DNA of 39,878 nucleotides, taken from an uncultured Variovorax sp. (GTDB taxonomy: Bacteria > Pseudomonadota > Gammaproteobacteria > Burkholderiales > Burkholderiaceae_C). Shown here piece after piece: positions 1 through 39,878 of this stretch (position 1 is the first letter of the stretch; the number at the start of each line of letters is the position of its first letter). The notes under the pieces were generated by a model that was not told the DNA's origin, did not search any database, and worked only from the letters and a program-made list of their open reading frames with translations. Made by a program: the position numbers and the translations under genes. Location of the stretch: positions 1 through 39,878 of the forward strand of contig CAJYQC010000252.1 of assembly GCA_913776885.1 (NCBI GenBank), in the 5' to 3' direction.

Positions 1-164
1 GTGTGCACCAGGTCGGCCGCCGAGATGCCCAGCGCCGCGGCGAACCCGCCGCGCGGTCCGTGGGCCACGCCGTGCGAAAGCACGAGGGCCATGTTCGGGC
101 CCGGCGAAAGGAAGAGCGCCAGGACCGCGAGCATGAAGAGACTCAGTGTGGCGAGGCCGATCAA
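1..164 (-). CDS. LysE family translocator, N-terminal part (runs off the window start)
   Basis: Minus-strand translation from TTG at 164: (M)IGLATLSLFMLAVLALFLSPGPNMALVLSHGVAHGPRGGFAAALGISAADLVHT; the SPGPN motif is typical of LysE/RhtB N-termini. Not in the supplied ORF track because it is partial. Confidence 0.8.
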   Translation of the reverse strand, partial: MIGLATLSLFMLAVLALFLSPGPNMALVLSHGVAHGPRGGFAAALGISAADLVH

Positions 165-205
165 CGCGGGCTCCTTCGCGAGTGCTCGGGGCTGGCGCGG
201 CGGCT

Positions 206-1408
206 TCAGGCCGGCGTGGCGGCCAGCTTCCTGTCGCCCAGCAGCACCAGTTCCTCGCGCAGCGTCTGTGCGAGCGCGGCGATGGCGGTGTCGATTTCTT
301 CCACGCTGGCCGTCACGAACGACAGGCGCAACGTGCGCGGATCGCCCTCGCCGGCGTAGAAGGGCGCGCCGGGCACGAAGGCCACGTTGCGCTCCACCGC
401 CTTGGGCAGCAGCTTCACGGTGTCCACGCCCTCGGGCAGGCGCGCCCACAGGAACATGCCGCCCTTGGGCGCGTTGAACTTCACGTCGAGGCCGGCCATC
501 TCGCGCGTGAGCGCGGCCATCATCGCGTCGCGCTGGCGCTTGTAGAGCGCGCGGATGGTGGGCACGTGGGTGTCGAGGAACCTGTCCTTCATCACCGCCG
601 AGACCATGCGCTGCGTGAAGATCGGCGTGTGCAGGTCGACGGCCTGCTTGGCCTGCAGCAGCTTCGGGTAGATGGACTTGGGCGCCACCAGGAAGCCCAG
701 GCGCAGGCCGGGTGCCAGCACCTTCGAGAACGAGCCGAGGTAGATCACGCCCTCGGGGTTGCGCGCGGCCAGCGGCAGCGGCGGGGCTTCGTCGAACCAG
801 AGTTCTCCATAGGGGTTGTCCTCCACGATGGGCAGGCCGGCGGCGGCAGCGGCTGCCGACACGGCGGCGCGGCGCTCTTCCGTCATGGTGCGGCCGGTGG
901 GGTTCTGGAAGTTGGGCAGCAGGTAGATGAAGCGCGCGTCCTTCGCCTTCTGCACGAGGTCGTCGACGATCACGCCGTCGTCGTCGCTGGCCACGCCCAC
1001 CGGGTGCGGCTCCATCGGGCCGAAGGCCTGCAGCGCGCCGAGGTAGGTGGGCGTCTCCACCAGCACCTTGCTGCCCGGATCGATCAGCACCTTGGCCACG
1101 AGGTCGAGGCCCTGCTGCGAGCCAGTTGTGATGAGCACCTGCGAGGCGTCGACGTCCCACGGCAGCATGTCGGCCACCGCCTGGCGCAGCGGCGCGTAGC
1201 CTTCGCTGGCCGCGTACTGCAGCGCGGCCTGGCCGTCGTTGTGCAGCACCTCGGCGCAGGCGTCGGCGAAAGCCTGGATCGGGAAGGTCCTGGGCGAGGG
1301 CAGGCCGCCGGCCAGGCTGATGATGCCGGGGCGCTCGGTGACCTTGAGGATTTCACGCAGCACCGAGGGGTTCATCTTGGCGGCGCGGGCGGCGAGTTTC
1401 CAGTTCAT
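206..1408 (-). CDS. PLP-dependent class I/II aminotransferase (2-aminoadipate transaminase-like)
   Basis: 400 aa; LAGGLPSPRTFP, TTGSQQGLDLVAKVL, EDNPYGELWF, YLGSFSKVLAPGLRLGF (PLP-lysine region). Confidence 0.9.
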   Translation of the reverse strand: MNWKLAARAAKMNPSVLREILKVTERPGIISLAGGLPSPRTFPIQAFADACAEVLHNDGQAALQYAASEGYAPLRQAVADMLPWDVDASQVLITTGSQQGLDLVAKVLIDPGSKVLVETPTYLGALQAFGPMEPHPVGVASDDDGVIVDDLVQKAKDARFIYLLPNFQNPTGRTMTEERRAAVSAAAAAAGLPIVEDNPYGELWFDEAPPLPLAARNPEGVIYLGSFSKVLAPGLRLGFLVAPKSIYPKLLQAKQAVDLHTPIFTQRMVSAVMKDRFLDTHVPTIRALYKRQRDAMMAALTREMAGLDVKFNAPKGGMFLWARLPEGVDTVKLLPKAVERNVAFVPGAPFYAGEGDPRTLRLSFVTASVEEIDTAIAALAQTLREELVLLGDRKLAATPA

Positions 1409-1466
1409 GGTGTTCTTCTTTCAGGCGGTGAGGTTCGGATGTTCGGGGGGGCGCGCACGGCGCGGG

Positions 1467-2423
1467 TCAATCACGGTACACGACATGGGCTCGCTTGTCC
1501 TCCCGGCCCCGGGCGGGTGCCGGCGCGGGCTGCGACAGCCGCTTGCCGATGACCACCGTGGCCACCACAGCCGCGGCGAAGGCCAGCGTGACCACGTCCA
1601 GCGGCTCGCCCAGGATCGGGATCGAGGCCAGGATCGACAGGAAGGGCTGCAACAGCTGCGTCTGGCTCACGCGCAGCGCGCCGCCCAGGGCCAGCCCGCG
1701 GTACCAGGCGAAGAAGCCGATCCACATCGAGAACATGCCGACGTAGACGAAGCCAAGCCAAGAGGCGGTGGCGATCGGCTGCGAGGGCCACAGCACGAAC
1801 GTGGCCGGCAGCGTGACGGGCAGCGCCATCACGCAGACCCAGCAGATCACGCGCTCTGCGCCCAGCGAGGGCGTGACCTGCGCGCCGTAGATGTAGCCCA
1901 GCGAAGCCGCGGTGACCGCGCCCACCAGCAGCAGGTCGGCCCATTCGAAGCCGAAGCCATGACCGCCCTGGCTCGCGCGCAGCACCGAGAACACCACCAC
2001 CAGCAGGCTGCCCGCGACGGCGCAGAGCCAGAAGCCCAGCCGCGCGCGCTGATGCAGCACCCAGGCCGCGACGGCGGCCGTGACCAGCGGCAGCAGCGCC
2101 GTCACCACCGCCGCGTGGCTGGCCGTGACCACGCGCAGTGCATAAGCCAGCAGCAGCGGGTAGCCGATGACGTTGCCCAGCACCGCCATGCCCAGCGGCT
2201 TCCACTGGTGCGGTGCGGGGCGCGGCGAGCGCGTGACCAGCAGGAAAACGGCCGACAGCACGCCCGCCAGCGCGGCGCGGCCGAGCGTCACGAACCACGG
2301 CGAGAGCTGCGGCGCATCCTGCGAGCCGGTGGCCAGGCGCGTCATCGGCAGCGTGATGGCGAACAGCGCAACGCCCACCACGCCCAGCCACATGCCGAGA
2401 GTTTCGTCCTTGATGTTCTTCAT
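1467..2423 (-). CDS. EamA/DMT family transporter
   Basis: Minus-strand ORF; likely start MKNIKDETLGMWLGVVGVALFAITLPMTRLATG; ~10 hydrophobic segments, EamA-like repeats. The longer ORF start at 2720 is probably spurious. Confidence 0.85.
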   Translation of the reverse strand: MKNIKDETLGMWLGVVGVALFAITLPMTRLATGSQDAPQLSPWFVTLGRAALAGVLSAVFLLVTRSPRPAPHQWKPLGMAVLGNVIGYPLLLAYALRVVTASHAAVVTALLPLVTAAVAAWVLHQRARLGFWLCAVAGSLLVVVFSVLRASQGGHGFGFEWADLLLVGAVTAASLGYIYGAQVTPSLGAERVICWVCVMALPVTLPATFVLWPSQPIATASWLGFVYVGMFSMWIGFFAWYRGLALGGALRVSQTQLLQPFLSILASIPILGEPLDVVTLAFAAAVVATVVIGKRLSQPAPAPARGREDKRAHVVYRD

Positions 2424-2482
2424 GCCGGCGACCTCCCCGAGAAGGGTGCCGCTGAAACCGGGCGGTGCGCCGTCGGGGAATA

Positions 2483-2572
2483 CCGCGGAACCGGCTCTGC
2501 CGGGCCGCTGGTATTGCCCCCTGCAAGGGGGTTGGCGAAGCGACACGAAGTGCGCGAAGCCTGGGGGTGAGC
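2483..2572 (+). repeat. Dispersed intergenic repeat, copy 1
   Basis: GGGGGTTGGCGAAGCGACACGAAGTGCGCGAAGCCTGGGGG core; reverse-complement copy at ~34485-34575. Confidence 0.8.
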
Positions 2573-2577
2573 CGATC

Positions 2578-3177
2578 TCATACGCCCGCCATCCACCAGG
2601 CGGTGAGCACGAGCACGAGCCCCATTGCACGGTTGAACCACAGCAGCCGCGAGCCCCTGGCCAGCCAGTCGCGCAGCATGGCGCCGACCAGCGCGTACGC
2701 GAAGTTGCTGACGAAGGCATAGGCCAGCATCACCGGCGCCACGATCGCGAAGCGGTGCAGCGCGTCGGGCTGCCCGGCAATCCAGCCCGCCACCAGCGTG
2801 AGCGCCAGCAGCCACGCCTTGATGTTCACGAACTGCAGCATCACGCCCTGGCCGAAGCCCACCGACAGGCTCTTGCCATCGGCCTTGCCGAGCGTCGCGC
2901 TGCCGCTGAGCTTGTACGCCAGCCACAGCAGGTAGCCGATGCCCAGCGCCTTGATGGCCAGCCGCAGCGAAGGCACCGCCACCACCAGCGCTCCGATGCC
3001 GGCGGCGCACAGCGCCAGCAGCAGGGTCCAGCCCACCGGTACCGCGATCACGAAGCGCATGGCGCGCGACAGGCCGCCGTTGGCCGCGAGGGCGGTGGAC
3101 AGCGTGGTGTTGGGGCCGGGCGAGAAGCTCATCGCCGTGGCCAGCACCAGCAGCGCGGTGAATTCTTGCCAGTTCAT
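2578..3177 (-). CDS. LysE family translocator
   Basis: MNWQEFTALLVLATAMSFSPGPNTTLSTALAANGGLSRAMRF..., polytopic; SFSPGPN motif. Divergent from the MocR regulator. Confidence 0.9.
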   Translation of the reverse strand: MNWQEFTALLVLATAMSFSPGPNTTLSTALAANGGLSRAMRFVIAVPVGWTLLLALCAAGIGALVVAVPSLRLAIKALGIGYLLWLAYKLSGSATLGKADGKSLSVGFGQGVMLQFVNIKAWLLALTLVAGWIAGQPDALHRFAIVAPVMLAYAFVSNFAYALVGAMLRDWLARGSRLLWFNRAMGLVLVLTAWWMAGV

Positions 3178-3195
3178 GACACACACTCTAAACTT

Positions 3196-3253
3196 GTGAC
3201 CATTACAGTTCCAGTACAGATGATCGAACAATCGCCCAATCTGTATTGGTCAC
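3196..3253. promoter_or_regulatory. Candidate MocR operator: imperfect 13-bp inverted repeat in the divergent promoter
   Basis: GTGACCATTACAG (3196-3208) and CTGTATTGGTCAC (3241-3253) are inverted repeats with one mismatch, separated by 32 bp, between divergent lysE and mocR. Confidence 0.6.
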
Positions 3254-3299
3254 CCCTTCGACACAGAAGCCAGGGAAGCCGGCCCCGCCCGGACGACGC

Positions 3300-4745
3300 A
3301 TGCTCACACGCACTTCCACACAGTCGCTGACCGGGCAACTCGCCGACCGCCTTGCCGAGCGCATCCGCACCCGGCTGCTGCCGCCCGGCGCGCGCCTGCC
3401 CTCGGTGCGCGAATGCGCGCGGCAGCAGGGCGTGAGCCCCTATACCGTGGTCGCGGCCTATGACCAATTGCTGGCGCAGGGGCTGGTCGAGGCCCGGCGC
3501 CAGCGCGGTTTCTACGTGCGCGACTCCGCTGCGGCGCAGGACGCCCGCTCGGCGAGCGGTGCCGGCGCCAACGGCGGCATGGGCGTGCCGGCCGCCATCG
3601 CGGTGCAGATGATGGCCTCGCGCGTGCCGGCCGACGCCAGCTCGCTGATCCGCAGCATGTTCCACCGCCCGAGCGACAAGCCGCAGCCCGGCATGGGCGT
3701 GTTCCCGCCCGACTGGATGGCCTCCACCTTCATGCCCACGGCCGTGCGGCGCATGACCAATACAGCCGCATTGCAGGAACTGTCGCTGCAATACGGCGAG
3801 CCGGCCGGCGACATGAGCCTGCGGCGCAGCCTCTCGCAGAAGCTGGTGGGCATCAACGTGCCGGCCTCGCCCGACCAGATCGTGACCACCGTCGGCGCCA
3901 CCCACGCGCTGGATATCGTGAGCCGCACGCTGCTGCGCGCTGGCGATCCGGTGATGGTCGAGGAACCGGGCTGGGCGCTGGAGTTCGCTCGGCTGGAGGC
4001 GCTGGGCATGCGCATCCTGTCGGTCCCGCGCCGTGCCGACGGGCCCGACCTGGACGTGATGGCGCAGTACTGCAAGCTGCACAGCCCCAAGCTCTTCGTC
4101 AGCGTGAGCGTGCTGCACAACCCCACCGGCTACAGCCTCACCCCGGGCAGCGCGCACCGCGTGCTCAAGCTGGCGAACGAGCACGGCTTCCACATCGTCG
4201 AGGACGACACCTACAGCCATCTCGCGCCCGAGCACGCCACGCGGCTGAGCGCGCTCGACGGGCTGCAGCGCACCATCTACGTCAGCGGCTTCGCGAAGAT
4301 CCTCGCGCCCAACTGGCGCATCGGCTTCCTGGCCGCGCCGCCCGACCTCAAGGAGCGGCTGCTCGAGACCAAGCTGCTGGCCACGCTGACCTCGCCCACG
4401 CTTTTCGAGCGGGCCTTGTCGTGGTGCATCGACCAGGGGCAGCTGCGCCGGCACTCCGAGCGCGTGCGGCTGCGGCTCGACGGCGCGCGCGGGCGGGCGG
4501 TGAAGCTGGCGATGGCGCACGGCTGCACCTTCGCCTCGGAGCCGGCGGGGCTCTTCGGCTGGGTCGACACCGGCGTGGACACCGACGCGCTCACGCAGCG
4601 CATGCTCGACCAGGGCTACCTGCTGGCGCCCGGATCGCTCTTCCATGCGCGCCGGCCGCCGAGCACCATGATGCGGATCAACTTCGCCACCTCGCAGGAC
4701 GCGGCCTTCTGGAAGGTCTTCAGCAAGGTGCGAGGCGAAGTCTGA
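3300..4745 (+). CDS. MocR-family transcriptional regulator (GntR wHTH + aminotransferase-fold domain)
   Basis: LADRLAERIRTRLLPPGARLPSVRECARQQGVSPYTVVAAYDQLLAQGLVEARRQRGFYV (GntR HTH) followed by an aminotransferase domain (VEDDTYSHLAPEH; YVSGFAKILAPNWRIGF). ORF is open from 3246; ATG at 3300 preferred. Confidence 0.9.
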   Translation: MLTRTSTQSLTGQLADRLAERIRTRLLPPGARLPSVRECARQQGVSPYTVVAAYDQLLAQGLVEARRQRGFYVRDSAAAQDARSASGAGANGGMGVPAAIAVQMMASRVPADASSLIRSMFHRPSDKPQPGMGVFPPDWMASTFMPTAVRRMTNTAALQELSLQYGEPAGDMSLRRSLSQKLVGINVPASPDQIVTTVGATHALDIVSRTLLRAGDPVMVEEPGWALEFARLEALGMRILSVPRRADGPDLDVMAQYCKLHSPKLFVSVSVLHNPTGYSLTPGSAHRVLKLANEHGFHIVEDDTYSHLAPEHATRLSALDGLQRTIYVSGFAKILAPNWRIGFLAAPPDLKERLLETKLLATLTSPTLFERALSWCIDQGQLRRHSERVRLRLDGARGRAVKLAMAHGCTFASEPAGLFGWVDTGVDTDALTQRMLDQGYLLAPGSLFHARRPPSTMMRINFATSQDAAFWKVFSKVRGEV

Positions 4746-4970
4746 TCGGGCGCGCCGCCCAGCTTCGTGCACTCCTCACAGCGCGCGGATTTCCCGTCGG
4801 AGGCGACGCCAACTGCCCGGCGGATCCGGTTCCGTGGCGTTGCGCGACGGGGCTTCCACATCGGCGGCGCACGCAGGGAAAAGCCGGCGAGGCAGGGTCA
4901 AACGCCGGAGGCTTGGAGTAAGCTGGCAGCACAAGAAAACCCATACCCAGCACCCCAGGAGACCTTCCGC

Positions 4971-5759
4971 ATGAGCAACGCCAGCAAGCCCTTCGACTTC
5001 AGCCAGTTCGTTCCCGGATTCGACTTCCTGAAGAACCTCGCCGGCGGCGCTGCCTCGGGCAGCGGTTCCATGCCGGGCATTCCCAGCCTCGCGAGCTGGG
5101 TGGCGCCCACGCTGAGCGTGGAAGAGGTCGACAAGCGCATCCAGGAACTCAAGACCGTGCAGTACTGGCTCGAGCAGAACGGCCATGCGCTGAAGGCCAC
5201 CATCCAGGCGCTCGAAGTGCAGAAGATGACGCTTTCGACGCTGCGCGGCATGAACGTCCGCATGGAAGACATCGCCAGCGCGTTCACCCGGCAGGCGAGC
5301 GCCGCCGCGGCTGTCGTGACGCCCGCCGCCGCGCCCGCCCAGGCCGCGGCGGAGCCCGAGCCCGAGGAAATCGAGGACGAAGAACCGCCAAAGGAAGAAG
5401 CCGAAGAAGCGGCTCCCCCGCCGAAGAAGGCCAGCCGGAAGCCGGCCGACTCCAGGTCGAAAGCCACGGCGGGCGAGGGCGCGGGCGTGGTCGACCCGAT
5501 GCAGTGGTGGGGCTCGCTCACCGAGCAGTTCCAGCAGATCGCCAGCACGGCGCTGCAGGACGCGGCCCAGCTGAAGATGCCGTCCATGGCGCAACCGCTG
5601 GCCGATGCGGTCGGCTCCGTCATGGGCAAGCCGGCGGCGGCGCGCAAGCCTGCGGCCGCCGCGAAGAAGAACACCAAGACGACTCCGAAGCAGCCGGCTG
5701 CGGCCGCCAGGAAAAAGACGACTGTCGCCGCGCGCAAGCGAACCTCCGCGCGACGCTGA
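4971..5759 (+). CDS. phaM: PhaM-like polyhydroxyalkanoate granule regulatory protein
   Basis: MSNASKPFDFSQFVPGFDFLKNLAGG N-terminus and Lys/Ala-rich C-terminal tail (PAAARKPAAAAKKNTKTTPKQPAAAARKKTTVAARKRTSARR). Confidence 0.85.
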   Translation: MSNASKPFDFSQFVPGFDFLKNLAGGAASGSGSMPGIPSLASWVAPTLSVEEVDKRIQELKTVQYWLEQNGHALKATIQALEVQKMTLSTLRGMNVRMEDIASAFTRQASAAAAVVTPAAAPAQAAAEPEPEEIEDEEPPKEEAEEAAPPPKKASRKPADSRSKATAGEGAGVVDPMQWWGSLTEQFQQIASTALQDAAQLKMPSMAQPLADAVGSVMGKPAAARKPAAAAKKNTKTTPKQPAAAARKKTTVAARKRTSARR

Positions 5760-5804
5760 CGTCATACGCAAACATCCATTTTCAAGAACGGGTTGGCACG
5801 CATC

Positions 5805-7085
5805 ATGAAGTTGTTTCCCTCCGGCCATGCCACCCATCCGCAATGGCGAATGGCCGCAGGCCTCGTGCTGGCTCAGCTGCGGGCGCAGATGGCGCTGCCC
5901 GACTACGCCTCCGCGCCCACGCTGGGGCTGCTCTACATCACCGACCACTACGCGAACGACGCGCAGGAGATCCTCGACCACCTGAGCGCCGAACTGCCCG
6001 AGGTGACCGACTGGTCGGGCACCGTCGGCGTGGGCGTGTCGGCCAACAACGCCGAGTACTTCGACGAACCCGGCATGACCCTCATGCTCTGCGCCTTGCC
6101 GAGCGACCGGTACCGCGTGTTCTCCGGCGTCGCGCCGCTGGGCAATTCGGAAATGAGCGGCTTCGAGGCGCATACCGCGCTGGTGCACGCCGACCCCGCC
6201 ACGCCCGACCTCGCCGAGCTGATCGGCGAGATGGCCGGGCGCACCGACACCGGCTACCTGTTCGGCGGACTCTCGTCGGGCCGCAACGGCGCGCTGCAGT
6301 TCGCGGTCGGCGGCAACGGCAACATCCGCGGCCATGGCGCCGCAGGCGGCGTGTTCTCGGGCGGGCTATCGGGCGTGGTCTTTGGCGAAGGCGTGCGGCT
6401 GGTGTCGCGCGTCACGCAGGGCTGCCAGCCGCTGCGCTCCGGCGCGGTGCGCGAACGCGAGATCACCGAGGCCGACGGCAACCGGCTGCTCAAGCTCGAC
6501 GGCGAGCCGGCGCTCGACGTGCTGCTGGCCGACCTGCAGGTGTCGCTGGAACGCCCGCAGGAGGCCATCGAAGCGGTGCGCAACACGCTGGTCGGCCTGG
6601 CCGACGCCGGCAGCGACGGCATCCGCCGTACCGGCGACCTGGGCGCCGACGTGCTCGTGCGCCACATCATCGGACTCGACCCCACGCGGCGCGGCGTCGC
6701 CATCGCCGACACCGCGGAAGCCGGCATGCGCCTGACCTTCTGCCGACGCAACGCCCAGGCCGCACGCGCCGACCTGATGCGCATCTGCGCAGAGATCCGC
6801 GAGGAACTGGAGCCCGAGGAGCAGACGCTCGCCACCGCCCGCGCCGTGGCGGCAGGCGAGGCCGAGGCCGCGCCGCACCCCGCGCGCCGCATCGCGGGGG
6901 CCGTGTACGTGAGCTGCTCCGGCCGCGGCGGCCCGCACTTCGGCGCGCCCGGCGCCGAACTGCAGATCGTGCGGCACGCGCTGGGCGATGTGCCGCTGGT
7001 GGGCTTCTTCGCCGCGGGAGAGATCGCACGGCACCATCTGTATGGGTATACCGGGGTGTTGACGGTATTCACTTCCGACGACTGA
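5805..7085 (+). CDS. FIST domain signal-transduction protein (FIST_N + FIST_C)
   Basis: LLYITDHYANDAQEILDHLSAELPEVTDWSGTVGVGVSA..., ...VYVSCSGRGGPHFGAPGAELQIVRHALGDVPLVGFFAAGEIARHHLYGYTGVLTVF is FIST_C-like. Confidence 0.85.
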   Translation: MKLFPSGHATHPQWRMAAGLVLAQLRAQMALPDYASAPTLGLLYITDHYANDAQEILDHLSAELPEVTDWSGTVGVGVSANNAEYFDEPGMTLMLCALPSDRYRVFSGVAPLGNSEMSGFEAHTALVHADPATPDLAELIGEMAGRTDTGYLFGGLSSGRNGALQFAVGGNGNIRGHGAAGGVFSGGLSGVVFGEGVRLVSRVTQGCQPLRSGAVREREITEADGNRLLKLDGEPALDVLLADLQVSLERPQEAIEAVRNTLVGLADAGSDGIRRTGDLGADVLVRHIIGLDPTRRGVAIADTAEAGMRLTFCRRNAQAARADLMRICAEIREELEPEEQTLATARAVAAGEAEAAPHPARRIAGAVYVSCSGRGGPHFGAPGAELQIVRHALGDVPLVGFFAAGEIARHHLYGYTGVLTVFTSDD

Positions 7086-7100
7086 CCCCGGCCGGCCGTG

Positions 7101-8402
7101 TCAGGCCGGTTGCAGGACGCGCGGCGCGGGCGCCGGCATCCCCGTGAACGCGAAATCCACCTCCGGCGCCAGCCCACTCACGATTCGCGCGATCGACTTG
7201 CCGGAGCCGCAGGCATGCGTCCAGCCCAGGGTTCCGTGGCCGGTGTTGAGGAACAGGTTCGGCAGTTTCGTCTTGCCGATCAGCGGCACGTTGCTCGGCG
7301 TGGCCGGGCGCAGGCCGGTCCAGAACTGGGCCTGGGTGGTGTCGCCGGCACCGGGGAAGAGCTCCTCGACGCGGCGCACGATGGCTTCGCAGCGCACGCG
7401 GTTCAGGTCGCGGTCGTAGCCGTTGAGCTCGGCCGTGCCGGCGATGCGCAGGCGGTCGCCGGACTCCGAGGTGTAGCGCGAGAACACGAGCTTGAATTCG
7501 TCATCGGTCAGCGAGACCTGGTGGGCCTTGGAGGCGTCCTTGACGGGCAGGGTCACCGAATAGCCCTTGGCCGGGTAGATCGGCAGCCGGATGCCCAGCG
7601 GCGCTGCGTACAGCGGGCTCAGCGAGCCCATCGCCAGCACGAACGCGTCGCCGCGGATTCGCTGGAAGCGGCCTTCGCTGTCGGTGGCCTCGACGTGGTC
7701 GATGCTGCCGCCGGCCTCGCGCAACGCTGTCACGGTGTGGCTCATCAGGAACCTCACGCCCGCGGCGGCGGCCAGCGCGACGAGTTCTCGCGCGAAGCGG
7801 TTGGCGTCGCCGGACTCGTCTTCGGCGGTGTATGTGGCGCCGGCGAGCTTCGGGCGGATGTGGGCGAGGGCGGGCTCGATCTTCACCGCCTCGTCGGCCG
7901 AGATGACGCGGCGCTCGCAGCCCAGGGCGCGCATCTGCTCGGCGGGCTCGAGGGCGCCGTCGAACTCCTTCTGCGTCGTGTAGAAGTGCAGGATGCCCTG
8001 CGTGCGCTGGTCGTAGCTGAGGCCGGTGTCGCGGCGCAACTGTTGCAACATCGAGCGGCTGTATGTGCCCAGACGAACGATCTGTTCGATGTTGTGGCGG
8101 GTGCGCGCCGGCGTGCATTCGCGCAGGAACTGCAGGCCCCAGAGCCATTGGCGCATGTCGGGGCGGATGCGGAAGAGCAGAGGAGCGTCTTCCTTGCCCA
8201 GCCATTGCAGCACCTTCAGCGGCGCGCTGGGGTTGGCCCAGGGCTCGGCGTGGCTGACGGAGATCTGCCCGCCGTTGGCGAAGCTGGTTTCAGCGGCGGG
8301 GGTCGCCTGCCGGTCGATCACGGTCACTTCGTGGCCGAGTTGCTGGAGGTAGTAAGCCGAAGTCACGCCGAGCAGGCCGGCGCCAAGGACGATCACGCGC
8401 AT
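7101..8402 (-). CDS. dadA: DadA-like D-amino-acid dehydrogenase / glycine-oxidase-type FAD oxidoreductase
   Basis: MRVIVLGAGLLGVTSAYYLQQLGHEVTVIDRQ (FAD Rossmann motif), C-terminal WTGLRPATPSNVPLIGKTKLPNLFLNTGHGTLGWTHACGSGK; DAO superfamily. Confidence 0.88.
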   Translation of the reverse strand: MRVIVLGAGLLGVTSAYYLQQLGHEVTVIDRQATPAAETSFANGGQISVSHAEPWANPSAPLKVLQWLGKEDAPLLFRIRPDMRQWLWGLQFLRECTPARTRHNIEQIVRLGTYSRSMLQQLRRDTGLSYDQRTQGILHFYTTQKEFDGALEPAEQMRALGCERRVISADEAVKIEPALAHIRPKLAGATYTAEDESGDANRFARELVALAAAAGVRFLMSHTVTALREAGGSIDHVEATDSEGRFQRIRGDAFVLAMGSLSPLYAAPLGIRLPIYPAKGYSVTLPVKDASKAHQVSLTDDEFKLVFSRYTSESGDRLRIAGTAELNGYDRDLNRVRCEAIVRRVEELFPGAGDTTQAQFWTGLRPATPSNVPLIGKTKLPNLFLNTGHGTLGWTHACGSGKSIARIVSGLAPEVDFAFTGMPAPAPRVLQPA

Positions 8403-8498
8403 TTCAAATACCTTTGAGGTTGCAGCGCTTGAACGGCGGGCGAGGTTTGCTATCGGATGAATAGCAAAAGCAACCGGACGACCGCAGTCCAAGTTGCC

Positions 8499-8700
8499 GC
8501 TCCCCCTGTCCTCGGTACCTGAGAGATTCACCCGCTGCGCCCGCAGAGGGTTTGCTCCTTCGGTGCGCCACGTGGCGTGGCGGCTCTCCAGACGGCGTTT
8601 TCAGTTGATGCAGTACAGGCCCTTTTGGGGCCGACCTGAGCGTTTATGGGAGTTTGCGCCTTCGGTGGGGCCGCCGGGTGGCCCGCTCTCCTGCAGTGGA
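8499..8700 (-). promoter_or_regulatory. Tandem (two-aptamer) glycine riboswitch in the 5' leader of dadA-like gene
   Basis: Minus strand: GCAGGAGAGCGGGCC...CACCGAAGGCGCAAACTCCC...GCTCAGGTCGGCCCC (aptamer I), then CTGGAGAGCCGCC...CACCGAAGGAGCAAACCCTC...GGTGAATCTCTCAGGTACCGAGGACAGGGGGAG (aptamer II). Matches conserved glycine riboswitch GGAGAG / CCGAAGG.GCAAAC / CUCAGG...GGACAG blocks. Confidence 0.92.
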
Positions 8701-8820
8701 CGGGATTGTAGGCGGGGCATGCGGGCGCTGCCAATCTGTGACTTTTGACCAACGGTCCGATGGGATAATGGATTGTTAATCTGCCGTGACGGCAAAGTCT
8801 CATAACTTGCAGGGAATCCC

Positions 8821-9897
8821 ATGATCCTCGTAACCGGCGGCGCCGGCTTCATTGGCGCCAACTTCGTACTCGACTGGATCGCGAACAGCGACGAGCCCGT
8901 CGTCAATCTCGACAAGCTGACCTACGCCGGCAATCTCGAGACCCTCGCATCCCTCAAGGGCAACCCCAGGCACATCTTCGTGCAGGGCGACATCGGCGAC
9001 AGCGCGCTGATCGACCGCCTGCTGGCCGAGCACAAGCCCCGCGCCGTGGTGAACTTCGCCGCCGAGTCGCACGTCGACCGCTCGATCCACGGCCCCGAAG
9101 ACTTCGTGCAGACCAACGTGCTCGGCACCTTCCGCCTGCTCGAATCGGTGCGCGGGTTCTGGAGCTCGCTGCCGGCCGAGCAGAAATCGGCCTTCCGCTT
9201 CCTGCACGTCTCGACCGACGAGGTGTACGGTTCGCTCTCCAAGACCGACCCGGCCTTCACCGAAGAGAACAAGTACGAGCCCAACAGCCCCTACTCGGCC
9301 AGCAAGGCCGCCAGCGACCACCTCGTGCGCGCCTGGCACCACACCTACGGCCTGCCGGTGCTCACCACCAACTGCTCCAACAACTACGGCCCGTTCCACT
9401 TTCCCGAGAAGCTGATCCCGCTGATGATCGTCAACGCGCTGGCCGGCAAGAACCTGCCGGTGTACGGCGACGGCATGCAGGTGCGCGACTGGCTCTACGT
9501 GAAGGACCACTGCAGCGCCATCCGCCGCGTGCTGGAGGCCGGCAAGCTCGGCGAGACCTACAACGTCGGCGGCTGGAACGAGAAGCCGAACATCGAGATC
9601 GTCAACACCGTGTGCGCCCTGCTCGACGAACTGCGCCCCCGCGCCGACGGCAAGCCGTACAAGGAACAGATCACCTACGTCACCGACCGCCCCGGCCACG
9701 ACCGCCGCTACGCCATCGACGCACGCAAGCTCGAGCGCGAACTCGGCTGGAAGCCCGCCGAAACCTTCGACACCGGCATCCGCAAGACCGTCGAGTGGTA
9801 CCTCGCGAACAGCGAGTGGGTGCGCAACGTGCAAAGTGGCGCGTACCGCGAGTGGGTCGAGAAGCAGTACGACAACAACGCGAAGGCCGCGGCATGA
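8821..9897 (+). CDS. rfbB: dTDP-glucose 4,6-dehydratase
   Basis: [74 protein letters not shown]. Confidence 0.97.
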
Positions 9898-10784
9898 AGC
9901 TGCTGCTGCTGGGCAAGGGCGGACAGGTCGGCTGGGAACTGCAGCGCAGCCTGGCGCCGCTGGGTGAACTGGTCGCGCTCGACTTCGACAGCACCGATTT
10001 CCACGCCGACTTCAGCCGCCCCGAGGAGCTCGCCGACACGGTGCTCAAGGTGCGCCCCGACGTGATCGTCAATGCCGCTGCGCACACCGCCGTCGACAAG
10101 GCCGAGAGCGAGCCCGAGTTCGCGCGCAAGCTCAACGCCACGTCGCCCGGCGTGGTGGCCGAGGCCGCGCAGCAGATCGGCGCGCTGATGGTCCATTATT
10201 CGACCGACTACGTCTTCGACGGCAGCGGCACCACGCCGTGGAAGGAAGGCGATGCGACCGGCCCGCTCAGCGTCTACGGCAGCACCAAGCTCGAGGGCGA
10301 GCAACTGGTGGCCCGGCACTGCGCCAGGCACCTGATCTTCCGCACCAGCTGGGTGTATGCCGCGCGCGGCGGCAACTTCGCCAAGACCATGCTGCGGCTG
10401 GCCAAGGAGCGCGACAAGCTGACCGTCATCGACGACCAGTTTGGTGCCCCAACAGGCGCGGAGCTGCTGGCCGACGTGACGGCGCACGCCATCAGGGCGA
10501 CGCTGCAGGATCCCTCCAGGGTCGGCCTCTATCACGCGATCGCCGGCGGCGAGACGACGTGGTACGGCTACGCGCGCTTCGTGCTCGAAATGGCGCAGCA
10601 GGCAGGCGTCGAACTCAAGGCGGGGCCCGACGCCGTCGAGCCCGTGCCGACCAGCGCATTCCCGACGCCCGCGAAGCGCCCGCACAACTCGCGCCTCGAC
10701 ACCAGCAAGCTGCAGACCACCTTCGGCCTGCGCCTGCCGCCATGGCAGGAAGGCGTCGCGCGCATGCTGCGCGAGATCCTTTGA
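9894..10784 (+). CDS. rfbD: dTDP-4-dehydrorhamnose reductase
   Basis: [55 protein letters not shown] overlaps the rfbB stop (ATGA). Confidence 0.96.
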
Positions 10785-10807
10785 AGAATCCCACGAGAAG
10801 AAAGAGC

Positions 10808-11704
10808 ATGACCAAGACGACGCAACGCAAGGGCATCATCCTGGCCGGCGGTTCGGGCACGCGCCTGCATCCGGCCACGCTGGCGATGAGCAAGCAACTC
10901 CTGCCCGTATACGACAAGCCGATGATCTATTACCCGCTCAGCACCCTCATGCTGGGTGGCATGCGCGACATCCTGATCATCAGCACGCCGCAGGACACGC
11001 CGCGCTTCCAGCAGCTGCTGGGTGATGGCAGCCAGTGGGGCATCAATCTGCAGTATGCGGTGCAGCCGAGTCCGGACGGACTGGCACAGGCGTTCATCAT
11101 CGGGGACAAATTCGTAGGAAATTCGTCGAGCGCGCTGGTGCTGGGCGACAACATCTTCTACGGCCATGACCTTGCCCACCTGCTCTCGGACGCCGATTCG
11201 CAGCAGAACGGCGCGACCGTCTTTGCCTACCATGTGCATGACCCGGAGCGCTACGGCGTGGTCGCATTCGATGCGGCGGGAAAAGCCAGCAGCATCGAGG
11301 AAAAGCCGGCGAAGCCCAAGAGCAGCTATGCGGTGACCGGCCTGTACTTCTATGACAACCAGGTCGTCGATATTGCCAAGTCGGTAAAGCCGAGCGCGCG
11401 TGGCGAGTTGGAGATCACTGCGGTGAACCAGGCATACCTCGACCTGGGCCAACTCAATGTGCAAATCATGCAGCGCGGCTATGCGTGGCTGGATACCGGG
11501 ACGCATGAGAGTTTGCTCGAAGCCGGACAGTTCATTGCAACCCTGGAGCATCGACAAGGCTTGAAGATTGCTTGCCCGGAAGAGATTGCGTGGCGCAACG
11601 GCTTCATCGATCGGGAGCAATTGGCAAAGCTGGCTGCGCCGTTGCAGAAGAACGGCTATGGCAAGTATCTGAATCATCTGCTGGCTGAGGAGGTGCGCTC
11701 GTGA
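10808..11704 (+). CDS. rfbA: Glucose-1-phosphate thymidylyltransferase
   Basis: [57 protein letters not shown]. Confidence 0.97.
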
Positions 11705-12252
11705 AAGTTACCCCGACCGCGATCCCTGAGGTGCTGATCATCGAGCCCAAGGTTTTTGGTGATTCGCGCGGCTTCTTTTACGAGAGCTTCAACGGCAAGG
11801 CGTTCGATGAGGCCGTTGGTCGGCACGTCGAATTCGTCCAGGACAACCACTCGCGCTCGGCTAAGGGCGTGCTGCGCGGCTTGCATTACCAGATCCAGCA
11901 GCCACAGGGCAAGCTGGTGCGCGTGACGCGCGGCGCGGTGTTCGATGTGGCCGTGGATATCCGCAAGTCGGCGCCGACCTTTGGAAAATGGGTTGGTGTG
12001 GAACTCAGTGAGGACAACCACAGGCAATTATGGGTTCCACCTGGATTTGCGCACGGTTTTCTCGTGCTCAGTGATACAGCCGATTTTCTGTACAAGACAA
12101 CCGACTACTACGCACCCACGCACGAACGAGGTCTGCGGTGGAACGATGCGACGTTGGCAATCGATTGGCCGGACTGTGGTGTTCAGCCGCAGCTGTCGGC
12201 CAAGGATGCCGTGGCTCCGTATCTGCACGCGGCCGAGGTATTCGATGCTTGA
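11701..12252 (+). CDS. rfbC: dTDP-4-dehydrorhamnose 3,5-epimerase
   Basis: [82 protein letters not shown]. Confidence 0.97.
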
Positions 12253-13399
12253 GGCGCGTACGCGCATCTTGAGCGAAATGAATTCCACGCCGGGCACGCA
12301 AACCCTTCTTGATCTGTATGCCTCGCATCGAGGCAAGGTCTCGGACAAGTGGACGGTCTATATCAATATCTACGAGGAGCTTTTTCGCTCCTATCGTGGT
12401 AGCAGGCTGCGCCTGCTGGAGATCGGAATCCAGAATGGCGGGTCGTTGGAAATATGGAGCCGATACTTCGAAAACGCTACCGCATTGGTCGGATGCGATA
12501 TCAACGCTGCATGCACGCAGTTGAGGTACGACGATCCTCGCATCCACGTGGTGGTGGGCGATGCCAATACCGACGAATCCGAGCGCGCCATTGCAGCTCA
12601 TTCGGAGCGCTTCGACCTTATCATCGATGACGGGTCTCATCGATCGAGCGACATTATTCGGAGCTTCATTCGGTACTTCCCCAGGCTCGAGCAAGGCGGA
12701 ATCTTCGTCGTAGAGGACCTGCATTGCTCCTATTGGCAGGAGTTCGAAGGTGGTCTGGTTGATCCGTGGTCGTCTATGTCCTTTCTCAAGAGGTTGGCGG
12801 ACATCATCAACCATGAGCACTGGGGCGCGCCCTATCGCCGCGCAGAAATCCTGCGCTCGTTCGAGAGGCGCTACGGCGTAGGATTGGACGAGGAGAGCCT
12901 GGCGCAAATCCATGCTGTCGAGTTCTATAACTCCGTGTGTGTGATTCGCAAGCGCGCTCCATCAGCAAACGAGTTGGGCCCGCGCGTCGTAGTCGGAACG
13001 GATGCGATTACCGCCGCTCAGTTGATGGCTCAGCACGGAATGCGTGCCATGGTGGAGGCCCAGACTGCGAACCCCTGGTCAATCCTGCCTCCATTGCCGG
13101 AGGATGAACTCCTCGAACTGAGGTCCCGGCAGAAGATTTGGCTCCAGACGGAATCCGAACTGCGAGTTGAATTGAAGCAGTTCCAGGGCAGTGTTAGCGC
13201 GAAAGACTTGGAGTTGAGCCAGACCCGGCAAGAGTTGAAACATATCCAGCAACAGTTGCAGACTACTCAAGCGCGAGTTGAAGAATGTGAGGGGCAGTTG
13301 ATCACCCTCAAGGACGAAATTCGAGCCATTCGCGCCTCGACCTCGTGGCGTGTGACCTACCCGATGCGCAAGTTGGCCGATTTCTTGCGGCGCAGATGA
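12245..13399 (+). CDS. Class I SAM-dependent methyltransferase with C-terminal coiled coil
   Basis: RLRLLEIGIQNGGSLEIWSRYF; RFDLIIDDGSHRSSDIIRSF; Gln/Glu-rich heptad region near the C-terminus, ending TSWRVTYPMRKLADFLRRR. Start ATG 12245 overlaps the rfbC end. Confidence 0.8.
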   Translation: MLEARTRILSEMNSTPGTQTLLDLYASHRGKVSDKWTVYINIYEELFRSYRGSRLRLLEIGIQNGGSLEIWSRYFENATALVGCDINAACTQLRYDDPRIHVVVGDANTDESERAIAAHSERFDLIIDDGSHRSSDIIRSFIRYFPRLEQGGIFVVEDLHCSYWQEFEGGLVDPWSSMSFLKRLADIINHEHWGAPYRRAEILRSFERRYGVGLDEESLAQIHAVEFYNSVCVIRKRAPSANELGPRVVVGTDAITAAQLMAQHGMRAMVEAQTANPWSILPPLPEDELLELRSRQKIWLQTESELRVELKQFQGSVSAKDLELSQTRQELKHIQQQLQTTQARVEECEGQLITLKDEIRAIRASTSWRVTYPMRKLADFLRRR

Positions 13400-13808
13400 A
13401 TGTTTGCGGAGTCGATTGGCTGGACGTAGCTAGTCTGACCATCGAGCCAGCATTTCATCGTGCATGCGGGATCGAACTTGGATCGTTGACATTAACTGCG
13501 TACCTTTAAAACTCGACGGAGTGGCTTGTGTTTCGCGACCCCCGAAGACATGTCTTTGGGCAAGGCGGCACCCATCCGATAACTCACCTGCGGAACGCAC
13601 TACATATCGAGGTGCCTGTATCGAATCAAGGCCACGGATCGATCGGCTGCCAAGATCAATCGCCGTAATCACAGGATGCGTTGGCGCGCCAGCGCCCGAT
13701 TAATTGCAACAAGCTTGGCTGAACTAATTGTCAATGCAAGAGGGCTGAATTTCAGGTTTTGCTTGATTTAAAAAGCGCCGGGGTGGGTCATTTTTGCCTT
13801 TCACTATA

Positions 13809-16800
13809 AATGCCATGAGCAAAATCCTTTTTTATGTTCATTACAACAAGAACTCAGATCTGCATGCTCATGTTCTTTATCAGGTAAAAAATCTCAGGAA
13901 TATATTCGAGCGCGTCGTATTTGTTTCGAATAGTCCGCTGTCTTCTTCGGACAAGAGAGCGCTTTCGCCTTTTGTGGATGAGATCTTGGAGCGCGCGAAT
14001 GCGGGCTTCGATTTCTACGCATGGAAAGAAGCGATCGATCGTGAAGGGCGAGAAAATATTTCGGCCTATGACAGCGTAACCTTGATGAATGACACCTGCT
14101 TCGGGCCGTTGTTCGATCTTCGCCTGGCTTATGACAGGATGGCCCTAGACTCGTGTGATTTTTGGGGAATGATCAATCATCGCCGAGGCGAGGAAGTCAT
14201 TCGTGAATTGGAAACCAACATTCTGGAGCACGTGCAAAGCTTCTTTATGGTTTTCAAATCCCAAGTCACGCAATCTCCTGCCTGGCGGTCGTTCTGGCTA
14301 GAAATGGATTGCGAAACCGATGTATTCAAAGTTATTGCTAAATACGAGATACGCTTTACGCAAATCCTTCGTGATGCAGGATTTTCATACAAGGTGTTGC
14401 TCGATACACTCGATCTACCGCTTGCTCGTGAAGAGCTTTCATATGTGCCCGCGGACATCTGCGTCAACGAGCGGTTGCCGCTGCTAAAAATAAAGGCATT
14501 GCTTCAGCATAAAAATCCTAGACATGTTATTGATGAAATCGAGCGGGCATCCGGCTATCCTGTAGAATTGATTGAAAAATATATTTCCACGGATTTTCAG
14601 CCCGACAAGTCGATTTTGTATTGCGATAAAGCTTTGAATATTTATCGGCCGGCTTCTTTGCGGGCCGATGGCGATGAAAATGGCCTAATTGCAGTTCATG
14701 TTCATGTCTTCTATGTCGATGTGTGGAAAAAATACCTCGAATATCTGAAGGCCTGGGATTTTCGGTACGCGCTCTTCATAACTACCTCCTCAGAAAGCAA
14801 GGCGGAAGAGATTCGAGCTCTCCTGCCCCAAGCTGCTTCTGCTTCCGAAGTACGTGAGGTCATCGTGATTGAAAATCGGGGGCGTGATATTCTGCCGTGG
14901 ATTGCTATCTCGGAAAATTTGTCCAATTACGATTTTGTCTTGCACGCTCATACGAAAAAAAGTCCAACCGTCGCGGATTGGGTAGGTGCGTCCTGGCAGC
15001 AAGATATTTTTGATGCGCTGCTGCTGCAGGCTGGAAAAATAATTAAATCCTTTCAGGAAAACCCGGCTCTCGGTATCGTTATCCCCGATATTCCTCGTTT
15101 TTGGAGGTATGTCGCTCCGGTGCGACGTGAAACAGAGGCTCCTTTCATCGGCATGATGAACGACCTTTGGAGCCGGCTACGCTGTGAGAAAAAAGTCGAT
15201 TTCGAAAGCGCCTCGGCTTTCATCATGCCTTATGGCACCATGTTCTGGTACCGCCCAAATGCACTTGCAAGAATAAGCTCGCTGAGCTTAAGCGTTGATG
15301 AAGTTCCGATTGAACCGCTACCTGAACGGTCGGTCCTTCATGCGCTTGAGCGACTCATGGTGTATGTCGCTTGGGATGCGGGCTTTGACTACAAAATTGT
15401 CCCGTCCAAGGAAATTGCTCCTGGATTTATTGATGGCATCGTTCGCAATCGACAATTTGTGCATCAATCATCCGCCGAAGCAATTTCGGTACAGACTTCT
15501 GCATTTTTGGTTCAAGGGGAAGGCAATAAAAAAATGGAGATCAGTTTTATTCGACGAGTGGTTGCCAAGCTTCGGATCTTGGCGCGACCAAAGAAATTGA
15601 TAAAAATGATGACGCCATATGGCGCGGTCAGAATTTATCAAAAACTTCTGGAGCTTAAACGGGCGCGCGAGCAAGAAATACGCGAAAGCCAAGCTCGATC
15701 GGCGAGTGAAGGTCAGAGGACTGAGAGTGCTGTCCCGGCACTGCCATGCGTAAAAAGTGAGGAATATTGGCTTAGCACGCATCGGCATATGCACCCAATG
15801 AACATCGTGATCGATTCAAGTGGAGAGCGACGCCTGAATCTTGTTATTTCTAGCTTAGGAAGGGCCCAGCTTTTTGGTGGCATCGCTACTTGTACGGGGA
15901 TCGCCACCGCGCTTGCTCGAGCGCTCAGGCTACCGTTGCGCATTATTACGCGAGACGGTGGAGCGACCCAAGAGCAATATCTAGCGATCATGACCGCATT
16001 GGGCATAGAGCCGTGGGGAAATGTTCTTTTTTATTCGGATAGCTCCAGGGATGATCTGGGTCGAAACTCTCTTCCTGTGTATGCTTCGGATTCGGATATT
16101 TTTCTTGCGTCGTCTTGGTGGACCGCCACGGCATTGCGCAAAACTGTGAAGAGCGAGAACGTTTATCACATCATCCAGGAAGATGAATTGATGTTCTACC
16201 AGCGTGGCGATGATTACCTGGATTGCTGGAACGCGCTCAATTCGCCAAAAGCTAAATATATTATCAATAGCCAGTATCTGGCCGATTGGTTCAAAGGTGA
16301 GTACCCGCATATTTATAAAAATGGCGCGGTATTCGATCCGGTATTTTCGAAAAATACTTCCAAAGAGTTCCTGCGGAAAAAAACCTACAATCTTTTTTTC
16401 TATGCTCGGATGACCAATCCGCGCAATCTTTTTTGGTTCGGTACTCGCATCATTGATGAGTGCATTAAGTCTGGCGTCCTTGATCCGGTGGAATGGGATA
16501 TTTTCCTCGCGGGCGACGACTCTATTCCTCAGATTGAATTTTTCGGCGGGAAAAAGACAACTAATCTTGGTATTTTGAGTTGGGAAGAGTACAGAAATTT
16601 CTTGCAGGACGTCGATTTGGGTTTGTGTCTTATTCATACACCTCACCCAGGGTATCCTGTTTACGATGTGGCCAGCTCGGGAGGAGTGGCGGTCACCAAT
16701 ACGCTTTATACGAAGAACTCCTTTCCTTGCAGCAGTAATATCATCGCCTGCGACCTTTCAGATGATGCGTTCATGAGTGGAATGAAAAAGGCGGTGGCAT

Positions 16801-16910
16801 TGGCCAAGAATAACGTGCTGCGGAAAGAAAATTATCTTCAACAAAGCATTCCGTCCTCCTGGGAGGAATCGCTATCGGAGGTTGTTGAGTTTGTCAGGCA
16901 AAAATCCTGA
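13809..16910 (+). CDS. Large fusion glycosyltransferase: RgpF-like (rhamnan synthesis F) N-terminal region + WsaF-like GT C-terminal domain
   Basis: SKILFYVHYNKNSDLHAHVLYQVKNLRNIFERVVFVSNSPL, AGFDFYAWKEAI, SVTLMNDTCFGPLFDL; second module ...IENRGRDILPWI...YDFVLHAHTKKSP; C-terminal LFGGIATCTGIATALARAL...SSWWTATAL...FFYARMTNPRNLFWFG...TPHPGYPVYDVASSGGVAVTN. ORF open from 13794; ATG 13809-13817 region gives MSKILF. Confidence 0.8.
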   Translation, partial: NAMSKILFYVHYNKNSDLHAHVLYQVKNLRNIFERVVFVSNSPLSSSDKRALSPFVDEILERANAGFDFYAWKEAIDREGRENISAYDSVTLMNDTCFGPLFDLRLAYDRMALDSCDFWGMINHRRGEEVIRELETNILEHVQSFFMVFKSQVTQSPAWRSFWLEMDCETDVFKVIAKYEIRFTQILRDAGFSYKVLLDTLDLPLAREELSYVPADICVNERLPLLKIKALLQHKNPRHVIDEIERASGYPVELIEKYISTDFQPDKSILYCDKALNIYRPASLRADGDENGLIAVHVHVFYVDVWKKYLEYLKAWDFRYALFITTSSESKAEEIRALLPQAASASEVREVIVIENRGRDILPWIAISENLSNYDFVLHAHTKKSPTVADWVGASWQQDIFDALLLQAGKIIKSFQENPALGIVIPDIPRFWRYVAPVRRETEAPFIGMMNDLWSRLRCEKKVDFESASAFIMPYGTMFWYRPNALARISSLSLSVDEVPIEPLPERSVLHALERLMVYVAWDAGFDYKIVPSKEIAPGFIDGIVRNRQFVHQSSAEAISVQTSAFLVQGEGNKKMEISFIRRVVAKLRILARPKKLIKMMTPYGAVRIYQKLLELKRAREQEIRESQARSASEGQRTESAVPALPCVKSEEYWLSTHRHMHPMNIVIDSSGERRLNLVISSLGRAQLFGGIATCTGIATALARALRLPLRIITRDGGATQEQYLAIMTALGIEPWGNVLFYSDSSRDDLGRNSLPVYASDSDIFLASSWWTATALRKTVKSENVYHIIQEDELMFYQRGDDYLDCWNALNSPKAKYIINSQYLADWFKGEYPHIYKNGAVFDPVFSKNTSKEFLRKKTYNLFFYARMTNPRNLFWFGTRIIDECIKSGVLDPVEWDIFLAGDDSIPQIEFFGGKKTTNLGILSWEEYRNFLQDVDLGLCLIHTPHPGYPVYDVASSGGVAVTNTLYTKNSFPCSSNIIACDLSDDAFMSGMKKAVALAKNNVLRKENYLQQSIPSSWEESLSEVVEFVRQKS

Positions 16911-17067
16911 ACAAGCTGTCGCGGAGATCCATGTTTTTAAATTTTCCATGACGGCTTTCGATGTTAAAAATTAGAAATTAGTCGGACGGACGTGCCACAG
17001 GTTTCGATATTTCGTTTTCTTTCCTCGATCAAGCGCGAGTTGGGGTAGATAGAAAAGGTAGCAAGAA

Positions 17068-18399
17068 ATGAGTATGCGAGGCCGGCGCTTTGTGGAGTTC
17101 TGGAGGGAAAACGGCGCCAGCGCCGCCGTGAAGTTGATCCGAAAGAAACTGGGGGACGCCATCGCTGGGCGTGTCATATTCAGCGAGGAGGACAACGAGT
17201 CCAACGCCCAGGCGGTATCGCAGGTTTTGGCGAGTCGCTTCAAGTCTCAGCAGGCGCTCAAGGTATGCGAGGTCGCGCAACCGTCGGTGCGTCGAGTCAG
17301 CGTGGTGACGGACAGTATCGGCTCGGAGAGTTTGTTTGGCGGTGTGGGCACCGCTCTGTTGCTTTCCGCCCAACTGGCAAACAGGATGAACGCCGTGCTG
17401 CGGGTTGTGACAAGGAATGAGGTGCCATCGCCGGCGAATGCCTGGCAGATCCTCAACGCCTACGGGATCAAGCTTCAGCAGAACATCGAGTTCGCGTTTG
17501 CGCCGCCGAGAAGTGATCCGACGGCAACGCCGTCCGTCATTGACACAGTTCCTAGCCTGAGTGTTTACCCGGGGGAGATCTTCGTCACGACCTCTTGGTG
17601 GACTACTTCGGCCGCGCTCGCCAGCGTACCCGTCGCTTCGATCATTTACCTGTTGCAGGAAGACGAACGCATGTTCTATGCATTCGGCGAGGACCGGGTC
17701 CATTGCGAGCGAGTCCTGCGCAACCAAGACATCAGGTTTGTCGTCAACACACGATTGCTATATGAGCATCTGATGGCCACAGGCCTCGACCATCTAGGGC
17801 GCAACGGTTTCTGGTTCGAACCGGCATTTCCTCGCTCGTTGTTTCATCCGCGCCCTCGCGAGACGGGCGCCAAGAAGCGGTTTTTCTTTTACGCAAGGCC
17901 GAACAATCCACGCAATCTTTTCCATATTGGACTGGGCGTCATCGATCGCGCGGTGAACGAGGGCATCCTCGACTTGGCGCGGTGGGAGATATTCCTTGTT
18001 GGCAAGGACATCCCGCATGTGAAGTTTGGTGTGGACTACATTCCGCAGCGCTGCGAAGGCCTTGGGTGGGAGGCATATGCGGAACTCGCAGGGACCATCG
18101 ATCTCGGGTTGAGCTTGATGTATACGCCGCATCCCAGTTATCCGCCTTTCGATCTTGCCGCGAGTGGGGCGGTGGTCGTGACGAACAGCTTCGCCAACAA
18201 GCAGGACCTGTCGAGCTACTCGCCCAACATCCTGTGCGTCGAACTCGAGACCGAAGCCTTGCTGGGTGCGCTTCGGACCGGCGTGGCGATCGCCGACGAC
18301 CATGAGATCCGCGATCGCAATTTTGCCGCGAACACGTTGGGGACGGACTGGACTTCGGCGTTCGTCGGCGTACTAGGGGCGCTGGCCGTGACGCGCTGA
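17068..18399 (+). CDS. WsaF-like glycosyltransferase (stand-alone paralog of the upstream C-terminal domain)
   Basis: SLFGGVGTALLLSAQLANRM...TSWWTTSAAL...FFYARPNNPRNLFHIGLGVID...TPHPSYPPFDLAASGAVVVTN, collinear with the C-terminal third of the 13.8-16.9 kb product. Confidence 0.8.
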   Translation: MSMRGRRFVEFWRENGASAAVKLIRKKLGDAIAGRVIFSEEDNESNAQAVSQVLASRFKSQQALKVCEVAQPSVRRVSVVTDSIGSESLFGGVGTALLLSAQLANRMNAVLRVVTRNEVPSPANAWQILNAYGIKLQQNIEFAFAPPRSDPTATPSVIDTVPSLSVYPGEIFVTTSWWTTSAALASVPVASIIYLLQEDERMFYAFGEDRVHCERVLRNQDIRFVVNTRLLYEHLMATGLDHLGRNGFWFEPAFPRSLFHPRPRETGAKKRFFFYARPNNPRNLFHIGLGVIDRAVNEGILDLARWEIFLVGKDIPHVKFGVDYIPQRCEGLGWEAYAELAGTIDLGLSLMYTPHPSYPPFDLAASGAVVVTNSFANKQDLSSYSPNILCVELETEALLGALRTGVAIADDHEIRDRNFAANTLGTDWTSAFVGVLGALAVTR

Positions 18400-18588
18400 G
18401 TTCAGGTTAGGTGCCCTAGATTGGCTTCAGAAACGATGTCATTTCCTCAAGGTAAACTTGGACTCAATCGTTGGGGCTCAGTCTGAAAGCTGATCCTGCA
18501 TACAGTCCCAACCTCGCCCTCAACCGGTTGGATTTCGGCCACGCTTGACCACCGAGGGCAGAGTCAATTTCGACCCCCGACACACCCA

Positions 18589-20052
18589 ATGAGCCCAGGT
18601 GAAATATCCAATGCAGGCGCTATGAATGCGCCCAATCGAGTCATTGCAGTAGACCTTGACGGCACGCTGATTCGCTCGGACATGCTTATCGAGAGCATTT
18701 TTCTTTTTCTCCGCTTCAACCCGCTGCGCATTTTTGAATTGGTTTTCTGGTTGCTGAGGGGCAAAGCGCATTTCAAGCAGAAGATCGCCGCGTCGGTCGG
18801 CTCAGACGTCCGAACTCTGCCCTACAACCAGAAACTCATCGACTGGCTCGTAGCGCAGCGCGCTGAGGGGGCAAAGCTCGTCCTGGCGACTGCGTCCGAG
18901 CTCCAACTGGCACGCAAAATTGCAGACCACCTGTCGATATTCGATGACGTGATCGGAACCCGCGATCTGAATTTGGCGGGGGCACACAAGCGCGATGCGC
19001 TTGTGTCTCGTCACGGTGAACACGGCTTTGAATACGTTGGGAATTCCTCGGCGGATCTCAGGGTCTGGGAGTCTGCTGCCATGGCGCATATCGTGAACCC
19101 GGAGCGAGGCGTTCTTGCGCGCGCGCATCGCACGGTTCGGGTCGGAGAGGTGTTCGAGGATCGGCCGGGTTACTTAAGGGTTCTGCGCAAGGCGCTCAGG
19201 CTGCATCAGTGGGCAAAGAACCTTCTGGTGTTCGTGCCGCTATTAGCGGCGCATAAGTTCACAAATCTTCATCTCGTAGCTGAAGGCCTGCTGGCGTTCC
19301 TGTGTTTTGGTGCCTGCGCGTCCAGTGTGTATCTTCTGAATGATTTACTCGATCTGCAGGACGATCGCCAGCACCGCACTAAGCGTAACCGGCCGTTGGC
19401 AGCAGGAACATTTTCCTTGTTCCACGCCATGTTGTGGATTCCTGCGCTGTTGGTCGTCGCATTCGCGATCGCGCTTCTTTGTTTGCCGTTGAAGTTTTCG
19501 CTGGTTCTGCTGGGCTACTATGTGTTGACACTGGCTTACTCGCTGGCGCTCAAGCGGGCGGTGATGGTTGATGTCGTCGTGTTGGCCATGCTCTACACCA
19601 CACGAGTAGTTGCAGGCGCTGCAGCAATGGCGTTGACGCCGACCTTCTGGATCTTGGCGTTTTGCATGTTCATCTTTCTCAGTTTGGCGCTGGTCAAGCG
19701 CTACACGGAGTTGTACGAGGCCCGGGAAAAAGGTGTGCAGGTCAAGGCGCCCGGCCGTGGCTATGTGGCGTCGGACTTCGAGTTGCTCGCGTCTCTGGGG
19801 GGCTCGGCCGGCTACCTCTCCGTGCTGGTGCTGGCGCTCTACATCAATGACCCGCAGTCACATGTACTCTATCGGCATCCGCATTGGCTGTGGGCCGCCT
19901 GCCCACTGCTGCTCTTCTGGCTGAGCCGCGTATGGATCATTGCGCATCGCGGGGAGATGCATGACGACCCCATCGTGTTCGCATTGCGTGACCGAATGAG
20001 TCGTTGCGTGTGCATCTGCTTCATTGCGATCTTTGGAGTTTCGGCTTTTTGA
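18589..20052 (+). CDS. HAD phosphatase-like domain fused to UbiA prenyltransferase (decaprenyl-phosphate phosphoribosyltransferase-like)
   Basis: N-term VIAVDLDGTLIRSD (HAD motif I), KLVLATASELQLA (motif II), GNSSADLRVWESA (motif IV); C-term RLHQWAKNLLVFVPLLAAHK...SVYLLNDLLDLQDDRQHRTKRNRPLAAG (UbiA NDxxDxxxD). Alternative start ATG 18622. Confidence 0.85.
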   Translation: MSPGEISNAGAMNAPNRVIAVDLDGTLIRSDMLIESIFLFLRFNPLRIFELVFWLLRGKAHFKQKIAASVGSDVRTLPYNQKLIDWLVAQRAEGAKLVLATASELQLARKIADHLSIFDDVIGTRDLNLAGAHKRDALVSRHGEHGFEYVGNSSADLRVWESAAMAHIVNPERGVLARAHRTVRVGEVFEDRPGYLRVLRKALRLHQWAKNLLVFVPLLAAHKFTNLHLVAEGLLAFLCFGACASSVYLLNDLLDLQDDRQHRTKRNRPLAAGTFSLFHAMLWIPALLVVAFAIALLCLPLKFSLVLLGYYVLTLAYSLALKRAVMVDVVVLAMLYTTRVVAGAAAMALTPTFWILAFCMFIFLSLALVKRYTELYEAREKGVQVKAPGRGYVASDFELLASLGGSAGYLSVLVLALYINDPQSHVLYRHPHWLWAACPLLLFWLSRVWIIAHRGEMHDDPIVFALRDRMSRCVCICFIAIFGVSAF

Positions 20053-21374
20053 TGTCCACGCTTGGCTCTTGGGGACGATATCCCCGCCACCCCCAGAAGG
20101 CGCATCCGATCGCTTGGCCTTTCGACGTCGCAGGTACTTTGTCGCGTGCGCGAAGCCAGGGCAGTGGGACGACGCTCGGATATGGTCGGGGGCGCAGCTA
20201 CGGTGATTCCTGCCTTGCGGAGTCAGGCCATGTGATCGCTGTCGCGGGGATGGACCGCCTGATTGAAGCCGACTGGCAAACGGGCGTGGTACTGCTTCAG
20301 GCAGGGATGACATTGAACGGGCTGATCGGTCTTGCACTGCCGCATGGCTGGTTCTTACCCGTTACGCCCGGAACGAAGTTCGTGACGCTGGGCGGCGCCG
20401 TCGCAAACGATGTGCACGGCAAGAATCACCATGTGATGGGCACATTCGGCCGGCATGTGCGTCGGATCGTTCTCTATCGATCCGACGCAGGCATCTGTGA
20501 ATGCTCTCCTTCGGTCAATCAGGAACTCTTCAGCGCAACGATTGGCGGTTTGGGTCTGACCGGGATCGTGCTCGCTGTCGAAATTCAGCTTCGTGCCGTA
20601 CGCTCCAGTGATATCGAGCAGACGAGCATCAAGTTCGGCAACCTAGATGAATTCTTTGCGTTGTCAGCACAATTCGACTCGAAATTTGAATACACGGTCT
20701 CATGGGTCGACTGCCTGGCAAGTGGCGCGAACGCTGGTCGTGGACACTATATCGGTGGAAATCATGCGGCTGGAGGCGAGCTTGAAGTGGCAGGGGTCAA
20801 CCACAAGCGCGTGCCGATCGACCCTCCGTTCTCTCTAGTCAATGCGTTGACCTTGAGGTTATTCAACACTTTGTACTACCAGCGCCAGCAGCGCAAAGTC
20901 GTCGAGACGCGTGTCAATTACGACCCTTTCTTCTATCCTTTGGACAAACTGCTGCAGTGGAATCGCATCTACGGCAGGGCCGGTTTCCAGCAGTACCAAT
21001 GTGTGATTCCGCCCGATGTCGGACGTGATGCTGTGGCTGCCATTCTCCAAGAGACCGCGCGCAATGGCGCGGGCTCTTTCCTGGCGGTGTTGAAGCAGTG
21101 CGCCGACATCGAATCTCCTGGATTGCTGTCGTTCCCTAAGGCCGGCGTTTCGCTGGCGTTAGATTTTGCCCAGCACGACGCATTGAACGCGCGACTGTTC
21201 ACCCGCCTTGATGCGGTAGTACATGAAGCGGGGGGACGACTTTATCCGGCGAAAGATGCGCATATGAGCGCACAGCATTTTCAAGCAGCTTATCCCGCAT
21301 GGGCGCAGTTGGAGTCGCTGCGCGATCCTTCACTTATGTCGCGATTCTGGCGACGCGTGACCGTGACTTCCTGA
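20052..21374 (+). CDS. DprE1-like FAD-binding decaprenylphosphoryl-beta-D-ribose oxidase homolog
   Basis: LGYGRGRSYGDSCLAESGHVI...LPHGWFLPVTPGTKFVTLGGAVANDVHGKNHHVMGTFGRHVRRI...ELFSATIGGLGLTGI...GGRLYPAKDAHMSAQHF; closely follows the DprE1 motif order. ATG overlaps the upstream stop. Confidence 0.9.
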   Translation: MSTLGSWGRYPRHPQKAHPIAWPFDVAGTLSRARSQGSGTTLGYGRGRSYGDSCLAESGHVIAVAGMDRLIEADWQTGVVLLQAGMTLNGLIGLALPHGWFLPVTPGTKFVTLGGAVANDVHGKNHHVMGTFGRHVRRIVLYRSDAGICECSPSVNQELFSATIGGLGLTGIVLAVEIQLRAVRSSDIEQTSIKFGNLDEFFALSAQFDSKFEYTVSWVDCLASGANAGRGHYIGGNHAAGGELEVAGVNHKRVPIDPPFSLVNALTLRLFNTLYYQRQQRKVVETRVNYDPFFYPLDKLLQWNRIYGRAGFQQYQCVIPPDVGRDAVAAILQETARNGAGSFLAVLKQCADIESPGLLSFPKAGVSLALDFAQHDALNARLFTRLDAVVHEAGGRLYPAKDAHMSAQHFQAAYPAWAQLESLRDPSLMSRFWRRVTVTS

Positions 21375-21385
21375 TTGGTTTGATC

Positions 21386-22132
21386 ATGAAAAAGAAGAAC
21401 GTATTCATCATCGGCGCGACCTCCGGGATTGCTGAAGCTGTTGCCCGACGATACGCGATGCAGGGAAGCAGTTTCGTGCTTGTGGCGCGCAACGATGCAA
21501 AGCTTGCCGTCATTGCCTCTGACTTGGTCGCCCGTGGCGCGACCGCGGTACGAACGCAGGTCTGGGCGGGTGACGATCTTGCTTCCTTGCCCAGACTTAC
21601 CAACTCCGCTTGGGAGACGCTGGGAACCGTGGACCTCGCATTGATTGCGCATGGCACATTGCCGGATCAGGTGCGTGCCCAGGACGACCTGCCCTACGCA
21701 GTGGAGCAGTTTCGAACCAACAGCGAAAGCGCCGTGGCGTGCATGCTCGCAATGACAGGCCATTTCGAAGCACAGGGCCATGGCGTGCTGGCCGTCATTG
21801 GATCGGTGGCTGGCGATCGCGGACGTGGCAGCAACTATGTATACGGTGCTGCGAAGTCTGCCGTCGATGCCTTTGCTTCCGGATTGCGCGCACAGCTTTT
21901 CAAGAAAGGCGTGCACGTCCTCACGATCAAGCCGGGTTTTGTTGCTACACCTATGACGGCGGAACTCGACCTGCCGGCGGCATTGACGGCGACCCCGGAC
22001 CGGATCGCTGCTGATATCGAGAAGGCCGTGACATCACGCCGAAACGTACTCTATACCCCGTGGTTTTGGGCCTGGATCATGCGGATCATCCGTTTTCTGC
22101 CGACAGCCTTATTTAAGCGCTCCAATCTCTAG
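21386..22132 (+). CDS. DprE2-like short-chain dehydrogenase/reductase
   Basis: KKKNVFIIGATSGIAEAVARRYA (NAD Rossmann), YVYGAAKSAVDAFASGLRAQLFKKGVHVLTIKPGFVATPMT (YxxxK active site); located directly after the DprE1-like gene. Confidence 0.85.
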   Translation: MKKKNVFIIGATSGIAEAVARRYAMQGSSFVLVARNDAKLAVIASDLVARGATAVRTQVWAGDDLASLPRLTNSAWETLGTVDLALIAHGTLPDQVRAQDDLPYAVEQFRTNSESAVACMLAMTGHFEAQGHGVLAVIGSVAGDRGRGSNYVYGAAKSAVDAFASGLRAQLFKKGVHVLTIKPGFVATPMTAELDLPAALTATPDRIAADIEKAVTSRRNVLYTPWFWAWIMRIIRFLPTALFKRSNL

Positions 22133-22144
22133 AAGCGTGTTGCG

Positions 22145-24079
22145 ATGATCGACCATGCGCGCCCGATATCCAAGCGGCTTGTGCCGCTGCTTCAGTTCAC
22201 TGCGTTCGCGTCGGCCTTGCTCGGCCTGAAGCTTTGGCTCATTCATTCCTATGGCAACGACGTGCCTTACTGGGATCAATGGGACGGCGAAGCTGCAAGA
22301 CTGTACATACCGTTCCTGCGAGGGGAACTTTCGTGGGGCGAGTTGTTCGCTCCTCATAACGAGCATCGCATCTTCACGACACGTGTTCTTGGTCTGTTGC
22401 TGCTGCAGCTCAACGGGTTATGGAGCCCCCTGCTCGAGATGGCGGTCAACGCCGTGCTGCACGTGTTCGCATTGGGAACTGCGGTATGGTTGATGAGTAA
22501 GGCTGTTGGCAAAGGGGCGCTCGCGCCGCTGTTGCTGTTCACGCTGCTTTTGTTCGCCATCCCGTTCGGATGGGAAAATACGCTGGCTGGATTTCAAGCC
22601 CAGTTCTATTTTGTTCTCCTGTTCAGCGTGCTGTCACTGTGGTGGCTCGTTGTGGCCGAGGCGATGAGCCGTTGGTGGTGGGTCGGCGTGGCAAGCACTA
22701 TTGCTGCGTATTTTTCGCTCGCATCCGGTGTTTTCGCGCTTGCCGCAGCGGCGATCGTTTTATTGATCAGGGCCGCCATCGTGTCCAGGCGTTGGCAAGA
22801 ACTGGTTGGCGCGTTGCTGCTGCTGGTCTTGTTCGTAGGAGGCGCATTCGCGACACCCGTGCTGGAGCAGCATGCAAGGTTGAAGGCATCCGATGCGTCG
22901 CATTTGTTTTCGGCACTCAGCCTTGTTCTGGCATGGCCCTTCCAAATTTCCACGGAAGCCATCCAAGCGGCAGTCAAGGATGGACCATCGCTGAAAGAAT
23001 GGCTGTTGGTGATGGTAAGGAACCTGCCCGCGACGGTGCTGGTGTGCTACGTGTTGTGGAAACGGCCGGCGCGTGGCAATCCCGCGTGGTTTCTTGTCGC
23101 ATTAGCGGTGTGGTGTGGTGGGCAGGCCGTTGCGGTTGCCTACGGCCGGGCGGATGACGTACTCACTTCTCGCTACCTCGATCTGCATGCGATGGGCGTG
23201 CTCGTGAACTTCGCGTGTTTACTCGCCATCTGTAACTGTGTGAGGCAAAGACTTCGACTGGGCGTCTTCGCGGGGGGATGCCTGTGGGTGTTCGCGATGG
23301 TGAGCGCTCTTTTTGGCGCTGCGGGAACAGAGCTTTCCTCGGCCCTGGAGAAAAAGCGAGACACGTCCCTTGCGCAGGAAGCCAACGTCGATGCCTATCT
23401 GGTGGGTAAGGATCTCAAAAGATTCCAAGCCTTGCCCTTTTTGCAGCTCCCTTATCCGGATGCGAACCGCTTGGCGAAGCTTCTCGATACTCCAGACATG
23501 CGGCGCATTCTTCCCAAGAACCTGCAGCGTCAATTGGAGCCGGCCGCTGTGACGCCTTCGACGGGGAGCGTCTTCGAGCGTGGAGGGGCCTTTCATACCG
23601 TGCCATCGTGCCATTGCATTTTCTGGGGAAGCTACGGTCCGACGCAGGACGCTGCCGTGGGAGAGACCATCTTGAGATACGACCCGATCGCGGCCTCCCA
23701 GAGATCGAGCGGCGTCTTCGCGATGAAGGTTGCTGGCTATCCCGCAGGAGCAGGAAGCATCGAAGTCATCCAGGGAGCCAAGGTGACGCGCTTGCGGTTT
23801 ACGAAGGATCCGCGCGAAACCTGGGTGGAGCGTTATTTCTCTGTGAGGCCGGGCGAATCATTTTTTATACGCTTGGTTGATCGAAGTGCGGGGTCGTGGT
23901 TGGCCGTGACCCAGCCTGTTGCAGTGGGTCGGCTGGACCGCTGGGTGTCTGTTTCGCTCGATAGCTACGGCACATTTTTCGCAATCGGGATGTCCGCGAT
24001 GTGGTTGCTGTTGCTAGTCCGATGGCGGGCCGTCAATGAAGCGACTTCGCGCGCTCCGGATCCTGATCGCGTCTCGTGA
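22145..24079 (+). CDS. Polytopic membrane protein, candidate GT-C fold glycosyltransferase
   Basis: 644 aa; multiple TM segments; acidic first extracytoplasmic loop GNDVPYWDQWDGEAARLY...FAPHNEHRIFTTRVL; soluble C-terminal domain then a final TM. Confidence 0.7.
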   Translation: MIDHARPISKRLVPLLQFTAFASALLGLKLWLIHSYGNDVPYWDQWDGEAARLYIPFLRGELSWGELFAPHNEHRIFTTRVLGLLLLQLNGLWSPLLEMAVNAVLHVFALGTAVWLMSKAVGKGALAPLLLFTLLLFAIPFGWENTLAGFQAQFYFVLLFSVLSLWWLVVAEAMSRWWWVGVASTIAAYFSLASGVFALAAAAIVLLIRAAIVSRRWQELVGALLLLVLFVGGAFATPVLEQHARLKASDASHLFSALSLVLAWPFQISTEAIQAAVKDGPSLKEWLLVMVRNLPATVLVCYVLWKRPARGNPAWFLVALAVWCGGQAVAVAYGRADDVLTSRYLDLHAMGVLVNFACLLAICNCVRQRLRLGVFAGGCLWVFAMVSALFGAAGTELSSALEKKRDTSLAQEANVDAYLVGKDLKRFQALPFLQLPYPDANRLAKLLDTPDMRRILPKNLQRQLEPAAVTPSTGSVFERGGAFHTVPSCHCIFWGSYGPTQDAAVGETILRYDPIAASQRSSGVFAMKVAGYPAGAGSIEVIQGAKVTRLRFTKDPRETWVERYFSVRPGESFFIRLVDRSAGSWLAVTQPVAVGRLDRWVSVSLDSYGTFFAIGMSAMWLLLLVRWRAVNEATSRAPDPDRVS

Positions 24080-24120
24080 CGGTTTTCAATTGTTTTGCGT
24101 CTCTTTAGTGAATGGTTTCC

Positions 24121-25053
24121 ATGAAAAAAATTGTGTTGCCGGGAGGCGCTGGCCTTGTTGGTCAAAACCTTGTCGCCCGATTGCGCGCCGAAGGCTACTC
24201 CGACATCGTCGTGATCGACAAGCACAAAGAAAATCTGGCGACGCTCAAAAGCGTACAGCCTGATGTCGTCGTCGAACTCGCTGATCTGTCCAAACCCGGC
24301 GATTGGCAGCGCCACTTCGACGGTGCGGCGGTGGTAGTGATGCTGCAGGCCCAGATCGGCGGTATTCACTACCAAGAGTTCGTGGATAACAATGTTAATT
24401 CCACTCGTCTGATCCTGGATGAAATCCGCAAAAACAAGATTCCTCAACTGATCCACATCAGTTCCTCTGTCGTCGAGTCGGTAGCCGACGATTTCTACAC
24501 GAGGTCGAAAAAAGAGCAGGAAGAAATGGTCCTCGCGAGCGGTATCGAATGCCCCGTCCTTCGGCCTACGCTGATGTTCGGCTGGTTCGACCGCAAGCAT
24601 CTCGGCTGGCTGTCGCGCTTCATGGCCAAGCAGCCGGTGTTTCCCGTGCCGGGCGACGGGCGTTTCATGCGGCAACCGCTCTACGTGGGCGACTTCTGCA
24701 ACGTGATCATCAGTTGCATCGAGAACAATGTCAGGCAAGGCATCTTCAACATCTCGGGGCATGAAAAGGTCGACTACATCGACATCATTCGCGAGATCAA
24801 GCGAGCCACCAAGGCCAAGGCGAAGATCGTCAAGATTCCTTACGGGCTGTTCTACAGCTTGCTGTGGATCTGGGCGCTGTTCGACAGGAATCCTCCATTT
24901 ACGACACAGCAGCTGCAGGCATTGGTCGCCAAGGACGAATTCGAGGTCATCGACTGGCCCGGGATTTTTGGTGTGCGAAGCACGCCTTTCGCCGAAGCGA
25001 TCAATGAAACCTTCAACGATCCCGTCTACAGCAACGTCGTTCTGGACTTCTAG
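24121..25053 (+). CDS. NAD-dependent epimerase/dehydratase family protein (extended SDR)
   Basis: MKKIVLPGGAGLVGQNLVARLRAEGYSDIVVIDKH; LIHISSSVVESVADDFYTRSKKEQEEMV; RQPLYVGDFCNVIISC. Confidence 0.85.
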   Translation: MKKIVLPGGAGLVGQNLVARLRAEGYSDIVVIDKHKENLATLKSVQPDVVVELADLSKPGDWQRHFDGAAVVVMLQAQIGGIHYQEFVDNNVNSTRLILDEIRKNKIPQLIHISSSVVESVADDFYTRSKKEQEEMVLASGIECPVLRPTLMFGWFDRKHLGWLSRFMAKQPVFPVPGDGRFMRQPLYVGDFCNVIISCIENNVRQGIFNISGHEKVDYIDIIREIKRATKAKAKIVKIPYGLFYSLLWIWALFDRNPPFTTQQLQALVAKDEFEVIDWPGIFGVRSTPFAEAINETFNDPVYSNVVLDF

Positions 25054-25056
25054 GCC

Positions 25057-26379
25057 ATGACAGAGCCACAAGAACCACAACGTATCGCCGTGCTCGGCGC
25101 CGGGCCCATGGGGCTGGCAGTCGCCTACCAACTCGTGCTCGACGGCCATCGCCCGGTGATATTCGAAGCCGATGATCGCGTCGGGGGAATGACTGCGGCA
25201 TTCGATTTCAGCGGGTTGCAGATCGAGCGCTACTACCACTTCCACTGCATCTCGGACAGTGCGTTCCTGCAGGTCCTCGACGAACTGGGGCTGTCCAAAA
25301 AAATGAACTGGGTAGCTACCAAGATGGGCTACTGGTATCAGAACCGGTTGCAGCCTTGGGGCAATCCGATGGCCTTGCTGACCTTCAAGGGGCTCGGTTG
25401 GATTGCGAAGTTTCGCTACGGATTGCATGCGTTTCTGTCGACAAAGCGGAATGACTGGAAGCCGCTGGATCATGTGGAGGCGACGGGTTGGATCAAGCGC
25501 TGGGTCGGCAATGAAGCGTACGAAGTGCTTTGGCGGCGGTTGTTCGACTACAAGTTCTACGACTACACCTCCAACCTGTCGGCGGCATGGATCTGGAGCC
25601 GCATCCGTCGCATCGGACGCTCGCGCTATAACTTGTTCGAGGAGAAGCTGGGCTATCTTGAGGGAGGGTCGCAAACTTTGCTCGATGCACTGAAGTCGGC
25701 GATCGTGACCCGTGGCGGGGAGCTTCGGCTGTCGACCCCGGCGTCCGAGGTGGTCGTCGAGCAGGGCGAGGTCAAAGGCGTCAGAACGGCAGCGGGCTTC
25801 GAAGCTTTCGACAAGGTCGTCAGCACGGTTCCCCTGCCTTATGTGCCACGGCTGATCCCCGGCCTGCCGGCATCGACCGCCGAGGCATTTGCCGCGCTCA
25901 AGAACATCGCGGTGGTTTGTGTGATCGCGAAGCTGAAAAAGCCGCTCACCGAAAACTTCTGGCTCAACATCAACGACCCGGATATGGACATCCCGGGTCT
26001 GGTGGAGTACAGCAACCTTCGGCCGCTCGATCCCCATGTGCTGTATGTGCCGTTCTACATGCCTGGAGAGCATCCGAAGTTCAAGGACGCCGATGAGGTC
26101 TTCCTCGACAAGGTCAGGAAATACTGCATGAAGATCAATCCGGACCTTGCGCCGGAGGATTTCGTCGACATGCGGGCCAGTCGCTATCGCTACGCGCAGC
26201 CGATTTGCGATCCTGGCTATCTTGATCGCCTGCCGCCTGCGAAGCTGCCGGTCAAAGGCCTATGGGTTGCGGATACGTCCTACTACTACCCCGAAGACCG
26301 CGGTATTTCCGAGAGCATTGGCTTCGGGCGGAAGCTTGCCAAGGCTGCCGTCGCCGGGACGGACATGCCGGCATGCTGA
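25057..26379 (+). CDS. FAD/NAD(P)-dependent oxidoreductase, amine-oxidase/UDP-galactopyranose-mutase-like
   Basis: IAVLGAGPMGLAVAYQLVLDGHRPVIFEADDRVGGMTAAFDFSGLQIERYYHFHC; C-terminal GLWVADTSYYYPEDRGISESIGFGRKLA. Confidence 0.82.
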   Translation: MTEPQEPQRIAVLGAGPMGLAVAYQLVLDGHRPVIFEADDRVGGMTAAFDFSGLQIERYYHFHCISDSAFLQVLDELGLSKKMNWVATKMGYWYQNRLQPWGNPMALLTFKGLGWIAKFRYGLHAFLSTKRNDWKPLDHVEATGWIKRWVGNEAYEVLWRRLFDYKFYDYTSNLSAAWIWSRIRRIGRSRYNLFEEKLGYLEGGSQTLLDALKSAIVTRGGELRLSTPASEVVVEQGEVKGVRTAAGFEAFDKVVSTVPLPYVPRLIPGLPASTAEAFAALKNIAVVCVIAKLKKPLTENFWLNINDPDMDIPGLVEYSNLRPLDPHVLYVPFYMPGEHPKFKDADEVFLDKVRKYCMKINPDLAPEDFVDMRASRYRYAQPICDPGYLDRLPPAKLPVKGLWVADTSYYYPEDRGISESIGFGRKLAKAAVAGTDMPAC

Positions 26380-26768
26380 ATAAGCAATTCATCCGATTTC
26401 TGGTCGCGGGTGGGATTGCCGCCGCTGCGAACTATGGATCGCGCTTCCTGTTCAGCACATGGCTGAGCTATGGCCCGGCGATCGTGCTGGCGTACCTGGT
26501 CGGAATGGGAGTGGCGTTCGTCCTGATGCGCCAGCATGTGTTCTCCGCCACGGGTGCCGCTTTGGGGCCGCAGGTCGTCAAGTTTGTCGCAGTCAACCTT
26601 CTGGCGGTGGTGCAGACACTGGTCATCAGCCTCGTCCTGGCGCGCTGGGTGCTACCGGGCCTCGGCATCGTGACCCACGCCGAAGCCATCGCTCATCTGG
26701 CGGGAGTCCTCGTTCCTGTGGCGACCAGCTATTTCGGCCATCGGATGCTGACGTTCAGGAAAGCGTGA
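26373..26768 (+). CDS. GtrA family membrane protein
   Basis: MLNKQFIRFLVAGGIAAAANYGSRFLFS...VAFVLMRQHVF...VPVATSYFGHRMLTFRKA; four TM segments, classic GtrA F(V/L)xxGGxxxxxxxxxxF and C-terminal NFxxxRxxxF-like ending. Confidence 0.9.
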   Translation: MLNKQFIRFLVAGGIAAAANYGSRFLFSTWLSYGPAIVLAYLVGMGVAFVLMRQHVFSATGAALGPQVVKFVAVNLLAVVQTLVISLVLARWVLPGLGIVTHAEAIAHLAGVLVPVATSYFGHRMLTFRKA

Positions 26769-27763
26769 GCACGCCGGGCGTCGAGTCGAAGGCGTTGCCG
26801 GGCAAGACGATGTCCCGGCTGCTGCGCTGGATGATCCTGTTTGTGCTCCTGGGCGCCACGCTGAGCCTGGGCGGCATGATCTGGAGCGGGTGGAATGAAG
26901 TCACCCGCGCGCTCGCGCGGCTGGGCATTCTCTTGCTGGTTGGCACGGCGGTCGTCGCCAGCCTTGCATATGTGATTCGATTCTTGCGATGGCACCTGGC
27001 CCTTCGGTGCTTGGGGCATCTTGTTCCCCAACGGATCAATCTCGCAATCTACCTCTCGGGTTTGGCTCTCACTACGTCCCCGGGCAAACTGGGGGAGACC
27101 ATCCGATCCTTGTTTCTGCGGCCGTTCGGTGTGCCGGTGGCCAAGAGCCTCGGGGCTTTCCTCGCAGATCGTTTGTCCGACGTTGTAGGCGTGTGCCTGC
27201 TTGGAGCCGTTGCGGGGTTGCTCGCACGAGGCACGTTGAATGTCGCTAGCCTCGTTCTGGGGGGCGTCTTGGCGGGGAGTTTTGTGTTCCGAGGCCTGGT
27301 TCGAACGCCGTGGATGTTCGACCGCGCGATGGCAATTGCCGGCAGATGGGGTCTTGCGCCAGGCCGTGTTGCCGTAGAGGCGCTCGCATACTGGGCACAG
27401 ATCTGGACATTACGCAAGGCAATATTGTTTGCGCTTATGGCGTCGTTGGCCTATGGGATCCAAGCGGCAGTGTTCTCGACCCTTTGTAATGCGTTGCAGT
27501 TGCCAATGCAGCCGCCGGTCGCTTTGGAGATTTTTGTGAATGCCACGCTGTTCGGTGCTGCAAGCATGGTTCCAGGAGGGCTTGGAACAATGGAGGCATC
27601 ACTTGTTCTTCAACTGATGGGGCATGGCATTCAAAAGGCTGATGCGGTTGCCATAGCCATAGCAACCCGATGCGTCACGCTTTGGTGCGGTGTTTTCATA
27701 GGCCTGATTGCCTTCGCACGCATTTGCCTGCGCGCCGAACCGAAGGCCCCTTCTTTGACCTGA
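26765..27763 (+). CDS. Lysylphosphatidylglycerol synthase TM / UPF0104 family flippase-like protein
   Basis: GTG start overlapping gtrA stop; RFLRWHLALRCLG...YLSGLALTTSPGKLGETIRSLFLRPFGVPVAKSLGAFLADRLSDVVGV...MVPGGLGTMEASLVLQLMGHG (PGGLGxxE motif). Confidence 0.85.
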   Translation: MSTPGVESKALPGKTMSRLLRWMILFVLLGATLSLGGMIWSGWNEVTRALARLGILLLVGTAVVASLAYVIRFLRWHLALRCLGHLVPQRINLAIYLSGLALTTSPGKLGETIRSLFLRPFGVPVAKSLGAFLADRLSDVVGVCLLGAVAGLLARGTLNVASLVLGGVLAGSFVFRGLVRTPWMFDRAMAIAGRWGLAPGRVAVEALAYWAQIWTLRKAILFALMASLAYGIQAAVFSTLCNALQLPMQPPVALEIFVNATLFGAASMVPGGLGTMEASLVLQLMGHGIQKADAVAIAIATRCVTLWCGVFIGLIAFARICLRAEPKAPSLT

Positions 27764-27848
27764 GGGCTGGCAGTCGGCCGGCATCACCAGACCAAAACCA
27801 TATGCCTCGAGCGAGGCCTTGCGAGTCGCCAGACCAGGGGCCAGGCGC

Positions 27849-28550
27849 TCAGCGCTCCACGATCCGCCCGTGCTCCAGATGGATCACCCGGTTGCATTCC
27901 TTGGCGATCAGTTCGGGCGAATGAGATGCCAGCACCAGAATGCCGGACTTCGACACCACGTCCCTCATGCGCTGCTCGGCCTTTTCCGTGAAGGCCGCGT
28001 CGCCAACGGAAAGCCATTCGTCCATCAGCAGGATGTCGGCTTCGACGCTCGTCGAGATCGAGAAGGCCAAGCGCATCATCATGCCGGTCGAGTAGGTGCG
28101 AACAGGCATGTTGACGTATTCGCCCAGGCCGCTGAACTCGCAGATCTCCGGCGTGAGCCGGTCGACTTCTTTCTTGCTCATGCCCATCACGAGACCGCGA
28201 AGCATGATGTTCTCGACGCCGGTCGCGTCCATTTCGATACCTAGCGCAGGGTCGATCAGGCTGGCCACCGTTCCCTGGCGGGTCAACTCGCCCGACGACG
28301 GTACATAGACGCCTGCCAGCGTGCGCAGCAGTGTGGACTTGCCTGCTCCGTTGTGGCCGATCAGGCCGAGCCGGTCGCCGCTTCTCAGTTCGATGTTCAG
28401 GCCGCTGAGCGCCTGGACCACCGTGACCCCGGTTTCCTTGCCGAAGCGCCCGCCGGTGACCGAAGCCGCAATCGTCTTCTTCAGGGATGCCGAGCCTGCG
28501 CCGTAGATCGGAAAGCTGACCGAAACGTTCTTGAGTGAAATGAATGCCAT
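27849..28550 (-). CDS. Polysaccharide ABC transporter ATP-binding protein (Wzt/KpsT-like)
   Basis: LGLIGHNGAGKSTLLRTLAGVYVPSSGEL (Walker A), YSTGMMMRLAFSISTSVEADILLMDEWLSVGD (signature/Walker B); 233 aa so no C-terminal carbohydrate-binding domain. Confidence 0.92.
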   Translation of the reverse strand: MAFISLKNVSVSFPIYGAGSASLKKTIAASVTGGRFGKETGVTVVQALSGLNIELRSGDRLGLIGHNGAGKSTLLRTLAGVYVPSSGELTRQGTVASLIDPALGIEMDATGVENIMLRGLVMGMSKKEVDRLTPEICEFSGLGEYVNMPVRTYSTGMMMRLAFSISTSVEADILLMDEWLSVGDAAFTEKAEQRMRDVVSKSGILVLASHSPELIAKECNRVIHLEHGRIVER

Positions 28551-28553
28551 AGA

Positions 28554-29357
28554 TCAGAGCCAGTAGACGACGCGACGGCGGTATTTGACGAACAGCGCGC
28601 TCGCGACGGAGAGGCACAGCACAGTCCAGAAACCGATGCCGATCCAGCTGTGGAGATGGGCTTCTCCCCCCATGAGCGGAGTGCGCAACAGGTCGAGCAT
28701 CTGCGCGAAAGGATTCCAAAGCACGTACTTGGCACGACCAGGAAGGTTCTCGGGCAGCCAGAACACGGGGGTCAGGAACATCAGCATCTGCATGATGCTG
28801 GTGACGATCTGGGTCACGTCGCGGTAGCGGGTGCAGATGAGTCCGAGCAGCAGGCCGAGCGCATGCGCATTGATCACCAGGATGAGGAAGGCGGGAATGA
28901 CCAGAAGGACCGACCACGAAAGCGAGATGCCGGCCCAGAGCGCCACGGGGATGTAGAGCACGATCTGGTGGGCGAACTGGATCAGGTTGCGTGCCAGGGC
29001 GCGCCAAACGAAGAGGCTGATCGGAAAGTAGCCTTGCTTCAGGTAGTTGGACGACCCCACGAAGGCATTGCAGGCGTCAGTGACGATGGTGGAGAACAGG
29101 CCCCAGAAGATCACGCCGAGCGCGAGGTGGGGAAAGAATTTGTCCAGTTGGGTGCCGAAGAGCGATGCATACAGCGGGCCCATGCCGCCGATCATGATGC
29201 CCATGCTCAGCGTGAGCCAGATCGGGCCGAGCATGGAGCGCCTATAGCGCAAAACGATGTCGAACCAGGCGAGGGTCCACCAGATGTCCGTGCGGCGTGT
29301 GCCTTCCCACCAGTCGGCCCACGCGCTGCGGTGAAGGTTGGAGTGAACTTGGCTCAT
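28554..29357 (-). CDS. Polysaccharide ABC transporter permease (Wzm/KpsM-like)
   Basis: MSQVHSNLHRSAWADWWEGTRRTDIWWTLAWFDIVLRYRRSMLGPIWLTLSMGIMIGGMGPLY...; six TM; adjacent to the ATPase. Confidence 0.9.
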   Translation of the reverse strand: MSQVHSNLHRSAWADWWEGTRRTDIWWTLAWFDIVLRYRRSMLGPIWLTLSMGIMIGGMGPLYASLFGTQLDKFFPHLALGVIFWGLFSTIVTDACNAFVGSSNYLKQGYFPISLFVWRALARNLIQFAHQIVLYIPVALWAGISLSWSVLLVIPAFLILVINAHALGLLLGLICTRYRDVTQIVTSIMQMLMFLTPVFWLPENLPGRAKYVLWNPFAQMLDLLRTPLMGGEAHLHSWIGIGFWTVLCLSVASALFVKYRRRVVYWL

Positions 29358-29700
29358 GTGAATCGATGCGAGGCGGCGGCGGCGGAGGAGGAGCGCCCAA
29401 TGGCGTCTTCGTCCGAACGGCTCCGGGATGCCACCGGCCAAGCACGAGTGTCTTGCAGGGGCGCCCGGTGCGGCCTCATTTCTTGTCCTTTGTGTGATCT
29501 GGGTGATTTTACCGGGCGAGGTGAACGGGCCATGTCTCCCACGACATGAGAGGCGAGAGGCGCCGCATCGAGAGGCAAAGGGGGATGCGAAGATAATCGC
29601 CCGCTGGCTGACTCCGGGCCTTGCTCCTCCTTCAGGCCGGCTGTACGGCTCCAATCCTGCAAAAAGGTTCCCTCCTTGCCGTCTTGCCGGCAAGTCGTCT

Positions 29701-31572
29701 ATGAAATCTGTATCTCGGCTCTTCGACTTCTTCCTCACCGTGCTCTGGAGAACCCCCGGTGTCGGCGGGCGGCTCCAGCGCGCTTGGCGGATGTTCCTGA
29801 AGGCGGGCTGGCGGGGCATCAAGTGGGAGCTCGGGCGGCGAGTCACGGGCTTCAACGACTATCCGCGCTGGGTCCGGGAGCATGACACGCTGACGCCGGC
29901 CGAGAGCGCCCGGCTGGCCCAGCGTGCGGCCTCCATGGCCGACAAACCGCTGATTTCCGTGCTCATGCCCTCCTACAACCCCAATCCGGCGTGGCTGCGG
30001 GAGGCGATCGAGTCGGTGCGGGCGCAGATATATACGAACTGGGAGTTGTGCATCGCGGACGATGCATCCCCCTCGCAGGAGGTGCGGGCCATCCTGAAGT
30101 CCTATGCGGAGAGCGACCCCCGCATCAAGGTCGTCTTCCGACCCAAGAACGGGCATATCTCCGCCTCTTCGAACAGCGCGCTAGAACTGGTCTCGGGCAC
30201 ATGGATCGCGCTGATGGACCATGACGACCTGCTGCCGACGGATGCCCTGTTTTGGGTGGCCGACTGCATCGCCAACCACCCCGATGTGCAGTTGATCTAC
30301 TCCGACGAGGACAAGATCGACGAGTCGCTGACTCGCTCGGGTCCGTATTTCAAGTGCGACTGGAACGCCGATCTTTTCCGCTCGCAGAACATGTTCAGCC
30401 ACCTGGGCGTGCTTTCAACGGATCTCGTTCGCGCCGTGGGCGGGTTCCGCCTTGGGCTTGAAGGCTCGCAGGACTGGGACCTCGTCATTCGATGCATGGA
30501 GCGCATCGAGCCCCGGCAGGTGCGCCACATCCCGAGAGTGCTCTACCACTGGCGCGTACACGCCGAGAGCACCGCAAAGTCGATGGACGCCAAGCCCTAT
30601 GCCGTGGTGGCCGGCGAGCGCGCGCTCAACGAGCATTTCGAGCGTACGCAGACACGCGCGAGGGCGGAGCACATCGGTTTCGGATACCGTGTGCACTACG
30701 CGTTGCCCGACGCGCCGCCATTGGTGTCGCTGGTCATCCCCACGCGAAATGCCGCTGCCTCCTTGCGCAGATGTGTGGACTCGATCCTCGCGAAGACCGC
30801 CTACCCGCACTACGAGATCGTCGTGGCCGACAACGCCTCGGATGACAGCGCGGCCCAGACCTGCCTCGACGCGCTGGCCAAGATGAAGAACGTGCGCGTG
30901 CTCAGACATGCCAATAGGCAAGGTGCGGCCGCTTTGTGCAATGCAGCGGTCGAGGGTGCAACAGGGGAGGTCGTCGCGCTGATCGATGACAGCCTCGAAG
31001 TCATGTCGCCCGAGTGGCTGGCCGAAATGGTCAGCTTGGCGCTTCAGCCCGGCGTTGGTGCGGTCGGGGCGCGCCTCATGGACCGCCGCCGGATCCTGAC
31101 TCACGCCGGCATCATCCTGGGCCTGGGGGTGGATGGCGTGGCTGGGTGCTCGCATCGCGGAATGCCCGCGGGGCGTGAAGGCTATGGAGGTCGCGCCGCG
31201 CTGATCCAGTCGCTGTCTGCCGTCAGCTCGGCCTGCCTGGTCATCCGGAAGGATCGTTACCTTGCCGTCGGAGGCCTTGATGGAAACCATCTGAAAGAGG
31301 CGTTTGCCGATGTGGATTTCTGCCTGCGCCTGGGAGAAGCCGGCCTGCGTACACTCTGGACGCCTTATGCCGAAATGCTCGACCACAGGGGCGCAGCCGC
31401 CCGTGAAAGGAAGGCCGGCGAGCCAGCCAGTGCCTCCTATCTGGAAGATGTGGCCTACATGAAGCGCCGATGGAGCCCTGCCCTGGCGAACGACCCGGCG
31501 TACAGCCCCAATCTCATGCTCGAGCGCGAGGACTTCAGCTACGCCTGGCCCCCCCGCCTGGCGCCGGTCTGA
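29701..31572 (+). CDS. Tandem GT2 glycosyltransferase with two GT-A domains
   Basis: First domain PLISVLMPSYNPNPAWLREAIESVRAQIYTNWELCIADDAS...IALMDHDDLLP; second domain PLVSLVIPTRNAAASLRRCVDSILAKTAYPHYEIVVADNASDD...FADVDFCLRLGEAGLRTLWTPYAEMLDHRG. Confidence 0.88.
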   Translation: MKSVSRLFDFFLTVLWRTPGVGGRLQRAWRMFLKAGWRGIKWELGRRVTGFNDYPRWVREHDTLTPAESARLAQRAASMADKPLISVLMPSYNPNPAWLREAIESVRAQIYTNWELCIADDASPSQEVRAILKSYAESDPRIKVVFRPKNGHISASSNSALELVSGTWIALMDHDDLLPTDALFWVADCIANHPDVQLIYSDEDKIDESLTRSGPYFKCDWNADLFRSQNMFSHLGVLSTDLVRAVGGFRLGLEGSQDWDLVIRCMERIEPRQVRHIPRVLYHWRVHAESTAKSMDAKPYAVVAGERALNEHFERTQTRARAEHIGFGYRVHYALPDAPPLVSLVIPTRNAAASLRRCVDSILAKTAYPHYEIVVADNASDDSAAQTCLDALAKMKNVRVLRHANRQGAAALCNAAVEGATGEVVALIDDSLEVMSPEWLAEMVSLALQPGVGAVGARLMDRRRILTHAGIILGLGVDGVAGCSHRGMPAGREGYGGRAALIQSLSAVSSACLVIRKDRYLAVGGLDGNHLKEAFADVDFCLRLGEAGLRTLWTPYAEMLDHRGAAARERKAGEPASASYLEDVAYMKRRWSPALANDPAYSPNLMLEREDFSYAWPPRLAPV

Positions 31573-31582
31573 TCGAGGTCCG

Positions 31583-32566
31583 ATGCCCCTCCAGGTCTCC
31601 GTCGCCCTCTGCACCCGCAACGGCGCGCGCTATCTCCCCGAGCAGCTGCGCAGCATCTGCGCGCAGGAGCCGCTGCCGCAAGAGATCGTCGTCTCCGACG
31701 ACGGCTCCAGCGATGACACGCTCGCAGTCGTGCGCGAGACCCTCGCGCAGTGCGGCGTGGCCGACCGGATCGCGCTGCGCGTGTTCAGCAACTCGCCACC
31801 GCTGGGCGTCACCCGCAATTTCGAGCAGGCGGTGCGTGCCTGCAGCCGCGATCTCATCGCGCTGTGCGACCAGGACGACGTCTGGCACCCCGGGCGGCTG
31901 GCGCGCATGGTGGCGCAGTTCGAGGCGCGGCCCGATCTGCTGCTGCTGCATACCGACGCGCGCCTGGTCGACGGCGATCTGAAGCCGCTGGGCTCGACGC
32001 TCTTCCACGCGCTCGAGGTGCAGCCAGGCGAACTGCAGGCGATTGCGGGCGGCGAGGCTTTTGGCGTGCTGCTGCGGCGCAACCTCGTGACGGGTGCGAC
32101 GACGATGTTCCGCAGGACTCTGCTCGATGCGGCACTGCCGTTCTCTCCTGAATGGGTGCACGACGAGTGGCTGGGCGCGATCGCCGCGGCAATCGGCCGC
32201 ATGGATGTGCTGCCCGAGCCCACGATCGACTACCGCCAGCACGGCAACAACCAGATCGGCGCGCGCCGGCTGACGCTGTCCGAGAAGGTGGCGAAGGCTT
32301 TCGTGGAGCGGGGCGACAAGCATGTGGCACGTCTTCGCCGGGCCGAGGCGCTGCTGCAGCGGTTGCAGCAGCTTGGCGACCGGGTGCGGCCGGCCTGCCT
32401 GGATGCGCAGCGCGGCAAGGTGGCGCACCAGCGGTTCAGGGCCGGATTGCCGGCGGCGCGGCCACTGCGCCTGCTGCCGATCCTCCTGGAGGCCGCGCGC
32501 GGCCGCTATGAACGCTTCGGCCGGGGCAAGCAGGCCATCGTGCAGGACGTCTTCGAGCGAGGCTGA
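31583..32566 (+). CDS. GT2 glycosyltransferase
   Basis: QVSVALCTRNGARYLPEQLRSICAQEPLPQEIVVSDDGSSDDTLAVV...DLIALCDQDDVWHPGRLARMV. Confidence 0.9.
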   Translation: MPLQVSVALCTRNGARYLPEQLRSICAQEPLPQEIVVSDDGSSDDTLAVVRETLAQCGVADRIALRVFSNSPPLGVTRNFEQAVRACSRDLIALCDQDDVWHPGRLARMVAQFEARPDLLLLHTDARLVDGDLKPLGSTLFHALEVQPGELQAIAGGEAFGVLLRRNLVTGATTMFRRTLLDAALPFSPEWVHDEWLGAIAAAIGRMDVLPEPTIDYRQHGNNQIGARRLTLSEKVAKAFVERGDKHVARLRRAEALLQRLQQLGDRVRPACLDAQRGKVAHQRFRAGLPAARPLRLLPILLEAARGRYERFGRGKQAIVQDVFERG

Positions 32567-32587
32567 TCTTCCCGGCTGAAGGGGTGG

Positions 32588-33337
32588 CTAGCGGCTCTGC
32601 AGCCGCCAGTACCGCCAGAACGACGGCGACAGCCACACCTTAAGCAGGCTGGTCACGTGCCAGTACAGATATTTCTTGCTCCGGTGGCTCTCGCGCTGCG
32701 CATCATGCCGCGCGAGCAGGTTTTCGCCCACCTGCAGCTTCCAGCCCGCGAGGCGGGTGCGGGCGCAGATGTCGAAGTCTTCCCCATACATGAAGAACTT
32801 CTCGTCGAAGCCGCCCACCTGCCGGTAGGCCTCGCTGCGAAACAGCATGAACAGGCCCGGAATCCACGCCGGCACCGTCGGGCGCACGTAGCCGGGCTTC
32901 TTTCTTCCGACGATCTCGAGCGGCGTGAGCAGCGCCCGGTGCGGCTCGGGCTCGGTCTTGCCGGGCTCCAGGATGCGCGGCGTGAGCAGGCCGGCGTCGG
33001 GCGCGGCCTGTGCGAGCAGCGGCGACAGCACGTCGCTGTCGAAGCGGATATCCGGGTTCAGCACCAGGAACCACTCGGTGCCGCAGCGCTCGAAGGCCTG
33101 GTTGTGATTGGCGCCGAAGCCCTTGGGGCTCGCGTTCTCGATCCGCTCCACCTCGAAGCCCCAGCTGCGGCCGGCGACCAGGTCGGCCTCGGGGATGTTC
33201 AATGTCAGCAGGACCTTGTCGATGACGGCGCGGCTGTACCTGTCCAACTGCTCCAGCAGCGGCAGCACCAGCGCGAGCTGGCCGTGGCTCACGATCGAAA
33301 TGGTGATGGGATGGCGGGAGGAGGGGGGCGTGGGCAT
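32588..33337 (-). CDS. GT2 glycosyltransferase (rhamnosyltransferase-like)
   Basis: ISIVSHGQLALVLPLLEQLDRY...GFGANHNQAFERCGTEWFLVLNPDIRFDSDVL...EKFFMYGEDFDICARTRLAGWKLQV. Confidence 0.88.
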   Translation of the reverse strand: MPTPPSSRHPITISIVSHGQLALVLPLLEQLDRYSRAVIDKVLLTLNIPEADLVAGRSWGFEVERIENASPKGFGANHNQAFERCGTEWFLVLNPDIRFDSDVLSPLLAQAAPDAGLLTPRILEPGKTEPEPHRALLTPLEIVGRKKPGYVRPTVPAWIPGLFMLFRSEAYRQVGGFDEKFFMYGEDFDICARTRLAGWKLQVGENLLARHDAQRESHRSKKYLYWHVTSLLKVWLSPSFWRYWRLQSR

Positions 33338-33381
33338 GGTCTAATTTCGCCCGGAATTCTAGGGTTCCCGAAACCCCACAC

Positions 33382-34479
33382 ATGATTGCTCTGATCGTCA
33401 TCAGTTTCTTCGTCGCCGCCTTCTCGGTGCAGGTGTTCATGCGGCGCGCGCGGCGGCATGCCCGCATCTATGGCGCCGACATGCCGCAGCGCTTCCACAA
33501 GGGCCACGTGCCGCGCCTGGGCGGTGCGGGCATCCTGCTGGGCATGGGGGTGGCCTGGCTGGCCGCCGGCATCACCGGCACCGATCCGTTCAACGTCTCC
33601 TGGCCGGTCACGACTTCGATGCTCACGCTGGTGTGCATCCTGCCGGCGGTGCTGGGCGGCATCGTCGAAGACGTCACCCAGCGCGTGAAGGTGCGCTACC
33701 GGCTGGGCCTGACCATCGGCTCGGCGCTTCTGGTCTGCTGGCTGCTGGGGCTGGGCGTGGCGCGCACCGGCTTCGAGACGGTCGACGGCTGGCTGGCGAT
33801 GGTGCCTTACGCCACCGTGCTCTTCGCGGCCCTGGCCATCGGCGGGCTGCCTCATGCCTTCAACATCATCGATGGCTACAACGGGCTCGCGGGCACGGTC
33901 GCGGTGCTGGTCTGCCTGGCGATCTCGCACGTGGCGCTGCAGGTGGGCGACCGGCAGCTGGCCGCCATGGTGATCTGCCTGGTCGGCGCCACCTTCGGCT
34001 TCCTGGTGTGGAACTACCCGCGCGGCAAGATCTTCGCCGGCGACGGCGGCGCCTACGTCTGGGGCATGGTGATCGCCGTGGCCTGCGTGACGCTGGTGCA
34101 GCGCCACCGCGTGGTGTCGCCGTGGTTCCCGATGCTGCTGCTGATCTACCCGGTGTGGGAGACGCTGTTCTCCATCTACCGCAAGCTGGCGCGCGGGCAG
34201 TCGCCCGGCACGGCCGACGCGCTGCACTTCCACCAGCTGATCTTCCGACGCATCGTGCGCGTGGCCTTCGCGGACGACGAGGCCCGGCAGCTGCTGGCGC
34301 GCAACAACCGCACCTCGCCCTACCTGTGGATGTTCGCGGCCCTGTCGGTGGTGCCGGCGGTGCTGTTCTGGAACAACACCATCGTGCTGATGTTCTTCTG
34401 CCTGCTGTTCGTGACCACCTACGTGGGGGCGTACCTGATGATCGTGCGCTTCAAGGTCCCGCGCTGGCTGCGGCCGTGA
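33382..34479 (+). CDS. Undecaprenyl-phosphate glycosyl-1-phosphate transferase (MraY/WecA family)
   Basis: IYGADMPQRFHKGHVPRLGGAGILLGMG; GGIVEDVTQRVKVRYRLGL; AFNIIDGYNGLAG; VWNYPRGKIFAGDGGAYVWG; DALHFHQLIFRR. Confidence 0.9.
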   Translation: MIALIVISFFVAAFSVQVFMRRARRHARIYGADMPQRFHKGHVPRLGGAGILLGMGVAWLAAGITGTDPFNVSWPVTTSMLTLVCILPAVLGGIVEDVTQRVKVRYRLGLTIGSALLVCWLLGLGVARTGFETVDGWLAMVPYATVLFAALAIGGLPHAFNIIDGYNGLAGTVAVLVCLAISHVALQVGDRQLAAMVICLVGATFGFLVWNYPRGKIFAGDGGAYVWGMVIAVACVTLVQRHRVVSPWFPMLLLIYPVWETLFSIYRKLARGQSPGTADALHFHQLIFRRIVRVAFADDEARQLLARNNRTSPYLWMFAALSVVPAVLFWNNTIVLMFFCLLFVTTYVGAYLMIVRFKVPRWLRP

Positions 34480-34484
34480 ACAGG

Positions 34485-34575
34485 CACGCCCCCAGGCTTC
34501 GCGCACTTCGTGTCGCTGCGCCAACCCCTCGCCCGGGGGCAACACCGGTGGCCCGGCAAGGCCGGCTCCCCGGTG
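34485..34575 (-). repeat. Dispersed intergenic repeat, copy 2 (inverted relative to copy 1)
   Basis: CGCCCCCAGGCTTCGCGCACTTCGTGTCGCTGCGCCAACCCC...GGGGGCAACACCGGTGGCCCGGCAAGGCCGGCTCC is nearly the reverse complement of 2483-2572. Confidence 0.8.
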
Positions 34576-34663
34576 TGGCCCGCACAGTCAGTCGGCTGTC
34601 ACCGGGATTGCGCGAGAATTTGAGCCTCACCTGATCGTCCACCGCTTTGGAGCCTGACCGCCC

Positions 34664-35557
34664 ATGACCGACCCCGTCCTCAACATCCCCCCGCGCGACA
34701 AGGCCGAGATCCTGGCCCAGGCGCTGCCGTACATCCGCAAGTTCCACGGCAAGACCATCGTCATCAAGTACGGCGGCAACGCCATGACCGACCCGGCGCT
34801 GCAGGCCGACTTCGCCGAAGACGTGGTGCTGCTCAAGCTGGTGGGCATGAACCCGGTGGTGGTGCACGGCGGCGGCCCGCAGATCGAGGCGGCGCTCAAC
34901 CGCCTGGGCAAGAAGGGCAGCTTCATCCAGGGCATGCGCGTGACCGACGCCGAGACCATGGAAGTCGTCGAATGGGTGCTGGCCGGCGAGGTGCAGCAGG
35001 ACATCGTGGGCCTGATCAACCAGGCCGGCGGCAAGGCCGTGGGCCTGACCGGTCGCGACGGCGGCCTGATCCGCGCGCAGAAGCTCAAGATGGCCGACCG
35101 CAACGATCCCAACGTGCACCACGACGTCGGCCAGGTCGGCGACATCGTCTCCATCGACCCCAGCGTGGTCAAGGCGCTGCAGGACGACGCCTTCATCCCG
35201 GTGGTCAGCCCCATCGGCTTCGGCGAGGAGAACGAGAGCTACAACATCAACGCCGACGTCGTCGCCGGCAAGCTGGCCACCGTGCTCAAGGCCGAGAAGC
35301 TCATGCTGCTGACCAACACGCCCGGCGTGCTCGACAAGGACGGCAAGCTGCTCACCAACCTCAGCGCCCGCGAGATCGACGACCTGTTCGCCGACGGCAC
35401 CATCTCCGGCGGCATGCTGCCGAAGATCGAAGGTGCGCTCGACGCGGCCAAGAGCGGCGTGAACGCGGTGCACATCATCGACGGCCGCGTGCCGCACGCG
35501 ATGCTGCTGGAGATCCTGACCGACCAGGCCTACGGCACGATGATCCGCGCCCGTTGA
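34664..35557 (+). CDS. argB: Acetylglutamate kinase
   Basis: [55 protein letters not shown]...; [30 protein letters not shown]. Confidence 0.97.
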
Positions 35558-35625
35558 GGCCGGCGTGGGCGCGCGCTCACTGCGCTGTGCGAGAATCAAT
35601 TGATTACATCTTTGCACGCGCTCCC

Positions 35626-36276
35626 ATGCAGAACGAAGAGACGACCAGTGCTTCCGGCGTAGAGACTCCTGCGGAAACGACCACTCCCCCGGCGCGCAAG
35701 CGCCCCAAGCCGGGCGAGCGGCGCGTGCAGATCCTGCAGGCGCTTGCCTCCATGCTGGAGCAGCCGGGCGCCGAGCGGGTCACCACTGCTGCGCTGGCGG
35801 CGCGGCTCGAAGTGAGCGAGGCCGCGCTCTATCGCCATTTCGCGAGCAAGGCCCAGATGTTCGAGGGCCTGATCGACTTCATCGAGCAGAGCGTCTTCAC
35901 GCTGGTCAACCAGATCCTCGAGCGCGAGGGTGCCACCGGCGCCCAGCAGGCCGCCCGCATCCTCACGCTGCTCGTGCAGTTCGCAGAGCGCAATCCCGGC
36001 ATGACCCGCGTCATGGTGGGCGACGCGCTGGTCTACGAGAACGAGCGCCTCCAGCAGCGCATGAACCAGTTCTTCGACAAGATCGAATCCACGCTGCGCC
36101 AGGTGCTTCGCGGTGCCGCCGCGGCCGACGGCTCGGCCACGCCCAGCGTCGATGCGCAGGTGCGCGCAGCGGCACTCACTGCCTTCGTGGTGGGGCAGCT
36201 GCAGCGCTTCGCGCGCTCGGGATTCCGCCGCGCGCCTTCGGAGCATCTGGAGGCCACTATCGCGTTGATCGTCTGA
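35626..36276 (+). CDS. slmA: Nucleoid occlusion factor SlmA (TetR family)
   Basis: RRVQILQALASMLEQPGAERVTTAALAARLEVSEAALYRHFASKAQMFEGLIDFIEQSVFTLVNQIL; position directly after argB. Confidence 0.9.
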   Translation: MQNEETTSASGVETPAETTTPPARKRPKPGERRVQILQALASMLEQPGAERVTTAALAARLEVSEAALYRHFASKAQMFEGLIDFIEQSVFTLVNQILEREGATGAQQAARILTLLVQFAERNPGMTRVMVGDALVYENERLQQRMNQFFDKIESTLRQVLRGAAAADGSATPSVDAQVRAAALTAFVVGQLQRFARSGFRRAPSEHLEATIALIV

Positions 36277-36418
36277 GGGCGATGCGTGGCTCCCTCCCGC
36301 GCTGAGGGAGGGTGGGGCGGGGCGCGACGGCCTCGATGCCCTGGAGGCACTCGGGGCGCTTGTTGGGCGCAGCAGCCCCCATCCCAGCCGTCGCCCGGCA
36401 GGGGAAGCAGCAAGACCT

Positions 36419-37480
36419 TCAGGGCGTGACTTCGACGCCCACCTTCGCGCCTGCCGCAACGATCTCGCCCCACGTCGCATCGTCCACCCAGATCCCGTCC
36501 GCGCGTCGCGCCGCCCGCGCCTTGCGCTCCGGCTCGCCAGCGATCTGCACTTCTTCGAAACCCTGCCCGGGCGGGCTCTGCCGCAGCCATGCGACGAACT
36601 CGCGTGCTTCCTGCTCGAACGACTTCTGCGTGCCCAGCTTCGCCGGGTCGATCAGCACCGTGAGCATGCCGTTGAGCACCGTGCGTGCCGTGTCAGCCTG
36701 CCGATGCCATGTGCCGCCGCCCGTGAGCGCGCCGCCGAGCAGTTCGCAGGCCACGGCCATGCCGTAGCCCTTGTGCTCGCCGAAGGTCATGAGCGCGCCG
36801 AAGAGGCCGTTGCCCTGCGGCACCACCACCACGCCCGGGTCGTTGGTGGGCGCGCCTTTCTCGTCGATGAGGTAGCCGTCGGGCACGCGCTCGCCCTTGT
36901 TGTGCGCCACGCGCATCTTTCCCTGCGCCACGCGGCTGGTCGCGTAGTCGAGCACGAAGGGCTCCGCGCCCGCGAGTGGAATGCCGATGCAGCACGGATT
37001 GGTGCCGAAGCGCCCGTCGCCGCCGCCCCAGGGCGCGACCACCGGCCGCGAGAGCACGTTGACGAAATGCATCGACACCAGCCCCTGCGCAGTCGCCATC
37101 TCCGCGAAGTGCCCGATGCGCCCCAGGTGGTGCGCATGAGACAGCGTGAAGATGCAGCTTCCGTGCTGCTTCGCGCGCGCGATGCCCAGCTCCATCGCCT
37201 GCACGCCGACGATCTGGCCGTAGCCGTGCTGGCCGTCCAGGCCCATCAGCGTGCCGATGTCGAGGTTCACGCGCACCGCGCCGTTGGGCTTCAGGCCGCC
37301 CTCGGCCACTGCGTCGACGTACCGCGGCAGCATGCCGACGCCGTGCGAGTCGTGCCCGCTCAGGTTGGCCAGCACGAGGTTGGCCGCCACCTGCTGTGCC
37401 TCGGCGGGCGAGCTGCCCGCGGCTTCGAGGATGCGGGCGACGGTGGCCTGCAGGTGGTCGGCCTTGAGCGTATGGGACAT
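36419..37480 (-). CDS. Malate/L-lactate (Ldh2) family dehydrogenase
   Basis: AANLVLANLSGHDSHGVGMLPRYVDAVAEGG; HAHHLGRIGHFAEMAT; VAPWGGGDGRFGTNPCCIGIPL; GEHKGYGMAVACELLGGALTGGG. Confidence 0.92.
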   Translation of the reverse strand: MSHTLKADHLQATVARILEAAGSSPAEAQQVAANLVLANLSGHDSHGVGMLPRYVDAVAEGGLKPNGAVRVNLDIGTLMGLDGQHGYGQIVGVQAMELGIARAKQHGSCIFTLSHAHHLGRIGHFAEMATAQGLVSMHFVNVLSRPVVAPWGGGDGRFGTNPCCIGIPLAGAEPFVLDYATSRVAQGKMRVAHNKGERVPDGYLIDEKGAPTNDPGVVVVPQGNGLFGALMTFGEHKGYGMAVACELLGGALTGGGTWHRQADTARTVLNGMLTVLIDPAKLGTQKSFEQEAREFVAWLRQSPPGQGFEEVQIAGEPERKARAARRADGIWVDDATWGEIVAAGAKVGVEVTP

Positions 37481-37483
37481 GGA

Positions 37484-38416
37484 TCAGGCTCCTTTTGCGT
37501 TCAGCGTGATGGCGTAGAGCGACGTGGTCGCGCAGATGAAGAGGCGGTTGCGCTTGGGGCCGCCGAAGCAGACGTTGGCCACGCGCTCGGGCAGCAGGAT
37601 CTTGCCCAGCAGCGTGCCGTCGGGGTGGTAGGCGTGCACGCCGTCGAGCGCGCTGGTCCAGATGCGGCCTTCGGTGTCGAGGCGGAAGCCGTCGAACATG
37701 CCGCTGGTGCATTCGGCGAAGACCTCGCCGCCGCCCAGGCTGCGGCCGTCGGCGCCCACCCTGAAGCGGCGGATGTGCCGCGGACCATCGGCCGCATGGC
37801 TCGCGCCCGTGTCGGCGATGTACAGCAGCGACCCGTCGGGCGAGAAGGCCAGTCCGTTGGGCTTGACGAAGTCGTCGGCCATCAGCTCGACCTCACCGCT
37901 TTGCGGGTCGATGCGGTAGACATGGCACGCGCCGATCTCGCTCTCGGCCTTCAGGCCTTCGTAGTCGGAGAGGATGCCGTAGCTCGGGTCGGTGAACCAC
38001 ACGGCGCCGTCGGAGTGCACCACCACGTCGTTGGGCGAGTTGAGCCGCTTGCCCTTCCAGTGCGAGGCCAGCACGGTGATCGTGCCGTCGTGCTCGGTGC
38101 GCGTCACGCGCCGCGTGAGGTGCTCGCAGCTCACCAGCCGGCCCTGGCGGTCGACCGTGTTGCCGTTGGTGTTGTCCGACGGCTCGCGGAAGGTTCCCAC
38201 CGTGCCGTTGACCTCGTCGAAGCGCAGCATGCGGTTGTTGGGAATGTCCGACCACACCAGCGTGCGGTGCGCCGCGAACCACGCGGGGCCTTCGCACCAG
38301 CGCGCGCCGGTCCACAGGCGCTGCACGCGCTCGGGGCCGGGGATGCATCCCTTGAAGCGCGGGTCCAGCTGTTCGAAGCCTGTGCCTTCCAGGAAGCCGA
38401 AGGGGAGAGTCGCCAT
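37484..38416 (-). CDS. SMP-30/gluconolactonase/LRE family protein
   Basis: ARWCEGPAWFAAHRTLVWSDIPNNRMLRFDEVNG; HLTRRVTRTEHDGTITVLASHWKGKRLNSPNDVVVHSDGAVWFTDPSYGI; PNGLAFSPDGSLLYIADTG. Confidence 0.92.
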   Translation of the reverse strand: MATLPFGFLEGTGFEQLDPRFKGCIPGPERVQRLWTGARWCEGPAWFAAHRTLVWSDIPNNRMLRFDEVNGTVGTFREPSDNTNGNTVDRQGRLVSCEHLTRRVTRTEHDGTITVLASHWKGKRLNSPNDVVVHSDGAVWFTDPSYGILSDYEGLKAESEIGACHVYRIDPQSGEVELMADDFVKPNGLAFSPDGSLLYIADTGASHAADGPRHIRRFRVGADGRSLGGGEVFAECTSGMFDGFRLDTEGRIWTSALDGVHAYHPDGTLLGKILLPERVANVCFGGPKRNRLFICATTSLYAITLNAKGA

Positions 38417-38448
38417 GCCGTTCCTCGTCGTCGATGGGTTCGCTCGGT

Positions 38449-39846
38449 TCACATCACCGCACCGACCTGCCACGGCACGAACTCGTTCTGGCCGTAGCCG
38501 TGCTGCTCGCTCTTCGACTGCGCGCCTGATGCGGTCGCGAGCACCAGCTCGAAGATGCGCTGGCCCATCTCCTGGATCGACGCGGTGCCGTCGACGATCT
38601 CGCCGCAGTTGATGTCCATGTCTTCCTCCTGCCGCTGCCACAGCGCCGAGTTGGTCGCCAGCTTGAGCGAAGGCGAGGGCGCGCAGCCATAGGCCGAGCC
38701 GCGTCCGGTGGTGAAGCAGATCAGGTTGGCGCCGCCGGCCACCTGTCCGGTGGCGCTCACCGGGTCGTAGCCGGGCGTGTCCATGTAGACGAAGCCGTGC
38801 GCGGTGACGGGCTCCGCGTATTCGTACACCGCCTCGAGGTTGCTGGTGCCGCCCTTGGCGACCGCGCCCAGCGACTTCTCGAGGATGGTGGTGAGCCCGC
38901 CTGCCTTGTTGCCCGGCGAGGGGTTGTTGTTCATCTCGCCTTCGTTGACGGCGGTGTAGTGCTCCCACCACTTGATGCGGTCCACCAGCTTCTGGCCGAC
39001 CTCGCGCTTCACCGCGCGGCGCGTGAGCAGGTGCTCGGCGCCGTACACCTCGGGCGTCTCGCTGAGGATGGCGGTGCCGCCGTGTGCCACCAGCAGGTCG
39101 ACCGCCGCGCCCAGCGCGGGGTTGGCGCTGATGCCCGAGTAGCCGTCCGAGCCGCCGCACTGCAGCCCGATCGTGATGTGCGCCGCGCTGCAGGGCTCGC
39201 GCTTCACCGCGTTGGCGCGCGGCAGCATCTCGTTGATGAGCGCCACGCCCTTCTCGACCGTCTTTCGCGTGCCGCCCGTGTCCTGGATGTTGAAGGTGCG
39301 GAAGTTCTCGCCCTCGGCCAGGTGGCCGGTCGCGAGCCAGGCGTTGATCTGGTTGGCCTCGCAGCCCAGGCCCACCACCAGCACGCCTGCGAAGTTCGCA
39401 TGCGTTGCATAGCCCGTGAGCGTGCGCTCCAGGATCTGCATGCCCAGGCCCTGCGTGTCCATGCCGCAGCCGGTGCCGTGCGTGAGCGCGATCACGCCGT
39501 CCACGTTCGGGAAGGCCGCCAGCGCCTGCGGGTTGGTCTTGCGCGAGAAGTGGTCGGCGATGGCGCGCGCGGCGGTGGCCGAGCAGTTCACGCTGGTCAG
39601 CACGCCGATGTAGTTGCGCGTGGCCACGCGGCCGTCGGCACGCCGGATGCCCATGAAGGTGGCTTCGCGCTTCGCGGGCGCGGGCTTCACGTCGGCGCCG
39701 AAGGCGTAGTCGCGTACAAAGCCTTCCGTGACGGCGCCCTTGTCGGGGCCCATGTCGAGGTTCTGCGTGTGCACGTGCTCGCCGGCGGCGATGGGCCGGC
39801 TCGCGAAGCCGATGATCTGGTTGTAGCGGCGCACCGGCTCGCCCTG
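38449..39846 (-). CDS. Altronate/galactarate dehydratase family (UxaA/GarD), 5' end lost at the window edge
   Basis: Minus-strand frame reads (AQ)GEPVRRYNQIIGFASRPIAAGEHVHTQNL...; FMGIRRADGRVATRNYIGVLTSVNCSATAARAIADHF; THGTGCGM; LQCGGSDGYSGISANPALGAA. The N-terminal region expected upstream is replaced by an inverted copy of the gene's own sequence. Confidence 0.88.
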   Translation of the reverse strand, partial: QGEPVRRYNQIIGFASRPIAAGEHVHTQNLDMGPDKGAVTEGFVRDYAFGADVKPAPAKREATFMGIRRADGRVATRNYIGVLTSVNCSATAARAIADHFSRKTNPQALAAFPNVDGVIALTHGTGCGMDTQGLGMQILERTLTGYATHANFAGVLVVGLGCEANQINAWLATGHLAEGENFRTFNIQDTGGTRKTVEKGVALINEMLPRANAVKREPCSAAHITIGLQCGGSDGYSGISANPALGAAVDLLVAHGGTAILSETPEVYGAEHLLTRRAVKREVGQKLVDRIKWWEHYTAVNEGEMNNNPSPGNKAGGLTTILEKSLGAVAKGGTSNLEAVYEYAEPVTAHGFVYMDTPGYDPVSATGQVAGGANLICFTTGRGSAYGCAPSPSLKLATNSALWQRQEEDMDINCGEIVDGTASIQEMGQRIFELVLATASGAQSKSEQHGYGQNEFVPWQVGAVM

Positions 39847-39878
39847 TGCGCCGCTACAACCAGATCATCGGCTTCGCG
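39802..39878. repeat. Perfect 32-bp inverted repeat with 13-bp loop at the window terminus
   Basis: 39802-39833 CGCGAAGCCGATGATCTGGTTGTAGCGGCGCA, loop CCGGCTCGCCCTG, 39847-39878 TGCGCCGCTACAACCAGATCATCGGCTTCGCG. Confidence 0.97.

Follow-up and report, generated by a model that had tools for sequence, protein, structure and literature searches.

A predicted lipid-linked D-arabinofuranose pathway with an optional Epi-Flav-GtrA block in an L-rhamnan, ABC-exporter locus of Variovorax

Kelly et al. (2024, PMC11127046) described how pentofuranose side chains are added in the periplasm to ABC-exported O antigens; the D-Araf systems among them have DprE1/E2. The preliminary description of the DNA studied here had presented the pairing of DPA genes with an ABC exporter as new, a concept already contained in that work, including its DprE1/E2 Araf systems. 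DPA synthesis in Gram-negative bacteria is shared with Pseudomonas PA7 pilin arabinosylation and the Azorhizobium noe genes, where the acceptors are pilin or Nod factor (partly PMC11127046). The mycobacterial DPA pathway (Rv3806c, Rv3807c, DprE1/DprE2, Rv3789, AftA/Emb) has in common with our locus the route from PRPP to lipid-linked D-Ribf and then D-Araf, as well as GT-C acceptor enzymes and a small membrane protein as flippase candidate.

The operon and its setting

We analysed a window of 39,878 nucleotides (the whole stretch of DNA) from an uncultured Variovorax sp. Positions 18589-27763 hold eight genes, all on the + strand, whose ends overlap or abut once the ORFs are rechecked and their starts refined (table 1). 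DprE1 starts with an ATG that shares 1 bp with the UbiA stop, GtrA overlaps Flav by 7 bp, and UPF0104 has a GTG start that overlaps the GtrA stop. ORFs, strand and family matches thus bear out the earlier account of eight co-directional, overlapping or near-abutting genes. The setting is an L-rhamnan, ABC-exporter locus of the O-antigen type, in which the Wzt-like ATPase, judged by its length, is devoid of a C-terminal carbohydrate-binding domain. We found the same operon in two genomes of the same genus, G010 (2 contigs) and G034 (1 contig), as loci L044 and L045, and six of its genes (all except GT-C and UPF0104) recur with conserved order in other proteobacteria. Hence, the operon is neither a chance arrangement nor an assembly artefact.

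Table 1. Features of the operon and of its surroundings in the window.
Feature	Coordinates	Strand	Predicted role or remark	Family or basis
rmlB, rmlD, rmlA, rmlC	8821..12252	+	dTDP-L-rhamnose synthesis	PF16363, PF04321, PF00483, PF00908
RgpF-WsaF rhamnosyltransferase fusion	13794..16910	+	upstream of operon	PF05045 436 bits, PF22772, PF21374
WsaF-type rhamnosyltransferase	17068..18399	+	upstream of operon	PF22772 153 bits, PF21374
HAD-UbiA fusion	18589..20052	+	predicted polyprenyl-phosphate 5-phosphoribosyltransferase and 5'-phosphatase (PRPP to undP-D-Ribf)	UbiA + HAD
DprE1-like FAD oxidase	20052..21374	+	predicted undP-Ribf 2-oxidation	FAD_binding_4
DprE2-like SDR reductase	21386..22132	+	predicted to give undP-D-Araf	adh_short
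GT-C-fold glycosyltransferase candidate	22145..24079	+	C-terminal CBM-like domain	predicted structure
Epi, extended-SDR sugar epimerase	24112..25053	+	add-on block	PF01370 (Epimerase)
Flav, PRK07233 FAD protein	25057..26379	+	add-on block; proposed substrate a lipid-linked sugar	NF005560, Amino_oxidase
GtrA-family small membrane protein	26373..26768	+	proposed to flip the finished undP-linked donor	PF04138
UPF0104/LPG_synthase_TM membrane protein	26765..27763	+	second flippase candidate	PF03706 109 bits; TIGR00374 62.5 bits, over cut-off
Wzt-like ABC ATPase	27849..28550	-	short (233 aa), downstream	PF00005
Wzm-like ABC-2 permease	28554..29357	-	ATG at 29357 by start scan; open frame extends further upstream	PF01061
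Three GT2-containing genes within 29428..33337	29428-31572, 31583-32566, 32588-33337	+, +, -		PF00535/PF13641/PF13632
WecA/WbpL-type initiating phosphoglycosyltransferase	33382..34479	+	downstream	PF00953 116 bits

Sequence and fold of the encoded proteins

We assigned predicted functions to HAD-UbiA, DprE1 and DprE2 by homology to characterised enzymes. HAD-UbiA (NF006088, 642 bits, over cut-off; E 8e-28 against M. tuberculosis DPPRS, PDB 8j8j) consists of an N-terminal HAD phosphatase fused to a C-terminal UbiA domain, as in the ORF15 type. It keeps the HAD nucleophile D22, the NDxxDxxxD loop (N251-D252-D255-D259) and the R..E loop (R371/E374), and it matches the Citrobacter youngae ORF15, a proven polyprenyl-phosphoribose synthase, at all residues tested there (PMC11127046). 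The UbiA domain scores 143 bits with the decaprenyl-phosphate phosphoribosyltransferase model and at most 45 with other UbiA-type models, and so groups with the phosphoribosyl enzymes. The oxidase/SDR pair likewise groups with the DPA enzymes by family scores, so that the two sequence-based checks named in the preliminary description were passed at this level. DprE1 obtains 337 bits with NF053785 (39 for the next family), below the NCBIfam equivalog cut-off of 500, a score that all 53 DprE1-positive genomes in our class sample also missed. Against PDB 4aut (E 5e-64) it retains the FAD-site residues His122 and Lys124 and the catalytic Lys401, with Ala in place of the Cys of the VCVDF motif. DprE2 is over the cut-off of NF005489 (302 bits) and, at 179 bits, below that of the DprE2 model NF053786 (250). 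These scores under the equivalog cut-offs count against the explanation that we favour below.

Epi is a GalE-type extended SDR, with a Gly-rich NAD motif, the Ser-Tyr-xxx-Lys residues (S119, Y129, K133) and D36 ending the second strand; G11/G14/G17, D36, S117-S119, Y129 and K133 are invariant across 11 relatives. Flav belongs to NF005560 (559 bits, over cut-off) and matches PF01593, PF01266 and PF13450 in Pfam, none of them the UGM family. Its AlphaFold model (pLDDT 91) is closest to phytoene desaturase (TM 0.83), followed by protoporphyrinogen oxidase (PPOX, 0.77) and UGM (0.75). A Flav profile aligns with 210 residues of E. coli UGM at 47 bits (hhalign probability 97.6, 18 percent identity). 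Flav and UDP-galactopyranose mutase are thus in the same FAD fold superfamily, and the earlier 'UGM-like' label amounts to a resemblance at this level. We rejected Flav as a UGM member given its Pfam matches and closest fold, and retained UGM only as a chemical analogy.

The polytopic GT-C-like protein has no match in Pfam or NCBIfam, and a profile search of PDB sequences was also empty. Its AlphaFold model (pLDDT 86) finds in the PDB, using Foldseek, the EmbA-EmbB arabinosyltransferase as best match (E 1e-5), then ArnT and OST, while the C-terminal domain matches jelly-roll CBMs. Residues D44, W46, E73-H74 and R343-Y344 are invariant. The gene occupies a variable slot between DprE2 and Epi. 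Members of its family are also found at five loci (L037, L038, L040, L041 and L042) that have no DPA genes in the surrounding 10 kb or so. The family is therefore not specific for arabinose and may accept other donors, a further point against the explanation favoured below.

Distribution and possible role of the Epi-Flav-GtrA block

We call DprE1 loci with Flav extended (n=26) and those without it DPA-only (n=46). Epi is present at 24 of the 26 extended loci and at none of the 46 DPA-only loci, and the counts for GtrA are identical (p 4e-17 for each), in a contrast that mixes two samplings, part of the extended set having been found by searching for Flav. Among the 53 DprE1 loci of the class survey, 46 have neither Epi nor Flav; the other seven have Flav, and all seven also have Epi. 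Most DprE1 loci therefore lack Epi-Flav-GtrA, an optional addition that is tied to the DPA pathway across Alpha-, Beta- and Gammaproteobacteria. The genes keep their order at 20 of 22 loci; what varies is the stretch between DprE2 and Epi, which encodes 0-2 polytopic proteins. Well-supported branches of the DprE1 tree force at least six gains or losses of the block, so its link with DPA genes does not reflect one single inheritance. UPF0104 is equally common with and without the block (7/26 and 12/46 loci), and we dropped it as a marker of DPA-only loci. The block is found in O-antigen-type loci, in one Burkholderia isonitrile cluster and on Rhizobium/Agrobacterium plasmids. Rhamnose genes accompany 6 of 26 extended and 0 of 46 DPA-only loci (p=0.0015): the rhamnan pairing proposed earlier is recurrent, yet it concerns a minority of extended loci. 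This low frequency also counts against the explanation favoured here.

We propose, with a probability of about 0.65, that a rhamnan exported by Wzm/Wzt is decorated in the periplasm with a pentose from a DPA donor remodelled by Epi and Flav. An L-rhamnan-type polysaccharide would be built in the cytoplasm and then exported. HAD-UbiA would use PRPP and undecaprenyl phosphate, with removal of the 5-phosphate, to give undP-D-Ribf, which DprE1 and DprE2 would turn into undP-D-Araf by inversion at C2. Epi and Flav would convert undP-D-Araf further, most likely by altering its sugar. The finished undP-linked donor would be flipped by GtrA, alone or together with UPF0104, and the GT-C protein, whose tail resembles a CBM, would transfer the pentose to the exported rhamnan. 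Because Epi and Flav co-occur with DprE1 and with polyprenyl-phosphate-sugar pathways, D-Araf is probably an intermediate that they convert; this association and the chemistry suggest that they probably act on the lipid-linked sugar. Context and precedent (PMC11127046) point to the candidate flippases and acceptor. The best reading still has lipid-linked D-Araf as an intermediate, a flipping step and a GT-C enzyme acting in the periplasm, in line with the earlier proposal of a D-Araf donor. What our analysis does not support in that proposal is D-Araf as the product: most DprE1 loci do without the optional block, so what is transferred here is probably a sugar derived from D-Araf.

It is doubtful that plain undP-D-Araf is the end product put on the rhamnan, with Epi and Flav as mere neighbours making a nucleotide-linked backbone sugar. 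DprE1/E2 systems have indeed been linked to Araf-containing glycans (PMC11127046), and 46 of the 53 class-survey loci manage without either protein. However, Epi, Flav and GtrA follow DprE1 through repeated gains and losses in diverse loci, and a backbone-sugar role would not track DPA genes. Moreover, 40 of the 44 surveyed Flav loci adjoin a polyprenyl-phosphate-sugar pathway (26 DPA, 14 GtrB-type); without DPA genes, Flav usually lies beside a GtrB-type GT2, of the polyprenyl-P-hexose-synthase type. This proximity to both pentose-P and hexose-P polyprenol pathways might also be expected of a lipid-directed enzyme. Flav could then act on the polyprenyl chain like a desaturase or saturase, marking a dedicated carrier pool, as its best fold match to phytoene desaturase, an isoprenoid enzyme, would allow (TM above that of UGM), and the pentose would be altered by Epi alone, perhaps at C3 as Citrobacter ORF13 does. 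We consider this quite improbable: nothing else that we saw points to a modified carrier, Epi never occurs at DPA loci without Flav, and C3 epimerisation of D-Araf would yield Lyxf, which is reported from no solved carbohydrate structure (PMC11127046). The flavoprotein shares its operon with a flavin oxidase and NAD enzymes and might serve DprE1 or Epi as a redox partner or in regeneration, making no product itself. This is very hard to reconcile with the 46 surveyed DprE1 loci that lack Flav and with its presence beside GtrB-type GT2 genes where DprE1 is absent.

If Epi and Flav do remodel the donor, an unlikely but specific outcome is lipid-linked L-xylopyranose. Flav would convert the furanose to the pyranose on polyprenyl phosphate by UGM-like chemistry, freeing the 4-OH, and Epi would then invert C4, the C4 epimer of D-arabinose being L-xylose. 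L-xylopyranose is a side-chain sugar of unexplained origin in some L-rhamnan O antigens, e.g. in Ralstonia and Xanthomonas: the solved structure of Xanthomonas campestris pv. begoniae GSPB 525 is an L-xylosylated L-rhamnan, and R. solanacearum carries non-stoichiometric beta-L-Xylp on L-Rha. Flav occurs in six of 25 genera in the family of genome G637 (260 genomes), one of them Cupriavidus by 16S, in a survey where Ralstonia was not told apart among the genera and which lends the L-xylose reading no support. A search of an open collection of papers found no biosynthetic route to L-xylose and no lipid-linked mutase. If true, the L-xylose side chains of L-rhamnan O antigens would have a route that starts from PRPP, Flav would be a first ring-form mutase for lipid-linked sugars, and the Flav family in GtrB loci would make lipid-linked hexofuranoses.

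Comparison with known systems

The phosphatase of our locus is HAD-type and fused to UbiA, and its DprE1 lacks the conserved active-site Cys, in both respects unlike the mycobacterial DPA pathway. We know of no Epi or Flav in that pathway, nor of an Epi-Flav-GtrA block in the Pseudomonas PA7 and Azorhizobium noe systems. The three-component system of Citrobacter youngae O1/O2 (ORF12-15, PMC11127046) shares with our locus a HAD-UbiA, a GT-C with a C-terminal CBM, an ABC-exported O antigen and the epimerisation of a lipid-linked pentose. In Citrobacter this design is proven, with an epimerase that determines the sugar, and the likeness speaks for the explanation favoured here. Our GT-C is likened to the Citrobacter one (ORF12, GT136) by fold and CBM-like tail only. 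Citrobacter uses a MATE protein, its predicted flippase, whereas our locus has GtrA and UPF0104 and no MATE; Citrobacter O2 has one Xylf epimerase, where we find DprE1/E2 and the added Epi-Flav pair (PMC11127046).

The arabinose half is a known Gram-negative pathway; the second half, Epi-Flav-GtrA, appears undescribed. The known part, the supply to O antigens of lipid-linked pentoses made from PRPP, can now be told apart from a conserved three-gene block tied to that pathway. Since the block also lies next to an isonitrile natural-product cluster, it may be relevant to glycosylated metabolites too. Should lipid-linked sugars prove to be remodelled by Epi and Flav, the two would define a general class of donor-remodelling enzymes that could account for rare pentoses such as L-xylose and help to predict glycan side chains from genomes.

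Genetic setting and precedents

The eight genes of the operon named in the preliminary description (HAD-UbiA, DprE1, DprE2, a GT-C-like gene, Epi, Flav, GtrA and UPF0104) were all found; they share one strand, and neighbours overlap or lie a short distance apart. The upstream side holds rmlB, rmlD, rmlA, rmlC and a methyltransferase-like gene, followed by an RgpF-WsaF fusion and another WsaF. On the downstream side, a short Wzt and a Wzm are encoded on the opposite strand, and beyond them lie three genes with GT2 domains and an initiating transferase of WecA/WbpL type. This layout is the anatomy of an L-rhamnan that is synthesized in the cytoplasm before an ABC transporter exports it. At only 233 aa, Wzt is apparently too short to include the C-terminal glycan-binding domain that accompanies chain terminators. 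The window (39,878 bases of a 5.48 Mb genome in 625 contigs) has a GC content of about 0.70 at both ends and of 0.48-0.61 between 12 and 28 kb, a dip that is the usual mark of an imported surface-glycan locus. The host is probably a Variovorax, since DNA from another genome in its genus matches replicons of V. paradoxus at about 90 percent along part of its length.

Coordinates of the features discussed
Feature	Sequence	Coordinates	Strand
Eight-gene operon	window	18589-27763	+
DprE1	window	20052-21374	+
Wzt	window	27849-28550	opposite to operon
Epi gene in two frames	L044 (genome G010)	2688-3780	
Six-gene cassette with its isonitrile synthase neighbours	L149 (plasmid plas2)	331-15739	
Locus with HAD-UbiA of the second type	L053	8829-12141	

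The association of polyprenyl-phosphoryl-D-arabinofuranose (DPA) genes with an ABC exporter had looked new. It is rather an instance of a described kind, since Kelly et al. 2024 (PMC11127046) show that Citrobacter attaches alpha-Ribf or Xylf extracellularly to an ABC-exported O antigen, in a route that combines a flippase and a GT-C enzyme with a lipid-linked donor, and report DprE1/E2 homologues from systems with Araf-containing glycans. Neither "mutase" nor "flavo" occurs in the main text of that paper. What appears to be undescribed is the block of Epi (an extended-SDR epimerase), Flav (a PRK07233 FAD protein) and GtrA, located between the transferase gene and UPF0104.

Association of the block with DprE1 loci

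The class survey, a single sample of 274 genomes, contained DprE1 in 53 and Flav in 12. Epi was present in 7/7 and GtrA in 6/7 of the DprE1 loci with Flav, against 0/46 and 1/46 (a weak match) of those without it. Adding the phylum, order and family surveys, window excluded, brought the DprE1 loci to 26 that have Flav and 46 that lack it. Epi and GtrA each occurred in 24/26 of the former and 0/46 of the latter (p = 4e-17 for each), and rhamnose or rhamnan genes in 6/26 and 0/46 (p = 0.0015). These p-values are no more than a guide, because sampling differed between the two sets and related genomes do not count as independent. UPF0104 was found in 7/26 and 12/46. On the DprE1 tree the block must have been gained or lost nine times, and well-supported branches force at least six of these events. 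Gene order was HAD-UbiA, DprE1, DprE2, zero to two polytopic proteins (523-792 aa), Epi and Flav in 20/22 loci, with GtrA nearly always after Flav; the remaining two have the DprE pair at the end. A variable transferase slot flanked by constant genes fits one donor serving many acceptors.

Named carriers include Rhodopseudomonas infernalis and Stenotrophomonas tumulicola (L036, L039), Rhizobium tumorigenes, and the conjugative Agrobacterium salinitolerans plasmid pDG3-1a, where rfbA and a rhamnan synthesis gene are adjacent; one surveyed carrier is a Cupriavidus by 16S. On plasmid plas2 of Burkholderia stagnalis YJ-2, the six-gene cassette adjoins PvcA-type isonitrile synthase genes, a glycosyltransferase gene of EryCIII-like type and a gene for a protein of 811 aa that matches no family; the product is possibly a glycosylated isonitrile bearing an unusual pentose. 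In G010, a same-genus genome with the same operon, Epi is split by a frameshift or a sequencing error, and the other operon genes look intact. Elsewhere in this genus (L048-L059), genomes carry a HAD-UbiA gene of a second type without DprE1. A small SMR/ArnF-like flippase gene precedes it in both loci inspected, and a 492-aa membrane protein follows in L053. This is probably an undecaprenyl phosphate (undP)-ribose system.

Predicted donor enzymes and candidate transferase

HAD-UbiA scored 642 bits on NF006088; among other UbiA models, decaprenyl-phosphate phosphoribosyltransferase was best (143 bits) and the remainder reached at most 45. Its UbiA half matched the structure of the M. tuberculosis enzyme (8j8j, E 8e-28). 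The protein shares the architecture of Citrobacter youngae ORF15, for which assays demonstrated polyprenyl-phosphoribose synthase activity and which includes a phosphatase domain (PMC11127046), and retains D22 (the HAD nucleophile), N251-D252-D255-D259 and R371/E374, counterparts of the ORF15 residues tested there. The oxidase scored 337 bits on the DprE1 family and 39 on the next, matched PDB 4aut (E 5e-64), and retains the catalytic Lys as well as the His and Lys of the FAD site. Ala takes the place of the Cys in the VCVDF motif of mycobacterial DprE1, and benzothiazinones would therefore not be expected to inhibit the enzyme covalently. The SDR gene product matches DprE2-type families. Both DprE scores fall under strict equivalog cut-offs, and that for DprE1 is likewise missed by every DprE1 relative in the class survey.

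The family search returned no match for the 644-aa GT-C-like protein. Its D44, W46, E73-H74 and R343-Y344, invariant across 11 relatives, form a pattern that may correspond to D31/E34/Y35, H106 and R349-Y350 of the C. youngae GT136 enzyme ORF12 (PMC11127046). For its AlphaFold model (pLDDT 86), the EmbA-EmbB arabinosyltransferase was the sole match under E 0.001, followed by ArnT and oligosaccharyltransferases; CBM-type jelly rolls matched the C-terminal domain. At five loci (L037, L038, L040-L042) relatives occur with neither UbiA nor DprE genes in the surrounding 10 kb, so the family is not specific to arabinose. These relatives carry PYWDQWDGE and HNEHR motifs, with a tandem pair of such proteins encoded at one locus.

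Epi, Flav and the predicted sugar

Flav goes along with polyprenyl-phosphate sugars of both kinds, since 26 of the 44 Flav loci surveyed outside the window's genus adjoin DprE1 and 14 a GtrB-type GT2; four adjoin neither (L078, L083, L213 and, at a contig end, L141). The PRK07233 loci with a GtrB-type GT2 and no DPA genes (L084, L085, L086, L148, L183, L184, L186, L188, L191-L194, L215, L216), some also carrying UPF0104 or an extended SDR, are a possible lipid-linked hexose remodelling system. The Flav model (pLDDT 91) belongs to the amine-oxidase/phytoene-desaturase/UGM superfamily, with TM scores of 0.83 to phytoene desaturase, 0.77 to protoporphyrinogen oxidase and 0.75 to UGM. Its profile matched E. 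coli UGM (a sequence identical to 1i8t, letter for letter) with 47 bits over 210 residues and an hhalign probability of 97.6 at 18 percent identity. The modelled fold alone cannot choose between mutase, oxidase and lipid desaturase. All catalytic residues of Epi, an intact extended SDR, are invariant.

We commit to a pathway in which HAD-UbiA, DprE1 and DprE2 would convert PRPP to undP-Ribf and then undP-Araf, by homology to characterised enzymes, and Epi and Flav would convert undP-Araf further, as gene association suggests. Following precedent, GtrA, with or without UPF0104, would flip the donor, and the GT-C enzyme would transfer the sugar onto the exported rhamnan. More tentatively, at about one chance in five, Flav may form undP-D-Arap by opening and re-closing the ring, and Epi may turn this into undP-L-Xylp by inverting C4. 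This L-xylose reading would explain why Epi and Flav pair with DPA genes and occur in rhamnan loci. In a survey of one family, with Ralstonia perhaps among the genera covered, only 6/25 genera had Flav. The same reading would fit the glycans of Ralstonia solanacearum, which carries non-stoichiometric beta-L-Xylp on L-Rha (PMC10450222), and of Xanthomonas campestris pv. begoniae, whose L-rhamnan is partially L-xylosylated according to a title in the reference list of PMC5786101.
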